A stretch of 64,000 nucleotides of DNA from Ferrithrix thermotolerans DSM 19514 (GTDB lineage Bacteria; Actinomycetota; Acidimicrobiia; Acidimicrobiales; CAIXPF01), in assembly GCA_945906305.1 (NCBI GenBank), contig CAMDQT010000011.1, positions 1 through 64,000 of the forward strand, written 5' to 3'. Every line of letters starts with the position of its first letter. Position 1 is the stretch's first letter. A model generated the notes under the pieces. It made no database searches and was not told where the DNA came from. It saw only the letters and a program-made list of their open reading frames with translations. The position numbers were made by a program, and so were the translations under genes. Positions 1 through 64,000 of the stretch are shown here, one piece after another.

Positions 1-741
1 AATTTCGACATCGTCACCCGTTTTCACGATGCCCTGCTCGATCTTGCCGGTAACCACGGTTCCACGGCCCGTGATGGAGAACACGTCCTCGATCGGCATG
101 AGGAAGGGCTTGTCGAGTTCGCGGATGGGCTCGGTAATGTATTCGTCGACCGCGTCCATGAGCTCCAGGATCTTCGGCGTCCACTCGGCATCTCCCTCGA
201 GCGCCTTCAACGCCGAGACACGCACGACAGGTACGTCATCACCGGGGAAGTCGTAGGCGGAGAGGAGCTCGCGCACCTCAAGCTCGACGAGGTCCAACAG
301 CTCTTCATCGTCGACCATGTCAACCTTGTTCAGGGCCACCACCATCGATGGCACGCCCACCTGGCGAGCCAAGAGCACGTGCTCCCGGGTCTGTGGCATC
401 GGGCCATCGGTTGCTGCCACCACCAAGATTGCGCCGTCGACCTGAGCCGCGCCGGTGATCATGTTCTTGATGTAGTCGGCGTGGCCGGGCATGTCTACGT
501 GGGCATAGTGACGGTTCTTCGTCTCGTACTCCACGTGCGCAATGTTGATCGTGATGCCACGTTCGCGCTCTTCGGGTGCCTTGTCGATGTCCTCGAACTT
601 GGTCACGACCGTTTTGCCACTGCCAGCCTCTGCCAACACCTTGGTGATGGCCGCTGTCAACGTCGTCTTGCCATGGTCGATGTGACCCATCGTCCCAACG
701 TTCAAGTGGGGCTTCGAACGCTCAAACTTCGCCTTGGCCAT
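1..741 (-). CDS. tuf: Elongation factor Tu, N-terminal part (cut by window edge)
   Basis: EF-Tu delivers aminoacyl-tRNA to the ribosome as a GTP complex. The visible N-terminal 247 residues begin [20 protein letters not shown] and include the P-loop GHIDHGKT, the switch [10 protein letters not shown] and the guanine-specificity motif NKVD, so the GTPase domain is intact and the start of domain 2 is reached. The ATG is preceded by AAGGA. The C-terminal half lies outside the window. It follows fusA on the same strand after 81 bp, completing the str-type order rpsL-rpsG-fusA-tuf. Confidence 0.97.
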
Positions 742-822
742 TGCCTGTTCCTTACCTATTCCTCTTCACGAATGAACTAAATGATCTCGATCGCTGCATA
801 CCATCTGATGGGCGCTTGCAGC

Positions 823-2913
823 TTACGCCCCGCGGACTCGCCGGACGATCTCCTCTTGTCTGTCGCCTGGCATTTGCTGGTACGAGTCGAACTGCATCGT
901 GTAGTTCGCTCGACCCTGGCTGCGGGAACGCAAGTCGGTTGCGTACCCGAACATCTCCGATAGCGGCACCGTTGCCCGGATCACCTGAGCATTTCCCCGC
1001 TGTTCCATACCACCGACGCGTCCGCGACGACTGTTGAGATCGCCCATGACGTCGCCCATGTATTCGTCCGGCGTCACAACTTCGACCTTCATGATCGGCT
1101 CGAGGAGGACGGGTTTGCCCAAGTCGGCCGCCTTCTTGAACACCATCACTCCGGCGATCTTGAAAGCCATTTCCGAGGAGTCCACATCGTGATACTGACC
1201 GTCAGTCAGCACCGCCCGGATATCGACGGTCGGGTAGCCCGCCAGCACGCCAGCCGTCAGGGCCTCTCGAATGCCCTGATCGATGGCAGGGATGTACTCC
1301 TTGGGAATACGGCCACCGCTGATCTTGTCGACGAACTGATAGCCGCCGCCCGGCCCGGTCGGCTCGAGGTCGATGACCACGACCGCGAACTGTCCCGATC
1401 CGCCCGACTGCTTGATGTGCCGGTATTCGACTTTCTGAGCGGGACGGGTGATGGTCTCGCGGTAGGCCACCTGGGGCTTGCCTACCGTGGCGTCGACCTT
1501 GAACTCGCGCAACATGCGATCAACGAGCACTTCGAGATGGAGCTCGCCCATCCCGGAAATCACCGTCTGGCCAGTCTCATGGTCAGTTCGGACCTGAAAG
1601 GTAGGGTCTTCCTCGGACAGCGAGTAGAGCGCCTTACCCATCTTGTCCTGATCAACCTTGGTCTTCGGCTCAACGGCAACGTGAATCACCGGCTCCGGGA
1701 ACTCGAGCTGCTCAAGAATGATCGGGTGGGCCGGATCGCAGATCGTGTCACCGGTCCTGACATTCTTCAGGCCGATGGCGGCGAGAATGTCACCCGCCCG
1801 AGCGACGTCAACGTCCTCTTGGTTGTTCGCATGCATCTCCAAGAGGCGCCCCGCACGCTCCTTGTTGCCAGTTCGGGTGTTGAGGAGCTGACTGCCCTTC
1901 TCAAGTGAGCCCGAATACACCCTGAAATAGGTGAGTTTGCCGACGTGCGGTGCGGTCATGATCTTGAACGCCAGAGCGGAGAACGGCTCAGAGTCCGTCG
2001 GCCGGCGTTCGATGGTCTCGTTACCCCGCGTGCTGGTGCCGAGGGTCGGCGGCAAGTCGAGTGGAGACGGGAGGTAGTACACCGCCGCATCGAGGAGCGG
2101 CTGCACGCCCTTGTTCTTGAACGCCGAACCGTTGAGGACTGGAACAATCTGGCCCGCAATCGTGCCCTTACGAATGGCGGCACGCAGCTCGTCGGGCGTG
2201 ATCTCTTGCTCCATGAGGAACTTGTCAGCGATGCCGTCGTCCACAAGGGAGACCGCGTCGATCAGTTTCTCGCGCCACTCGGCAGCCTGGGCGATGAGGT
2301 CGGCGGGAATATCGATGACTTCGAAGGTCGCGCCGAGGTCCTCGCCGCTATCCCAAACCACGGCATTCATCTCAACAAGATCGACCTGGCCCCGGTAACG
2401 GCCCTCGGCCCCGATGGGGAGCTGAACCACTGCCGTTGTCGCCTCGAGCCGCTCGTGGATCGAGTCCAAGGCGGCGAAGAAGTCGGCCCCCAGGCGGTCC
2501 ATTTTGTTCACGAAGCAGACGCGGGGCACCCCGTACTTGTTGGCCTGGCGCCAGACTGTCTCGGTCTGAGGTTCGACGCCCGCGACGCCATCGAAAACCG
2601 CCACGGCGCCATCGAGCACGCGCAGTGAGCGCTCGACTTCAACCGTGAAGTCCACGTGGCCCGGGGTGTCGATGATGTTGATCCGATGGTCTTTCCAGAA
2701 CGTGGTCGTCGCGGCGGAGGTGATGGTGATTCCACGCTCCTGCTCTTGGACCATCCAGTCCATCGTCGCTGCACCCTCGTGAACTTCACCCATCTTGTAG
2801 TTGCGCCCGGTGTAGTAAAGGATGCGCTCGGTCGTCGTCGTCTTGCCCGCGTCGATGTGGGCCATGATGCCGATGTTGCGGGTCTTATCGAGCGGATGCC
2901 GTTGCGGGGCCAT
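823..2913 (-). CDS. fusA: Elongation factor G
   Basis: This is the translocation GTPase of the ribosome, 696 residues, the usual length. The P-loop [15 protein letters not shown] is near residue 18, followed by [11 protein letters not shown] (switch I), DTPGHVDFT (switch II) and NKMD. The later EF-G domains include the [13 protein letters not shown] stretch and the C-terminal [21 protein letters not shown]. It sits 172 bp after rpsG and 81 bp before tuf, all minus strand. Only one EF-G is visible here, and nothing marks it as a fusidic-acid-resistant or recycling-only paralogue. Confidence 0.98.
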
Positions 2914-3085
2914 GTTCTCAGAGCTCTCTCAGGTCAATCTGTTGCGGATGCCCGGGTGGGTCAGGCGACACGGTCGCTCGACGGGCAATCCATATGTGCT
3001 TGCCACCCGATTGCACCGTGGATTCAGCCGTCGCTTACGCACGACGCCTTAACGATAGGCAGCGGGGTCTGGCTATCCGAGCCGA

Positions 3086-3556
3086 TTACCAGCGGTAATG
3101 GGCGAAGGCCTTGTTGGATTCGGCCATTTTGTGCATGTCTTCCCTGCGCTTGACCGAGGCCCCAATGCCGTTTGAAGCATCAAGGATTTCGTTGGCCAGA
3201 CGCTGCGCCATGGAGCGCTCCCGGCGAGCCCGGGAAAAACTGACCACCCAGCGCACGGCGAGCGTGTTGGCCCGCCGTGGCCTTACGTCAACGGGAACCT
3301 GGTAGGTCGCACCGCCGACTCGGCGGCTTTTGACCTCAAGTTGTGGTTTGACGTTGTCAACCGCCCGCTTGAGGGCGGCGACAGGTTCGGCCCCGGTCTT
3401 CTGGGTGACAATGTCGAGGGCTTCGTAGACGATTCGCTCAGCCACGGTGCGCTTACCGCGTACCAAGACCTTGTTCACCAACTGGGTGACAAGTACTGAA
3501 CGATAGATCGGATCCGGTGAGAGATCTCGCCGCGGTGCCGGGCCCTTACGTGGCAC
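3086..3556 (-). CDS. rpsG: 30S ribosomal protein S7
   Basis: S7 is a primary 16S rRNA binder that organises the 30S head. From the GTG at 3556 the protein is 156 residues, the family length, beginning [20 protein letters not shown] and ending KAFAHYRW. A longer reading frame exists upstream, but a strong GGAGG sits just before this GTG and the family starts here. The start lies 1 bp beyond the rpsL stop, so the two genes are probably translationally coupled. Confidence 0.97.
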
Positions 3557-3557
3557 G

Positions 3558-3929
3558 TCAGCCCTCCTTCTTCGCGCCGTAACGGCTACGTGCTTGCTTA
3601 CGATTACGCACACCCGATGTATCGAGGGTGCCTCGGATGATCTTGTAACGGACGCCTGGGAGGTCCTTTACACGGCCCCCTCGAACGAGCACGATCGAGT
3701 GCTCCTGGAGGTTGTGGCCCTCACCAGGGATGTAGGCCGTGACCTCCATGCCGCTTGTCAGGCGGACACGAGCCACCTTTCGAAGCGCCGAGTTCGGCTT
3801 CTTTGGAGTTGTGGTGTACACCCGGGTGCACACGCCTCGACGCTGAGGTGCTCCCTTCAGGGCGGGCGTCTTACCCTTGGACGGCTTTGACGCGCGTCCC
3901 TTTCGAACCAATTGCTGAATCGTGGGCAC
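3558..3929 (-). CDS. rpsL: 30S ribosomal protein S12
   Basis: S12 sits at the decoding centre and influences accuracy. From the GTG at 3929 it has 123 residues beginning [12 protein letters not shown], with AGAGGA upstream. The open frame continues further upstream but has no S12 homology there. Both lysines classically linked to streptomycin resistance when mutated are present, in TPKKPNSA and in [11 protein letters not shown], so the sequence predicts a streptomycin-sensitive S12. It is the first gene of the rpsL-rpsG-fusA-tuf cluster. Confidence 0.97.
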
Positions 3930-4005
3930 CGAAGTCCTCTCGGCATTTGTAGGGGGCAGCGGCAGTTGCACGAAGCGCGCGGCTGCCCCAGCGAACCGGC
4001 GATAG

Positions 4006-4034
4006 AGAGTATTCGGATCGAGCGGGCAATACAA
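4006..4034 (-). promoter_or_regulatory. Candidate promoter for rpsL operon
   Basis: On the minus strand TTGTAT (4029-4034) and TACTCT (4006-4011) are separated by 17 bp, which fits a -35/-10 pair of the TANNNT kind. Transcription would start near 3999 and leave a leader of about 70 nt before the rpsL GTG. The match is modest and other starts within 3930-4200 are possible. Confidence 0.4.
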
Positions 4035-4218
4035 AACCGCCTGACCCGGGTTGGCTTTCGGTAGCCCCCACTGGAGCAGTGGAGGACACCCGATTTGCCA
4101 CTCGCTGAGGATATCGGAGGTTTGGCCCCCGAGCCGCAGCGCAGCGCTTAGGTACTTGGTCACCATGGGCGGACCGGAGCAAACGTTCAACTAGTCAGCC
4201 CCGTGCCCGGTGGAATAA

Positions 4219-4248
4219 AGCGGGTGCTGAGGGTCCTCCGCACCCGCT
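4219..4248 (-). terminator. Second hairpin downstream of rpoC
   Basis: Arms AGCGGGTGC and GCACCCGCT are perfectly complementary over 9 bp, and the loop holds a short GAG/CTC extension. It follows the first hairpin by about 10 bp. There is no long T-run, so termination here is an inference from structure and position between two operons. Confidence 0.5.
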
Positions 4249-4258
4249 CGAGAAGCAA

Positions 4259-4293
4259 ACGGCGTGCCCCCGAGACCTCCAGGAGCACGCCGT
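4259..4293 (-). terminator. Hairpin downstream of rpoC
   Basis: Arms ACGGCGTGC and GCACGCCGT form a perfect 9-bp stem beginning about 19 nt after the rpoC stop. On the transcript it is followed by TTTGCTTCT, a weak T-rich tract. It probably ends the rpoBC transcript together with the hairpin at 4219-4248. Confidence 0.6.
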
Positions 4294-4312
4294 AAGCGAT
4301 AACGACAACTAA

Positions 4313-7300
4313 TCAGTCGACGCTGTGGTCCGAAGCGAAATCGACCACGTTGTCCTCATCAACGGTGAGTCCACCATCAAGGCCGGCGAGGAACTCTGCC
4401 GGGTCCTCCGAGGAGTAGTAGGAAAGATGCTGGTAATCGGGCGCCACGGTGTCGATCTCTCGATAGAGGGGCATGCCCGTACCAGCCGGGATCAACTTCC
4501 CGATGATGATGTTCTCCTTGAGGCCCATCAGCCCGTCGGAGCGAGACTCAATTGCTGCCTCGGTGAGCACCCGGGTGGTTTCCTGGAACGACGCGGCCGA
4601 GAGCCAACTATCAGTCGCCAAGGAGGCCTTGGTGATTCCCATCAGCTCGGGCCGTCCCTCCGCCGGGCGCTTACCCTCCTGCACGAGGCGGCGGTTTGCG
4701 TCGGCGAAGACCCGGGCGTCCACACGCTCGCCCGGCAGGAAGTCACCATCACCAGGATCTTGAACGGCCACTCTGCGAGTCATCTGCCGAACAATCAGTT
4801 CGATGTGTTTGTCGTGGATGGACACACCCTGATCGCGGTACACGCGTTGGACCTGCTCGACGAGGTACTCCTGGGTTGCTCTCACACCCTTGATGTCGAG
4901 CAATTCCTTTGGATCGCGTGGACCCTCCACCAACGCATCGCCAGCAGCGACCTCACCACCGTCGACCACCTCAAGTCGGGCCGCAAGGGGGATCGTGTAC
5001 AACTCCTCGGTGCCGTCATCGGCAACGACACGAATGACGCGGCCACGGTTGTCATCATCGTCGATGCGAACAACACCGGAGCTACGGGCCAGGATCGCTT
5101 TGTTCTTCGGCGAACGCGCTTCGAAGAGTTCGACAACGCGGGGCAGACCGCCAGCGATGTCTCCCTGAGCGCCGGCGATACCACCGGTGTGGAAGGTTCG
5201 CATCGTGAGCTGTGTGCCCGGCTCTCCAATCGACTGAGCCGCGATCACCCCCACGGCCTCACCCATCTCAATGGCTCGTCCGGTGGCCAGCGAGAGTCCG
5301 TAGCCAGCCTTGGAGATGCCGAAGCGGCTGTCATCGGTGAGCGGGGAAAGAACTCGTACCCTCGTGACCTGGGGATCATCTCGGAGTTGCTCCATCAGCA
5401 GACTGTCCACGAGCGTGCCCTTGGGCACGATCGAGCCATCCTGCAGCGTCACGTCTTCGGCCAAGGTCCGAGAGAACAGACGGGTTTCGAGATACGTCCG
5501 CTTGCCAGGGGTGTCGGACTCGATGTTCTCCAGCCAGATTCCGCGGACGGCACCCCGGGCAAAGGGATCATCGTCGTTGATGATGAGTTCCTGAGCCACG
5601 TCAACCAAACGCCGAGTCAGATACCCAGAGTCTGCGGTTCGTAGCGCAGTGTCGACGAGACCCTTGCGGGCACCGGGCGTCGAGATGAAGTACTCCAACA
5701 TCGTGAGACCCTCGCGGAATGAGGACTTGATCGGCCGCGGGATCATGTCGCCTCGGGGGTTTGCCATGAGCCCACGCATACCGGCGATCTGTCGGACCTG
5801 AAGGCGATTACCACGTGCTCCCGAGCCGACCATCATGTCGATCGGGTTGAATACCTCGGCGCGCATGACGGCCTCCATGGCCTCCATGATCTCTTCCGTG
5901 GCGTAGGTCCAGATTTCGACTTCCTTCTGGCGACGCTCACCGTCGGTGATGATGCCCCGGCGGAACTGAACTTCGACCTTGTCCGCCTCACCCTCGTGGC
6001 GATCCAAAATCGAGTTCTTGTTGTCGGGCACCACGATGTCAGCGACCGAAATCGTCAACCCCGACCTCGTCGCGAACTTGAAACACAAGTCCTTGATGGC
6101 GTCGAGGCTCACCGACACCTCAGCGTTGCCGAACCGGGCTGCGAAGTCGTCGACCAAGGCCGTCATGTCGCCCTTTTTGATCGCCTTGTTCACAAAGGCG
6201 CAACCGGCGGGGAGCGCCTCGTTGAACAAGATCCGCCCCGCCGTGGTCTTCAGGTAGACATCGCGGTCAGTGCGATTGTCAGGATCGAGCAGTTCAGGGT
6301 TGCGATACTCGATCCAAGCGTGCAGGTCTATATGACCGGCCTCATAGGCACGCTCGACCTCATCGATGCGACGGAAGACGCGGCCTTCGCCTTTCGCGCC
6401 TTCCTTGACCTCGGTCAGGTAGTACGCGCCGATGATCATGTCCTGGGTTGGGGTGACGAGTGGGCGACCGTGCGCGGGCGACAACAGATTGTTAGCCGAC
6501 AGCATCAGAACGCGCGCTTCGGCCTGTGCTTCTGCCGACAGCGGGAGGTGAACAGCCATCTGGTCACCGTCGAAATCGGCGTTGAAGGCGGTGCACACCA
6601 AGGGGTGAATCTGGATTGCCTTGCCACCGACGAGGATCGGTTCGAAGGCCTGGATACCGAGCCGGTGCAAGGTCGGCGCGCGGTTGAGCATCACCGGGTG
6701 TTCCTTGATGACCTCCTCGAGGACATCCCAAACTTGGGGCCGACGACGTTCCACCATCCGCTTCGCGGACTTGATGTTCTGGGCCAATTCCTCGTCGACA
6801 AGCTTCTTCATGACGAAGGGCTTGAACAATTCCAACGCCATCAGCTTCGGTAGCCCGCACTGATGCAGCTTCAAGGAAGGACCGACCACGATGACGGAGC
6901 GACCCGAGTAGTCGACACGCTTGCCCAGCAAGTTCTGACGGAAGCGGCCCTGCTTGCCCTTCAGCATGTCCGACAACGACTTCAACGGGCGGTTGCCCGG
7001 TCCAGTGACCGGTCGACCCCGGCGGCCATTGTCGAAAAGAGCGTCGACGGCCTCTTGCAGCATCCGCTTTTCGTTGTTCACGATGATCTCGGGCGCACCG
7101 AGATCAAGGAGTCGCTTCAGCCGATTGTTACGGTTGATGACACGGCGATAGAGATCGTTCAGGTCTGAGGTCGCAAACCGACCGCCGTCAAGCTGGACCA
7201 TCGGCCGCAGTTCCGGCGGAATCACGGGGACTACGTCGAGGATCATGGCCCGGGGGTCATTGATCCGCCGCCCGTGATCGTCGCGACGATTGAATGCGGC

Positions 7301-8224
7301 CACGATCTTGAGTCGCTTGATGGCCTTCTGGCGTTTCTGGGCCGAAGCGTCCTTGCGCTCGATCACCTCGCGGATCTTCTGCTCTTCCTCGTCGAGGTCG
7401 ATGCGGACAATCAGACGCGCGATCGTGGCGGCGCCCATTCCGCCCTCGAAGTACTCGCCATAGCGGTACTGCAGCTCCCGCCACAACTGCTCGTCTTCGA
7501 GAATCTGACGCGCGTGAAGGCTATTGAACTCGTCCCAGGTCCGATTGAGCAGCTCGATGTTTGCCTCGTGGTCCTCACGGATAGCCACAAGGTCTTTCTC
7601 TGCCGCACGCTGACGATTGCGGAGTTCGGTGTCCTTCGCTCCCTGATTCTCCAGCTCGGTGATCTCGGCTTCGAGTTCCTCGTGACGCTTGGCCAGTGCC
7701 AGTTCACGCTCGTTGACCAACTCGTCTCGCTCGGCCAGATAGTCCGCTTCGAGACTGGAGCGATCGGCATCGAGGCGCTCCTTGTCGACCCAGGTCACCA
7801 GGTTGGCGGCAAAATAGATGACCTTCTCAAGTTGTTTGGCCTTGAGCTCTTCGTTGGTTTCCGTTCCCGAAAGGAGATACGCCAGCCACGACCGGGTTCC
7901 CCGGAGGTACCAGATATGCACCGCGGGAGCTGCCAACTCAATGTGGCCCATGCGCTCGCGCCGGACCTTGGAGCGCGTCACTTCAACGCCGCACCGCTCA
8001 CAGATGATGCCCTTGAAGCGGACCCGCTTGTACTTGCCGCAATAGCACTCCCAATCCTTGGTCGGACCAAAGATCTTCTCGCAGAAGAGCCCGTCCTTCT
8101 CCGGCTTGAGCGTGCGGTAGTTGATGGTCTCGGGCTTCTTCACCTCACCGTTGGACCACGTTCGGATCTGATCCGCCGTGGCGAGGCCAATTCGCAGCTG
8201 GTCGAAGTCATTGACGTCGAGCAA
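4313..8224 (-). CDS. rpoC: RNA polymerase subunit beta'
   Basis: This is the catalytic beta' subunit, 1303 residues from the chosen TTG start. Visible landmarks are the N-terminal zinc site (CYCGKYKR...[10 protein letters not shown]), the bridge/active-site aspartates in [16 protein letters not shown], the trigger-loop region with TFHTGG, and the C-terminal [10 protein letters not shown]. The TTG at 8224 gives the conserved actinobacterial start ([20 protein letters not shown]); the next upstream ATG at 8299 adds 25 unconserved residues. It lies 191 bp after rpoB, an unusually long spacer that contains two hairpins. Confidence 0.97.
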
Positions 8225-8336
8225 GGTTCGTCCGTTCTTGGTTGGCTGCTTGGGGACCCGGCCCCAAACTCCTCCACGTGGGCAGGGTCCCAACCCCACC
8301 CGTGGCCGTGTCGGTCTTTACTGCTGGTCTTGAACC

Positions 8337-8362
8337 GCGTTCGGGGCCTGGGCCCCGAACGC
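8337..8362. repeat. Perfect 12-bp inverted repeat in rpoB-rpoC spacer
   Basis: GCGTTCGGGGCC and GGCCCCGAACGC flank a 2-bp centre, giving a fully paired stem (about 11 bp with a 4-nt loop as RNA). It lies midway in the spacer and has no T-run after it. It could be an RNA processing or attenuation element that sets the rpoC:rpoB ratio. Confidence 0.6.
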
Positions 8363-8399
8363 AAGTTTCGATGCGTGAGGTGTACACCCCACTTGGAGC

Positions 8400-8415
8400 G
8401 CCTGCCGAAGCAGGC
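8400..8415 (-). repeat. UUCG-tetraloop hairpin directly after rpoB stop
   Basis: On the rpoB transcript the stop codon is followed at once by GCCTGC-TTCG-GCAGGC, a 6-bp stem closed by the very stable C(UUCG)G tetraloop. No T-run follows. It may protect the rpoB 3' end or pause polymerase between rpoB and rpoC. Confidence 0.6.
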
Positions 8416-11400
8416 TCAAATACGGCCACCGGTTCGGCGCATGTCGTCGTCATCGGAGCCTCGCTCCGGCCGGGACAAATCAATGCCGAGTTCCTCGGCG
8501 GTGCGGAAGATGTCTTCGTCGAGCTCACGCATTTGGATTTCGGCTCCGTCAGCAGCTCGCACTTCGACGTTGAGGCAGAGGGCCTGCATTTCTTTGATGA
8601 GGACCTTGAAGCTCTCGGGGATTCCCGGCTCGGGGATGTTCTCGCCCTTGACGATTGCCTCATAGACCTTCACCCGGCCCAACACGTCGTCAGATTTGAT
8701 CGTGAGGAGCTCTTGGAGGCAATACGCCGCGCCATAGGCCTCCAGGGCCCACACTTCCATCTCACCAAACCGCTGGCCACCGAACTGGGCCTTACCACCG
8801 AGTGGCTGCTGGGTGATCATCGAGTACGGCCCCGTCGATCGAGCATGGATCTTGTCGTCCACAAGGTGCGCGAGCTTCAGGATGTAGATGTAGCCCACCA
8901 TCACGGGGTTGTCGAACGGCTCGCCGGTGCGACCGTTGAACAGCTGAGCCTTGCCATCAGGCTGGATCAACCTTCGTCCATCGACTGCTTCGGGATGCAG
9001 GTTCTCCAACAACCTCTTGATGGTCGGATGTTTGCCCGCCCGTTCGACCTCATCCCACTTGGCACCGTCGAACACCGGTGTGGCGATGAAGGTCGCCGGC
9101 GTGGTGTTGGGTCGAGTCTTCGTCTCGGTGCCGCGGATGGGCTCCCGGCCGACATCGACCAATCCGTCGCCATCGAGATCCCAGCCCCATCGAGCCGCGT
9201 ATCCCAGGTGGGACTCCAGCACCTGGCCGATGTTCATACGAGACGGCACGCCGAGGGGATTGAGAACAACGTCGACCGGACTCCCGTCAGCGAGGTGAGG
9301 CATGTCTTCGATGGGCAGGATCTTGGAGATGACGCCCTTGTTGCCATGACGACCGGCGAGCTTGTCACCCACGGAGATCTTGCGCTTCTGTGCGACATAG
9401 ACCCGAACCAGTTGGTTGACGCCGGGGGGAAGTTCGTGGTGTTCGTCGCGCGAGAACACCCGGACATCGATGACCTTGCCGCTCTCGCCGTGTGGCACCT
9501 TCAGCGAGGTATCACGTACTTCGCGGGCCTTCTCACCGAAGATCGCCCGCAGAAGCCGTTCCTCCGGAGTCAGCTCGGTCTCCCCCTTCGGGGTGACCTT
9601 GCCCACCAGTACGTCTCCCGCCGAGACCTCGGCCCCAACGCGGATGATGCCACGTTCATCGAGGTCAGCGAGGATCTCTTCCGACAGGTTCGGGATATCC
9701 CGGGTGATCTCCTCGGGACCCAACTTGGTGTCACGGGCATCGATTTCATGCTCGTGAATGTGGATCGACGTGAGTACGTCATCCTTCACCATCCGCTCCG
9801 AAAGAATGATGGCGTCCTCGAAGTTGTAGCCCTCCCATGGCATGAAAGCGACGAGAAGGTTCTTACCGAGGGCGAGTTCACCCTGATCAGTTGATGGGCC
9901 GTCGGCGAGAAGATCGCCCATCGCGACGCGCTGGCCTTCGACCACACGCGGCTTTTGGTTGATACAGGTGTCCTGGTTCGAACGTTCGAACTTCAACAAG
10001 CGCCTGGTACGACGACCAAGTTTGTCGTAGTCGATCGTGATCGTCCGGCCGGAGACTTCCGAGACGACACCGTCGTCTTCGGCGAGAATCATGTCTGCGG
10101 CGTCGCGTGCGGCGCGTGCCTCGATTCCCGTGCCGATGTACGGCGCCTCGGCCCGAACGAGCGGCACGGCCTGCCGCTGCATGTTGGCCCCCATGAGCGC
10201 TCGGTTGGCATCGTCGTGCTCAAGGAACGGGATAAGTGCCGTGGCCACCGAAATGATCTGCTTCGGCGACACGTCCATCATCTGTACCTCGATCGGAGGT
10301 ACCGATGAAATTTCGGTGGTGGCGCCGAAGAAGACGTCGCGTTCAAGCTGAAGTTTCAGGTCGGACAACGAGGCAGCCTGCGGCGACCGACGGGCAAGTA
10401 CCCGATCAGGAACGAAGGAGCCGTCGGGGTTCAGTGGCACATTGGCCTGAGCGACGACGTAGTCCTCTTCCTCGTCCGCCGCGAGGTAGGTGATCTCGCT
10501 GGTCACGATGCCGTCGACAACTTTGCGGTACGGCGATTCGATGAAGCCGAAGGCGTTGACGCGGCCGTACGAAGCGAGCGCCCCGATGAGGCCGATGTTC
10601 GGGCCTTCTGGGGTCTCGATAGGGCACATCCGGCCGTAATGGCTGAAGTGGACGTCGCGGACCTCGAAGCCGGCGCGCTCGCGGCTGAGACCACCCGGAC
10701 CGAGCGCCGACAACCGCCGCCGGTGGGTAAGACCCGAAAGTGGGTTCACCTGGTCCATGAACTGGCTGAGCTGGGACGTACCGAAGAACTCTTTGATCGC
10801 CGCGACAACCGGGCGGATATTGATCAGCGTCTGAGGCGTTATGGCCTCAACGTCCTGGGTCGTCATACGTTCCCGCACGACGCGCTCCATGCGGGAAAGA
10901 CCGATCCGCACCTGGTTCTGGATCAGTTCGCCCACCGACCGGATGCGGCGATTGGCGAAGTGGTCTTGGTCGTCGAGGCGGTAACCCGGTTCGGGCTTCA
11001 CCAGGTGGAGCAGGTAGCTGACCGTCGCTAGGACCTCGCACCGCGACAGCACGGACTGATTGGGCGCCGGGCGATCAAGCTCGATTCCGAAAATCTGCTC
11101 CAGCTTGTCCAGCTCCGCGCCCAGCTTTCGATTGAGCTTGTACCGGCCAACCCTGGACAGGTCGTAGCGGCGCGACTCAAAGAAGGCGTTTCGGAAGTAG
11201 GCCCGAGCAGACTCAATCGCCGGAGGTTCACCGGGACGAGCCCGCTTGTAGATTTCGACCAGTGCCTCGTCCTGGGTAGGAACCAGCGCCCGGTCCTTCT
11301 CCCATTGGCCTTCGAGGAAGTCGAAGTACCTCACGAATTGGTCAAGAAAACCCGGCGCGTTCTCCTCGTCATAGCCAAGGGCGCGAAGCAAGGTGAAGAT

Positions 11401-12003
11401 CGACAGCCGGCGCTTACGAGCGACACGCGTGCCCGCCGTGACATCCTTGCCCGGCTTCTGCTCGACATCGAACTCGATCCATTCACCCCGGTAGGGATGG
11501 ATGGTGCCGGTAACCAACTGGTGCTTCTGCAGGTTTCGCAGGCGGAACCGCTCGCCCGGCTGGAAGATCACGCCAGGGCTACGCACGAGTTGCGACACCA
11601 CAACGCGTTCGGTGCCGTTGATGATGAACGTGCCCTTAGGCGTCATCATGGGGAAGTCCCCCATGAAAACGGTTTGTTCCTTGATCTCCCCGGTGCCAGC
11701 GTTCATGAAACGAGCTCGCACGAAGATCGGAGCGGAGAAGGTCATGTCCTTCTCTTTGCACTCCTCAACGGAGAACTTAGGCGGAGGGCGCAAATCCTCG
11801 TCTTCGGGGTCGAACTCCAACTCCAATTGGAGTGTTTCGGTGAAGTCTTTAATTGGGCTGATGTCCGCGAACGCCTCAGCCAAACCTTTATGTAAGAACC
11901 ACTCGAAGCTTTCGCGTTGGATCGCGATCAGGTCGGGGAGTTCAAGAACATCGTCAAGGTTGGCGAAGGAGTATCGGTCCCGAATGACGGGTTGAGAGGA
12001 CAA
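8416..12003 (-). CDS. rpoB: RNA polymerase subunit beta
   Basis: This is the beta subunit of RNA polymerase, 1195 residues from the TTG at 12003. That TTG is preceded by GAGGAG at ideal spacing and begins [19 protein letters not shown]; the ATG at 12036 would add 11 residues but has no Shine-Dalgarno. The rifampicin pocket ([21 protein letters not shown]) keeps Asp516, His526 and Ser531 (E. coli numbering) but has Val where Asn518 is usual. Other conserved stretches include [17 protein letters not shown] and [15 protein letters not shown] good promoter lies upstream at 12200-12228. Confidence 0.96.
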
Positions 12004-12449
12004 GGACGGCTCCTCTGGATTTCTGGGACGCTCCATCGGCTAGTCGCAGGCCTCATCGCGGCATTTGCGCCGTGATGGGACAACCAAGTGATGGGCGCCC
12101 GATAGGTGGCCCTGGGCAAGAGGTCCGACTCGCGAAAGGACGCGTCGAAGCAGAGAAGCTGACGACGGCAAAACGTGGGCGCGAGCACGGCAACGGAGGA
12201 TCTTAGTCAGATTCACTAGCCGGGGCAAGACACCTGCGAGGAAAAATCGCTTAATTACCGACCTATGGCCAAGCAACGCACCGATAGCTGACGCGACTTT
12301 ATGGCGGGTGAGCGCGGTCGTCAAGGACCTCGAACCGGCCTCACGACGGCCCCGCGGTTCGGTTCGCTCGCCCCACAAGCCGAAGCGCGACCATCTCGGA
12401 TGGACCGTGGTGTGTTCTCCGTCGGGTCGGAGCCCTAGGCTAGGACGCC
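12004..12449. other. Shared divergent control region of rpoB and helD
   Basis: This stretch of about 446 bp separates rpoB (minus) from helD (plus) and contains no supported gene. It carries the rpoB promoter, an rpoB leader of roughly 160-190 nt, and an imperfect 8-bp hairpin at 12055-12076 close to the rpoB start. I looked for, and did not see, the 19-bp rifamycin-associated inverted repeat described upstream of helR in Streptomyces. Confidence 0.7.
12200..12228 (-). promoter_or_regulatory. Promoter of rpoB
   Basis: On the minus strand TTGCCC (12223-12228) and TAAGAT (12200-12205) are separated by exactly 17 bp, close to the vegetative sigma consensus. Transcription would begin near 12193 and run about 190 nt to the TTG start of rpoB. 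It is the best promoter match I found in the window. Confidence 0.7.
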
Positions 12450-14864
12450 TTGAACGACTACCCGAAGCTGGGCGAAGTGGCCCGGGAGCAGCACCGTAAC
12501 GAGACCAGACGAACCGACGTGCCGCCAGAGCCCTCGGCAGAAGTTCTCTTTGCTGCGAACACGCTGGAAGCCGAAATCGGTCGGGAACAATCGGCCGTGG
12601 ACCGCGCCTACGCGCGTCTGGTGGCCATGCGAGAGTCCGCGCTCGACGTAGTACGCCACCACCGTGAATTGGGATCCACCACTTCAGGGCAGTCGCGGGT
12701 GGAATGGGAGAGCCTGCTCGCACTTACCGACCAGCGACTACATCACCTCGAACTCGGCAACACCTCGCTCTGCTTTGGTCGCATTGACAGTGGCGACGAC
12801 GAGACCTACCAGGTCGGTCGGATCTCGGTGCTCGACGAGACTGGCGATCCGCTGGTCCTCGACTGGCGTGCACCCGCCGCGGAGTCCTTTTATCGGGCCA
12901 CGGGACGAAGTCCAATGGGCCTGGTCCGACGCCGTCACCTGATCACCCGGGGGCCCCGGGTCATCGGTCTCGATGACGAGGTGTTCGACCTCGATCGAGC
13001 CAGCGAGTCCAATCTTGCGGTGGTTGGCGAAGGCGCCTTGATGGCGGCCCTGGAACGATCTCGAACCGGACGCATGGGCGACATCGTCCCGACGATCCAA
13101 GCCGAGCAGGACGAGATCATCCGAGCACCCATCGCAGGCATCCTGATCGTGCAAGGTGGCCCGGGTACGGGTAAGACCGCTGTTGCTCTGCATCGAGCGG
13201 CATATCTGCTCTATACCAACCGCCAAAGGCTCGAGGATGCCGGGGTCCTTGTGGTCGGCCCCAACCGCACGTTCCTGCGCTACATCGAACAGGTGCTTCC
13301 GTCCCTCGGCGAGACCGGAGTGGAACTTGTAACCATCGATGGGTTGGTTGGCCGGAGCCGATTTGTCACTCGGGAAGCACCTGATGCGGAGCGTTTGAAA
13401 GGCGATGCCCGTCTGATTCGGGTAATCCGCAATGCGGTGGCCAGCCGTCAGCGCCCACTGGCCAAGGACCTCGTGGTGCCCTTCGGAGCTCGTAATCTGC
13501 GGGTGGCACGGGCCGAACTGATCCAAATCGTCGAACAGGTTTCGAGCCGTTCAGGCACCCACAATGCCCGCCACGGCATCTTCACGAAACGCGTCAAACG
13601 TGCGCTCTGGCAGCACCAACGCCGCATCATCGAACAACGACTCACTCGTCTCCCCGCGGTGGCGGACACCGGCGACGAACTCGACGCCAACGAGGTCGTC
13701 CAAACCATCGCCCTCACGATGCAGCGTGAGGAGGAGAACTTCATGAGCGCCATTGGATTGGTGTCCGAGGTTCGGGTGGCCCTGGAGCGAATGTGGCCGG
13801 TATTGACGCCGGAGGAACTTCTGAACGATCTTTTCGGTGCCCCATCGCTTCTTCGCCTCGCGACGAAGCACGTGCTTTCGGACCAAGAACGAGATGTCCT
13901 TTTTCGGCCCCGGACGGCGAACCCAGAGGCGGCTCCTTGGAGCAGCGCCGATTTGGCCCTGCTCGACGAGGCAGCGATGCTGCTCGGCCCCATCCCCATG
14001 GCGCGCCGTCGTCGCCTGGCCCAGCTTCGAGATGACGCCAAGTGGATGATTGAAGAAACAATCGGCGACATCACATTGCAGACCGGCGAGTTGGACCCGA
14101 CTATGCGCCGCCAGCTCATCGAACACCTCGCCGAGCGGGAACTTGCGACGCAAGGCGAGGACCCAGAAGACGGAACTCCAGCGGTCTACGGCCACGTGAT
14201 CGTGGACGAGGCGCAGGACCTCTCACCCATGCAATGGCGGGTAATCGCACGCCGTTGCACCATGGGCTCGATGACGATCGTGGGTGACCTCGGCCAGGCG
14301 AGCCGCCCCGGTGCGGTGCATTCATGGGCCCAAGCACTGGCGCAACTTCCAGTCCGACGCAGCCCACGCACGGCCAACCTCACGGTCAACTACCGAACCC
14401 CGGCCGAAATCATGGATGTGGCCTCCGGTGTCCTCGCCGTCACCGACCCTGGTGTCGCCCCTCCTCGTTCAGTGCGACGGGCGGGAACAGCCCCACGCTT
14501 CATCCGCTGCGCACCTTCCAGCGTGGTGAGCGACGTCACCGAGCACGTGGCACTCCTTCGAAGCGAGATCTCTGACGGCACACTCGCAGTCATCGCCCCG
14601 GATCAGCTGCTCTTTGACCTGAGACGCGTCTTCGGCGAAGGTGGACCCGGGTCGAACATCCTCGACTCCCCCGTGGGAGTGTTCAGCGCTGCGGAGGCCA
14701 AAGGGCTCGAGTTCGACGCGGTGGTACTGGTGGAGCCAATCCTGATCGCGGGCGACTCTGCCGCGGGACTTCGGGGCCTCTACGTGGCGCTTACCAGAGC
14801 AACCAGAGTTCTGACCATCGTGCACGCCCAACCCCTTCCGGCAGGCCTACGCTCCATTTCGTGA
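12450..14864 (+). CDS. helD: HelD/HelR-type superfamily 1 ATPase acting on RNA polymerase
   Basis: HelD proteins are UvrD-like motors that push into RNA polymerase channels and release stalled or rifampicin-bound enzyme. This one has 804 residues, the usual length. An N-terminal helical region precedes the Walker A loop GGPGTGKTAVALHRAA (from residue 236). Later come the DEAQ box VIVDEAQDLSPMQWR, motif III GDLGQASRPG, TVNYRTPAEIM, AEAKGLEFDAVVLVEP and YVALTRATR. The start is a TTG with AGGA upstream. It is divergent from rpoB and overlaps the next gene by 4 bp (GTGA). Choosing HelD over plain UvrD/Rep rests on the long coiled N-terminus and the neighbourhood. Confidence 0.88.
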   Translation: MNDYPKLGEVAREQHRNETRRTDVPPEPSAEVLFAANTLEAEIGREQSAVDRAYARLVAMRESALDVVRHHRELGSTTSGQSRVEWESLLALTDQRLHHLELGNTSLCFGRIDSGDDETYQVGRISVLDETGDPLVLDWRAPAAESFYRATGRSPMGLVRRRHLITRGPRVIGLDDEVFDLDRASESNLAVVGEGALMAALERSRTGRMGDIVPTIQAEQDEIIRAPIAGILIVQGGPGTGKTAVALHRAAYLLYTNRQRLEDAGVLVVGPNRTFLRYIEQVLPSLGETGVELVTIDGLVGRSRFVTREAPDAERLKGDARLIRVIRNAVASRQRPLAKDLVVPFGARNLRVARAELIQIVEQVSSRSGTHNARHGIFTKRVKRALWQHQRRIIEQRLTRLPAVADTGDELDANEVVQTIALTMQREEENFMSAIGLVSEVRVALERMWPVLTPEELLNDLFGAPSLLRLATKHVLSDQERDVLFRPRTANPEAAPWSSADLALLDEAAMLLGPIPMARRRRLAQLRDDAKWMIEETIGDITLQTGELDPTMRRQLIEHLAERELATQGEDPEDGTPAVYGHVIVDEAQDLSPMQWRVIARRCTMGSMTIVGDLGQASRPGAVHSWAQALAQLPVRRSPRTANLTVNYRTPAEIMDVASGVLAVTDPGVAPPRSVRRAGTAPRFIRCAPSSVVSDVTEHVALLRSEISDGTLAVIAPDQLLFDLRRVFGEGGPGSNILDSPVGVFSAAEAKGLEFDAVVLVEPILIAGDSAAGLRGLYVALTRATRVLTIVHAQPLPAGLRSIS

Positions 14865-15649
14865 GCACTCCCCCAGTCGTCTTGACGATCGGCGGATCAG
14901 ACAGCTCGGGGTGTTACGGCATTCACGCCGACCTGCGGGCCCTCGCCAGTCGCGGAGTTCACGGCGCGAGTGCGCTAACCGTGATCACGGCGCAGAACAC
15001 CACCGGACTACATGCCGCCGCCACGGTTCCCCTCGATCTCGTCGAGGCGCAAATCAACGCGGTTCTCGATGATCTCACCGTCGTCGCCGTCAAGACCGGC
15101 ATGCTTGGTCGGGTCGAGGTCATCGAGATGCTGGCCCGCCTCGCCGCTCAAGGCCGGCTGCCCCACCTTGTGGTCGACCCTGTGCTCGTCGACCGCCATG
15201 GCAGGGCGCTTTTCGGTACCGACGTGAGCGACGCATACCGTGAGCTTCTCATCCCCCATGCCACGTTGACCTGCCCGAATGTCGCCGAAGCAGCACTGCT
15301 TGCCGGCATGGATCCGCAACGGATGCACGACCCGACGGAGTTCATTCGCCACGTCGGCCATTCGACCATTGTCACCGCCGGCCGCTCCAAGGGCGTTGAT
15401 GCCATCGACCTTTACTGGGACGGGGCGGAGCTGGTCGAATTCCGGGCAAAACGCGTCGCCACGACGAACAACGCCGGGTCCGGCGATGCCTTCACTGCCC
15501 ACCTCGCCGCCAGCCTGGGCGGCGGCCGGTCCGTTCGACAATCCATCGAAGAGGCGAAAGCGCATGTCCACGCGGCGCTCGTCTCCGCCGCCGATTGGGC
15601 CCTGGGACAAGGCCCCGGGCCGCTCGACCATCTCGGCTGGTCGCGCTGA
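14861..15649 (+). CDS. thiD: ThiD-like hydroxymethylpyrimidine (phosphate) kinase
   Basis: Family members phosphorylate HMP and HMP-phosphate in thiamine synthesis; some act on pyridoxal. The protein has 262 residues. The N-terminal VLTIGGSDSSGCYGIHADLRA is the substrate-binding signature (usually GSDSSGGAGIQAD), VVDPVLVDRHG is the typical central strand, and NNAGSGDAFTAHLAA is the anion-hole/catalytic motif, here GSGDAF instead of the common GTGC. Its GTG start overlaps the helD stop (GTGA), so the two are co-translated. The link to HelD may only be positional. Pyridoxal kinase activity cannot be excluded. Confidence 0.8.
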   Translation: MSTPPVVLTIGGSDSSGCYGIHADLRALASRGVHGASALTVITAQNTTGLHAAATVPLDLVEAQINAVLDDLTVVAVKTGMLGRVEVIEMLARLAAQGRLPHLVVDPVLVDRHGRALFGTDVSDAYRELLIPHATLTCPNVAEAALLAGMDPQRMHDPTEFIRHVGHSTIVTAGRSKGVDAIDLYWDGAELVEFRAKRVATTNNAGSGDAFTAHLAASLGGGRSVRQSIEEAKAHVHAALVSAADWALGQGPGPLDHLGWSR

Positions 15650-15671
15650 GCACAAGCCACCCGGAAAACCA

Positions 15672-15708
15672 GTGACGGGGCGGACCCCAAAGGGTTCGCC
15701 CCGCTCAC
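15672..15708. terminator. Terminator hairpin between thiD and rplL
   Basis: GTGA-CGGGGCG-GACCC pairs with GGGTT-CGCCCCG-(C)-TCAC around an AAA-containing loop, giving a stem of about 16 bp with one bulge and one G-U. It lies between convergent genes and may serve both strands. Confidence 0.65.
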
Positions 15709-15718
15709 CGGACCAGTT

Positions 15719-15736
15719 GGCGGGCCAAGGCCCGCC
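15719..15736. terminator. Terminator-like hairpin just after rplL
   Basis: GGCGGGCC-AA-GGCCCGCC is a perfect 8-bp inverted repeat starting 4 bp after the rplL stop. With the hairpin at 15672-15708 it separates the ribosomal-protein operon from the helD-thiD operon. No long T-run is visible. Confidence 0.6.
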
Positions 15737-15739
15737 CGA

Positions 15740-16126
15740 TCACTTGATTTCGACGGTGGCGCCGGCGCCTTCGAGCGTCTCTTTCGCCTTGGCCGCTTCT
15801 TCCTTGGTCACCTTCTCCAGGACCGCCTTCGGAGCGCTGTCCACTAGGTCCTTGGCTTCCTTCAGACCCAGATTGGTCAGGGCCCGAACTTCCTTGATGA
15901 CCTGGATCTTCTGGCCACCAATATCCTTGAGGATGACGTCAAACTCGGTCTGCTCCTCCTCGGCGGCCGCGGCCTCGCCGCCACCACCAGCGGGCATCGC
16001 GGCGAAGGCCATGGGGGCCGCCGCAGTGACGTCGAACTTCTCCTCAAACTTCTTCTTGAGCTCAACCAACTCGAGCACGGTCATCGAACCGATTGCGTCG
16101 AGGATCTCTTCAGCGCTGATAGCCAT
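15740..16126 (-). CDS. rplL: 50S ribosomal protein L7/L12
   Basis: L7/L12 forms the flexible stalk that recruits translational GTPases. It has 128 residues: an N-terminal dimerisation helix ([20 protein letters not shown]), an Ala/Gly/Glu-rich hinge around residues 37-58, and the C-terminal factor-binding domain ([37 protein letters not shown]). The ATG is preceded by AGGAGAG. It follows rplJ after 49 bp. Unusually, rpoB does not follow it on the same strand; helD-thiD intervene in the opposite direction. Confidence 0.98.
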
Positions 16127-16175
16127 TTTCTCTCTCCTGTACTGCGAACGTTGGTGGTGACGGGTAGTGATTCGA

Positions 16176-16730
16176 TCAGGCGGCGGCTTCGCCGCCCTGG
16201 CTGTCGATGAGGGCCTGAACGGCGTACACGATGTCTCGTGCCGGCGCCGCGAGCAGGCTCGCCATCTGTGATAGCGGGGCTTCGAACAAGCCCGCGAGTT
16301 GCGCTAGCGCCTGCTCACGTGAAGGCATATCGGCCAACGCACGAGCACCATCTGCGTCGATGGTTCGGGTGCCAAGCACACCGCCCTTGATGATCAGCGC
16401 GGGCACTTCGCGTGCCAGCCCGCGAAGGGTCTTGGCCACTCCGGCGATGTCACCCGCGGTGCCGTCGGCCTTGGCGCCGACGAACGCAATTGCGGTGGGG
16501 CCGACCAGAAGCTCATCGAGGTCTAGGTCAAGGTTCCCTGCGGCGATGCGAACCAACGTGTTTTTGTACACGCGATACTCACCGCCCTGGTCCCGCAGCT
16601 GGCGGCGTAAACCGCTGATCTGCGCCACGGTCATCCCTCGATACTCGGTGATGATCGCTGCTTCAGCGGCTGCCAGCTTTGCTTGGACCTCTGCGACCAC
16701 CGCAACCTTCTCGGGTCTCGGGCTGTCCAT
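16176..16730 (-). CDS. rplJ: 50S ribosomal protein L10
   Basis: L10 anchors L7/L12 dimers to 23S rRNA. From the ATG at 16730 it has 184 residues beginning [16 protein letters not shown], with [20 protein letters not shown] as the rRNA-binding part and a C-terminal helix for L12. A strong GGAGG precedes this ATG; an upstream in-frame ATG at 16853 would run through the leader and is rejected. The 263-bp leader carries a large hairpin, suggesting autogenous or attenuation control. Confidence 0.97.
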
Positions 16731-16993
16731 AATCCTCCGTTCTCGTTGTGGTCGGGATACCCCGAACTGTTGGCCCTTCGTCTCTCGACGATGATCTGGT
16801 TCGAAAACGTCGACGACGTGGGGTCGCCTGCTGGCGAACTCCCACGTCGTCAATGCGGCTGGCGTTGATGACGGAAGGGTTCACCTCGTCCGGCGACCGC
16901 GAGGCGGTCATTGGGCCCGAAGGCACCGGAGATCTTCGGCGAGTACACGCTTCGTGTGTTTTCAGTTTTCAGCCCGGAGCAAGCCCGGCTTGT
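16731..16993 (-). promoter_or_regulatory. rplJ leader region (putative L10 leader)
   Basis: This leader between rplA and rplJ holds a long hairpin at 16812-16851 followed on the transcript by a short T-run. Position and structure fit the L10-leader autoregulatory element known for rplJL operons, where L10 or the L10-L12 complex binds the mRNA. I cannot confirm a covariance-model match. Confidence 0.5.
16812..16851 (-). terminator. Attenuator-like hairpin in rplJ leader
   Basis: Outer arms GACGACGTGGG and CCCACGTCGTC pair perfectly over 11 bp, and an inner TCGCC/GGCGA stem closes a 4-nt loop. On the transcript the stem is followed after 4 nt by TTTT. It lies 82 nt before the rplJ start and could end part of the transcripts before rplJ. 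Confidence 0.6.
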
Positions 16994-17695
16994 CTACCTT
17001 TCGGTAACGGTCAGTTTCAGCGGATCAAGCTTGATACCGGGACCATGGGTGGTCGACAGAACGACCTTCTGCATGTAGCGACCCTTGGCCGAAGCAGGCT
17101 TGGCACGGTTCAATTCCTCGACGACCACCAAGAAATTGTGCAGCAAGGCGTCGGAGTCGAAGCTGACCTTGCCCACCGGTACGTGCACATTGCCGTAACG
17201 ATCGGTGCGGTATTCGACCCGACCGCCCTTGAACTCCCCGACCGCTTTCGCCGGATCCGCAGTGACGGTGCCTGTCTTGGGATTCGGCATCAACCCACGG
17301 GGCCCGAGCACCCGCCCGAGCTTGCCCACCATCGGCATGAGGTCTGGTGTAGCGATGGCCACGTCAAAGTCGAGCATGCCGCCTTCGACTTGAGCCACGA
17401 GGTCGTCAGCACCGACATGGTCCGCCCCCGCTTCACGGGCGGCGGTGGCAGCCTCACCGGCAGCAAACACGGCGATGCGCACCGTCCGGCCGGTTCCGTT
17501 GGGCAACGACACCGTGCCGCGCACGATCTGGTCTGCCTTTCGGGGATCGACGCCAAGCCGGAATGCCACCTCGACGGTTTCGTCGAAATTGCCCTTGGCC
17601 AGGTTCTTCACGACGTCGATCGACTCAACGGCGGTGTGGTAGTGGTCTCGGTCGAAGCGCTTTACTGCGTCTTCGTACCGCTTGCCCTTCGCCAT
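16994..17695 (-). CDS. rplA: 50S ribosomal protein L1
   Basis: L1 forms the mobile stalk at the tRNA exit site and represses its own operon. From the ATG at 17695 it has 233 residues beginning MAKGKRYEDAVKRFDRDHYH, with the signature GKLGRVLGPRGLMPNPKTGTV in the second half. GAGGGAG lies upstream; the longer in-frame start at 17848 lacks homology and would overlap rplK. It follows rplK after 73 bp. Confidence 0.98.
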   Translation of the reverse strand: MAKGKRYEDAVKRFDRDHYHTAVESIDVVKNLAKGNFDETVEVAFRLGVDPRKADQIVRGTVSLPNGTGRTVRIAVFAAGEAATAAREAGADHVGADDLVAQVEGGMLDFDVAIATPDLMPMVGKLGRVLGPRGLMPNPKTGTVTADPAKAVGEFKGGRVEYRTDRYGNVHVPVGKVSFDSDALLHNFLVVVEELNRAKPASAKGRYMQKVVLSTTHGPGIKLDPLKLTVTER

Positions 17696-17768
17696 AATGG
17701 CTCCCTCGCAGGTAGGCATCGGGGGCGAGGTCTTCCCCCGAGCGTCAATTTGATCTGGACAGGTGTGG

Positions 17769-18200
17769 CTATCGGCCTTCGACGACGAGGCCCATGGAAC
17801 GAGCAGTGCCGGCGATCTGCGCCTTGGCCGACTCGAGGTCGTAGGCATTTAGGTCGTTCAGCTTGAGCTGAGCGATCTCGGTCAGTTGGGAATCGGTGAT
17901 CTTGCCCACGGTCTCCTTGCCAACGTTGGCCGATCCTCGTGGAACCCCGGCCGCCTGGCGCAACAGCACCGGCGTGGGAGGGGTCTTGGTGACGAAGGTG
18001 AAGGTCCGGTCTTGGAAGACGGTTACCTCAACCGGAATGATCGTTCCGGTCTGGGCTTCTGTCGCCGCGTTGTATTGCTTACAAAAGTCCATAATCGCGA
18101 TGCCGTGCGGACCAAGGGCGGTACCAACGGGCGGGGCCGGCGTGGCCTTCCCGGCGGGAATCTGGATCTTCACGACGGCCACGACTTGCTTTTTGGCCAT
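17769..18200 (-). CDS. rplK: 50S ribosomal protein L11
   Basis: L11 is part of the GTPase-associated centre and is needed for RelA-dependent stringent signalling. It has 143 residues with the proline-rich N-terminal domain ([23 protein letters not shown]) and the rRNA-binding C-terminal domain ([20 protein letters not shown]). It follows nusG by 70 bp in the standard nusG-rplK-rplA order. Confidence 0.98.
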
Positions 18201-18270
18201 GGGTATCTACCTCAAAATCGGGAGCGGAATAGTATGGCACCTCCATGGGGGACGGCGCCAGTCGGATTGG

Positions 18271-19008
18271 TCAGAGCCGAGCGATCTGGCTGAACTCGAG
18301 CTCGACGGGGGTCTCCCGACCGAAGATGTTGACGAGCACTTTCACCTTCAACTGATCCTCGTTGATCTCGACGATCTCTCCCGAGAAATCAGCAAATGGT
18401 CCTTCCTTCACCCGGACCGTCTCGCCCATTTCATACTCCAGCTTCGGACGGCCCTTCTTGGCTGGCGCATCCCCGGGCGCCTTGACCTGGAGGAACTGCT
18501 CGACCTCGTGGCGACGCAACGAAGACGGCTTGTTAGCCGCCCCGACGAAACCCGTCACCCCCGGCGTGTTTCGAATGACATACCACGAGTCGTCATCAAG
18601 CGTGCAACGCACGAGCAGGTAACCAGGGAACATCTTGCGTTGCACGACCGCCTTGCGGCCATTCTTGAACTCGATGACATCCTCGGTCGGGATGGCCACC
18701 TCGTGGATTCGCCCCTCCATGTTCATGGACTGCGTTCGGGCTTCGAGGTTCTGGCGCACCTTGTTCTCATAACCGGACTGGGTATGCACCACATACCACT
18801 TACCGGGCCGGTCGAACGGGCTGACCTCAGCAGGCTCCACATCAGCCTCCTCTTCGAGGAGCAGATCGATGTCGATCACCTCACCGGCGACGATTGAATC
18901 GCTCTCGAACCCATCAGGCTCGGTGCCATCAACCTCCTCGACAAGGTCCGTCGTTTCGCCGACGTTTGCCATATCGGCTTCCTCTTGATGCATGTCCACG
19001 TTCGTCAT
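18271..19008 (-). CDS. nusG: Transcription termination/antitermination factor NusG
   Basis: NusG links RNA polymerase to ribosomes or Rho. The protein has up to 245 residues. An acidic, low-complexity N-terminal extension of about 68 residues precedes the NGN domain (KWYVVHTQSGYENKVRQNLE, FPGYLLVRC, TPGVTGFVG), and the C-terminal KOW domain (GETVRVKEGPFADFSGEIVEI) ends at SQIARL. Acidic extensions of this kind are common in actinobacterial NusG. The Shine-Dalgarno AAGGA abuts the first ATG, so the GTG three codons later (18999) may be the true start. It follows secE after 18 bp. Confidence 0.96.
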   Translation of the reverse strand: MTNVDMHQEEADMANVGETTDLVEEVDGTEPDGFESDSIVAGEVIDIDLLLEEEADVEPAEVSPFDRPGKWYVVHTQSGYENKVRQNLEARTQSMNMEGRIHEVAIPTEDVIEFKNGRKAVVQRKMFPGYLLVRCTLDDDSWYVIRNTPGVTGFVGAANKPSSLRRHEVEQFLQVKAPGDAPAKKGRPKLEYEMGETVRVKEGPFADFSGEIVEINEDQLKVKVLVNIFGRETPVELEFSQIARL

Positions 19009-19026
19009 TCCTTCTCGACGGCCAGG

Positions 19027-19341
19027 TCAGTTGATGTCGAAGAGCCAGAAAGTGGCCTTGGCGAACGCCCAGTCGGCAGCGCCAACCAAAGCGGTCATGA
19101 ACACCAGGAACGCCAGCACGATGATGGAGTAGTTAATGACCTCAGCCTTGGTAGGCCAGGCCACCTTGCGAAGTTCGCCCCGCATCTCCTTGAAGAACTG
19201 GCGCGGCGAGGTCCGTTCGCGCTTGGGTGCCGAGGCCGAAGCCGCGGTACGGGATTTGGTGTTGATCGGTTCGCCGGAGGCGTCAAGGTACCCCGCGCGC
19301 CGAAGCATTCGCTTCTGATCACGGTTCATATTCATCGCCAT
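19027..19341 (-). CDS. secE: Preprotein translocase subunit SecE
   Basis: SecE clamps SecY in the plasma-membrane translocon. The protein has 104 residues: a basic, disordered N-terminus of about 45 residues, then the conserved amphipathic segment FFKEMRGELRKVAWPTKAEV and a single membrane helix (about 70-95). GAGGG precedes the ATG. It lies directly before nusG and 93 bp after tRNA-Trp, the usual actinobacterial arrangement. Confidence 0.96.
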   Translation of the reverse strand: MAMNMNRDQKRMLRRAGYLDASGEPINTKSRTAASASAPKRERTSPRQFFKEMRGELRKVAWPTKAEVINYSIIVLAFLVFMTALVGAADWAFAKATFWLFDIN

Positions 19342-19434
19342 GGGGAACCCTCACCATCCTCACGTTCCGGGCGAACACCGATCGCGCCGTAGGGCCGGGA
19401 CCCGGCTGCGGGTGCCGACCGCCACGCCTTGGAG

Positions 19435-19507
19435 CAGGGCAGGAGGGACTCGAACCCCCAACCTACGGTTTTGGAGACCGTTGCGCTGCCAGTTGCGCCA
19501 CTGCCCT
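19435..19507 (-). tRNA. tRNA-Trp (CCA anticodon)
   Basis: A 73-nt cloverleaf is readable on the minus strand: acceptor AGGGCAG/CTGCCCT, discriminator G, anticodon arm with CTCCAAA giving anticodon CCA, and T arm with GGTTCGAGTCC. The 3' CCA is not encoded. It lies upstream of secE and may share its transcript. Confidence 0.95.
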
Positions 19508-19593
19508 AAGGACTCGGGAGCCTAGCACCCCTCCGAAATGGAAACGGTGCTCGGAGATCGACGACGACGAGCTTTCCCCAACCCCAGCGCAAG

Positions 19594-19634
19594 GCATCGT
19601 TCACGAAGCATCGCGAAGCATCGTTCACGAAGCA
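19594..19634. repeat. Tandem 24-bp repeat at the 3' end of the anti-sigma gene
   Basis: GCATCGTTCACGAAGCA occurs at 19594-19610 and again at 19618-19634, with TCGCGAA between, i.e. 1.7 copies of a 24-bp unit. The second copy overlaps the last codons of the anti-sigma gene and the first is just beyond its stop. Slippage here would change the C-terminus. Confidence 0.8.
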
Positions 19635-20014
19635 ACGCGGAAACGGGACCGGCGCGACATGCTCGCTAGCACCACCACGCCGGCGGCTCCGGCAGCAGTG
19701 GCCGCCGCGATCCCGCCGAAATAGGCCGCTCGACGTCCGCTGAGCAGCTGGCGCACGGCATGCCGTTCTCCTGACTCGGCGATGGTGGCGAGAATATCGG
19801 CGAGCAGGCCAGGGGCAGGCTCGAGGAATTCCGTCCTCAACGTTCGAAGCGATCGCAGGACCTTGCGATATTGCACCAACTCGGTTTGGCAACGAAGACA
19901 CCGGTCGACATGCCATCGCGCACTACCGCGCAAGGTCACGGAGCCGTCGCCGACGCCGGGGAGCAGGTTGGCTACGTCCTCACACTGCATGGCGGGCGTC
20001 TCGCTCATCCTCAC
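19625..20014 (-). CDS. Putative membrane-anchored zinc-finger anti-sigma factor
   Basis: The protein has up to 129 residues. Near residue 10 there is a Cys, and later a His-x3-Cys-x2-Cys group (HVDRCLRC), the layout of ZAS-type anti-sigma domains. One membrane helix follows (AAYFGGIAAATAAGAAGVVV) and then a short basic tail. It overlaps the end of the ECF sigma gene, as cognate pairs do, so it probably holds that sigma factor at the membrane until a signal arrives. The start could also be ATG 20008 or ATG 19990. The signal is unknown, and no periplasmic sensor domain is present. Confidence 0.75.
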   Translation of the reverse strand: MRMSETPAMQCEDVANLLPGVGDGSVTLRGSARWHVDRCLRCQTELVQYRKVLRSLRTLRTEFLEPAPGLLADILATIAESGERHAVRQLLSGRRAAYFGGIAAATAAGAAGVVVLASMSRRSRFRVAS

Positions 20015-20627
20015 CCGGGATTGGGTACAACCTTTCCCGGAGCTTGCGACGGGCGCGGTGCAGGCGGACCTTGGCCGCCGATTCCGTTATGCCGAGTTCA
20101 GTAGCGATGGCTTCATGGGAGAGGTCGTACACATCGCGCAGTACCACAACGGCCCGAAGCCGCGGCGGGAGTTCGGCCAATGCCGCCTTCACCCGATCCC
20201 GTACCGCACCGCGGTCGGCCTGCTCGGCGGGATCTACTCGAGCCGACAGGTCAACGATGTCTTCGTCGTCCTCGAGCACATCGTGACGATGCCGAGCCCG
20301 CTTGCCGAGCGACGAGGCGGCGCAGTTGGCGGTTATGCGGTAAAGCCACGTCGTAAACTGGGCCTCGCCCCGAAACCGCTTGAGCCCGCGGAACGCCCGC
20401 AGATAGGCATCTTGGACAACATCGCGGGCGTCGTCCTCATCACCGGTAAGGCGATAGGCCAGATTGTAAGCGTCCACGTACGTCACCCGTACCAACTCTT
20501 CGAAGGCCGCGTGATCACCCTGACGGGCCTTCACGACCAGGTCCTGAAGCCGAGCACCTGATGTCGATTCAGACCCGGCGAGTGGCGGAGGCGTTACGTG
20601 GGGAGCCATACCTGGTGACCAGACCAT
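19980..20627 (-). CDS. ECF-type RNA polymerase sigma factor
   Basis: The protein has up to 215 residues with the two ECF domains. Region 2 is FEELVRVTYVDAYNLAYRLT...ARDVVQDAYLRAFRGLKRFRG...FTTWLYRITANCA. Region 4 is ALAELPPRLRAVVVLRDVYDLSHEAIATELGITESAAKVRLHRARRKLRERL, a helix-turn-helix for the -35 element. The first ATG (20627) has no clear ribosome site and ATG 20609 is an alternative. The gene is immediately followed by, and overlaps, the anti-sigma gene. Target promoters cannot be read here. Confidence 0.92.
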   Translation of the reverse strand: MVWSPGMAPHVTPPPLAGSESTSGARLQDLVVKARQGDHAAFEELVRVTYVDAYNLAYRLTGDEDDARDVVQDAYLRAFRGLKRFRGEAQFTTWLYRITANCAASSLGKRARHRHDVLEDDEDIVDLSARVDPAEQADRGAVRDRVKAALAELPPRLRAVVVLRDVYDLSHEAIATELGITESAAKVRLHRARRKLRERLYPIPGEDERDARHAV

Positions 20628-20703
20628 AGCGGACGCTGTCGATTGCCATCTCCACCGGGGTGGGAGCCTGACTCGACCACCATGGATGAAGCGATTTGTT
20701 GCG

Positions 20704-20777
20704 TGGCGGCGGTCAGATTCGAACTGACGACCCCTCGATTATGAGCCGAGTGCTCTTACCGACTGAGCTACGCCGCC
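20704..20777 (-). tRNA. tRNA-Met (CAT anticodon, elongator type)
   Basis: A 74-nt cloverleaf on the minus strand has acceptor GGCGGCG/CGCCGCC with discriminator A, anticodon loop CTCATAA and T arm AGTTCGAAT. A fully paired first acceptor position argues against initiator tRNA. A tRNA-Ile2 read through modified CAT is less likely but not excluded. CCA is not encoded. Confidence 0.9.
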
Positions 20778-20789
20778 AAGGTCGCAACG

Positions 20790-20862
20790 AGCCCCCTGTC
20801 AGAATCGAACTGACGACCTTTTCCTTACCATGGAAACGCTCTGCCGACTGAGCTAAGGGGGC
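20790..20862 (-). tRNA. tRNA-Thr (GGT anticodon)
   Basis: A 73-nt cloverleaf on the minus strand has acceptor GCCCCCT/AGGGGGC, anticodon stem TTTCC/GGAAA closing loop ATGGTAA (anticodon GGT) and T arm AGTTCGATT. It lies 12 bp upstream of tRNA-Met in the common actinobacterial Thr-Met pair. CCA is not encoded. Confidence 0.94.
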
Positions 20863-21017
20863 GGGCAGGAGTTCTGGAAGGATCTCCCGTCGGGGACGGT
20901 AGCCTAGCCTGCAGCCGGTCACCACCCAAGTTCGGTCACCCCTGCTCAGGCCAAGTGGGCTGACCAACAGCCAGCAGGACAATCCGTCCAAACCGCCGCA
21001 ACGGAACAGGGTTCGAC

Positions 21018-22337
21018 GTGCAACTCGACCGCATTGCCTGTCAGTACCCGGACGGTACAACGCTCGCCTACGACTTCCACCCCCGGTTGACGGTCATCGA
21101 TGTAGCCCCTGCTCATCGCCGCGAACTAGCGGAGTACCTGCTGGAGTCGTTGTGGACCGATGCCGCAGGCATCCATGTTGAGTTCACCGGCAGCGACGCA
21201 AAATCCTTCGTTGCCTTCCGCCCTTTCGGAGGCGCCCACCGAGTCATCGGCATCGATCATCGCACCGACGCCACCGACTCTTACGCCCACCATGGCCACC
21301 TGAACCTGCTGGCACCAATGGGCCTCTCCGCTGCGCCCGCCCGCCAACTTCTCCTCCTCGAGCGCGATGACCTCCTGCTCGCCGATCCGAACGTGAGGTG
21401 GACGAGCCAACTGATCGGCACGGAGATCGCACCGCTTCTCGCCGCCGCCGAGGAGTTCGCTCGCGCCGAGTCGTTGCTCGCAGCGTCGGAGCCGCAAGCC
21501 AGACCAGAGACCATGCAGCGGGTCTCGGAGGCTTACGAACAGCGCGACACGACCACCGACCTTGAGCTTCGTCAGAATCGGGTTCGCCTCGCCACGTTGG
21601 CGGCCGGCACGGCAGGCCCATTCGCCGCCGTGGCGTTCCTCCGCGCCATTGGCACCTGGCCCGCGCTCTGCATCGTTGCCGGCTGCATGGTGGCAGCGCT
21701 GGCCTGTATCGGCTACGAGCGAAGACTTGCTCAGGCCATCGACGCGGAATATCACGCCCTGAAAGTCGCCGGGGTGGATTCCTACGATGGCCTCGCACTG
21801 CCGGGCCAACCGGCGATCGCCGAAACCGAATCACGGACCCCGATTGCCGGTGCGTTGGAAGGATTCCATCACGCCAGCAAGAAATGGCGTGAACTAGCAG
21901 GGGACATTCCCGCCGCTTGGGTCCTCGCTCGACGGGAGCGGCTACTCGCGGCGGCGGAAATCGTTGCCATGCCCAGCCCGATAGCGACTTCGCTCGGCCC
22001 GCCGCGCCCGAATGGAGGATCTGACTTCCTCGCCGGCCTCATGGCGCGAATACACGACCTCACCGAAGCGGGGTCAGGCTTCTCGCTCCCGTTGTTCCTC
22101 GATGACCCCACGGCCGGACTGTCCAACGCGGATACAACCTTCGTGCTCAACGCGTTAAGCCGGCTCGCCACAAACCAACAGCTGGTGATCTTCACCAACG
22201 CCGAGGAGATCCTCGATTGGGCCGCTCAGGAGGCACTCGCCGACCGGGCCAGCATCGTAGGAGCCAACCCTGTCCGGCTGGTGACCAACGCGGCGCCGAG
22301 CCGCCGACCGGGAGAACCCGGGGCGCTAGAGCGATAG
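21018..22337 (+). CDS. Unrecognised membrane protein resembling an SMC/RecN-type ATPase without Walker A
   Basis: I do not recognise a named family. The 439-residue protein starts like an SMC/RecF head (MQLDRIACQYPDG...LTVIDV), but the expected GxxGxGKS loop is replaced by APAHRREL. Near residue 365 there is a clear Walker B/D-loop-like segment, SLPLFLDDPTAGLSNADT, followed by NQQLVIFTNAEEILDWAA, as in SMC heads. The middle has two membrane helices (about 194-215 and 216-236) where a coiled coil would be expected. It therefore looks like a membrane-anchored pseudo-ATPase. The GTG start follows ACAGGG. The GNAT gene follows after 9 bp, probably in the same operon. Confidence 0.7.
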   Translation: MQLDRIACQYPDGTTLAYDFHPRLTVIDVAPAHRRELAEYLLESLWTDAAGIHVEFTGSDAKSFVAFRPFGGAHRVIGIDHRTDATDSYAHHGHLNLLAPMGLSAAPARQLLLLERDDLLLADPNVRWTSQLIGTEIAPLLAAAEEFARAESLLAASEPQARPETMQRVSEAYEQRDTTTDLELRQNRVRLATLAAGTAGPFAAVAFLRAIGTWPALCIVAGCMVAALACIGYERRLAQAIDAEYHALKVAGVDSYDGLALPGQPAIAETESRTPIAGALEGFHHASKKWRELAGDIPAAWVLARRERLLAAAEIVAMPSPIATSLGPPRPNGGSDFLAGLMARIHDLTEAGSGFSLPLFLDDPTAGLSNADTTFVLNALSRLATNQQLVIFTNAEEILDWAAQEALADRASIVGANPVRLVTNAAPSRRPGEPGALER

Positions 22338-22346
22338 GGTCATCGC

Positions 22347-22832
22347 ATGGAGATCCGCTTGGCCACCCCGGCTGATGCCGAAGCCATTCGACAGATCTAC
22401 AACGTCGAGGTCGAGACCTCGACCGTAACCCTCGACCTCGTTCCACGCACCCTCGAGCAGCAGCAGGACTACATCGCGCGGCGAACCGGCACGTACGCGG
22501 TCCTCGTCGCCGTCGATGACCGTGGCGTCATCGGCTTTGGGTCGCTTTCGCCATACCGCGATCGGCCTGGCTACAACGCCACCGCCGAAGATTCGATTTA
22601 TGTCCACCGCGACTGGCAGGGCCGTGGCCTGGGCCGTGGACTGCTGAGCGAGTTGATCATCGTGGCAAAGGCCCACGGCTTCCACTCGATCATGGCCCGA
22701 GTGGCAGCCGGTCACAGCGCCTCTCGCGGGCTGCACGAATCGCTTGGTTTCCTCGCTGTGGGCACCGAGCGGGAGGTCGGGCGGAAGTTCGGCCGGTGGA
22801 TCGACATGGACCTCCTCCAGCGCATGCTTTGA
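22347..22832 (+). CDS. GNAT N-acetyltransferase, phosphinothricin-acetyltransferase-like
   Basis: The 161-residue protein has the GNAT fold: MEIRLATPADAEAIRQIYN at the start, the EDSIYVHRDWQGRGLGRGLLSELI acetyl-CoA loop (Q/RxxGxG/A) around residues 80-103, and a C-terminal HESLGF motif typical of the PAT/Bar/YwnH group. Such enzymes acetylate small amines such as phosphinothricin or methionine sulfoximine, but the real substrate is often unknown. It follows the pseudo-ATPase gene by 9 bp. Confidence 0.85.
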   Translation: MEIRLATPADAEAIRQIYNVEVETSTVTLDLVPRTLEQQQDYIARRTGTYAVLVAVDDRGVIGFGSLSPYRDRPGYNATAEDSIYVHRDWQGRGLGRGLLSELIIVAKAHGFHSIMARVAAGHSASRGLHESLGFLAVGTEREVGRKFGRWIDMDLLQRML

Positions 22833-22848
22833 GCGAGGCCCAAAACGC

Positions 22849-22878
22849 CGGACGGCTGCCCAATCGAGCAGCCGTCCG
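22849..22878 (-). terminator. Terminator for tRNA-Tyr, possibly bidirectional
   Basis: CGGACGGCTGC and GCAGCCGTCCG form a perfect 11-bp stem with an 8-nt loop. On the minus strand it lies just after tRNA-Tyr and is followed by CGTTTTGG. It also lies 16 bp after the GNAT stop on the plus strand. Confidence 0.75.
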
Positions 22879-22887
22879 ACAGGCGAG

Positions 22888-22970
22888 TGGGCCGGGAAGG
22901 ATTTGAACCTCCGTAGGCGTAAGCCGGCGGGTTTACAGCCCGCTCCCTTTGGCCACTCGGGCACCGACCC
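22888..22970 (-). tRNA. tRNA-Tyr (GTA anticodon)
   Basis: An 83-nt class II tRNA on the minus strand has acceptor GGGTCGG/CCGGCCC with discriminator A, anticodon loop CTGTAAA (GTA), a long variable arm and T arm GGTTCAAATCC. CCA is not encoded. It is separated from tRNA-Thr/tRNA-Met by two protein genes on the other strand. Confidence 0.94.
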
Positions 22971-23058
22971 TCGCTTCTAGCGAAGCGAGAGAATAGCCGT
23001 TGCGGGGGGCGCAACGGAATCCACCCACTGGTCGGCCCGCCCGATAGCGTCCCCTTCC

Positions 23059-23547
23059 ATGCCCAGCTTCGACGTTGTCTCGCAGATCGATGTCCAAGAG
23101 GTCCGCAACGCCATCGATCAGGTGAAGCGCGAGATCGCCACCCGCTTCGACTTCAAGGGCACCGAATCCTCGGTGGACTTCGAGCCGGAGGCCATCACCC
23201 TCAACTCATCCACGGAGGACCGACTTAGCGCGCTCCGCTTGCTGCTCGAGGAGAAGTTGGTCAAGCGAAAGGTCTCGCTGAAAATCCTCGACTTCGGCAA
23301 GGTCGAGGAGGCTTCCGGGGCACGGGCCCGCCAAAAGGCCAAACTCCAGGCCGGGATCAACTCCGAAAAAGCCAAATTGGTGAACGTCTACATCAAGAAC
23401 CTCGGGCTCAAGGGCCTTCAAAGCCAAACCCAAGGTGATCAGATTCGAGTGACCGGCAAGAAGCGAGACGATCTCCAGGCTGCGATCGCGGCCTTGGGCG
23501 AGCACGACTTCGGGATCCCACTTCAGTTCGAGAACTTCCGAGACTGA
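23059..23547 (+). CDS. YajQ-family nucleotide-binding protein
   Basis: The 162-residue protein matches the YajQ (DUF520) family over its whole length: MPSFDVVSQIDVQEVRNAID at the start, RFDFKGTESSVDF near residue 30, and the C-terminal LQAAIAALGEHDFGIPLQFENFRD. Family members bind nucleotides, and some bind cyclic di-GMP and act with transcription factors. The role in this organism is unknown. It is convergent with the Nudix gene and has no obvious operon partner. Confidence 0.93.
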   Translation: MPSFDVVSQIDVQEVRNAIDQVKREIATRFDFKGTESSVDFEPEAITLNSSTEDRLSALRLLLEEKLVKRKVSLKILDFGKVEEASGARARQKAKLQAGINSEKAKLVNVYIKNLGLKGLQSQTQGDQIRVTGKKRDDLQAAIAALGEHDFGIPLQFENFRD

Positions 23548-23600
23548 CCACCTCAGCAGGTCCCGTGGGATGCCTCGGCCAAGCCCCGTCGCGCTACCTG

Positions 23601-24332
23601 TCAACCCCAGGCGAACACTGGCTGCTCGAAGTGACTACAGGAACGTGAATCGCCTTCCAGCGCTGCAAGGCGGAACTGATAGAGCACCGCAGCGGTGGGC
23701 GCATGGATGAGATCGCCCCCGACCGGCAACTGGATGACCGGCCGGTCGCTCTCGGGGATGAAAACCGTCCGAGGGGAATCGGCTCGGCACAACTCGCGCA
23801 ACGAGATGCGATGGACCGACGCCACCTCGATCGGGTCCGGCTCGAGGACCGGATCGGCACCACCCCAAAACACGAACGGGCGAATCACGTAGCCCGATCG
23901 GGTCGCATAGTCGTCCAGCCCACCGAGCAAACTGCTGAGGGGCAGGTCAAGTCCTAACTCCTCCTTGACCTCGCGCCGAGCTGCGTCGAGCGCCGACTCG
24001 CCTTCGTCGACCCGACCGCCCGGAAGCGCCCACTGGCCTGGATGACGGTTCAGGCGAGCCGTGCGCCGCGTCAGCACGAACGCCGGACCGCCGGCGGTGC
24101 CGCTCACCAGGCCGGTCAACGTCCCGGGTTCGACCCCCGGGATGGCGTCGAGTCGGGTGGCCGTATCCCAGCCCACATCATTGCCATGGACCTCGGCATC
24201 GCTGTCGACCACGATGACCGCCACCGCAGCCAATCGACGTCCCTCGAGCGCTATTTCACGCGGTTGATGACGCTCCAGATGTCGCGCCATCAACCCGTGC
24301 AGCGTCGGCCCAAACTCCCATTCGCCCACCAT
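23601..24332 (-). CDS. Nudix hydrolase, CoA-pyrophosphatase-like
   Basis: The 243-residue protein (from ATG 24332) contains a full Nudix box, GRVDEGESALDAARREVKEELGL, following HPGQWALPGG. Nudix enzymes cleave nucleoside diphosphates linked to another group. The preceding VLTRRTARLNRHPGQ resembles the NudL/CoA-pyrophosphatase type. It starts 31 bp after the acetyl-CoA synthetase stop on the same strand, so a role in CoA-derivative turnover is attractive but only inferred. An upstream in-frame start at 24446 would overlap acs and is rejected. Confidence 0.85.
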   Translation of the reverse strand: MVGEWEFGPTLHGLMARHLERHQPREIALEGRRLAAVAVIVVDSDAEVHGNDVGWDTATRLDAIPGVEPGTLTGLVSGTAGGPAFVLTRRTARLNRHPGQWALPGGRVDEGESALDAARREVKEELGLDLPLSSLLGGLDDYATRSGYVIRPFVFWGGADPVLEPDPIEVASVHRISLRELCRADSPRTVFIPESDRPVIQLPVGGDLIHAPTAAVLYQFRLAALEGDSRSCSHFEQPVFAWG

Positions 24333-24363
24333 CGTTATCTGCCCCCCGACAGAGCGAATGTCA

Positions 24364-26358
24364 TCAGTCTTCGGCCGGGGCGTCCAACGCCCGAGTCCGC
24401 AACTCCTCGACCACGGATTGGTCCGCCAGCGTGGTCGTATCACCAAGGGACCGACCCTCCACCACGTCGCGGAGGAGGCGGCGCATGATCTTGCCGGACC
24501 GTGTCTTCGGAAGGTCCGGCACGAGGATCACGGCCTTAGGCCGAGCAAGCGGGCCAAGCTTCTTCGCCACGTGCTGTCGGACTTCCTCCCGGAGTACATC
24601 CGATGCCTGATAGGTGCCCCGCAGGATGACGTACCCGATGATGGCCTGGCCGGTTAGCTCGTCGTTCGCACCAACAACGGCCGCTTCGGCCACTGCGGGA
24701 TGATCGACCAGTGCAGACTCGACTTCGGCGGTCGAGATCCGGTGGCCCGACACATTCATCACGTCGTCGACCCGGCCCAACAACCACAGGTACCCATCAT
24801 CATCGAGCTTCGCTCCGTCACCGGCGAAGTAACGACCATCGAACCGACTCCAGTAGGTATCGAAGTAGCGCTCGGGGGAACCCCAAATTCCGCGCAGAAT
24901 TGCCGGCCAAGGCTTGGTGATGGTCAGGTAGCCTCCGCCGCGCTGCACCACCTGGCCTTCATCATCAACCAACTCGATGAAGATCCCCGGGATGGGGCCA
25001 CAGGCGGACCCCGGCTTGGTGGTCGTCACCCCAGGCCAGGGCGAAATCATGTGGCCGCCGGTTTCGGTCTGCCACCAAGTATCAGCGATTGGACAGCGCT
25101 CACGACCGATATGGGTGTGATACCACATCCACGCCTCAGGGTTGATCGGTTCACCAACAGTGCCGAGCACACGGAGGGAGGAGAGGTCGTGCGCCGCGGG
25201 CCACTGTTCGCCCCATTTCATGAAGGTACGGATAGCCGTGGGCGCGGTGTAGAGCTGTGTGACCCCGTAGCGCTCAATGATGTCCCACAGCCGATCCTTC
25301 GGCCACGCGGCCGGATCTCCCTGACGGAACTCGGGCCGCGGCGTGTCAGGCGTCCCTTCGTAGATCACCGAGGTAGCACCGTTGCAAAGCGGCCCATAGA
25401 CGATGTAGCTGTGCCCGGTAACCCACCCGATATCGGCACCACACCAGTAGACGTCGGATTCAGGTCGCAGGTCGAAGGTGTACTTGTGCGAGAAGGCCAC
25501 CTGGGTGAGATAACCACCCGTGGTGTGCATGATGCCCTTCGGCTTCGCCGTGGTCCCCGAGGTGTACAACAAGAAAAGCAACTGCTCGCTGTCGAGGGGC
25601 TCGGCCGCACAGTCCGTCGAGGCCGTCGCCATCAGCTCATGCCACCAATGGTCACGGCCCGGCTCCATCTCGACGTCCAGCCCGCAACGGTTCACCACCA
25701 CGACGTTCTCAACCGTGGGGCACTGCGCTAGGGCCGCATCGACGTTCACCTTGAGTCCAGACGCAACGCCGCGGCGATAACCGGCATCGGCGGTGATGAT
25801 GATGCGGGCCTCCGCATCGTTGCAGCGATCCATGATCGAGTCCGGGCTGAACCCGCCGAACACGATCGAGTGGGCGACGCCGATTCGGGTGCACGCCAGC
25901 ATGGCGATGGGCAGTTCGAGCACCATCGGCATGTAGATCAGGGCCCGATCGCCGGTTTTTAGACCGAGCCCCTTGAGCACGTTGGCGAACTTGCAGACTT
26001 CCGCGTGCAACTGCCGGTAGGTGAGGACCACGGTGTCACCCGGCTCGCCCTCCCAGTAGTAGGCGACCTTGTCGCCCAACCCCGCCTCGATGTGCCGGTC
26101 AAGGCAGTTATAGGACACATTCAGCTTGCCGCCGACAAACCATTTCGCGAACGGCAACTGCCAGTCGAGCACCGTATCGAAGTCCTCGAACCAGGTGACC
26201 AGTTCGCGCGCTTGCCGGGCCCAAAAGGCCTCGTAATCGGCATTCGCTTCGTCCCACATGGAGCGGTCCTTGACCAGCGCGGTGGCGCGGAACTCCGGCG
26301 GCGGCGGAAAGGTTCGGTCCTCGCTGTAGAAGTCGCCGATCGTGACCTGACCTGCCAT
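24364..26358 (-). CDS. acs: Acetyl-CoA synthetase (AMP-forming)
   Basis: The enzyme activates acetate to acetyl-CoA through acetyl-AMP. From ATG 26358, preceded by AAAGG, it has 664 residues; ATG 26496 adds 46 unlikely residues. Domains run from the N-terminal ACAS segment (ARELVTWFEDFDTVLDW) through the AMP-binding loop YTSGTTAKPKGIMHTTGGY, WVTGHSYIVYGPL and TWWQTETGGHM to the C-terminal hinge. The C-terminal PKTRSGKIMRR holds the lysine acetylated in other Acs enzymes, so acetylation control is likely. The Nudix gene follows by 31 bp. A 349-bp intergenic region lies upstream. Confidence 0.96.
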   Translation of the reverse strand: MAGQVTIGDFYSEDRTFPPPPEFRATALVKDRSMWDEANADYEAFWARQARELVTWFEDFDTVLDWQLPFAKWFVGGKLNVSYNCLDRHIEAGLGDKVAYYWEGEPGDTVVLTYRQLHAEVCKFANVLKGLGLKTGDRALIYMPMVLELPIAMLACTRIGVAHSIVFGGFSPDSIMDRCNDAEARIIITADAGYRRGVASGLKVNVDAALAQCPTVENVVVVNRCGLDVEMEPGRDHWWHELMATASTDCAAEPLDSEQLLFLLYTSGTTAKPKGIMHTTGGYLTQVAFSHKYTFDLRPESDVYWCGADIGWVTGHSYIVYGPLCNGATSVIYEGTPDTPRPEFRQGDPAAWPKDRLWDIIERYGVTQLYTAPTAIRTFMKWGEQWPAAHDLSSLRVLGTVGEPINPEAWMWYHTHIGRERCPIADTWWQTETGGHMISPWPGVTTTKPGSACGPIPGIFIELVDDEGQVVQRGGGYLTITKPWPAILRGIWGSPERYFDTYWSRFDGRYFAGDGAKLDDDGYLWLLGRVDDVMNVSGHRISTAEVESALVDHPAVAEAAVVGANDELTGQAIIGYVILRGTYQASDVLREEVRQHVAKKLGPLARPKAVILVPDLPKTRSGKIMRRLLRDVVEGRSLGDTTTLADQSVVEELRTRALDAPAED

Positions 26359-26467
26359 GTCGAGCACCTTTCGATCTGCCTCGCGGCCGATGATAGGTGG
26401 CCGCCGAGGCATGGATCCAACGTTGCTCCGCCAGACATCAACAATCACGACTTCAGCACATCGAATA

Positions 26468-26487
26468 GAGCCCAATTGGAGCCCAAT
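26468..26487. promoter_or_regulatory. Paired GAGCCCAAT repeats upstream of acs
   Basis: GAGCCCAAT occurs at 26468-26476 and 26479-26487, spaced 11 bp apart, about one helical turn, and overlaps an ATTGG-AGC-CCAAT dyad. It lies about 110 bp upstream of the acs start and may bind a regulator of acetate metabolism. The binding protein is unknown. Confidence 0.4.
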
Positions 26488-26571
26488 ACAGGTCAACTTC
26501 GACCAAAACTTTCAATAGCTACTCACGGTGCTGTAATATATTTGAGATATTTTTTTCACCCTGTTTTTCAG

Positions 26572-26589
26572 TTCACATCAAATTGTGAA
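26572..26589. promoter_or_regulatory. TTCACA-N6-TGTGAA dyad
   Basis: The 6-bp arms at 26572-26577 and 26584-26589 are perfect inverses separated by 6 bp. The half-sites face the opposite way from the CRP/GlxR consensus TGTGA-N6-TCACA, so it is not a simple CRP site. It sits at the downstream edge of the AT-rich block, 119 bp before the rpf-like start. Confidence 0.35.
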
Positions 26590-26707
26590 TGCAGGACACC
26601 CGGCAAAACCCCTGGTAGAACCCAACGTCAACCGCTGGGCCTTCCCGCGAACGAACCGCTCACCGAGACGGCTTCGGGGCCACAGCCGGGCTTACCACGG
26701 AGGTCTC

Positions 26708-27364
26708 ATGGTCAAGCGGCGACGGGCGAAGGTACTGCTGGCAGCAGTGGTGGCAACAGCCTGCGGTGGGGTAACCCTCGCCGGAAGCGCAGGAGCCGAA
26801 AACCCACTCCCACCAGGACTCTTCGAGGCTCACTCGCTCGCCCCAGCGGTCGCGAAACCCACCACTCATCCGTCTCCAAGGTTCGCTCTCGTTGGCGTTT
26901 TCGGATTGACGAATACGGTTGGATCCTCGACAATGCGCCAGCATGTGGAGAGGTACATCTCGCTGCAAAGTGACCCCAAATTGGCACCGCATGCGGAGCT
27001 ACTTCCAAGGCTCGACCAGGCACCTAGTGCCGAAGGTCCGCCAGAACCGCCCGCCTCAGCCAACGCCGCAGAAGCCGGCGAACGCCCACCAGCCGGTGAG
27101 AGCGGCGCAACCGAAGAGGCGCTGGCTCGACTACGTAACTGTGAATCCGGCGGTGACTATACGGCGGTGTCTTACCGCGGCTGGTACCGCGGCGCGTATC
27201 AGTTCGACCAAGCCACCTGGGATTCTGTCGCCTCGCGAACAATGCCAGATCTGATCGCCCTCGACCCAGCTCAGGCGTCGCCGCCAGATCAGGACTCCAT
27301 GGCAAGGGCCCTCTATGTGGAGCGTCTGTGGTCACCGTGGCCGACGTGCGGCGTCGGTCTGTAA
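26708..27364 (+). CDS. Secreted Rpf-like (resuscitation-promoting factor) transglycosylase
   Basis: The 218-residue protein has a Sec signal peptide (basic MVKRRRAK, hydrophobic core, probable cleavage after SAGA near residue 30), a proline/alanine-rich linker, and a C-terminal Rpf domain from about residue 137. The domain shows LRNCESGGDY with the catalytic Glu at 146, GWYRGAYQFDQATWDSVA, and ends with WSPWPTCGVGL, whose Cys may pair with Cys145. Rpf domains cleave peptidoglycan and wake dormant actinobacteria. ATG 26708 is chosen because GGAGG lies just upstream and the signal peptide starts there. No LysM domain is present. Confidence 0.88.
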   Translation: MVKRRRAKVLLAAVVATACGGVTLAGSAGAENPLPPGLFEAHSLAPAVAKPTTHPSPRFALVGVFGLTNTVGSSTMRQHVERYISLQSDPKLAPHAELLPRLDQAPSAEGPPEPPASANAAEAGERPPAGESGATEEALARLRNCESGGDYTAVSYRGWYRGAYQFDQATWDSVASRTMPDLIALDPAQASPPDQDSMARALYVERLWSPWPTCGVGL

Positions 27365-27396
27365 CAACGAAGCCTCAACTCGAAGCCAGGGCCACT

Positions 27397-28416
27397 TCAG
27401 GGCTCAGCTAGCCCATCCCACTCCAAGGCCCAAAACCAGCCGAGCCCGTTCGGGTCTAGGAGCGCATCAGCCTCGCGTACCCGGCTGCGGGCACGGATCG
27501 AAGCAAGATCGCCCAGCGCGGCGCGCTCCGACCAGATTTTTCGACCCTCCTCAACCATGGCCTCAATCCCCCAGTGCCGAAGCCAGTCCGCCTGCCTCAT
27601 TCGACTCAGAGGAGGAGGCAGTTGATCGAGGGGGACATCGCAGGTGATGTCTTGCTGGCCTGGCGACTCGAACGGCGACGTCCCCGGTTGATGTTGCCGG
27701 AAGGTACGAAGCCAAGCAGTGGGCGCACGCCACGCCAGCTCAGCCGTGTCCGCTCCATAATCGAAGGCCAGTAGCCGTCCCCCCTCCACCAGCTTGGCTC
27801 TCGCCGCGTCCACCCACTCCGCGGCACAACGAGCTACGGGGACGCTCGGCGGATGGTCCTCCTGAGCATTGCCAACCAATGGCGCGGTCAGTGCGGTCAC
27901 GACTGCGGGCACGTCCGATGCCGGTAGCAAGCGCTGCCGGCTGGGGCCCTCTCCGGGGCCAACGAACACCTCCAGCCACTGGCCGCGATGACGTTGCAGG
28001 ACGCGAACCGCCAGGTTGTCCAACAGTTCGTTGGCAAAGATCACGTGAGCGCATTCCAGCGCATCGAGATCGACCAAACTGCGTCCCAAGGTGCGGTCGT
28101 GCAACGATCGCCCGCTGGGGGAACGTTCGATCAAGACCAGATCTAGCGCTTCGATACAGCGCGGCCTCGCGGCGTGTAGCTCCCGGGCAAATGTTCCTGG
28201 ACCCGCCCCGACGTCGGCCACCACAAACGGATCAGGCTGACCCAAACGGTCCCAGTGGAAATCGAGCCATCGGGCGACGACCGCCCCGAACAGTGGCCCC
28301 ACCTCCACTGAGGTCAGAAAGTCGCCACGACGACCAGCCATACCGACGCCGGACGCATAAAAACCATGCTCCGGGTCGTACAGACAGGCATCCATGTAGG
28401 CCTCGAAGCTGACCAC
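27397..28416 (-). CDS. MidA/NDUFAF7-type SAM-dependent methyltransferase (probable complex I assembly factor)
   Basis: The family (DUF185) includes mitochondrial NDUFAF7/MidA, which methylates an arginine of the NuoD homologue during complex I assembly. The protein has about 339 residues from GTG 28416: SFEAYMDACLYDPEHGFYASG at the start, SAM-binding VVADVGAGPGTFARELHAA, and the typical VIFANELLDNLAV. It directly follows nuoN of the 11-gene complex I cluster, 32 bp after its stop, as the last gene of the respiratory run. This context strongly supports a NuoD-methylating role, though it is untested. The start is uncertain because no ATG fits. Confidence 0.85.
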   Translation of the reverse strand: MVSFEAYMDACLYDPEHGFYASGVGMAGRRGDFLTSVEVGPLFGAVVARWLDFHWDRLGQPDPFVVADVGAGPGTFARELHAARPRCIEALDLVLIERSPSGRSLHDRTLGRSLVDLDALECAHVIFANELLDNLAVRVLQRHRGQWLEVFVGPGEGPSRQRLLPASDVPAVVTALTAPLVGNAQEDHPPSVPVARCAAEWVDAARAKLVEGGRLLAFDYGADTAELAWRAPTAWLRTFRQHQPGTSPFESPGQQDITCDVPLDQLPPPLSRMRQADWLRHWGIEAMVEEGRKIWSERAALGDLASIRARSRVREADALLDPNGLGWFWALEWDGLAEP

Positions 28417-28447
28417 GACGCGGCATGCGGGCGGCCACTCACCCAGT

Positions 28448-29968
28448 TCAGCCGCCTGCGAATGAGAGCAGGCCACCGAGATTGCCCGTGAAGTGCCCGA
28501 TGAGTCCAGGGAACACACCGAACAGAACCGTCGCCGCAATGGTGATCGCCAGAGCCGACACCAAGGAAACCGGCACCTTGATGGGCGTGCTGTCACCGTG
28601 CGGTTCGGGACTGAACCACATCGCCTTGAGCACCAGGCCGTAGTAATAGAACGCGATCACCGAGTTCAACGCCACCACGATGGCTAGGACGTAACCGGCC
28701 GGAGTGTCCGCGGCAGTGAGGGCCCGGAACACCACGAACTTCGCAAACCAACCGCCGAGCGGCGGAATGCCCGCCAACGAGGCAAGGCAGATGGTCATGG
28801 CGACCGTAAGACCTGGGGCGTACCCAAACAGGCCCCCCATCGAGGAGATCTCGCCCGATTGGGTCTTGCGGGACACAGCGATGACAACCGCAAAAGCACC
28901 CAAGTTCATAGCGGCGTAGATCAGCAGGTAGCTGACCACGGCCGTCAGCGCATCCGCGGCGTTGGTCGCACTCACGGCGAACGGGGCGAGCATGAAGCCG
29001 GCCTGGGCGATGCCGGAATACGCCAACAGGCGCACCACGTTCGTCTGGCGGAGGGCGATGAGGTTTCCCACCGTCATCGACGCCGCGGCAAGTGCCCACA
29101 TCAGCGGCTCGACGACGTCGGTCCGACCCAGGAATCCGACGAAGACAAGCTGCACCAACGCGACGAAGCCCGCCGCCTTGGAGGCCACGGCGAGGAACGC
29201 CGTAACCGGAGTCGGGGCGCCCTCGTAGGTGTCTGGAGCCCAAGTGTGGAAGGGCACCGCCGATACCTTGAAGCCGAAGCCGACCACGACGAGCACGATG
29301 GCAAGCGTGACGATCGGGGTGGAGCTTTCGGCCTCCGCGATCGAGGCGCCGATTTCGGTCAACAGCGTCGACCCAGTGATGCCGAACAGGAGCGACATGC
29401 CGTACAACATGAGCGCACTGGCGAACACACCCATCAGGTAGTACTTCAGGCCTGCTTCATTGGAGCGCAGATTGCGCTTCTCCCACGAGGCCATCAGGTA
29501 TGCCGGGATCGAGAGCAACTCGAGCGCCACGAAAATGGTCACGAGGTCTCGGGCGGAGCACATCACCACCATGCCGAGCATCGAGGAGAGGAGCATGAGG
29601 TAGAACTCGCTCTCCCAGAAATCGCCTTCGGCCAGATAGTTGCTCGACAACAGGGTGACGACGTAGCCCGCGAGGAGGAACATCGCCTGTAGCACCAACG
29701 AGACGTTGTCGACCACGAAGGCACCGCCGAACAAGCTCCGATCGGCGCCATGCAGCGCCAAGGAGATCACCGGGACCAAGCTGGCCAGCATCGCCAGGCC
29801 GGTAAGGCCGGGAATGAACCGCTTCGCGTCTTCAAGTTTGATCACGTCGACCACGAGGATGACGGCCACGAACGCCACGAGGACGATCTGCGGCGCGAGG
29901 GCGTGGAAGTCGACGACCGGCGCCTCAAAGGGCAACTGCGGTGCCTGTGCCAGCAAGGTTGCGATCAC
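28448..29968 (-). CDS. nuoN: Complex I subunit NuoN (11-gene cluster)
   Basis: NuoN is one of three antiporter-like proton-pumping subunits. The protein has 506 residues and is almost entirely hydrophobic, with the family segments SRDLVTIFVALELLSIPAYLM (near residue 145, carrying the conserved membrane Glu), PFHTWAPDTYEGAPTPVTAFLAVASKAAG and RLLAYSGIAQAGFML. It starts with GTG 8 bp after nuoM and is followed by the MidA gene. Confidence 0.96.
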   Translation of the reverse strand: MIATLLAQAPQLPFEAPVVDFHALAPQIVLVAFVAVILVVDVIKLEDAKRFIPGLTGLAMLASLVPVISLALHGADRSLFGGAFVVDNVSLVLQAMFLLAGYVVTLLSSNYLAEGDFWESEFYLMLLSSMLGMVVMCSARDLVTIFVALELLSIPAYLMASWEKRNLRSNEAGLKYYLMGVFASALMLYGMSLLFGITGSTLLTEIGASIAEAESSTPIVTLAIVLVVVGFGFKVSAVPFHTWAPDTYEGAPTPVTAFLAVASKAAGFVALVQLVFVGFLGRTDVVEPLMWALAAASMTVGNLIALRQTNVVRLLAYSGIAQAGFMLAPFAVSATNAADALTAVVSYLLIYAAMNLGAFAVVIAVSRKTQSGEISSMGGLFGYAPGLTVAMTICLASLAGIPPLGGWFAKFVVFRALTAADTPAGYVLAIVVALNSVIAFYYYGLVLKAMWFSPEPHGDSTPIKVPVSLVSALAITIAATVLFGVFPGLIGHFTGNLGGLLSFAGG

Positions 29969-29975
29969 GGCGACC

Positions 29976-31505
29976 TCAGCCCGCTAAAGCCTGGGCGAGA
30001 ACTTCGACCGCGTCGCTGGTCATTCCGAAGATGATGACCGGCAGGAAGCCAAGCAGGACGATCAACACCAACATCGGCAACCAGGCAATCCATTCTGCGG
30101 TGCCCACATCGTGCACGTGCTCGTGGGCGAACTCGTCCTTGGGGGATCCGAACGCAGTGCGCTGATACAGCCACAACAAATACCCCGCCGCAAGGACGGT
30201 TCCTAGAGCGGCCACGAACATGTAGAAGCGGAACAGTCCGACGCTCAGACCCGGTGCCGGGTTGTAGGCCGACAGAATCGCCGGGAACTCTCCCCAAAAG
30301 CCGGCCAGGCCGGGCAAGCCGAGTGACGCCATGGCAGTGAAACCAAGGACCCAGCCCATGTGTGGAGCCTGTTTCAGCAGGCCACCAAGGCGAGAGATCT
30401 CCAGCGTGTGGAACCGCTCCTTCAGCGACCCGGCAACGAAGAACAACATGCCGGTGATCAACCCATGGGCGACCATTCCAAAGATGGCAGCGTTGATTCC
30501 GAAGTCGGTGAGGGTGGCGATCCCCAACATCACGTAGCCCATGTGCGCCACCGAGGAAAACGCGATGAGCCGCTTCATGTCGGTCTGCGCCAGACACGCC
30601 AGAGCGCCGTAGATGATTCCGACGCAGGCCAGACCGCCGATGATCGGTGCCCACCAACGGGCGCCGTCGGGCAGGATCGGCAGCGCGATACGGACGAAGC
30701 CGTAGGTGCCGAGCTTCAGAAGGACCGCGGCGAGGATCACTGAGCCTTGCGTCGGGGCCTGAGTGTGAGCATCGGGCAACCAGGTATGGAAGGGGAACAT
30801 CGGCACTTTGATGCCAAAGCCGATGAACATGCCACCGAAGATCAGAATCTGCGTGGTCCGCGCCACCTCACTGGACTGAACCAGCGCCGCGAGCTCGGTC
30901 ATGTTGAAGGTCTGCGCCCCGGCGACGAAGAAGAGGGCCAAGAAGCTGACAATCATCAAGGCCGACCCGAACAGCGTGTACAGGAAGAACTTGATCGAGG
31001 CGTATTGCCGCTCCTCGCCGCCCCACACGCCGATCATGAAGTACATCGGCAGCAGCACGATCTCGAAGAACACGAAGAACAGGATCAGGTCCTGCGCCAC
31101 GAAGCTGCCCAACATTCCGGTATCGAGCACCAGGATGAGGATCAGGAAAGCCTTTGGATTCACCGGGTCGGGAAAGTGGTTCCAGCTGTAGATGATCACG
31201 AGGGGCACCACGAGCAAGGTCAACAAAATCAGTGGCATGGCAATGCCATCGACACCGACCGTGAAGCGGGCCTTGATCACCTCGATCCAGCTCTTGTCCA
31301 CCACGAACTGCAACTCGGCACTTTTGTCCCAGTCGAAGTTCAGCGCGAGCAGGGCGCCGATCACCGCGACGCCCAAGGAGGTCACCAGAGCCAGCGTCTT
31401 GTGCAGCTCCTCCTCCGCTTTGGGGATGAGCATCATCACCACGGCGCCTACCAACGGTAGGAACACCATGGCGGTGATACCCCAATCGTTCAGGAAGTCC
31501 TTCAT
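29976..31505 (-). CDS. nuoM: Complex I subunit NuoM (11-gene cluster)
   Basis: This is the second antiporter-like subunit, 509 residues. Key segments are LILFFVFFEIVLLPMYFMIG with the proton-channel Glu, FPFHTWLPDAHTQAPTQGSVILAAVLLKLGTYG with the channel Lys, and MKRLIAFSSVAHMGYVMLG. It lies between nuoL (23 bp) and nuoN (7 bp). Only 30-40% of positions look shared with the second NuoM at 40,639 by eye, so the two are not a recent duplication. Confidence 0.96.
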   Translation of the reverse strand: MKDFLNDWGITAMVFLPLVGAVVMMLIPKAEEELHKTLALVTSLGVAVIGALLALNFDWDKSAELQFVVDKSWIEVIKARFTVGVDGIAMPLILLTLLVVPLVIIYSWNHFPDPVNPKAFLILILVLDTGMLGSFVAQDLILFFVFFEIVLLPMYFMIGVWGGEERQYASIKFFLYTLFGSALMIVSFLALFFVAGAQTFNMTELAALVQSSEVARTTQILIFGGMFIGFGIKVPMFPFHTWLPDAHTQAPTQGSVILAAVLLKLGTYGFVRIALPILPDGARWWAPIIGGLACVGIIYGALACLAQTDMKRLIAFSSVAHMGYVMLGIATLTDFGINAAIFGMVAHGLITGMLFFVAGSLKERFHTLEISRLGGLLKQAPHMGWVLGFTAMASLGLPGLAGFWGEFPAILSAYNPAPGLSVGLFRFYMFVAALGTVLAAGYLLWLYQRTAFGSPKDEFAHEHVHDVGTAEWIAWLPMLVLIVLLGFLPVIIFGMTSDAVEVLAQALAG

Positions 31506-31528
31506 GTGGCGACCGTACCTACTTCACC

Positions 31529-33934
31529 CTAGATGGCGAGAACTAACACCCCGGCCAGAATGGCCGTGGCACCGAACATGAGCGCGGCATATCCCTGCAC
31601 CCGCCCATTCTGCATGCGGCGCAGGAAGCCGCCTGTCTCCGCTGCCTTGATACCGGAGCCATTTACCACACCGTCCACGACCTGCTGGTCAAGGACGGCG
31701 TAGGTGAAGCCGGCGATGCGTTTGGAGACCGTTGCTGCGCCGATGACAATGGCGTCGAGCACACACTTATTGAACCAGTTGGCACCGCGAGCGATCGGGC
31801 CCTTGACGGTGGCGACGATGACGTCGGTATACAGCCAGTCAAGATAGAACTTGTTGACGAGGACCCCATACGCCAGCTTCGGCAAACCGCCGCGACTCAC
31901 CGGACCGTTGGTTAGCTCGGTCGCCTTCGGGTCTCCCGCCTGAACCTTGCGGAAGTACAAGACCACGAGCGCACATCCGATGCTCGAGGCAACCACGGAG
32001 ATGATGGCGATCACCGGGCTGAACTCGCTGTGGTCAAGTTTCGGAAAGTAAAGGGACTTCGGTTCGATGTAGTGCTCGAAGCGGAGTCTCCAACTCGCCG
32101 GCACGAAGGAGAAGGCGGCCGGGATGTTGGCCACCGATGCCACGGTCGCCAGCGCGGCGAGGACCATCAACGGAACCGTGATCCGGGGACCGGATTCATG
32201 GGGCAAGCCCGCGTGGGCATCATGGGCGTCGTGGCTGTCGTGGGCCCCAGCCACGTCATGCTCCGCGGCGTGATCGTCATGGTGAGCTAGCACGGTGACC
32301 GCCACCGCCTCGTCGTCATGGCCATGCGTGCCATGGTGGGCGTTGGGTGAATCTGCGCCCCGCCATTCGCCCAGGAACGTAAGCCAATAGCAGCGGGTCA
32401 TGTACGCCGCGGTCATAGCGCCGGTCATGAGGCCCATCACGAGCATGAGGTGGTAGTTCCCGTTGGCGCCCTCGCTCAGGCCGAAACCACCTGTTCCGGC
32501 CAGGATCTCATCCTTGGACCAGAAGCCGGAGAGGAGCGGGAAACCGGAGAGGGCCAGGGTTCCAATGAGGAAGGTGACATGGGTTCTCGGCATGTATTTG
32601 CGCAGGCCACCCATGTCCTGCTTCATGTCGAAGGAGTGGTTACAGGCGTGGCTCACCGAACCCGCACCCAGGAATAGGCACGCCTTGAAGAAGGCATGCG
32701 TCATGAGGTGGAACATCGCCGCGGTCCAGGCCCCAACGCCGAGGGCCATGATCATGTAGCCCAACTGCGAGACCGTTGAGTAGGCGAGAACCTTCTTGAT
32801 GTCGCGCTGGACGAAGGCCAGCGAGCCACCGACCATCGTCGTAATGGCGCCGATTGCGGCCAGCGCGTTGATCGGGCTCCCAGCGATCGATAGGCCGGAG
32901 AAGAACACTGGATACAGGCGAGCCACCATGAAGACGCCAGCGACCACCATGGTTGCGGCGTGGATGAGGGCGGACACCGGCGTGGGACCCGCCATGGCGT
33001 CGGGCAACCACGTGTGCAAGATGAACTGACCGGATTTCGACATCACCGCCGCGATCAGGCAGAGCGAAGCCACCAACAACGCCGTGTGCGACACCGCTCC
33101 AGATGCCGCGGCCACATTGATGTCGATGATGTTGAAGCTCTCACCCCGACCGGCGGTGAAGAACAACACGATCATGCCTATGAGCAAGCCGATGTCGCCG
33201 ACGCGGTTGGTGAGAAAGGCCTTGAGGGCGGCGTTGGAGTTCTGCTGGTCCTCCCACCAGTGCCCGATGAGGGCGAAGCTACAGACACCTACCAGTTCCC
33301 ACGCCGTGATGAACATCACCAGGTTGTTGGCCAACACGAGCAGCAGCATCGAGGCCGTGAACAACGACAGAAAGGCGAAGTAGTGGGTGTAGCGAATGTC
33401 CCCGGCCACATAGTCAGTGGAAAAGACGTGCACCAAAAGCGAGATCAAGCCGACGACGAAGAGCATCATCACCGCTTGACCATCGACGAAGGTCCCAATA
33501 CCGAAGTCGATGCGACCGATGGTCCACCAGTCCGACTTCCACTCCGTCACCACCGGGTGCACCACATGGTGCACCTGCTCAGCCTGCTCGGCACCTGGTT
33601 CGACTTCCGCCTTCACCGTGGCGTGAGCCGCCGCGGAGGGGGCGTCGTCTTCATGGGTCGTGTCAGCGGAGGGCTCCGCGCCGTGTCCCCCCGTCTCACT
33701 ATTGACATGGGAGACCCACTGGGCGCCCGCAGCCAGTGCGCAGACGAACACGAGCGACAAGGCGGCCACACCGACCTCGGCGCCTTTCTTCGGCATGCGC
33801 TTGCCGAAAAAGAGGATCAACAGGAACGAGACGAACGGAATCGCGGGGAAGACCCAGGCGTTTTTCAGGAACCAGCCCGCACTTTCGGCGGCTATGGCTC
33901 CAGTCTCGGAGGCGAAAAGCACGGCTGGAGTCAT
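31529..33934 (-). CDS. nuoL: Complex I subunit NuoL (11-gene cluster), with histidine-rich insertion
   Basis: NuoL carries the distal proton channel and the long lateral helix. At 801 residues it is longer than the usual 610-680. Conserved stretches are WELVGVCSFALIGHWWEDQQN, QFILHTWLPDAMAGPTPVSALIHAATMV and KKVLAYSTVSQLGYMIMALG. Extra length comes from an N-terminal loop (about 65-125) rich in His/Glu/Ala and a loop near residues 525-585 with about 13 histidines, both probably soluble. The C-terminus keeps a helix-anchoring tail. The start overlaps nuoK (ATGA). Confidence 0.95.
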   Translation of the reverse strand: MTPAVLFASETGAIAAESAGWFLKNAWVFPAIPFVSFLLILFFGKRMPKKGAEVGVAALSLVFVCALAAGAQWVSHVNSETGGHGAEPSADTTHEDDAPSAAAHATVKAEVEPGAEQAEQVHHVVHPVVTEWKSDWWTIGRIDFGIGTFVDGQAVMMLFVVGLISLLVHVFSTDYVAGDIRYTHYFAFLSLFTASMLLLVLANNLVMFITAWELVGVCSFALIGHWWEDQQNSNAALKAFLTNRVGDIGLLIGMIVLFFTAGRGESFNIIDINVAAASGAVSHTALLVASLCLIAAVMSKSGQFILHTWLPDAMAGPTPVSALIHAATMVVAGVFMVARLYPVFFSGLSIAGSPINALAAIGAITTMVGGSLAFVQRDIKKVLAYSTVSQLGYMIMALGVGAWTAAMFHLMTHAFFKACLFLGAGSVSHACNHSFDMKQDMGGLRKYMPRTHVTFLIGTLALSGFPLLSGFWSKDEILAGTGGFGLSEGANGNYHLMLVMGLMTGAMTAAYMTRCYWLTFLGEWRGADSPNAHHGTHGHDDEAVAVTVLAHHDDHAAEHDVAGAHDSHDAHDAHAGLPHESGPRITVPLMVLAALATVASVANIPAAFSFVPASWRLRFEHYIEPKSLYFPKLDHSEFSPVIAIISVVASSIGCALVVLYFRKVQAGDPKATELTNGPVSRGGLPKLAYGVLVNKFYLDWLYTDVIVATVKGPIARGANWFNKCVLDAIVIGAATVSKRIAGFTYAVLDQQVVDGVVNGSGIKAAETGGFLRRMQNGRVQGYAALMFGATAILAGVLVLAI

Positions 33935-34230
33935 CCCTTCAGCAGGTCGACCGACTCGAGGTCGATACTCGACCGGTTGCGGTAGATGAGCAGCACGATG
34001 GCGAGGCCAACCCCAACCTCAGCGGCTGCCACCCCAATGACGAAGAGGGCAAAGACCTGTCCAACGGGCGTGCCGTGATAGGCGCCGAACGCAATGAAGT
34101 TGAGGTTGACCGCGTTGAGGAGCAACTCGATGGACATCAGCACCATCACGCCGTTGCGACGGGCGAGCACGCCGTAGACGCCGATACAGAAAAGCAGGGC
34201 CCCGAGCAGAAGAAACTGGTTCAGCCACAT
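33931..34230 (-). CDS. nuoK: Complex I subunit NuoK (11-gene cluster)
   Basis: This small membrane subunit has 99 residues and three helices. The second helix carries MSIELLLNAVNLNFIAFG with the conserved Glu of the E-channel, and the third has the second conserved Glu in GVAAAEVGVGLAIVLLIYR. It overlaps nuoL by 4 bp and follows nuoJ by 2 bp. Confidence 0.97.
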   Translation of the reverse strand: MWLNQFLLLGALLFCIGVYGVLARRNGVMVLMSIELLLNAVNLNFIAFGAYHGTPVGQVFALFVIGVAAAEVGVGLAIVLLIYRNRSSIDLESVDLLKG

Positions 34231-34232
34231 CG

Positions 34233-34733
34233 CTACTCCTTTCGGGCCACGACGATGGCCCCAATGAGCGCCGCCAACAGCAGGAACGAAACCGCCTCGA
34301 ATGGGATGAGGTAATCGTGGAATATGGCGTCGCTCACCATCTGGGTCGACTGAGGCTCGAGCGCGTTTTGGGCGTCGAGCGCTTCGGTGTCGAACGCATC
34401 GACAAGCGCGTAGGCCATCACCGCGAACAGGAGTAGGGCGACAACGCCCGCCAGCCAGCGGCGGTCACCGTCAACGGACTCTTCGCGACCGATGCGAGCC
34501 CGGGTCAGCATGATGCCAAAGAGGAACAGCACGAGGACCGCGCCGATGTACACCAGCACCTGGGTGACACCGGTGAACTCGGCGCCAGTGATGATGAATT
34601 GAGCGGCGATGCCGGCCAGCACGACGACGAGGTACAAAGCGGCGTGGAGAATGTTCTTGCTGGTGACGACCCGCACAGCAGACGCCACCATGGCCAAGGC
34701 GATGATTGCAAAGAAAATGTTCTGGGCCACCAT
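34233..34733 (-). CDS. nuoJ: Complex I subunit NuoJ (11-gene cluster)
   Basis: This membrane subunit has 166 residues from ATG 34733 (MVAQNIFFAIIALAMVASAV). It has five hydrophobic helices and the family segment GVTQVLVYIGAVLVLFLFGIMLT in helix 3, which moves during the quinone cycle. A longer open frame upstream overlaps nuoI in another frame and is rejected; the chosen ATG is 2 bp after the nuoI stop. Confidence 0.95.
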   Translation of the reverse strand: MVAQNIFFAIIALAMVASAVRVVTSKNILHAALYLVVVLAGIAAQFIITGAEFTGVTQVLVYIGAVLVLFLFGIMLTRARIGREESVDGDRRWLAGVVALLLFAVMAYALVDAFDTEALDAQNALEPQSTQMVSDAIFHDYLIPFEAVSFLLLAALIGAIVVARKE

Positions 34734-34735
34734 GG

Positions 34736-35269
34736 TCAGCGGGGCACCTTCTTCGTCTTCTGCACAGACCCGCCTTCGTAGTCTTCGAAGTCGGGCACCG
34801 TCTCCATCCACAGGCCCAATCGGCTCTTGTCGTGGAGCAAGTCCGCAATGCGCGGTTCGGAGTACTCGTACTCCGGGCTCCAAAACAGCGCTTCGAAGGG
34901 GCACACCTCGACGCAGATCCCGCAGTACATGCACAGGGCGAAGTCGATGTCGAACCGGTCGAGCTCGTTGCGTTGACGAGGCTTGCCGCCCTCCCGACGA
35001 GGGGGGGCCAAATATTTGTGCGCCTCGATGAAGATGCACCAGTCGGGGCATTCCCGGGCGCACAACATGCACGAGGTGCAGTTCTCTTCCTTCAACGCGA
35101 TCACGCCACGTGCTCGTGGCGCAGGATCTTCCTTCACATGGGGGTACTGAACGGTCACCGCGCCCTTAGATGGCGCTGGTGGCTTGGTGAGGCCGTTGGG
35201 GAACACCGTCTTACGGGCCTCCCCCATGGTCACAGCAAGACCCTTGATCACTCCAGGAACGAGACCCAT
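34736..35269 (-). CDS. nuoI: Complex I subunit NuoI, two-[4Fe-4S] protein (11-gene cluster)
   Basis: NuoI carries clusters N6a and N6b toward NuoB. The protein has 177 residues from ATG 35269. Its ferredoxin motifs are [12 protein letters not shown] (64-75) and [12 protein letters not shown] (113-124), all eight cysteines present. The start overlaps the nuoH stop as TGATG. In a complex without NuoE/F/G, this subunit would be close to the electron entry point, so it is a candidate docking site for ferredoxin. Confidence 0.97.
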
Positions 35270-36303
35270 CAGAACGCCACCTTCAGCACAGCAGTCACCG
35301 CAATGTTCACCAGCGAGACGGGAATGAGGTACTTCCAAGCGAAGATCTGCAGCTGATCCTCACGGAATCTTGGATACGTGAAGCGGAACCACATGACCAA
35401 GAAGACAATCAACATCATCTTCGTCAGCATGACCAGCGGCCCGAGAAGGTTCATGATGTCCGCATCGAACCCGATTCCGGGAAGTGCCCACCCACCGAGG
35501 AACAACACCGCCGCAATGGCGGAGAACGCACCGGCGGTGGCATATTCACCGATGAAGAACAGTAGGAACCGGAACCCCGAATACTCCGTCATGTAGCCAG
35601 CGACGAGTTCCGACTCTGCCACGGGCATGTCGAAGGGTGGCTGGGTGAGCTCGGCCTGCATCGCAATCATGAACACCGCGAAGCCCACGAACTGGGTGAT
35701 GATGTACGGGTTTCCGATGAACCCAACGCCGAACATCTCGCCGTTGCGCTGAGCCTCGACGATGCCCTGCATGTTCATCGTGCCCGCCTGTATCACGACG
35801 CCGAGCACGGCAAGAACGAGCGGCAGCTCGTAGGCGATGAGCTGTCCCGCAGAGCGAAGACCGCCCATCAGCGAGTACTTGTTCGCCGATGCCCAGCCGG
35901 CCATGAGGATTCCGATCACGGAAACCGAGGACACCGCAAGGGCGAAATAGATGCCGGTTGGGATGTCGGCGAACCAGGCATCGGGCCCGAACGGCACCAC
36001 GGTGTACATGATGAAGGTAGACGCCACGACCACGATGGGGGCCCAAGCGAACACCCTGCGATCGGCTCCATTAGGAAAGAGGTCTTCTTTCTGGAGCCAC
36101 TTGCCAACCTCGGCCAGCAACTGCATCGACCCGTAAGGACCAGCTTCCATGGGGCCCAACCGGCTCTGCATGAAGCTCATCATCTTGAACAAGAAGAGGT
36201 ACACGATGGTGCCAGCGGGTAGGAGAACCGCCGCCAGAAGACCGAGGACGCGAAGGATCGACACCTGCCAGTACGCGAGATCGGCAAGCACGACGGCACT
36301 CAT
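35269..36303 (-). CDS. nuoH: Complex I subunit NuoH (11-gene cluster)
   Basis: NuoH builds the quinone chamber and links the arms. From ATG 36303 the protein has 344 residues with about eight membrane helices. Typical segments are [30 protein letters not shown], the acidic loop [29 protein letters not shown], and [24 protein letters not shown]. The start overlaps the nuoD stop by 4 bp (ATGA). The longer upstream frame runs inside nuoD and is rejected. Confidence 0.97.
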
Positions 36304-37478
36304 CGGTCGATGTCTCCGAGGATGAAGTAGAGGGACGCGAGAATGGTGATGACGTCGGGAACGTACACGCCGCGCAGCAACCAAGGCACAATAGAGATGT
36401 TGTTGAAGCTCGCCGAGCGGATCTTCACCCGGAAGGGGACAAGGTCGCCCTTGGACACCACGTAGTAGCCCATCTCGCCGAGTGGGTTCTCCGTAGCCAC
36501 CCACGCCTCGCCGGCGGGCACCTTGATGATACGGGGCACTTTCGCCATGATCGGCCCCGGCGGAAGGCCGTCACAGAGCTGGATCACCATCTTGGCTGCT
36601 TCGCGCACTTCCTGGAGCCGAACCCAATACCGGGCGAAGCTGTCGCCGTCGGGATGGGTCCACACCTTCCAATCCAGCTTGTCGTAAACCAGCCCCACTG
36701 GGGTGTCTCGACGGTTGTCCCAGTCCACGCCGGAGGATCGCAAGTTGGCGCCCGACAGACCGTAAGACAAGGCGACTTCGGGCGGAATGACGCCAATGCC
36801 ACGCGTCCGGAGGTTGAAGATCTCATTGCCCACCAGCAGGGTCTCAAGCTCGTCGCAGAAGGCGTTGACCTTGACCATCACCTGCTTGGTCTCCGCTATC
36901 CACCCTTTGGGCAGATCGTCTTTCAGTCCGCCGATGCGATCGAAGTTCGGGTGGAACCGTCCGCCGGTGGCCGATTCGATGAGGTTCAGTACGTACTCGC
37001 GGTCACGGAAGGCGTAGAACACCGGGGTCACCGCGCCGAGCTGGACCGCCATGTCGCCGAGGAAGAGCGTGACATTGGCGATTCGAGACAGCTCGAAGAG
37101 CAATGTGCGGATCCATTGGGCCCGTGGTGGCGCCTCGACATCCATGAGCTGCTCGGCAGCAAGAATGAAGGGCACCTCGTTGGCGAAGCTACCGAGCCAA
37201 TCAATGCGGTTGATAAGGCTGTTGACCTGAGGAAAGGTACGGACCTCAGTCAGTTTCTCGTAGCCACGGTGCATGTAACCCGGCACCGGATCTGCGGCGA
37301 CAACCTGCTCGCCGTCAAGCTTCACGATGATGCGAAGCGTCCCGTGCGTGGCGGGATGCTGAGGCCCGATGTTGAGCGTCATGCCCTCGGTTTCGAGCTC
37401 GACGTTGACGCGCATGTCGGCGGCTTGGCTGGCGATATAGGCCCGCTGCTGGCGTTCGCTGATAGCGGTCACGCTCAC
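36300..37478 (-). CDS. nuoD: Complex I subunit NuoD (11-gene cluster), Trp at quinone-site Tyr
   Basis: NuoD forms the quinone-reducing pocket with NuoB. The protein has 392 residues. [12 protein letters not shown] keeps the loop with the conserved histidines, and the C-terminus ends ILGDIDR as expected. In the helix that normally reads R-x-D-Y, this protein reads [13 protein letters not shown], so the tyrosine that contacts the quinone headgroup in other complex I structures is Trp. NuoD of the 14-gene cluster has Tyr there (TRMDYASPLFNE). The GTG start overlaps nuoC (GTGA). Confidence 0.95.
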
Positions 37479-38155
37479 TCGCCTCCGTCATCGTCGGCAA
37501 CACCCGGCATGCCTTCGACGTCGACGATGCCCGGCCACGGCCTCACCATGCGAGACAACAGCGGAAAGTCCTTGCGCAGCGGGTAACCCTCGAAGTCGCC
37601 GGGCAGGTACAGCTTGCGGAGCGAAGGATGGCCAGCGAACGTGATGCCGAACATCTCGAACGCCTCGCGTTCGTGCCAGTTCGCACCGCCGAAGTGCTTG
37701 GTCCAAGTAGCCATCGTCAACGTGTCGTCGGGAACATCGGCCTTGAAGTTGACCCCAACATGACGCTCGACGTCGTAGAGGCGGGCCAGCAACTGGAACC
37801 GGGTCTCACCGCCGGTCACCCCGTGCGTCATCGGCTCGGGGTCCTTGGCCGCGACATGCTCGAGGATATTGTCCACCGAACTGTCCATACTCCGGCCAAA
37901 CGGCGAAGGTAGCCAGTCGATGACAGAGAGATAACAGAAATAGGAGCAGCGCAGGACATCGCGACCAACCCTGCCCGCCGCATCCCACGCCTCGGCGGTC
38001 ACCCGAACCCAAAGGTCACGCCCGGGCAGGAGGTGTGATGCCACCACACCGTCTTGCAACTCGTTGACGAGACCCTCGACGAGCCCGGTCCGCAATTCGT
38101 CGGTCGCCGCTGCGTCCCCCGCTTCGTCGGTGTCAGTTGACGACAAGTGGCTCAC
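37475..38155 (-). CDS. nuoC: Complex I subunit NuoC (11-gene cluster)
   Basis: NuoC is the 30-kDa peripheral-arm subunit. The core matches the family at [59 protein letters not shown]. The start is uncertain: GTG 38155 (226 residues, used here) or TTG 38146, which has AAGGGTG at better spacing; both overlap the nuoB end. An insertion with [17 protein letters not shown] in the middle is not usual. The protein is about 50 residues longer than the second NuoC. Confidence 0.9.
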
Positions 38156-38633
38156 CCTTCCACTTCGCAGCCATGTCCTCGTTGGCCACCATCTCCTGAA
38201 GCAGCACGATGCCCTCGAGCAACGCTTCGGGACGGGGCGGGCAACCAGGTACGTAGACGTCGACGGGGATGATCTGATCGACGCCCTTGGTGACGGAGTA
38301 GCTGTCCCAGTACGGGCCGCCACAATTCGCGCAGCTTCCCATCGAGATCACGTACTTCGGCTCCGGCATCTGCTCGTAGAGACGGCGGATCGCGGGTGCC
38401 ATCTTGTCGGTGACCGTGCCTGAAACCACCACGAGGTCGGCCTGACGGGGGCTCGCCGGGAAGGGAATGACGCCCAGCCGCATCACGTCATAGCGCGGCG
38501 AACCGAAGGCGGCTCCCATCTCGATGGCGCAGCAGGCGAGCCCCCACTGGTAGACCCACATCGAGTACTTCCGACTGATATTGAGCAGCTTGGTCAGGGG
38601 CTTGGGGAGCTTGCCGCTCTCGACTAGACCCAT
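38133..38633 (-). CDS. nuoB: Complex I subunit NuoB (11-gene cluster)
   Basis: NuoB holds cluster N2, the electron donor to quinone. The protein has 166 residues. The four ligands are in [11 protein letters not shown] (adjacent Cys pair), GSCANCGG and [11 protein letters not shown]. It overlaps nuoA by 10 bp and nuoC by about 20 bp. All quinone-side residues visible by eye are typical. Confidence 0.97.
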
Positions 38634-38989
38634 CGCAACACACCCTTTCGCCAGGCGTACACCAGGCCGAGGAACAACACGAAGATGAAGATGCCCATCT
38701 CGACCAGGCCGAATAATCCGTAGGCCTCGAGGCGCACCGCCCAGGGGAAGATGAACACGGCCTCGACGTCGAACATCACGAAGAGCAAAGCGAAGATGTA
38801 ATAGCGAACCTGGCTTTGCGACCAGCCCGTACCGACCGGATCAACACCGCTTTCGTACACGATGCTCTTCTGGGGCGAAGGCTTGTTCGGCCGCAACAAC
38901 GCCGAGACACCGAGTAGCGCCGACACGATGGTGACAGCCACCCCGACGAAGATGCCGACCGTGAGGTAGCTACGAAGGAAGTCGGACAC
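38624..38989 (-). CDS. nuoA: Complex I subunit NuoA (11-gene cluster)
   Basis: NuoA is a small membrane subunit of 121 residues with three helices. The conserved loop [41 protein letters not shown] is clear. It is the first gene of the 11-gene cluster and lies 105 bp after nuoN of the 14-gene cluster on the same strand. The short gap may hold a promoter or allow read-through. Confidence 0.96.
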
Positions 38990-39094
38990 AGTGCGCGAGC
39001 CTACCTGTGAGGGGCAGAGGCGGCCAAGAATGGTCGCCGGGTGGTTCGACGATCACGGCGCGGGGCCCTCGAGGTAGCCGGCGGGGACGCCGGG

Positions 39095-40642
39095 TCAACT
39101 TGCGGCACGAACCAATACCGGCACGGCGTCACGGGCCAGACCAGTGATGAGGCCGGGGAACACGCCGACCAGCAGGGTCACCCCGACGGTGATGGCGATG
39201 GCCGCCCAGACGGTAGCGGGAACGCCGAGTGCTGCTTCCTCCCCAGCATCGCTATCTGGCCCGACGCCGAGGTCGGCGTGGTCGTCGCTCATGTACATGG
39301 CGACGATGATGCGGAGGTACACGAATGCACCAATCACCGCCGAGCCCATGGCGACGAGTGCGAGCCAGTAGCTGCGGGACTCCACCGCGGCCATGATCAC
39401 CCCGAATTTCGCGAAGAATCCCGATGTCAGCGGCACACCGGCCTGGGCCAGCAACATCACCGAGAACGCCGCAGCCAACAGCGGATTGCGGGCACTGAGG
39501 CCCTTGAAGTCCTCGAGGGAACTGTGGGCATCGCCCTTGCGGGAGACAACACTGATCACCGCAAAAGAACCTGCCACCATGAACGTGTATGCGGCGAGGT
39601 AGAACAAGGCGGCTCCGGTGCCCTCGCTGCTGGCCGCTTGGACTCCGAGAAGGATGAACCCGGCGTGCGCAATCGAGGAGTACGCCATCATTCGCTTGAC
39701 ATCGGTCTGTACCACGGCGAGTAACGCTCCACCGAGCAGGGTGGCCACGGCCAAGATGTACACGATTGGCTGCCACTCGGTGCGCTCGCTGCTGAAGGCG
39801 ACGTAGAACACCCGCAGCAATCCCGCGAAGCCCGCCACCTTGACCCCCGAGGCCATATAGGCGACGACGGGTGACGGGGAACCCTGGTAGACGTCTGGGG
39901 TCCAGGAATGGAACGGCACGGCGGCAACCTTGAAGCCGAAGCCCACCAAAAGCATGGCCAAGCCGGCCAGAAGCAACGAGTTGTCGAGAAGGGTGTTTTC
40001 GACCAGGAACGTGCGAATACCGATCAGGCTCGTCGATCCGGTCGCGCCGTAGGTCATGGCGATGCCGTAGAGAAAGAAAGCGGAGGAGAACGCCCCGAGT
40101 ACGAAGTACTTCATGCCCGCTTCCTGGGAAGCGAAGCGGCGCAGATGCGATGCCGCAAGGACATACACGGCGAGGGAGAGGATCTCCAGGCCGAGGAACA
40201 TCACGATCAGGTCGTTGGCGGATGCCATGATCACCCCGCCCGAGGCGGACAGCAGCAGCAGCACGTACAGTTCGGCCCCCTCGAGGCCTTCCCGTTTGAG
40301 ATATCCGTCCGCCAGTAATGCGGCGAGGATCACCGAAACGCACAGCAACACCGTGACGAAGACCGAGAAGCCATCAACGCCGAATGCGCCCCCAAGAGTC
40401 GAGAATGGTCCGCGATCAGGGTCCATGACCCGGCTCCATAGGCCTAGGGCGAATCCAGCGGCCACGGTGGCGATAGCGATAGTGACCCCGGTGTAGAACC
40501 CACGCCATACACGCGGCAACAGCGAAGAAGCGTGAAGCAACACCATCGCTGGCGCGGCAAGCAACAGCAGCGGCATGACACCCCACCAATCAACGGAGGG
40601 TGTGCTCACCGCCACCTCGGAGGCCTGAGCAAGAAGGCTCAC
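39095..40642 (-). CDS. nuoN: Complex I subunit NuoN (14-gene cluster)
   Basis: This antiporter-like subunit has 515 residues. Typical segments are ANDLIVMFLGLEILSLAVYVLAASH, PFHSWTPDVYQGSPSPVVAYMASGVKVAGF and VKRMMAYSSIAHAGFILLG. GTG 40642 overlaps the nuoM stop (GTGA). It is the last gene of the 14-gene set; the second set begins 105 bp further on. Confidence 0.96.
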   Translation of the reverse strand: MSLLAQASEVAVSTPSVDWWGVMPLLLLAAPAMVLLHASSLLPRVWRGFYTGVTIAIATVAAGFALGLWSRVMDPDRGPFSTLGGAFGVDGFSVFVTVLLCVSVILAALLADGYLKREGLEGAELYVLLLLSASGGVIMASANDLIVMFLGLEILSLAVYVLAASHLRRFASQEAGMKYFVLGAFSSAFFLYGIAMTYGATGSTSLIGIRTFLVENTLLDNSLLLAGLAMLLVGFGFKVAAVPFHSWTPDVYQGSPSPVVAYMASGVKVAGFAGLLRVFYVAFSSERTEWQPIVYILAVATLLGGALLAVVQTDVKRMMAYSSIAHAGFILLGVQAASSEGTGAALFYLAAYTFMVAGSFAVISVVSRKGDAHSSLEDFKGLSARNPLLAAAFSVMLLAQAGVPLTSGFFAKFGVIMAAVESRSYWLALVAMGSAVIGAFVYLRIIVAMYMSDDHADLGVGPDSDAGEEAALGVPATVWAAIAITVGVTLLVGVFPGLITGLARDAVPVLVRAAS

Positions 40643-42369
40643 TTTTCTTCCTCCGTGTGACCCTCGGCCCCGTGGCCATCGGCTTGGGTCTCGGCCGCCT
40701 CTAGCGCCGCGGTGAGCTCCTCAGCCCCCGCCTTCTTTCCGGACAAGATCACCACTGCGAGGACCTTTCCGGGCTCTTTACTACCTGCTTTGCCCGACAG
40801 TTCCACCTCGGTGCCGCTTTGGACTTCCGGTGCGGTGAAGGTGTCGGACTTCTGTTCGATATGGGCAATGAGCCGGCCGACGGAGGGTTCGATTCGATCG
40901 ATCATCGGCTTCGGATAGACCCCCAGGAACACGATGCCGACAATGAAGACGGCCAGGATCCCACCCTCGCGGAAATTCAGGTCCTTGAAGCGTTCGTTCT
41001 CCACGGATTGGGCGGTGCCGTGGAAGGTCCGCTGGTAGGCCCACAGCAGGTAGAGCGCAGCCAGGATCACCCCGAGGGCGGCCACCACGGCGTACCAGCG
41101 ATGCGCCGTGAACGTTCCGTTGAGGATAAGGAACTCACCGACGAAGCCATTGAGGCCTGGCACCCCGATGGAGGAGAGCATGACCACCGTGAAGGCCGCC
41201 GCCATTAACGGCGCGGCCTTCTGCAAGCCGTTGAGCTCGGCGATCATTCGGGTGTGTCGGCGCTCATAGATCATGCCCACGAGAAGGAACAATGCGCCCG
41301 TGGACAGACCGTGGTTCACCATCTGCACAATGGCGCCGGTGATGCCTTGACGGTTCAGGGCAAAGGAGCCGAGAACGATGAAACCGAGGTGGGCCACCGA
41401 CGAGTAGGCGACAAGCCGCTTGAGGTCTTTCTGCATGGTGGCCACGACCGATCCATACAAGATCCCGACCACCCCGAGAATCAAGAACATCGGCGCGGCC
41501 CAACGGGCTGCCTCGGGGAAGAGATAGAGCCCAAAGCGCAGGAACCCGTAGGTGCCAAGTTTCAGCATCACTCCGGCCAGGATCACCGACCCCGCAGTGG
41601 GTGCCTCGGTGTGGGCATCTGGAAGCCAGGTGTGGAGCGGAAATATCGGCACCTTGATGGCGAAGGCCAATGCGAACGCACAGAACACCGCCCGGGCGGT
41701 CTGGGTCGATAGCGCCTGCTCGTTGGCCAAGGTGCGCAAATCGAAGGTGATAGCTCCCCCGGTTGCCCGTTGGGTGAGCACCACCAACACCACCATTCCC
41801 ACCAGCATGATGGCGGATCCGAACATGGTGTAGAGAAAGAACTTCAGTGCGGCGTAGGTCCGATTCCCGTGTCCCCATTTGCCGATGAGGAAATACATCG
41901 GCACCAGCACCAGCTCGAAGAACACGAAGAACATGAAGAGGTCTAGGGCCAGGAACACACCCATCGAGGCCGCCTGGAGCAGCAACAGCCAACCGTAATA
42001 CGGCTTCGAGTCGTGCTCGGGAAGGACCGCGAGGATGGCGATGGGGAACAGCACACCCGTAAGCACGACCAGGAAAAGGGATATCCCGTCGACCCCGAGC
42101 TTCCATCCGATGCCGTAGTCCTTGATCCAAGTCCAAGACTGCACGAACTGGAAATCGCCGTCGGCCTGCTGGAACTTGACCAGGAGGGCGATTGACAACA
42201 AACCAGTGAGCGCCGCGACCAGGAAAGCGACCTGGCGCACCAGTTCCGGTCGCTGGGCACTCATCAGGCACAGCACCAACGCACCGGCCGCTGGCACCAA
42301 CACCAGTGCGGTCAGCAAATAGTCGAACGATGGCGATGCCGCCGCCGAGGCGAGTAGGGCAGCAAGCAT
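40639..42369 (-). CDS. nuoM: Complex I subunit NuoM (14-gene cluster), with hydrophilic C-terminal tail
   Basis: From ATG 42369 the protein has 576 residues, longer than the usual 490-510. It contains LFMFFVFFELVLVPMYFLIG with the conserved Glu and FPLHTWLPDAHTEAPTAGSVILAGVMLKLGTYG with the channel Lys. After the last helix a soluble tail of about 85 residues follows, rich in Glu, Ala and Lys, ending HGAEGHTEEEK. The tail would face the cytoplasm or outside depending on helix count, and I know no function for it. The start overlaps nuoL as TGATG. Confidence 0.95.
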   Translation of the reverse strand: MLAALLASAAASPSFDYLLTALVLVPAAGALVLCLMSAQRPELVRQVAFLVAALTGLLSIALLVKFQQADGDFQFVQSWTWIKDYGIGWKLGVDGISLFLVVLTGVLFPIAILAVLPEHDSKPYYGWLLLLQAASMGVFLALDLFMFFVFFELVLVPMYFLIGKWGHGNRTYAALKFFLYTMFGSAIMLVGMVVLVVLTQRATGGAITFDLRTLANEQALSTQTARAVFCAFALAFAIKVPIFPLHTWLPDAHTEAPTAGSVILAGVMLKLGTYGFLRFGLYLFPEAARWAAPMFLILGVVGILYGSVVATMQKDLKRLVAYSSVAHLGFIVLGSFALNRQGITGAIVQMVNHGLSTGALFLLVGMIYERRHTRMIAELNGLQKAAPLMAAAFTVVMLSSIGVPGLNGFVGEFLILNGTFTAHRWYAVVAALGVILAALYLLWAYQRTFHGTAQSVENERFKDLNFREGGILAVFIVGIVFLGVYPKPMIDRIEPSVGRLIAHIEQKSDTFTAPEVQSGTEVELSGKAGSKEPGKVLAVVILSGKKAGAEELTAALEAAETQADGHGAEGHTEEEK

Positions 42370-44807
42370 CACAACGCCGCCTTCGAAAGCAGGAGACCGA
42401 GTAAGAGCACGGCACCGACGCTGATACCGAGCGCGTAGCTGCGGATGTAACCGCTCTGCGTCTTGCGCAGCTGCGCCGAGGATTGCCGCACCAGTGTGGC
42501 CACACCATTTACCGCACCGTCGATGCAAACCTGATCGAAGCGGGCCGTGAGTTCGAACGCCTTACGACCCGGCCCGCCCATGAACGAGGCATAGGCCTCG
42601 TCGACGCCCCAGCCCTTCGCCAGAATGGGCTGCTCGATTCTTTCTCGATCGCCCTTGGCCTTGAGGTAGACCGCCGCCGCGGCCAGGATTCCTACCAAGG
42701 CTGTGGCGACCGCCACCGCGGCCAGGGCGACCAGCCCCGCTCCCGGGACCTCAAGGTGGGTTTCGCTACCGAACAACGACGGCTCCAACCAGTTTTCCAA
42801 CAGGTGAAGTCGATGCACGAACGGCAAGTTCAACGCCCCAGCACCAAGCGCCCCGATAGCGAGCAGCACCAGCGGCAGCAACATCATCAGGGGCGACTCG
42901 TGAGGGTGGTGATGACGTCGATGTTCGACCTCATGAGGCAGGAACTCCACCACATCTCGTTCATCGGGTGCGGACAACAACGCACCGAAACTCGAACGCG
43001 GCCGATTCGCGGCCGCCAAGCAGGTCACCTCCGCCATGCCTTCCCGGGACGCGACAGCCGCCGCATCGGCGGCGGACAACGTGGACTCGGCGTCGAGCAC
43101 CCCTTGTCGGGCGGCGGCCAACGCATCGTCCGCCTTGGCAATAGCGGTGGTGGCCTTTTCGGCGTCCTTGGCCAGCTTTTCCAAATCCTTCAGAACCCGC
43201 TCAGCGGCCTTCTTGGCCGCGGGGTCCGCCCCTGCGGCCAGCACCGCAGCCGTGGCGGCCTCGACGTCGGCGGGTGAGACCGCGTCGGCCTTGGCCTGCG
43301 CTTCGCCTGCCGCAGAGACGGCCGCGGCATGGACTGATTCGGCCTCACTTACCTTGGACCGGGCCAACACCAGCGCCTCGGTGGCCGCAGCAACTGAACT
43401 TCCAGCCTCATCCGCGGTCACACCGGACGCGGCGAGTTTGGCGTCCCACGCCGCATTCAACTCCTGGGCTGAGGGGTCGCCGAAACGGTAGCGACCAAAG
43501 AACGTGAGGAACACCTGGCGACTCATGTAGAACGCCGTCAGCAGCGCCGTCACCAGACCGATCGCCCACAGCGCCTTGTTCTCCTGCCAGGCGTAGGCGA
43601 GGATTTCATCCTTGGACCAGAAACCCGCGAACGGCGGAACACCGGCAATCGCGAGCCAACCAATGATGAAGGTCACCGCAGTGACCGGTAGGAGCTTGTA
43701 GAGCTTGCCGAACCGACGCATGTCCTGCTCGTGGTGCATACCGTGGATGACTGATCCGGCGGCGAGGAACAACAACGCCTTGAAAAAGGCGTGGGTCACC
43801 GTGTGGAAGATGGCGGGCGCATAGCCCCCAAGCCCGATGGCCATGAACAAGTAGCCGAGTTGGCTCACCGTTGAGTAGGCAAGCACTTTCTTGATGTCGT
43901 TCTGAGCGATGGCGATGGTGGCCGCGAACAGAGCGGTCAAGCCGCCAACCCAGGCAATGGTCTGCGGGGCCCAGGTGTATGACGCCTCGAGAACCGGACT
44001 CATCCGCACCATCAGGTACACCCCCGCCGTCACCATGGTGGCGGCATGGATGAGGGCGGAAACCGGGGTGGGACCAGCCATAGCGTCTGGCAACCAGACA
44101 TACAGCGGTAGCTGCGCCGACTTGCCGCACGCGGCGACGAAGAGCAGCAAGGCAATCGCGGTGGCGGTGACCGCGGCCAGCGTCGGTGCCTTCACCACGA
44201 TGTCGGCATAGCGAATGGAGCCCACCGTGAAGAAGGTCAGGAAGGTGGCCACCATGAAGCCCCAGTCACCCACACGGTTGGTAACGAAGGCCTTTTTGCC
44301 CGCTGACGCGTTCGTCTCCTCGGTGAACCAGAACGAAATCAGGAAATAGGAACACGCACCGACCCCTTCCCAACCCAAGAAGGTGAGCAGCAGGTTGTCC
44401 CCGAGCACCAACATCAGCATGGAGAAGACGAAGAGATTGAGGTAGAGGAAGAACTTGGAGAACTTCTCATCGCCCTTCATGTAGGCAATGGCGTACAGAT
44501 GGATCAGGGTCGCGATGCCGGTGATGAACAGCACCATCGTCATCGACAATGGATCGACGAGGAAGCCCACGTCTACCCCGAAGTTGCCGACCGAGATCCA
44601 GGTGAACAGTTGCTGCAGAAAGAAACGCTGCTCAGATGGGAGCGCCACGAGGCCAGCAAAGACGGTAACGGCGACGCCGAAACTTGCCGCCACCATGGCA
44701 GTAGCGAGGTAGCCCGCCAGCGGGTCACCCAGGCGACGCCCGACAGCGACCAGGAGCAGAAACCCGACGAGCGGGCATGCGGGAATCAGCCAAACCAGGT
44801 CAAGCAC
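42369..44807 (-). CDS. nuoL: Complex I subunit NuoL (14-gene cluster), with large Ala-rich insertion
   Basis: NuoL here has 812 residues. The antiporter core is normal: FLGWEGVGACSYFLISFWF, LYVWLPDAMAGPTPVSALIHAATMV and KKVLAYSTVSQLGYLFMAIG. Residues about 441-631 are an insertion rich in Ala, Glu, Lys and Asp with heptad-like spacing, probably a coiled coil, ending in a His-rich VEHRRHHHPHES before the next helix. It falls between late membrane helices, where NuoL normally has a short loop. The C-terminal lateral-helix region is present. The start is GTG 44807, 4 bp after the nuoK stop. Confidence 0.95.
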   Translation of the reverse strand: MLDLVWLIPACPLVGFLLLVAVGRRLGDPLAGYLATAMVAASFGVAVTVFAGLVALPSEQRFFLQQLFTWISVGNFGVDVGFLVDPLSMTMVLFITGIATLIHLYAIAYMKGDEKFSKFFLYLNLFVFSMLMLVLGDNLLLTFLGWEGVGACSYFLISFWFTEETNASAGKKAFVTNRVGDWGFMVATFLTFFTVGSIRYADIVVKAPTLAAVTATAIALLLFVAACGKSAQLPLYVWLPDAMAGPTPVSALIHAATMVTAGVYLMVRMSPVLEASYTWAPQTIAWVGGLTALFAATIAIAQNDIKKVLAYSTVSQLGYLFMAIGLGGYAPAIFHTVTHAFFKALLFLAAGSVIHGMHHEQDMRRFGKLYKLLPVTAVTFIIGWLAIAGVPPFAGFWSKDEILAYAWQENKALWAIGLVTALLTAFYMSRQVFLTFFGRYRFGDPSAQELNAAWDAKLAASGVTADEAGSSVAAATEALVLARSKVSEAESVHAAAVSAAGEAQAKADAVSPADVEAATAAVLAAGADPAAKKAAERVLKDLEKLAKDAEKATTAIAKADDALAAARQGVLDAESTLSAADAAAVASREGMAEVTCLAAANRPRSSFGALLSAPDERDVVEFLPHEVEHRRHHHPHESPLMMLLPLVLLAIGALGAGALNLPFVHRLHLLENWLEPSLFGSETHLEVPGAGLVALAAVAVATALVGILAAAAVYLKAKGDRERIEQPILAKGWGVDEAYASFMGGPGRKAFELTARFDQVCIDGAVNGVATLVRQSSAQLRKTQSGYIRSYALGISVGAVLLLGLLLSKAAL

Positions 44808-44811
44808 CCAA

Positions 44812-45132
44812 TCATCCCTTCAGCGTGGCGACGTCATCAGCGGTGGCCAAGGGCCGGCGCCGGAGGACGGCAACGACGATGGCCAGTCCGACCACCACCT
44901 CGGCGGCGGCAACGACCATGACGAAGAACACGACGGCCTGGCCTCCCAGGTCGTTTAGAGCACGTGAGAACGATACGAACGTGAGGTTCACAGCGTTGAG
45001 CATCACCTCCACGCACATGAACATCACCAAAGGGTTCCGGCGGACCAGCAGGCCAACCGCACCAATCGTGAACAGCACCGCGGCCAGCACCAGATACCAG
45101 TTGGGGGTCACGATCTGCGCCAACAGCGTCAT
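44812..45132 (-). CDS. nuoK: Complex I subunit NuoK (14-gene cluster)
   Basis: This 106-residue, three-helix membrane subunit has [21 protein letters not shown] with the conserved Glu in helix 2 and the second conserved Glu in [19 protein letters not shown]. It overlaps nuoJ by 4 bp (ATGA). By eye it resembles the other NuoK mainly at these motifs. Confidence 0.97.
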
Positions 45133-45728
45133 GAGGCCACCCCGGATTGCACCGTTTCATCCTCGGGGTAAGGAGCGCCGTCCTGCGGTGCTCGACGCGC
45201 CAGCATCACGGCACCCACCACCGAAATAGTCAACAGAATCGCGGTCGCCTCGAAGGCGAAGGCGTACTCGGTGAACAACAGCCGACCGAGTTGCGCGATG
45301 TTCGTCTCGGTGGCATCGGGCGCCATCAACATCGAAGAGGCCCCGGTTGCACCGCCGGCGAGGAACAACGAGACCAAGGACAGGCCGAGAATGCCGACAC
45401 CGGCCACCAAGGCCAGAGGCCGTTGCGCCACGATGGGTTCAATCTGTAAATCGTCGGCCTCGTCCACACCGAGCAACATGATCACGAAGAGGAACAGCAC
45501 CACGATCGCTCCGGCATACACGATCACTTGGACCGCCGCGAGGAGATGGGCGTCTTGGGCCACGAACAGCACGGCCACCCCGAACAGCGTGGCGACCAGA
45601 CTCAATGCAGCGTGCACGGGCTGAGGTAGCAGCACAACGCCTAGCGCCCCGATCACCACGATCGCCCCGGCCAGAATAAAGGTCACAAGCTCAGGCACCG
45701 GCTTCACCACCATGGTCCCAACGGGCAT
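45129..45728 (-). CDS. nuoJ: Complex I subunit NuoJ (14-gene cluster)
   Basis: The 199-residue membrane subunit has five helices, with [27 protein letters not shown] as the conserved helix 3 region. A short hydrophilic C-terminal tail ([17 protein letters not shown]) follows the last helix. It begins 5 bp after nuoI. An internal ATG at residue 6 could also be the start. Confidence 0.95.
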
Positions 45729-45733
45729 CGCGC

Positions 45734-46423
45734 TCAGTGGCCATGGCCTAGTCCTCCGTTGCCATCGTGATCGCTAGTGGTACCCGGTCGGTGGTAGGGC
45801 GTCTCGGCATGCTGCCCGCGTTCGGGCTGTCGCACGCCGTAACCCAACTCCCCGGACCAGCCAACGCGACCGACATAGTCGGCATCGCCCTGCGCCGCGG
45901 TGGCACGCACCCACCCCGACGTGAACAAGTCATCGCCGTCCCGCCAGTCTTCCCACGGCAGCTTCTGGGGCATACCGTCGTCGTCCACAACCAACTCGGC
46001 CTTGGTGTATATGGCGTCCTCACGGCTGGTGAATGAGAACTCGAAGAGCTTCGACTCGGTGATTGCCTCGGTCGGACACGCCTCCACGCAAAGATCGCAG
46101 TGGATGCAACGCAGATAGTTGATCTCGTAGATGTAGCCATAACGCTCGCCCGGAGAAACCGGTTGCGCAGGATCGTTGTCGGCTCCACGCACGTAGATGC
46201 ACTTGGCCGGACACACCCCCGCGCAGAGCTCGCAGCCGATGCACTTCTCCATCCCGTCCTCGTAGCGGTTGAGGACGTGTCTACCGTGCAGACGGTTTGG
46301 CTTGTCGCGCTTTTGATCGTGCTTCGCGGTTCCCGCGGAATATTGGTTGGTGACGATGTCCTCGCCGCCAAAGCCCTTAACAAACTTGCGCCACGTGATG
46401 GCGAAGCCCCCGAGATAACCCAT
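45734..46423 (-). CDS. nuoI: Complex I subunit NuoI (14-gene cluster)
   Basis: From ATG 46423 the protein has 229 residues beginning [18 protein letters not shown]. The two [4Fe-4S] motifs are [12 protein letters not shown] and [12 protein letters not shown], with NYLRCIHC as usual. The C-terminal 55-60 residues after the second cluster form a Gly/His-rich extension ending GNGGLGHGH. The start overlaps the nuoH stop (TGATG). The longer upstream frame is a shadow of nuoH. Confidence 0.96.
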
Positions 46424-47622
46424 CAGGCGTACACCTCCGCTTCGTGCTCCCGGTTGCGGCGAGCAGCGCGCAACGACAGGTTCAGCAACCCAAACGCCCC
46501 CCCGAGCACGACGAGCGAAATCGCCATGGCGATGGGCACAGACCAGCCTTCGTTCTGCGCCACGCGAATCGTGGCCAGCAGCAGCAACCAGCCGAGCGAA
46601 AGGGGGATGAGTACCTTCCAGCCCAGGTCCATCAGCTGGTCGTAGCGAAGCCGGGGCAACGTACCCCGGAACCACACAAAGGTGAACAGGAACAACACCA
46701 GCTTCAAGAAGAACCAGAAAAGCGGCAGGAACCACGAGCGCATCACTTCGGGGCCGAAGACGGGACCCGACGGACCACCGAGGAACATGGTCACGATCAG
46801 AGCCGACATGGTCACGGTGTTCATGAACTCGGCCAGGAAGAACAAGGCGAAGCGGATCGAGCTGTACTCGGTGTTGAAGCCACCGACAAGCTCCTGTTCC
46901 GCCTCGACGAGATCGAACGGCGGCCGGTTGAGTTCGGCCGTCCCGGCAATGAGGAAGACCACAGCAGGCACGACCCCGGTAGCCACCAGGTTCCAATCAA
47001 CGCCGAAGCGAGCGGATTGCGCCGCCACGATGCCGTTGGTGGACAAGGTGCGGGTGACGAGCAACACCGCCACCACCGACAAGCCTAGGGCCGCCTCGTA
47101 GGACACAATCTGTGCGGACGCCCGTACGCTCCCGAGCAGGGGGTATTTCGAACCAGACGCCCAGCCGGCGAGCATGATGCCGTACACGCCTATGGCCGAC
47201 ATCGCCAGGAAGAACAAAACTCCCACCGGCGGATCCGCGAGCTGCAAGAACGTTCGGTGACCGAAGATCGACACCGTCCCGTCCCCATCGGTGAAGTTGC
47301 CACCGAGGGGGATAACCGAGAAGGCCAGGAACGCCGGCACCACTGCCAGCACCGGGGCTAAACGGAACACCCGACGGTCGGCCTTGTCCGGCAGCAAGTC
47401 TTCTTTGAAGAACAACTTCGTACCGTCGGCCAGCGTCTGCAAGATGCCCCATGGGCCAGCGCGGTTGGGACCGATGCGGTGCTGCATGTCAGCGATGATC
47501 TTGCGCTCGAACCAAACCATGAACATCGTGGCCACGAGGGTGAACACGAAGGCGACGAGCACCTTGAGCAAGGTGATGAGCACTACGGCCACACCGACGC
47601 CATCGGCGTAGAGAGGATCCAT
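46423..47622 (-). CDS. nuoH: Complex I subunit NuoH (14-gene cluster)
   Basis: The protein has 399 residues and about eight helices. Conserved stretches are [64 protein letters not shown] and [26 protein letters not shown]. These are the standard quinone-chamber sequences, closer to canonical NuoH than the copy at 35,269. ATG overlaps the nuoG stop (TGATG). Confidence 0.97.
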
Positions 47623-50060
47623 CAGCGCCGAACCTCCAGCCGCACATCGGTGATCGGGCTTGATGCGACCAGCAAGTGGTTCACCGTCGCGCCGGAGACG
47701 TTACCGAGCACACTCGCGGTGCCCCGAACAACGTCCGCATCGGCGAAAGCCGGCAACTCGATGCTGCCCTGGTTCGCCACAACCGTCACCAGCTCACCTT
47801 CCCCGACGGACAGCCCCTGGAAATCGAGCGGGTGCAAACGCAGCGCGTTGCTCGCCGGCAACGCCGCCAACGACTGGCTGTGAGCGGTGCCGGTCCCGCC
47901 GTCATACATCTTTCGCCGCACCACCAAACGGAGGGAGGCCTCGTCGAGCGGAAGCTGCACCGCCGGGGGCACCTCGGGTAGGGCGAGGACCGCCGGACGC
48001 CCGCCGCCGCCGACGCCGGCGGCCACTGAACCTTCGCTGTTCAGGGCGAGCGCAGCCCGGTCGAGGCCGGCGTGTGATGAGGCCACTGCCTCGATCTCAT
48101 CCCAAATTTGCTCGGCCGACTCGAAACCGAGGTCGGTACCGAGCCGCAAGGCCAACTCGGAGGCGATGATCCAGTCCGCTCGCGCCGTACCGGGCGGCGT
48201 CACCACCTGATGAAGGGCCAGGATGCGACCTTCGATGTTGGTGGTCGTGCCGTCCACTTCGCCGTGGGCCGCCGCGGGTAATACCACCGCCGCGCCCGCC
48301 GAAGAGGGGTTGGCGAAGGTGTCCACGGCGATCACCGAGGCCTTGGCGAGCGCACGTTGGACGAGGTCACGATCGGGGAAGTCATCCAGCGGATTGGCAC
48401 CCAGTAGGACCAGCACCGACAACTTGCCGTCGGCCGCGGCCTGGAGCATCGCGGCGCTGTCGTACCCAGTGGCGGCAGGCACCGCACCCCACGCCTGCGC
48501 GAAGTAGGGCCGACCAGACTCAAGTGCGACCCGACCGGGAAGAAGGCCGGGTGCAAGGCCCATGTCAAGGGCCCCCATGACATTGCCCCGGCTCAACGCG
48601 GGCAGGAACCGGGCCCCGGCGGCGGCAAGGATCATCGCCGCCTCGGCGAGCACGGCCGGATCTTCGGTGACCGTGCCGCGGCCCAACACGACGGTGATCG
48701 GCTGCCCAGAGGGCAGAACCGAAACGGCCTGACGAGCGGCATCGACCAACGAACCCCCGGGACTGGCCCAAAAGCGATGCTGGGCGAGTTTGCTCAAACC
48801 ACTCGCACCGTGACCGATCTCGATGAGAGTCGCTCCACCCTCAACCACGGCGTGGCGCAAACGAAGGTAGAGCACCCCAAGGGTTTCTTTGGGGTCCGTG
48901 CCGAGCAGCACGATGGTTCCCTTGGCCGCGCCCGCCTCGGCGATCGTGGCCCGAGGCAAGCCGAGCACGAAGGACGCCGGCAGCCCGTCGCCAAGTTGGG
49001 CGTCGACGTTGTCGGTACCGATGACGTGCTTGGCCAACTTGGCCCACGCATACGCCGACTCGTTGGTCAGCCGAGCCCCGCCGATGACGCCGACGGCCGC
49101 AGGCCCCGAGGCCCGGACGGCGTCGGCGATCAGCTCGGTCGCGTGGCGCAAAGCATCGGCCCATCGGGCCCCTCGACCCTGGATCAACGGCTCGGACAAT
49201 CGCTCCTCGGAGTTCACCGACTCAACGCCGAAACGTCCCCGGTCGCACAGCCAGCCCCAGTTGACGGCGTCGTTGTCAACGCCGAGCGAGCGCAGCACCC
49301 GGTTGCGCGACGACTGCAGCGTGACCGAACAACCGACCGAACATCCGGTGCAGGTCGATTCGACCTCGGTGAGGTCCCACGGTCGAGCCTTGAACCGATA
49401 CGACGATGACGTCAGAGCACCGACCGGACAGATCTGCACGGTGTTGCCGCTGAAATACGAGCTGAAGGGCGCATCGGGAAAGGTGTTGACCTCGGTGCGG
49501 GAACCGCGACCCTGAAAGTGAATCAGCGGATCACCGGCCACCTCTTTGGCGAAGCGGGTGCAGCGATCGCACAGAATGCAGCGTTCCCGGTCGAGCAGGA
49601 CAAGATCCGAGATCGGAATTGGCTTCTCGTAGTGCCGCTTCTCCTCGACGAAACGGCTCTCTGCCGGGCCGAAGGCGATGGTGTTGTCCTGCAAAGGGCA
49701 TTCACCGCCTTTGTCACACACCGGACAATCGAGCGGGTGGTTGATCAGCAAGAACTCGAGGACGCCGTCCTGTGCCTTGCGAACACGGTCGGACTCGGTG
49801 TCCACGACCATGGCCTCGGACACCGGGACCATGCAGCTGGGCTGCAACGCAGGACCGCGACCACCGGCGTCGATATCCACCAGGCACATGCGGCACATGC
49901 CCACCGGCGACAGCCGCGGGTGGTAACAGAACCGGGGAATGTGAACCCCGGCCCGCGCCGCGGCTTCGATGACAAGTTCGCCCGGTTCCGCCTCGATCGC
50001 GTGCCCGTTGATCTGCACACTGACGGTCGTCTTGGGAGGGGTGTCGATCGTTTCAGACAT
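47622..50060 (-). CDS. nuoG: Complex I subunit NuoG, multi-cluster NADH-arm protein
   Basis: NuoG conducts electrons from NuoF to NuoI. From ATG 50060 the protein has 812 residues. The N-terminal 2Fe-2S site is CYHPRLSPVGMCRMC with a later Cys. Next come the His-ligated HPLDCPVCDKGGEC, the CILCDRC...QICPVG pair, and CTGCSVGC with a distant WLCDRG, which gives the extra N7 site. The remaining 550 residues are the molybdopterin-oxidoreductase-like domain without cofactor function. It is present only in this cluster. Start and end overlap neighbours. Confidence 0.96.
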   Translation of the reverse strand: MSETIDTPPKTTVSVQINGHAIEAEPGELVIEAAARAGVHIPRFCYHPRLSPVGMCRMCLVDIDAGGRGPALQPSCMVPVSEAMVVDTESDRVRKAQDGVLEFLLINHPLDCPVCDKGGECPLQDNTIAFGPAESRFVEEKRHYEKPIPISDLVLLDRERCILCDRCTRFAKEVAGDPLIHFQGRGSRTEVNTFPDAPFSSYFSGNTVQICPVGALTSSSYRFKARPWDLTEVESTCTGCSVGCSVTLQSSRNRVLRSLGVDNDAVNWGWLCDRGRFGVESVNSEERLSEPLIQGRGARWADALRHATELIADAVRASGPAAVGVIGGARLTNESAYAWAKLAKHVIGTDNVDAQLGDGLPASFVLGLPRATIAEAGAAKGTIVLLGTDPKETLGVLYLRLRHAVVEGGATLIEIGHGASGLSKLAQHRFWASPGGSLVDAARQAVSVLPSGQPITVVLGRGTVTEDPAVLAEAAMILAAAGARFLPALSRGNVMGALDMGLAPGLLPGRVALESGRPYFAQAWGAVPAATGYDSAAMLQAAADGKLSVLVLLGANPLDDFPDRDLVQRALAKASVIAVDTFANPSSAGAAVVLPAAAHGEVDGTTTNIEGRILALHQVVTPPGTARADWIIASELALRLGTDLGFESAEQIWDEIEAVASSHAGLDRAALALNSEGSVAAGVGGGGRPAVLALPEVPPAVQLPLDEASLRLVVRRKMYDGGTGTAHSQSLAALPASNALRLHPLDFQGLSVGEGELVTVVANQGSIELPAFADADVVRGTASVLGNVSGATVNHLLVASSPITDVRLEVRR

Positions 50061-51426
50061 GGGTGCTGTCCTCCACTCGCACGGGAATGCCAAGCGCACG
50101 ACGGCGGATCTTGGCCTCGAACTCGGGACGGAAACGCCGGAGGGCGCTAACCACAGGCGCGACGGCCGACGGTCCGAGGGGACAGATGGTCGTCTGCTTC
50201 GGGGGGAACGGCACGGCCGCTAGCCCTTCCGATTCCCAACTTGCGGCGGGATAAGGCCCGGGGCTGATGTTGTCGCCCACATCGAGCAGCATGTCGATAT
50301 CGGCCGGACGACCGTGGCCGTCGACAATGCGCTGCAAGATGGTCTCCAGCCAGCTCGTGCCTTCCCGACATGGTGTGCACTTGCCGCAGGACTCCCGGGC
50401 ATAGAAGCGCACCACCCGCAGACACGCCTTGACCGCATCGGTGGTCTCGTCCATCACGACGATGGCTCCCGAGCCCAACATGGACCCTGCTCCGCCAACC
50501 GGACGCGCCTCCAGCGGAAGGTCGAGTTGCTCCTCGAAAAACCATGGTGAGGAGCCGCCACCGGGAATAAAGGCCTTTAGCGCGTTGCCGTTGCGAATCC
50601 CACCGCAGAACTGCTCGTCGTAGAGCAACTCGCGAAAGGTGGTCACACCGTGCTGCACCTCGTACACACCGGGGCGTCGCACGTGGCCCGACACGGCGAA
50701 CATGCGGGTACCGGGCGAACTTTCCGAACCGTATTGCTTGTAGTCCTCGGACCCGCGCACGATGATGCCACCGAGGTTGGAGAGCGTCTCGACGTTGTTG
50801 ACGACTGTCGGCTTCCCATACAGCCCGATGGCGGCGGGAAAGTACGGCGGCTTAAGCCGCGGCATTCCTCGGTTGCCCTCCAGGGACTCGATCAGTGCGG
50901 TCTCTTCGCCCACGATGTAGGCGCCGGCACCCCAGTGCAGCACGATGTCTACGGAGAAGTTGCTACCGAGGATGTTGCGGCCCACGTACTGCGCGGCATA
51001 GGCCTCGTTCAGCGCCGTCGCGACCCGGGTCTGCGCCAAGGCCATCTCACCTCGGACGTACAAGAAACATTGCGACAATCCCGCGGCGTAGCACGCGATG
51101 AGGCAACCCTCGATCAGCTGATGGGGGTCGCGTTCCATCAGCATGCGGTCCTTGTAGGTGCCCGGCTCGGATTCATCGCCGTTCACCACCAGATAACGCG
51201 GCCAAACCCCAGGAGGCGTAAACCCCCACTTCACGCCGGCGGGGAAGCCTGCGCCGCCCCGACCGAGCAGTGTGGCCGCCCTGATTTCGTCGTGGACAGC
51301 GGCCGGGGTCATGCTCAGCGCCTTACGCAAGCCCTCATAACCCCCGGTCGCCTCGAAGCGGGCCAGGGTATAAGAGTCGGCGTGATGCAACCGCGAGGTC
51401 ACGAGCTGGACGATGGGTGCGGTCAT
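50053..51426 (-). CDS. nuoF: Complex I subunit NuoF, NADH/FMN-binding
   Basis: NuoF oxidises NADH through FMN and passes electrons to cluster N3. From ATG 51426 the protein has 457 residues. It shows GRGGAGFPAGVKWGF and GAGAYIVGEETALIESLEG for NADH/FMN, and ESCGKCTPCREGTSWLE plus a later TICPLG Cys as N3 ligands. It overlaps nuoE (ATGA) and nuoG (8 bp). Confidence 0.97.
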   Translation of the reverse strand: MTAPIVQLVTSRLHHADSYTLARFEATGGYEGLRKALSMTPAAVHDEIRAATLLGRGGAGFPAGVKWGFTPPGVWPRYLVVNGDESEPGTYKDRMLMERDPHQLIEGCLIACYAAGLSQCFLYVRGEMALAQTRVATALNEAYAAQYVGRNILGSNFSVDIVLHWGAGAYIVGEETALIESLEGNRGMPRLKPPYFPAAIGLYGKPTVVNNVETLSNLGGIIVRGSEDYKQYGSESSPGTRMFAVSGHVRRPGVYEVQHGVTTFRELLYDEQFCGGIRNGNALKAFIPGGGSSPWFFEEQLDLPLEARPVGGAGSMLGSGAIVVMDETTDAVKACLRVVRFYARESCGKCTPCREGTSWLETILQRIVDGHGRPADIDMLLDVGDNISPGPYPAASWESEGLAAVPFPPKQTTICPLGPSAVAPVVSALRRFRPEFEAKIRRRALGIPVRVEDSTHV

Positions 51427-52055
51427 GCTTGCTCCAGCCACACCGGCGCAGAAGCGCGGTCGGGATCGGCGTTGCCAGCGACTCGGTCAGCGGGGATGTG
51501 CTGGCGCTGCAATGCGAGCGTGCCGTGGGGTGGAATCTGGCCCTCAGGCCCGGATTCGGCGGCCTTTCGCGTCGGCTGCCTGCCGTTGCGCAGATCCTCC
51601 ACGATGGCGTCGAAGTCCCCGTCTTCGACTTTGTAGAAGTACCGGTAGTTCACCGTCAGGCACGGCGCCTCGGTGCACGCAGCAATGCATTCCACATCTT
51701 CAATCGTGAACAATCCGTCGCCGGTGGTGTTGCCGGCCTTGATCCCCAAGGCGTGCTCCGCGTGGTGAAGCAGCTCCTCGCCGCCGAGGAGTTGACAGGA
51801 AATGTTGGTGCAGATGTTCACCAGGTAGCGACCGACTGGTTCGCGTTTGAACATCTCATAGAACGAACAGGTGCCAAGGACCTCAGCCGGCGACACGTCG
51901 ACCAATTCTCCGAGGTGCACCATCGCCTCGTCGGACACGTAGCCGTCCTGCTCCTGGGCTAGGTGCAGGAGCGGAATGAGCGCTGATTTTTTCCACGGGT
52001 ACCGCGAGATGATCTCGTGGGCGACCGCTTCGTTCTGCGGGCTCAATCGGCTCAC
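51423..52055 (-). CDS. nuoE: Complex I subunit NuoE, 2Fe-2S protein
   Basis: NuoE holds cluster N1a beside FMN. From GTG 52055 the protein has 210 residues. The core shows SRYPWKKSALIPLLHLAQEQDGYVS, GTCSFYEMF and the four ligands in CTNISCQLLGG and VECIAACTEAPC. A C-terminal tail of about 50 residues with many Pro/Gly/Ala follows. The start overlaps the nuoD stop (GTGA). Confidence 0.95.
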   Translation of the reverse strand: MSRLSPQNEAVAHEIISRYPWKKSALIPLLHLAQEQDGYVSDEAMVHLGELVDVSPAEVLGTCSFYEMFKREPVGRYLVNICTNISCQLLGGEELLHHAEHALGIKAGNTTGDGLFTIEDVECIAACTEAPCLTVNYRYFYKVEDGDFDAIVEDLRNGRQPTRKAAESGPEGQIPPHGTLALQRQHIPADRVAGNADPDRASAPVWLEQA

Positions 52056-53338
52056 CGGTCGACTTCTCCCATGATCGGGTCGACGCTGGAGATCACGGCC
52101 ACAGTGTCCGCGATGAGGCCGTCGGCCATCATGTGGGGCAGGCACTGCAAGTTCACGAAACTCGGTCCTCGAATGTGCATACGGTACGGCTTGGACGTCC
52201 CGTCTGAGACCAGGTAGCAACCCAGCTCGCCGCGGGGAGATTCGACCGCCACATAGACCTCTCCCTCGGGCACCTTGTAACCCTCGGTGTACAACTTGAA
52301 GTGGTGGATCAACGCCTCCATCGACTCGTCGATGCGGGCCCGCGGGGGTGGCGTCACCTTCTTGTCCTGGACCTTGTAGTCGCCCTTCGGCAGCTTCTCA
52401 AGGATCTGGTAGACGATCTTCATCGACTCACGAATCTCATTGAGTCGGATCGCGTACCGATCGAAGCAGTCGCCAAAAGTACCGACGACGACATCGAAAT
52501 CGACCTGGTCGTAGTGCAGATATGGCAGGTCACGACGCAGGTCCCAGTCATAGCCCGTAGAGCGCAATATGGGCCCGGTCGCACCCAGATCGATGGCCTC
52601 CTGCGTAGTGATAACCCCGACGCCCTGGAGTCGATCGCGCCAGATGTTCTGACCGGTCAGCAGCACATCAAGGTCGTCGAGACGACCCGGCAACGGTTCG
52701 AGGATGCGCAGCAAGTCGTCGCGCCAGCCGTCGGGAAGATCCGCCGCCACTCCCCCAGGACGGATGTAATTGTGGTTCATCCGTACGCCGGTGATCTTTT
52801 CGAACAGGCGGAGCAACTCCTCGCGGTCGCGCCAGCCATAGATCATCACCGAGACGGCGCCGATGTCCATGCCGTTGGTCGCTTGGAACAGCAGGTGGGA
52901 GCTCATGCGGTTGAGCTCGCACATCAGCATCCGAATCCATTGGCCCCGTTCAGGAACCTCGATACCGAGCAGTTCCTCAACCGCCATCGAGAACACGAGC
53001 TCATTGAACAACGGACTCGCATAGTCCATACGGGTCACGTTCGTCGGGCCCTGCAGGAAGGTCAGATCCTCCGCGGTCTTCTCCATGCCCGTATGGAGGT
53101 AGCCCACGATCGGCTTGGATCGCACGACCTGCTCACCTTGCAGTTCGAGCATCAAGCGCAGCACACCATGGGTCGAGGGGTGCTGCGGACCCATGTTGAT
53201 GATCATGGTCTCGTCGTTTTCGTCGGCGAGCATCTCACCGCGCTGTGCCGCCTCGACCTCGGACATGCGCAGCACCGCCCGCCCGTTGCGTAGGCGGGCG
53301 TGATAATCGATGGAGTCCTGGTTTTCGACAACGGTCAT
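52052..53338 (-). CDS. nuoD: Complex I subunit NuoD (14-gene cluster)
   Basis: From ATG 53338 the protein has 428 residues. NMGPQHPSTHGVLRLMLEL and YLHTGMEKTAEDLTFLQ are canonical, the quinone-site Tyr is present in VTRMDYASPLFNE, and the C-terminus is VDPIMGEVDR. It carries the longer central region that the shorter NuoD at 36,300 lacks. A 63-bp gap separates it from nuoC, the largest gap inside this cluster. Confidence 0.97.
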   Translation of the reverse strand: MTVVENQDSIDYHARLRNGRAVLRMSEVEAAQRGEMLADENDETMIINMGPQHPSTHGVLRLMLELQGEQVVRSKPIVGYLHTGMEKTAEDLTFLQGPTNVTRMDYASPLFNELVFSMAVEELLGIEVPERGQWIRMLMCELNRMSSHLLFQATNGMDIGAVSVMIYGWRDREELLRLFEKITGVRMNHNYIRPGGVAADLPDGWRDDLLRILEPLPGRLDDLDVLLTGQNIWRDRLQGVGVITTQEAIDLGATGPILRSTGYDWDLRRDLPYLHYDQVDFDVVVGTFGDCFDRYAIRLNEIRESMKIVYQILEKLPKGDYKVQDKKVTPPPRARIDESMEALIHHFKLYTEGYKVPEGEVYVAVESPRGELGCYLVSDGTSKPYRMHIRGPSFVNLQCLPHMMADGLIADTVAVISSVDPIMGEVDR

Positions 53339-53401
53339 GGCGTGTCCCAGTGGTGTGGGTGGGAGCGGGCTGAGGGCCAACGGAGGCCGTTCAGCCGGTG
53401 C

Positions 53402-53923
53402 TCATGAAGATGGTGCGCCTTTGAACTGAACCGGGATTCGGCCCAGCGAGTAGTCCTTGCGCAATGGATAGCCTTGCCAGTTCTCTGGCATGAGGATGCG
53501 GGTCATGTCCGGATGGCCACCGAAGGTGATCCCGAAGAGGTCGAAAACCTCACGCTCGAGGGCTTCAACCCCGGCGTGCAGCTCCCACAGCGAGGGACAG
53601 GTTGGGTCGGACTCTGGGACCTGGACCCGTAAACGAACGCGCCCGCGTTCGCTGTGGCTGATGAAACCGGCCACGACCTCAAACCGTTCCGGAAGCACAC
53701 CTTCGGGCAGCACACGGTGCTGTTTCGCGGCGCAGTAGTCAACTGCAGTCACATCCACGCACATCAGGTACCCGGCGGCGTACAGCGCCCCCGCCACCCC
53801 AAGGTAGCTGTCTCGACTTGGATGGAGCACCTTTTGGCCCCGAGCCCACGACCGGGGGACCCCGAATTCCACCTCCGGCGTTGCGGCCAACCCGACCTGC
53901 TCGCCGCGACCCTCTGTGCTCAT
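53402..53923 (-). CDS. nuoC: Complex I subunit NuoC (14-gene cluster)
   Basis: From ATG 53923 the protein has 173 residues beginning [20 protein letters not shown]. The conserved C-terminal segment is [38 protein letters not shown]. It overlaps the nuoB stop (ATGA). Longer frames upstream are nuoB shadows. Confidence 0.95.
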
Positions 53924-54507
53924 GACCGGGCCCCGATCCGCACCCCACGCTCGGTTTGCCCGTCGCGTTGCTCGATGAGCAACGGTCCAGCACCCGAACT
54001 GCGGCGATGCAGAAGCTCCCCGTTGAGAATCTGATTGTGGATGGTGATAATCGCATGCAGCAGAGTTTCTGGCCCCGGGGGACATCCCGGTGCGTACACG
54101 TCCACCGGAACAACCTGATCGACACCTTGGACAATGGCGTAGTTGTTGAACATGCCGCCCGAACTCGCACAGACCCCCATTGACAGCACCCATTTGGGTT
54201 CCATCATCTGGTCGTAGATCTGACGCAACACCGGCGCCATTTTCTGAGACACCCGACCGGCAACGATCATCAGGTCTGCCTGGCGCGGTGAGGCCCGAAA
54301 CACCTCCATGCCGAAGCGAGACAAGTCGAAATGGGCGCCACCGGCCGCCATCATCTCGATCGCGCAGCAAGCCAGCCCGAACGTTGCCGGCCACAAGCTC
54401 CTGGCCCGCGCCCACTGGACGACATCTTCAATGCGCCCGGTCAGAACGTTGTGGTCGATTCCGGCCAGGCCGTTTTCGAGAATTCCCTTGCCACCAAGCT
54501 TGACCAT
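53920..54507 (-). CDS. nuoB: Complex I subunit NuoB (14-gene cluster)
   Basis: From ATG 54507 the protein has 195 residues. The N2 ligands are in [19 protein letters not shown] and [13 protein letters not shown]-terminal tail of about 25 residues (beginning [12 protein letters not shown]) extends past the family core. It begins 1 bp after the nuoA stop. Confidence 0.97.
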
Positions 54508-54508
54508 G

Positions 54509-55033
54509 TCAGTGCGCTCCGCTCTCGGCTGGGGCCACGACGGTTTCAAGCAGACCCTCGTCGAGCATGATCCTCAGCTCCTCTGGGCTGTGTCGTCCTT
54601 CGAGGCCTACCCGACGCACGGTCGTCGCCGCGGTCCGCGCCGAGCTACGCATGTGCGCCGGCCGCTGCACCTTCTTGGTAGGTCCCCAGTCCAGTGCCCC
54701 CTTCGAGAGCAGGTACAGGAACGACTCGAAGACCGACGCCGAGAAGACCGCTACGGCCAACAGCCCAAATAGGCCGAGTTCGCGATGAACTATGGCGTAG
54801 GGATACAAGAAGATGATCTCAATGTCGAAGACGACGAAGATCATGGCGATGAGATAGAAGCGCACCGGGAAACGCCGCGGCGGCGCCTTGCCCGGCACTA
54901 TGCCCGACTCGTAGGGCTGCTGTTTCGGAACTGTGGCCAATCGTGGGGCCAACAGCTTCGATGCCGCGAAGCTGAGCACGGCAAATAGTACGGCCAGTAC
55001 CGCCAGGCAGAGGATCGGGAGGTACTGGCTCAT
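54509..55033 (-). CDS. nuoA: Complex I subunit NuoA (14-gene cluster), extended C-terminus
   Basis: The protein has 174 residues from ATG 55033; GTG 55036 adds one residue. The core has three helices and the loop [40 protein letters not shown]. About 55 hydrophilic residues follow the last helix, which NuoA usually lacks. It is the first nuo gene after the unknown membrane protein at 55,037, separated by 3 bp, so both operons are physically fused. Confidence 0.94.
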
Positions 55034-55036
55034 CAC

Positions 55037-55951
55037 CTAGTCGGCCGCTGCGTAGGCGGCACGGTTCGCCGCTGCTTGCTGGTCACGCCGGTGCAGCCGC
55101 CAGGCCAAAGCGGCAAAGATCAGGCCCGAGCCGATGGTGACGTTGGCGGGAGGTACCCGCTTGGATCCGAGGTCACGCACCATGATCACGGTATACATCG
55201 GCTGGGTAGGGTCGATCGCCTTTGCTGGCGGTGCTTCACCGGGCCGGACGTTGAGCGATAGCGGCGTTGCGCCTTGGACCATGACCGCCGAATAGTGCGC
55301 CGGGTGACGCGGCGTAAGGGCGATTTTGATGCGATACCAGACCCGCTCTGGGCATCCCGACCAATTCGAGTTAACGATGCGCGGCTTGCAGACCGCGTCG
55401 GGTCGGCGTTGCTTGCCACCCACCTCAAAGGCCGCGATGGGGATATAGGACCCTGAAGCGAACTCCTTGTGGTTGAGCACGAATGCATCCACCGTGGCCT
55501 GGGCCTCGCCTCGGGAACGGTTGGACGCAAGCATCCCGGTCCAGCCCGCGACCATGGGCTCCTCGCCAGACTTCTCGGCCTTCTCGAAGGCTTCCACCAA
55601 TCCTCCCGAAGGGTTCCCACCTTCAGGTTGCAACTCCTGGAGTTCCGTCCCGAGTGATGCGGCCTGATCGAATTGAGCTGCGGTGAGGTCACCGCGGTTC
55701 ATCTCCATGACCTTCCAGGAGGGCAGACGGCCTTGCAGCCCGATGCCGTAGATCGTCCAGATGATTCCCATCAAAAAGAGCCAGCCGAACAGCCCGGTCA
55801 AGGCCAGAAACATGCCGGTACGAAAGCCGGTGTTCGTGGCCAACAGCAGGAACACGGAGCCCATCAGCACCGCGACACCGACGCCGACGACGAGCAGACC
55901 GCGTATGAACACCCCGAAGTCGAGGCCATTGATGCTGATGAAGGCGCTCAC
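55037..55951 (-). CDS. Unknown membrane protein between cytochrome bc and complex I genes
   Basis: I do not recognise this 304-residue protein. It has two N-terminal membrane helices (about 17-39 and 46-71), a hydrophilic region of about 200 residues containing two cysteines in VCKPRIVNSNWSGCPERVWY, and a last helix near 275-290 (TIGSGLIFAALAWRLH). No cofactor motif is visible. It overlaps the diheme cytochrome gene (GTGA) and is 3 bp from nuoA, so it is translationally coupled to both complexes. It may be an accessory or supercomplex subunit; this is inference from position. Confidence 0.75.
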   Translation of the reverse strand: MSAFISINGLDFGVFIRGLLVVGVGVAVLMGSVFLLLATNTGFRTGMFLALTGLFGWLFLMGIIWTIYGIGLQGRLPSWKVMEMNRGDLTAAQFDQAASLGTELQELQPEGGNPSGGLVEAFEKAEKSGEEPMVAGWTGMLASNRSRGEAQATVDAFVLNHKEFASGSYIPIAAFEVGGKQRRPDAVCKPRIVNSNWSGCPERVWYRIKIALTPRHPAHYSAVMVQGATPLSLNVRPGEAPPAKAIDPTQPMYTVIMVRDLGSKRVPPANVTIGSGLIFAALAWRLHRRDQQAAANRAAYAAAD

Positions 55952-57129
55952 TTAGCCTGCGCCTCCTGGGGCGTATGCGGATTGGGCACGTACTGTTGAT
56001 CGCCGTCGAGAGCAGCCACATACGCCGCCACGGCGTCGAGTTGTTCCTGGGTATAGGTATTGCCGAAGGCTGGCATCATGCCGCTCTTGCATTGGGACTG
56101 ACGGCCGTACACGAGACCCGTCTCACAGCCGTCGGCAATGAAGTTGGACAGCTGAGCTTCGTCGTTGAACTTCTCGTCCGCGGCCCAGAGGTTCGGACCG
56201 AAGGCACCCGCACCCGTGGCCCCCGGCCGGTCGTAGGACCAACCTGGCGTGTGGCAGCGGGCGCAGGAGTACGAGCCGGCCGCGTCTTCGTTGTTGAACA
56301 ACAACCCGCCGAGCTTCAGCTGTGCCGCCGATTCGCTGCTCGCGACACCGAGTTGGATCAGCGCCGCCGTATTGGTGGCGGACTCGGCAAAGGCCTTCGT
56401 CACGCGGTCCGATAGTTCCTTGCGCTTCTCGGCATCGCTGACGCCAAGGGCGAGTTCCGCCGTGACCCGTGCCACCAGACCCCGCCGCACCTGCACTTCG
56501 GCTTGCTCTGGGGTGATGACGATTGACGCGAGGTAGTCCACCAGGTTCTGGATCTGCTGGGTGTTCATGGCCCCGCCGCCAACGGTTGACCAAGGCTGCA
56601 TGGGCGAGAAGGCACGGCCATGGTCGAGCACGTACTGAACCTCGTCGCGGCTGTAACGCAGCACGGCGTTGTTGAGGGCCGGTGCCTTCCAGGTCACATT
56701 GGCAACATAGGTTCCGGTCTTGCTTTGCAGGACGTAAGGAGCGATACCCCCGACTGCGCCCCGGCCGTGGCATGCGGCGCAGTTCGTGTTGAACAGCGTC
56801 TCGCCGCGGCTCGCGAAGACGGCATCAAACCGTTTGACCGCAGCCTCTTGGCGGCCCGGCTCGGCCAGCCAGTACAGCGGCAAACCCAACGCCACGATGC
56901 CGAGCAGGACCAACGACATCGTGAGGAAGCGATCGAGCCGCGGCCCTTCGAGTTCCTCGTCGGAGAAGTACGGCTTGCGGTTCGGAGCGTTGTCCGTTTC
57001 GCTTCCGAGTTCCGCCTTCGTGCGGCGGATGTTGACCGCGATGTAGACGGCGAAGCCGACAAAAACGATCCACGCCACGACCAGGCCAATCGCCCGTTGC
57101 ATTGTGGATGCGAGAAAAACTGCGGTCAT
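55948..57129 (-). CDS. Diheme cytochrome c subunit of quinol oxidoreductase
   Basis: The 393-residue protein has two N-terminal membrane helices (about 13-33 and 70-88) and two haem c motifs, CAACH (117-121) and CARCH (289-293). Possible axial methionines are in SPMQPW and KSGMMPAFGN. It resembles the diheme QcrC partner of actinobacterial bcc complexes, though QcrC there has a C-terminal helix, whereas this one is N-terminally anchored. It overlaps the Rieske gene (ATGA), so it is part of the same complex and likely passes electrons from Rieske to the oxidase. Confidence 0.9.
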   Translation of the reverse strand: MTAVFLASTMQRAIGLVVAWIVFVGFAVYIAVNIRRTKAELGSETDNAPNRKPYFSDEELEGPRLDRFLTMSLVLLGIVALGLPLYWLAEPGRQEAAVKRFDAVFASRGETLFNTNCAACHGRGAVGGIAPYVLQSKTGTYVANVTWKAPALNNAVLRYSRDEVQYVLDHGRAFSPMQPWSTVGGGAMNTQQIQNLVDYLASIVITPEQAEVQVRRGLVARVTAELALGVSDAEKRKELSDRVTKAFAESATNTAALIQLGVASSESAAQLKLGGLLFNNEDAAGSYSCARCHTPGWSYDRPGATGAGAFGPNLWAADEKFNDEAQLSNFIADGCETGLVYGRQSQCKSGMMPAFGNTYTQEQLDAVAAYVAALDGDQQYVPNPHTPQEAQAK

Positions 57130-58001
57130 GCCCCGTGCCCTCCGGCGGACCCGATGCAGTGGGGTCCTTCAGCTTCTTGACCGGTCGTATTCGTGCCGAT
57201 CGGCGGACCCTGGATGATCTGTCCGGTGTTGATCACCAGGTTGCCCTTGGGGTCGAGAATGCCAGGGAAGCGGTCCATTCCCCGAGGAGCCGGTCCGCCC
57301 TTCTTTTCGCCATTCCGGTTGTACTGCGATCCGTGACAGGGGCATTCAAACCACTGAGAGGTCTTGCATTCGGGTACTCGGCAACCGAGATGGGGGCAGG
57401 TCTGCCACAGGGCGGTGAAGCCCGCTTGGAGAATGGGGTGCAGGACCGCCGGATAGGCCGCCTGGCCTTTGGGTACCGCCGTGGTCGGATACTCGGTGAC
57501 CCAGGCCCGACCTTCGGGTACATACAGGAACCCGTTGTTGGCTTTGATCCGGGCCCGCACATCGGTGGCCGCGCCGATGGTGATCTGTGCACCGAACCCG
57601 CCACTGGCACTCGGCCAAAGATAGGCGATGACCGCAGCACCGAAGCCGGACAACGACATCACCATGAAGCCCACGATGGAGCGGTTGAGAAACTGCCTCC
57701 GGGTTACTCCGAGAGTTTCGGCGTCCGGCGGTACGTAGGCGACCGGAGCCTTGGCCACAACCGGCTCGATCTCGGCCTTGCCGCTGCGGGCGAGGGCGAC
57801 GGCGTTCTCGTAGTCACGACCAGATGGGGGCTGGGGTGTCTTCGCGCCCGTCCGGGCGTCAGCGTCACGTTTCTGAGTCTCTCGACTGAGTTGTCCGACG
57901 GCGAGGTCTCGGTCTCGGCGGCGGGCCGTACCGAGCAACAAAATCGCGGCCAGCGCCACAAGGGCAATAGCGACGATGACGACGATGGTGTAGGTGCTCA
58001 C
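57126..58001 (-). CDS. Rieske 2Fe-2S protein of quinol oxidoreductase
   Basis: From GTG 58001 the protein has 291 residues. One membrane helix lies at about 6-24 and another at 107-128 preceded by TRRQFLNRS, which resembles the twin-arginine-type signal of Rieske proteins. The cluster ligands are CPHLGC (202-207) and CPCHGS (220-225), with a disulfide pair likely from the extra cysteines, followed by GPAPRGMDRFP. It lies 16 bp after subunit IV and overlaps the diheme cytochrome gene. A longer upstream frame is rejected because it overlaps subunit IV. Confidence 0.94.
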   Translation of the reverse strand: MSTYTIVVIVAIALVALAAILLLGTARRRDRDLAVGQLSRETQKRDADARTGAKTPQPPSGRDYENAVALARSGKAEIEPVVAKAPVAYVPPDAETLGVTRRQFLNRSIVGFMVMSLSGFGAAVIAYLWPSASGGFGAQITIGAATDVRARIKANNGFLYVPEGRAWVTEYPTTAVPKGQAAYPAVLHPILQAGFTALWQTCPHLGCRVPECKTSQWFECPCHGSQYNRNGEKKGGPAPRGMDRFPGILDPKGNLVINTGQIIQGPPIGTNTTGQEAEGPHCIGSAGGHGA

Positions 58002-58017
58002 GTTGTTGCTCCGACCG

Positions 58018-58788
58018 TCACAACTCGAAGAAGAGGCCGCGGGTCCACGGGAACACGAAGTTGAAGCCCGGACCACGAAAGAACGACCCGATACATACCA
58101 AGACTGCCCAGAACATCAAGAACACCGTCAGTAGGGCAACGGTGAACTTGCGGTCCTCGGGCTTGTTCGACGGGTTCTTGTCGACATAGGGCGCCATGCC
58201 CAGCACAAACAACCCCATGCCGGGAATGGTCACACCTGCCACCATCGGGTGGAACATGGTGAGCAACTCCTGAAGCCCCAAGAAATACCACGGGGCCTTC
58301 GAGGGGTTCGGCGTGCGGTTGAGGTTGGCCATTTCCAGCAGCGGGGCATTCACGAATACCGAGAAGATGAAGGCGAAGGCCGTGATCAGCAAGGCCGCGA
58401 CGAACTCCGCAACAATCAAATGCGGCCAGGTGTGCACCTTGTCCTGCGGGGTGGCTCGCACATCTTGGATGGAGCCGGACTTCACCACCGTGAGCAAGCG
58501 CTGGGTGTGTCCCCCCGGTCCGGAAGCCACCGGTCGGGGATCCGTCGTCATCGTGGCGACCGCCCCGGCTGGCGCCGCAACCGCCAGACCGACGTTCTGC
58601 GCCGCGGACCGACCGCGGTCGAAGAGATAATCGGGGATCTTGTCACCGCCACCGCCAGCGGTGGGAGCCCCAGCGGAAGCTGGCGCTTCAGCCGCGGCCG
58701 TCGGCGCGTCCCCGCCGGCCGACTTGGCCTCGGCCTTCGCCTTGGCGGCCTCGGCCCGCTTCCGAAGATGCTCGGGGATCTCGGTCAT
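58018..58788 (-). CDS. Subunit IV-like C-terminal half of cytochrome b
   Basis: The 256-residue protein has a hydrophilic N-terminal region of about 120 residues and then three membrane helices matching b6f subunit IV, or the C-terminal half of cytochrome b. The quinol-site PEWY motif is replaced by APWYFLGLQELL (165-176). The N-terminus carries MTEIPEHLRKRAEAA and a second similar motif KIPDYLFDRGRSA at residues 50-62. It follows the cytochrome b6 gene by 25 bp. Confidence 0.9.
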   Translation of the reverse strand: MTEIPEHLRKRAEAAKAKAEAKSAGGDAPTAAAEAPASAGAPTAGGGGDKIPDYLFDRGRSAAQNVGLAVAAPAGAVATMTTDPRPVASGPGGHTQRLLTVVKSGSIQDVRATPQDKVHTWPHLIVAEFVAALLITAFAFIFSVFVNAPLLEMANLNRTPNPSKAPWYFLGLQELLTMFHPMVAGVTIPGMGLFVLGMAPYVDKNPSNKPEDRKFTVALLTVFLMFWAVLVCIGSFFRGPGFNFVFPWTRGLFFEL

Positions 58789-58813
58789 TCGCTCTTCCCT
58801 TTCCCAGCCTCGA

Positions 58814-59596
58814 TCACAACGGCCCGGAGATCCCGCCGTCCTTGCGGACTCTCCAGAAGTGGATGGCCATGAAGATCACCGTTACGAAAGGCAACATCAA
58901 GACATGCAGGACATACCAGCGCAGCAAGGTGTCCGAACCGATTTCGAAACCGCCGAGCAGAACGAAGCGGACCTGCTTCCCGAACACTGGTGTGTAGCCC
59001 ATCATGTTCGTACCGACGGTCACCGCCCAGAGCGCGAGCTGGTCCCATGGCAACAGATAGCCGGTGAAGGAGAGCAGCAGCGTGAACTGCAAAAGCATCA
59101 CGCCGATGACCCAGTTGAACTCCCGCGGCGGCTTGTAGGCGCCGTGGTAGAAGACCCGCGCCATATGCAGAAACACCGAGATCACCATGAGGTGAGCCGC
59201 CCATCGGTGCATATTCCGCACTAGGAGCCCGAAGGCCACCGCCGTCTCCAAGGCGTAGATGTCGTCCCAGGCCTGAGCTGCGGTTGGCCGATAGAAGAAC
59301 ATCAGAAAGATGCCGGTCACCGTGAGGTGAATGAACAAAAAGAAGCTCAGCCCACCGAGGCAGAGCGTGTAGCTCACCTTCACGGCGTGGCGCTTCACCT
59401 TCACCGGGTGGAGGTGATAGAGCACGCTGTTCATGATCACGTACGACCGGTTACGTGGGCTATCGGTATAGCCCTTCCGGAAGATTGAGCCGGGACGGAA
59501 AATTGAGTTCCACGCCTGGCTACCTTGGACCTTGCCGGTCACTTCGCTGACCTTGTCGGCCAGTTGATCGCTTCGGCGTGGTGCCGTCTTCGCCAC
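58814..59596 (-). CDS. Cytochrome b6-type subunit
   Basis: The 260-residue protein has four membrane helices. Haem b ligands are His130/His144 and His231/His246; the 14- and 15-residue spacings match chloroplast b6 rather than mitochondrial cytochrome b. Cys79 in LCLGGLSFFLF aligns by eye with the Cys that binds haem ci in b6 (YCLGG). The C-terminus RKDGGISGPL also mirrors b6. It therefore belongs to the split b6/subunit IV class, whereas actinobacterial QcrB is usually one long chain. Confidence 0.94.
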   Translation of the reverse strand: MAKTAPRRSDQLADKVSEVTGKVQGSQAWNSIFRPGSIFRKGYTDSPRNRSYVIMNSVLYHLHPVKVKRHAVKVSYTLCLGGLSFFLFIHLTVTGIFLMFFYRPTAAQAWDDIYALETAVAFGLLVRNMHRWAAHLMVISVFLHMARVFYHGAYKPPREFNWVIGVMLLQFTLLLSFTGYLLPWDQLALWAVTVGTNMMGYTPVFGKQVRFVLLGGFEIGSDTLLRWYVLHVLMLPFVTVIFMAIHFWRVRKDGGISGPL

Positions 59597-59727
59597 CGAT
59601 GCCTCTCCCTACCCTCGCAGTTCCCACTGAGGAGCCTGTCCGAGGCCCATCAGCACTGACATTACGTAACTACACCGCTGTGCGGCGAACTCACTGCGGC
59701 CGGATCTCCCCGACCAGTTCTCGTTCG

Positions 59728-60144
59728 CTAGCCCAACCTCATCCCATAGGCATACCCGTGGGTGTTCGTGCGCATATGGATGTCGCCCTCCGCGCCCGGA
59801 TCCACCAACTTCCCGAGAATGATGACGCCGGTCGGACAGCGATCGACGCACAAGGCGCAACGCGTGCAGACATCATCGTCAATCGTGAACACCACGTGGT
59901 CGGCGGGGTCAGTCCCCGGCTTCTCGACGTCGTATGCCTCGGCGATGGCCGACGGTGACACCATGTGAATGCACTTCCACGGACAGATGTCCACGCAGCC
60001 TTCGCACATGATGCATTCGGACTGATCGATATGAATGAACTGCTTCGGCTTGACCGCCTGGCTGAGCCACTGGGCATCAACTTCGTACAGGACGTAGTCC
60101 GAGCGGAACTCGGGCATCGGGGGATTTGCATCGGTGCGGGCCAT
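59728..60144 (-). CDS. Two-[4Fe-4S] ferredoxin
   Basis: The 138-residue soluble protein has CIMCEGCVDICP (Cys 44, 47, 50, 54) and CTRCALCVDRCP (Cys 93, 96, 99, 103), separated by a longer insertion than in small clostridial ferredoxins. Aspartates and glutamates are frequent. It lies in the run between a small membrane protein and cytochrome b6. It may carry electrons to or from the b6-type complex or the NuoEFG-less complex I; both are inferences. Confidence 0.92.
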   Translation of the reverse strand: MARTDANPPMPEFRSDYVLYEVDAQWLSQAVKPKQFIHIDQSECIMCEGCVDICPWKCIHMVSPSAIAEAYDVEKPGTDPADHVVFTIDDDVCTRCALCVDRCPTGVIILGKLVDPGAEGDIHMRTNTHGYAYGMRLG

Positions 60145-60208
60145 TGGTGCCGTCCTTTCTCGGTCGGGCAGGTGAACGGGTCGAAGAGAACTGCTTGGCG
60201 GCGAGGCC

Positions 60209-60709
60209 TCAGGCCCGGATCAAGGGGCGGCCATAATCGGAACGCTGAACCTCGCTACTCGGCGCCTTCTTGCCCCGCTTCTGCCACATCACGAACAGTG
60301 CGCCATTGAGGCCGAGCGCCACCACGTAGATCCCGCCGGCGACGAAGTCGCGGGCATGCTGGTAGTGCAGGGTGAACGGCAACTTCGTGAGCAGGTCGAA
60401 AGGGCCGTGCCAGAAACGATCAGGGCGCCAGTTCCACTCGTTATCAGCGAGGGTGAGCCACTGATGCGGCACCACCCCGTACCACCAGAACATGAGGAAG
60501 AACGCCCACGTCGCGCTGACCATGGCTTCACCCCAGCTCAGCGGGGTGTTCGCTGGCCGACGTAGGGAGAAATAGCGGTAGGGAACAACGAGCAGGACCG
60601 TGCCGATCAGGATCGATGTGATCAGGGCTACCACGTTGGGGCCGTCCTCCTCGTGAATCTCTGCACAAGCGTAGTCTTCAAATCCCGCCAGGAGCACAAC
60701 AGGCTGCAT
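60209..60709 (-). CDS. Unknown three-helix membrane protein at the head of the respiratory run
   Basis: I do not recognise this protein of 166 residues (from ATG 60709). It has helices near 28-48, 58-84 (WAFFLMFWWYGVVPHQWL, Trp-rich) and 125-147. His79 and other conserved-looking residues (HGPFDLLTKLPFTLHYQH) could bind a haem or quinone, but I cannot show it. An upstream in-frame start at 60871 would add another hydrophobic stretch. It is the first minus-strand gene before the ferredoxin (64 bp). Confidence 0.65.
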   Translation of the reverse strand: MQPVVLLAGFEDYACAEIHEEDGPNVVALITSILIGTVLLVVPYRYFSLRRPANTPLSWGEAMVSATWAFFLMFWWYGVVPHQWLTLADNEWNWRPDRFWHGPFDLLTKLPFTLHYQHARDFVAGGIYVVALGLNGALFVMWQKRGKKAPSSEVQRSDYGRPLIRA

Positions 60710-61035
60710 CGTGTCCGGCGAAAAGTGGGGCGCCCATTGTCTACCAAACCCGATGGGTAACGAACGAAGTACGGCCAGGACGACGAAAATCGGGCCAACC
60801 GGCGAAGCGACTGGGGACCGCTCAGGGCGCGCCATCACTGCTGGTCTTGGTACTGCGCCACAGTCCTGCACGCCGCGACGTCACGGCCGGATTGGTTGCG
60901 TCCAGATCGCCCTGCGATGATGTGGGAACACGACGCTTGCACCCTGAGGCGCTAGCGTCACCTCTAGAACCGCGGCTGGAGCAGCCCTGCTACCGGCCGG
61001 GCTTGTCGCCCGCAGGAAACGAACATCGAGGCATC
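60710..61035. other. Divergent intergenic region before the respiratory run and cytochrome c
   Basis: This 326-bp stretch lies between two divergent genes and probably contains both promoters. Both flanking reading frames stay open through it on their own strands, but neither shows homology here. I could not find a convincing -35/-10 pair. Confidence 0.55.
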
Positions 61036-61821
61036 GTGACCGAGATCCCCGACCACCTCCTCCAACGTACGAGGTCCCGTCGACAAGCACTCGGCCTGCC
61101 CGTGAGTGGAGTCGATGGCGCGGGCGATGGGGCCGCGGCGGCTCCCGCCAGCGGAGGCGGCGTAGCTACGACGACCAGCGGCAACCTGCCCAAGGGCCCG
61201 GTGGCGCCGTCGGGGTCGCGCCCTACGTCGAAGGCGGCGGCTCGGCCCGCGGCACCCTACGCCGAAGCATCGGCTCGTCGCACCCGAATTCCGGTGTGGG
61301 CCATGCCCGTGGTGGCCATCTTGCCCTTGTGGGCCTTGTTGTACGCCGGCACGATGACCAAGCCCCATTCCAAGACCCCGACGCTGGTCGAGGCGGGCGG
61401 CGAGGTCTTCAGTGCGGCCGGATGCGCGGGCTGTCACGGCGCCAGTGGGGGCGGCGGAGTCGGCCCCGCAATTGCCAAGGGCGCGGTCATTGCGACCTAC
61501 CCGAACCCTGTCGACCAAGTTCGCTGGGTGATCCTCGGCTCGACTGGTGGTGGCGAGCTCTACGCCAAGGCGGGCAAGACCTCCATCGGTGGCATGCCAG
61601 CGTTCGGCGAAACCCTCACCTTGAGCCAAATCGTCGAGGTCGTTCTGCACGAACGCCAGACCCTCAGCGGTCAAAAGGCCGAGGCCGATGCCGAGGGTTG
61701 GGCCGACCTACGCAAGCTTCCCGAAGAGTTCTCGGCTCTGGGCTACACCAGCGGCGAGGTCGAAATGATCCTCGAGGAGATGGCGGCGCAGGAAGGCATT
61801 TCGATGCCCGAGCACGAGTGA
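61036..61821 (+). CDS. Membrane-anchored monohaem cytochrome c
   Basis: From GTG 61036 (with GAGG 5 nt upstream) the protein has 261 residues. It begins MTEIPDHLLQRTRSRRQALG, resembling the N-terminus of subunit IV at 58,018, then has a Pro/Ala/Gly-rich linker, one membrane helix at about 87-105 and a cytochrome c domain with CAGCH (130-134). The likely axial Met is in GGMPAFGETL. It is divergent from the respiratory run and is likely the electron carrier beyond the diheme subunit. Confidence 0.85.
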   Translation: MTEIPDHLLQRTRSRRQALGLPVSGVDGAGDGAAAAPASGGGVATTTSGNLPKGPVAPSGSRPTSKAAARPAAPYAEASARRTRIPVWAMPVVAILPLWALLYAGTMTKPHSKTPTLVEAGGEVFSAAGCAGCHGASGGGGVGPAIAKGAVIATYPNPVDQVRWVILGSTGGGELYAKAGKTSIGGMPAFGETLTLSQIVEVVLHERQTLSGQKAEADAEGWADLRKLPEEFSALGYTSGEVEMILEEMAAQEGISMPEHE

Positions 61822-61887
61822 GCGCGAGTCGCTCCGCCGTGCTCCACTCCGTGCGTCCTGACCGGCACCGACATCCAAGCTGGTGAC

Positions 61888-63135
61888 ATGACCTATGACG
61901 TGCTCGTGGTCGGCGCTGGACCGGCTGGCGCTTCGGCCTCCTACTGGCTGGCCGAGGCTGGCCATCGGGTGCTCACCGTCGAAAAAGCCACATTCCCCCG
62001 CGACAAGACCTGTGGCGACGGGGTCACACCGCGCGCGGTGCACGAGCTGCAGCTCATGGGCCTTGGCGACGAGCTGGCGCGCTATCACCGGTTCGAAGGG
62101 TTGCGAGCCACCGGACACGGACGCAGCCTGGAGCTGCAGTGGCCTTCGCACAGCGTCTATCCCTCCCACGGATATGTGATTCGACGCTGTGACCTCGATG
62201 CCTTCGTGGCCGAACATGCCGTCGGCGCCGGTGCCGAACTACGCCAAGGCACCACGGCCGTGGCCCCCATTTCCGAAAATGGACGGGTCGTGGGGGCTAC
62301 CCTCAAGCGGCCGGACGGCCGCTACGAAGACGTCCGCTCACGTTTCGTCATCGTTGCCGAAGGGGCCAAGACGACCTTCGGGCGGGCGCTGGGCACGGTA
62401 CAAGACCGCGGTTACCCCCAAGGAATGGCCTTGCGTGGCTACTTCACTTCGCCCCGCCACCAGGACCCTTGGATCGAGTCGGCGCTCGACCTACGCGATC
62501 GGCAGGGCCATTCTCTGCCGGGCTATGGCTGGATCTTCCCGGTGGGTAACGGCACCATCAACGTTGGCGTCGGACTGTTGTCGACCTTCAAGCACTACAA
62601 GGAGATCAACACCACCCACCTGCTCAACGAATACGTCGCCACGGCACCGTCGTACTGGGCCATCTCGGCCGACACCGCGGTCGGCCGGGCCACCGGTGGA
62701 CGCCTCCCTATGGGTGGGTCGGTTGGACCGAAGGCCGGACCGGGCTGGCTGCTGGCGGGCGACTCCGCCGGTACCGTCAACCCGTTCAATGGCGAAGGCA
62801 TCGACTATGCCTACGAGACTGGCCGGATGGCCGCGGGGGTCATCAGCGACGCCATCCGCCTCGGGGACCCCTCCTTGCTGGAGCGCTATCCCGAGTTGCT
62901 CGATGCGGAATACGGCCGATACTTCAAGGTCGCTCGACTTTTCACCAAGGTCATCGGCCGGCCCGCGTTGATGCGGGAGTTGACCCGGGTTGGCCTGCAT
63001 TCCAAGCCACTCATGGAATGGGTGCTGCGGATCATGGCCAACCTCATGCGACCCGACGAACTCGGGCCGGCCGAAGCCGCCTACAAAGCCGTCGCGGCGC
63101 TGGCCCGAGTCGTACCCGAGCGCAACGCCGCCTGA
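61888..63135 (+). CDS. FAD-dependent geranylgeranyl reductase family protein (possible menaquinone reductase MenJ)
   Basis: The 415-residue flavoprotein has an N-terminal dinucleotide fold (DVLVVGAGPAGASASYWLAEAG), the family motif FPRDKTCGDGVTPRAV, and the FAD-contacting LLAGDSAGTVNPFNGEGIDYA. Relatives saturate isoprenoid double bonds in menaquinone (MenJ), archaeal lipids or chlorophyll. Beside quinol oxidoreductase and complex I genes, menaquinone side-chain reduction is the best guess. It lies 66 bp after the cytochrome c gene on the same strand. Confidence 0.88.
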   Translation: MTYDVLVVGAGPAGASASYWLAEAGHRVLTVEKATFPRDKTCGDGVTPRAVHELQLMGLGDELARYHRFEGLRATGHGRSLELQWPSHSVYPSHGYVIRRCDLDAFVAEHAVGAGAELRQGTTAVAPISENGRVVGATLKRPDGRYEDVRSRFVIVAEGAKTTFGRALGTVQDRGYPQGMALRGYFTSPRHQDPWIESALDLRDRQGHSLPGYGWIFPVGNGTINVGVGLLSTFKHYKEINTTHLLNEYVATAPSYWAISADTAVGRATGGRLPMGGSVGPKAGPGWLLAGDSAGTVNPFNGEGIDYAYETGRMAAGVISDAIRLGDPSLLERYPELLDAEYGRYFKVARLFTKVIGRPALMRELTRVGLHSKPLMEWVLRIMANLMRPDELGPAEAAYKAVAALARVVPERNAA

Positions 63136-63179
63136 CCACCCAGGCTCCGGGCACCTTTGTGGGGCCGGGAGCGAATAAC

Positions 63180-63641
63180 TCAACGGTGCAAGTCGTCCAC
63201 CCATGCCACGAGTTGCGGTTCATCGACCACCGCTAGGTCAAGGTTGACCACGACCGGCTCCTGCCCACTGCGCACCAGGACACAGGAAAGCTCCTCGTCC
63301 GCAGCAGCATTGATTTCTTGATGCGGCACATAGGGTGGCACGAAGATGAAGTCGCCCGGCCCCGCCTCGGCGGTGTACTCGAGCCGTTCGCCCCAACGCA
63401 TCCGGGCCTTGCCGCTGACCACGTAAATGACGCTTTCAACCGGGCCATGATGATGTGCTGCAGTACGGGCGTCGGGATGGATGACCACCGTGCCCGCCCA
63501 CAGCTTCTCCGCCCCAGCACGGGCGTGGGTGATCGCCGCGGCACGGTTCATCCCTGGGGTCTGTGCGGTGTTGGTATCGAGCGCTGAGGCCGGGATCACC
63601 TTGATTCCGTCATGGCGCCAATCACGATTTGCTTGGCTCAT
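63180..63641 (-). CDS. Cupin-fold protein
   Basis: From ATG 63641 the protein has 153 residues. A single cupin domain shows TVVIHPDARTAAHHHGPVESVIYVVSGKARM with a His-rich metal site and PGDFIFVPPYVPHQEINAAADEELS as the second cupin motif. The function of such small cupins is not predictable. It follows the alcohol dehydrogenase gene by about 15 bp, so they may be one operon. A TTG at 63650 is an alternative start. Confidence 0.8.
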   Translation of the reverse strand: MSQANRDWRHDGIKVIPASALDTNTAQTPGMNRAAAITHARAGAEKLWAGTVVIHPDARTAAHHHGPVESVIYVVSGKARMRWGERLEYTAEAGPGDFIFVPPYVPHQEINAAADEELSCVLVRSGQEPVVVNLDLAVVDEPQLVAWVDDLHR

Positions 63642-63656
63642 GGAAGGCAACCCGGG

Positions 63657-64000
63657 TCAGTCGAACGTGATGACGGTGCGGGTCGTCTGACGGTTCCGCA
63701 TCAGGTCATAGCCGTGGTTGATCTCATCGAGCTTGATGCGGTGGGACACCATCTCGTCCAGCAGGAGCTTGCCGTCGAGGTAGAGATCAATGAAGCGTGG
63801 CATGTCGAGGCGGAACTGGTTCGAGCCCATCATCGAGCCCTTGAACGTCTTCTCACCCATGAAGACCTCGTGAGCAGGTAGCTCGAAGTTGGTCCCCATC
63901 GGAGCCATACCGATGATGGTGGCAACGCCACGGGGTCGCAGCATGCGGAACGCCTGCTCGCCAGTCTGCTTGCTGCCAATGGCCTCAAAGGCGAAGTCGA
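63657..64000 (-). CDS. Zinc-type alcohol dehydrogenase family protein, C-terminal part
   Basis: The gene runs off the window; only the C-terminal part of about 113 residues is visible. It shows FEAIGSKQTGEQAFRMLRPRGVATIIGM, which is the end of the nucleotide-binding domain, then EVFMGEKTFKGSMMGSNQFRLDMPRFIDLYLDGKLLLDEMVSHRIKLDEINHGYDLM, typical of class III-like MDR alcohol dehydrogenases. The zinc ligands are outside the window. Substrate is unknown. Confidence 0.85.
   Translation of the reverse strand, partial: DFAFEAIGSKQTGEQAFRMLRPRGVATIIGMAPMGTNFELPAHEVFMGEKTFKGSMMGSNQFRLDMPRFIDLYLDGKLLLDEMVSHRIKLDEINHGYDLMRNRQTTRTVITFD

Follow-up and report, generated by a model that had tools for sequence, protein, structure and literature searches.

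A MidA-type methyltransferase gene behind an EFG-less complex I cluster of Ferrithrix thermotolerans is predicted to serve the NuoD protein of that cluster

The window, i.e., the whole stretch of DNA analysed here, comprises the first 64,000 nucleotides of contig CAMDQT010000011.1 from Ferrithrix thermotolerans DSM 19514 (assembly GCA_945906305.1) and carries two sets of complex I genes (Table 1). Cluster 1 is a full 14-subunit set of the NADH type, while cluster 2 consists of nuoA, B, C, D, H, I, J, K, L, M, and N without nuoE, F, and G, and is followed by midA. According to its gene content, cluster 2 thus encodes an EFG-less (11-subunit) complex I. The preliminary description placed midA at the end of a single complex I run; its position at a cluster end holds, but the run is in fact two clusters, with midA behind the second one, and the gap between the nuoN2 stop and midA is 31 bp rather than 32. 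Among other genes of the window, those for cytochrome b, a Rieske protein, cytochrome c, and ferredoxin precede cluster 1 in the same orientation, with a gene for a 304-aa protein without a Pfam match in between. On the other side, midA is followed by acs (acetyl-CoA synthetase), from which it is separated in the window by a convergent transglycosylase-like gene. In at least 16 relatives acs also follows midA, often directly.

Table 1. Positions of complex I genes, midA, and neighbouring genes in the window
Feature	Positions	Strand	Remarks
Cytochrome b, Rieske, cytochrome c, ferredoxin genes	57126-60144	minus	
304-aa protein	55037-55951		no Pfam match
Cluster 1	39095-55036	minus	nuoN, M, L, K, J, I, H, G, F, E, D, C, B, A
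nuoB1	53920-54549	minus	Arg99 of the listed ORF, in an 11-residue stretch, codon 54253-54255
nuoD1	52052-53380	minus	Thr97 in YLHTGMEK, codon 53090-53092
Cluster 2	28448-38989	minus	
nuoA2	38624-38989	minus	
nuoB2	38133-38633	minus	Thr73, in an 11-residue stretch, codon 38415-38417
nuoC2	37475-38323	minus	ORF limits; overlaps nuoB2, true start probably near 38126
nuoD2	36300-37478	minus	predicted substrate, motif YMHRGYEK
NuoD2 Arg71 codon	37266-37268	minus	predicted methylation site
nuoH2	35269-36504	minus	ORF limits
nuoI2	34736-35338	minus	4Fe-4S ferredoxin domains
nuoJ2	34233-35072	minus	in the downstream part of the ORF
nuoK2	33931-34230	minus	
nuoL2	31529-33934	minus	ORF limits; start not settled
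nuoM2	29976-31505	minus	
nuoN2	28448-29968	minus	
midA	27397-28416	minus	339 aa, GTG start; assigned by Pfam, solved relatives, and motifs
Transglycosylase-like gene	26585-27364	plus	
acs	24364-26496		

The family assignment and coordinates given earlier for the MidA/NDUFAF7-type methyltransferase are confirmed. The midA product matches PF02636 (Methyltransf_28) with 100.8 bits against a cut-off of 23.3 (E-value 1.1e-28), which is the only match of this family in the scanned 3.1 Mb assembly. Its best solved relatives are 1zkd (DUF185, E-value 2.8e-16), 5ztz (3.3e-12), and 4f3n; the second of these is the Dictyostelium MidA/NDUFAF7 homologue, so that homology to the characterised enzyme is detectable from sequence. 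The SAM-site motif GAGPG (residues 70-74) and the family motifs NE..D (129-133), DYG (219-221), and GxxDIT (253-258) are all kept, which suggests an active enzyme; Ala136 stands where the family has Pro after NE..DNL. An AlphaFold model built from 6 sequences had a mean pLDDT of 43.9 and was too poor for a fold search. Scanning genome contigs with the single MidA sequence yielded 6 relatives, three of them from Acidimicrobiia. As for the 14 control genomes, PF02636 matches were found only in Caulobacter, Synechococcus, and Haloferax, and PF00146 (NuoH and related proteins) in 11, which is consistent with MidA being confined to a subset of complex I carriers.

The residue modified by this family is known from other systems. 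In NDUFS2, it is the Arg of the HRGxE motif that NDUFAF7 methylates; Pichia and Paracoccus have this modification as well, while E. coli has an unmodified Arg and Thermus a Thr at this site (PMC3750175, PMC3829151, PMC8042128). A bacterial complex I bearing dimethyl-Arg is thus already known, namely in Nqo4 of Paracoccus denitrificans (PMC3750175). In addition, an inter-subunit switch has been described, in which a NuoD Thr goes with a NuoB Arg (Arg83 of Thermus Nqo6) and a NuoD Arg with a NuoB Thr (PMC8042128).

Both states of this switch are present in the window. NuoD2 reads YMH-R71-GYEK, with Arg71 equivalent to Arg85 of human NDUFS2 (mature numbering; PMC3750175, PMC8042128), and is paired with a NuoB2 that has Thr; NuoD1 reads YLH-T97-GMEK and is paired with a NuoB1 whose Arg99 is the equivalent of Thermus Nqo6 Arg83. 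By sequence, one genome therefore combines a Thermus-type site in cluster 1 with a mitochondrial-type site in cluster 2. The same pairing holds in all 58 clusters in which both residues could be read (Arg/Thr for NuoB/NuoD in 35, Thr/Arg in 23, mixed in 0), a count in which a few rows possibly represent one cluster read from two overlapping loci. The preliminary description had asked whether the target Arg is conserved in both NuoD copies or missing from both; it is found in NuoD2 and replaced in NuoD1. Methylation of NuoD1 at this position was rejected, as Thr97 stands in place of Arg, and NuoD2 alone can be the substrate there. Among other midA-bearing genomes, the NuoD2 site also occurs as HRAxEK or HRSVEK (five loci), i.e., the Gly that follows the target Arg can be replaced.

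Within the class, 149 Acidimicrobiia genomes of at least 90% completeness were compared. PF02636 was found in 123 of them and an Arg-type NuoD in 124, a 125th pattern match being left out because it is not a NuoD. Both are present in 119 genomes and neither in 21, with 5 having only the Arg-type NuoD and 4 only MidA, whereas Thr-type NuoD is found in 145 of 149 regardless of midA. According to contig checks, cut contigs explain 7 of the 9 discordant genomes: the contig of three Arg-only genomes breaks off inside cluster 2 or at its end, and in all four MidA-only genomes cluster 2 genes are on cut contigs. The two remaining Arg-only genomes, which are not among these explained cases, are drafts. 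In two of the MidA-only genomes, midA lies 2-4 kb from NuoE/NuoF/NuoG-like genes outside the nuo clusters.

Linkage of midA to complex I across Acidimicrobiia, which the preliminary description proposed to look for, is widespread. Wherever midA and nuoD2 share a contig (82 of 82 genomes), midA is downstream of nuoD2 on the same strand, and 64 of these have the two genes 8.5-10.3 kb apart, as would be expected for midA directly behind nuoN. Loci read directly show the order A, B, C, D, H, I, J, K, L, M, N, midA, often then acs, in many families. In some families, however, midA is several kb off or elsewhere and does not adjoin nuo genes. Thus, within the class linkage is common but not universal, while co-occurrence is nearly complete. 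Since midA is lost together with the whole of cluster 2, the Arg is inseparable here from the rest of the cluster.

In a panel of 148 genomes from the phylum, PF02636 was detected in 43 and NuoD with HRG in 53, but the strict HRG pattern missed the HRA and HRS variants. Of 6 genomes in which MidA appeared to lack an Arg-type partner, 5 turned out to have HRA or HRS there, so that a single case remains (G214), with midA present and only Thr-type NuoD found; 42 of 43 midA-bearing genomes thus also have an Arg-type NuoD. Conversely, in 16 of 148 genomes an Arg-type NuoD is present and midA is not (in one of these, G038, at the end of a contig), meaning that the Arg can occur independently of MidA. 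The association thus runs in one direction: MidA accompanies an Arg-type NuoD, which can itself do without MidA. Eleven loci from several families (f50, f64, f72, f76, f78, f45, and others) contain complete or near-complete second nuo clusters with an HRG-type NuoD, often HRGFEK, and no midA was found nearby or, according to PF02636, elsewhere in the genome. These loci are natural negatives for the methylation prediction.

The raw co-occurrence count owes much to shared ancestry, and the tree-corrected test is weaker. On supported branches of a NuoD1 tree with 110 rows, MidA presence changes independently 7 times; Arg-type NuoD follows in the same direction in a mean of 6.7 of these 7 and never goes against it (sign test, p ~0.016). 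Starting from changes of the Arg instead, the same tree yields 10 pairs, of which 7 agree, 3 have no MidA change, and 0 are opposite. An earlier, smaller tree, one row of which was faulty (G093), showed 3 independent co-losses with branch support, too few to reach significance. The NuoD1 of G093, a single-contig assembly, has a Thr-type frame that appears shifted about 100 residues in, owing to a sequencing error or a broken gene.

More specific information comes from eight genomes in which a gene for an HRG-type NuoD2 is located outside its cluster; six of them, of 7-10 Mb, belong to one genus, and two are smaller. In the seven such loci that were read, no other nuo genes were found within the 20 kb stretch. 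midA directly adjoins the relocated nuoD2 in four loci and lies 1.9-6.7 kb from it in three others. In four such genomes, for which 14-20 kb were read, the nuo2 cluster itself has the order A, B, C, H, I, J, K, L, M, N, without nuoD and with a Thr-type NuoB2. In a fifth (G199) it is reduced to fragments A2, B2, C2, a short H2 piece, and I2, with nuoD2 and a midA-like gene elsewhere. In addition, nuoD2 and midA are adjacent but differ in strand in three loci from two other families. That nuoD2 and midA have stayed together, away from the other ten genes, points to NuoD2, and not the entire complex, as the partner of MidA.

The sequence comparisons support the earlier interpretation, i.e., a link between MidA and complex I and a predicted methylation of NuoD; of the two findings that it named as refuting, no linkage in relatives and no target Arg in either NuoD, neither was obtained. 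In its narrower form, we consider it probable that MidA is a protein-arginine methyltransferase dedicated to the EFG-less complex I, which dimethylates Arg71 of NuoD2 only, during assembly. MidA would most likely bind free or early-assembled NuoD2 and symmetrically dimethylate Arg71 of the HRGxE motif, near iron-sulfur cluster N2, before or during NuoB2 docking. Methylation of the Arg may then help to fasten NuoD2 to NuoB2, which has Thr at the matching position, and to tune N2. The 14-subunit complex would need no methylation step, because NuoB1 Arg supplies the guanidinium there and NuoD1 has Thr. The catalytic activity, the target residue, the symmetric type of dimethylation, and the role in assembly are carried over here by analogy with mitochondrial and Paracoccus work.

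Three other explanations have to be weighed against this proposal. MidA could act on complex 2 at some other residue or subunit, or as a non-catalytic assembly chaperone, since in Acidimicrobiia midA tracks the whole cluster and linkage alone names no subunit. This is unlikely, given that in several actinobacteria the only one of the 11 genes that accompanies midA outside the nuo2 cluster, next to it or close by, is nuoD2, that the catalytic motifs are conserved, and that the characterised homologue acts on exactly the equivalent Arg (PMC3829151). Even less probable is a DNA or general methyltransferase whose position behind nuoN reflects inherited synteny and has no functional meaning. DNA methylation has been reported for Wolbachia MidA expressed in E. 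coli (PMC12455994), and shared ancestry partly explains the midA-nuo linkage. Such an enzyme, however, would hardly be expected to show repeated co-loss with Arg-type NuoD on the tree, to stay with nuoD2 in the differing arrangements of other lineages, and to occur almost never without an Arg-type NuoD.

As for methylation of both NuoD proteins, the side-by-side location of the two complexes in the genome would favour it. NuoD1, however, has Thr at the site, and midA is absent from the 21 Acidimicrobiia genomes that have only Thr-type NuoD, which makes this the least probable of the alternatives. Dedicated dimethylation of NuoD2 Arg71 remains the preferred reading. A wider view may be put forward only tentatively: two complex I designs would coexist in one cell and differ in the source of the N2-proximal Arg, with the NuoD-Arg design having a dedicated, co-inherited methylase. 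In that case, methylation might mark and tune the EFG-less complex, for which F420H2 or ferredoxin may be the electron source, and set it apart from the NADH-type one.

In comparison with mitochondrial NDUFAF7/MidA of human and Dictyostelium, which acts on NDUFS2 Arg85, the protein described here shares the Pfam family, the motifs, the HRGxE Arg in the cognate NuoD, and the NuoB Thr. It is, however, bacterial and non-proteobacterial, its gene follows an EFG-less nuo cluster, its activity is predicted from sequence, and the same cell also has a complex I without the target Arg. Paracoccus denitrificans Nqo4 is likewise a bacterial NuoD homologue with the same Arg, but the modification was measured there (PMC3750175), while here it is predicted, and for an 11-subunit complex. 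Cluster 1 has the residue pair of Thermus thermophilus (Nqo4 Thr and Nqo6 Arg83), but in the window this pair is accompanied by an Arg/Thr-type complex and by midA. The gene content of cluster 2 is that of the 11-subunit complex I (PMC11238625) and of the second, EFG-less nuo cluster of Ca. Actinomarinales, for which F420 was suggested as electron donor (PMC7771536). The passages searched in the latter paper make no mention of an adjoining methyltransferase or of the Arg/Thr difference, and the word methyltransferase is absent from its text. A literature search outside the 2018 work on the proteobacterial origin of MidA returned no report of MidA-nuo linkage in bacteria.

These results bear on the question of why complex I carries a dimethyl-Arg by N2 and on the reach of the enzyme beyond mitochondria and proteobacteria. 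A single cell that holds a complex needing the NuoD Arg, a complex not needing it, and one candidate methylase represents a natural test of the modification. Deletion of midA should affect one complex only, which would provide a built-in control that mitochondria lack, and the nuoD2-midA pair located apart from the cluster in large-genome actinobacteria would be easy to manipulate.
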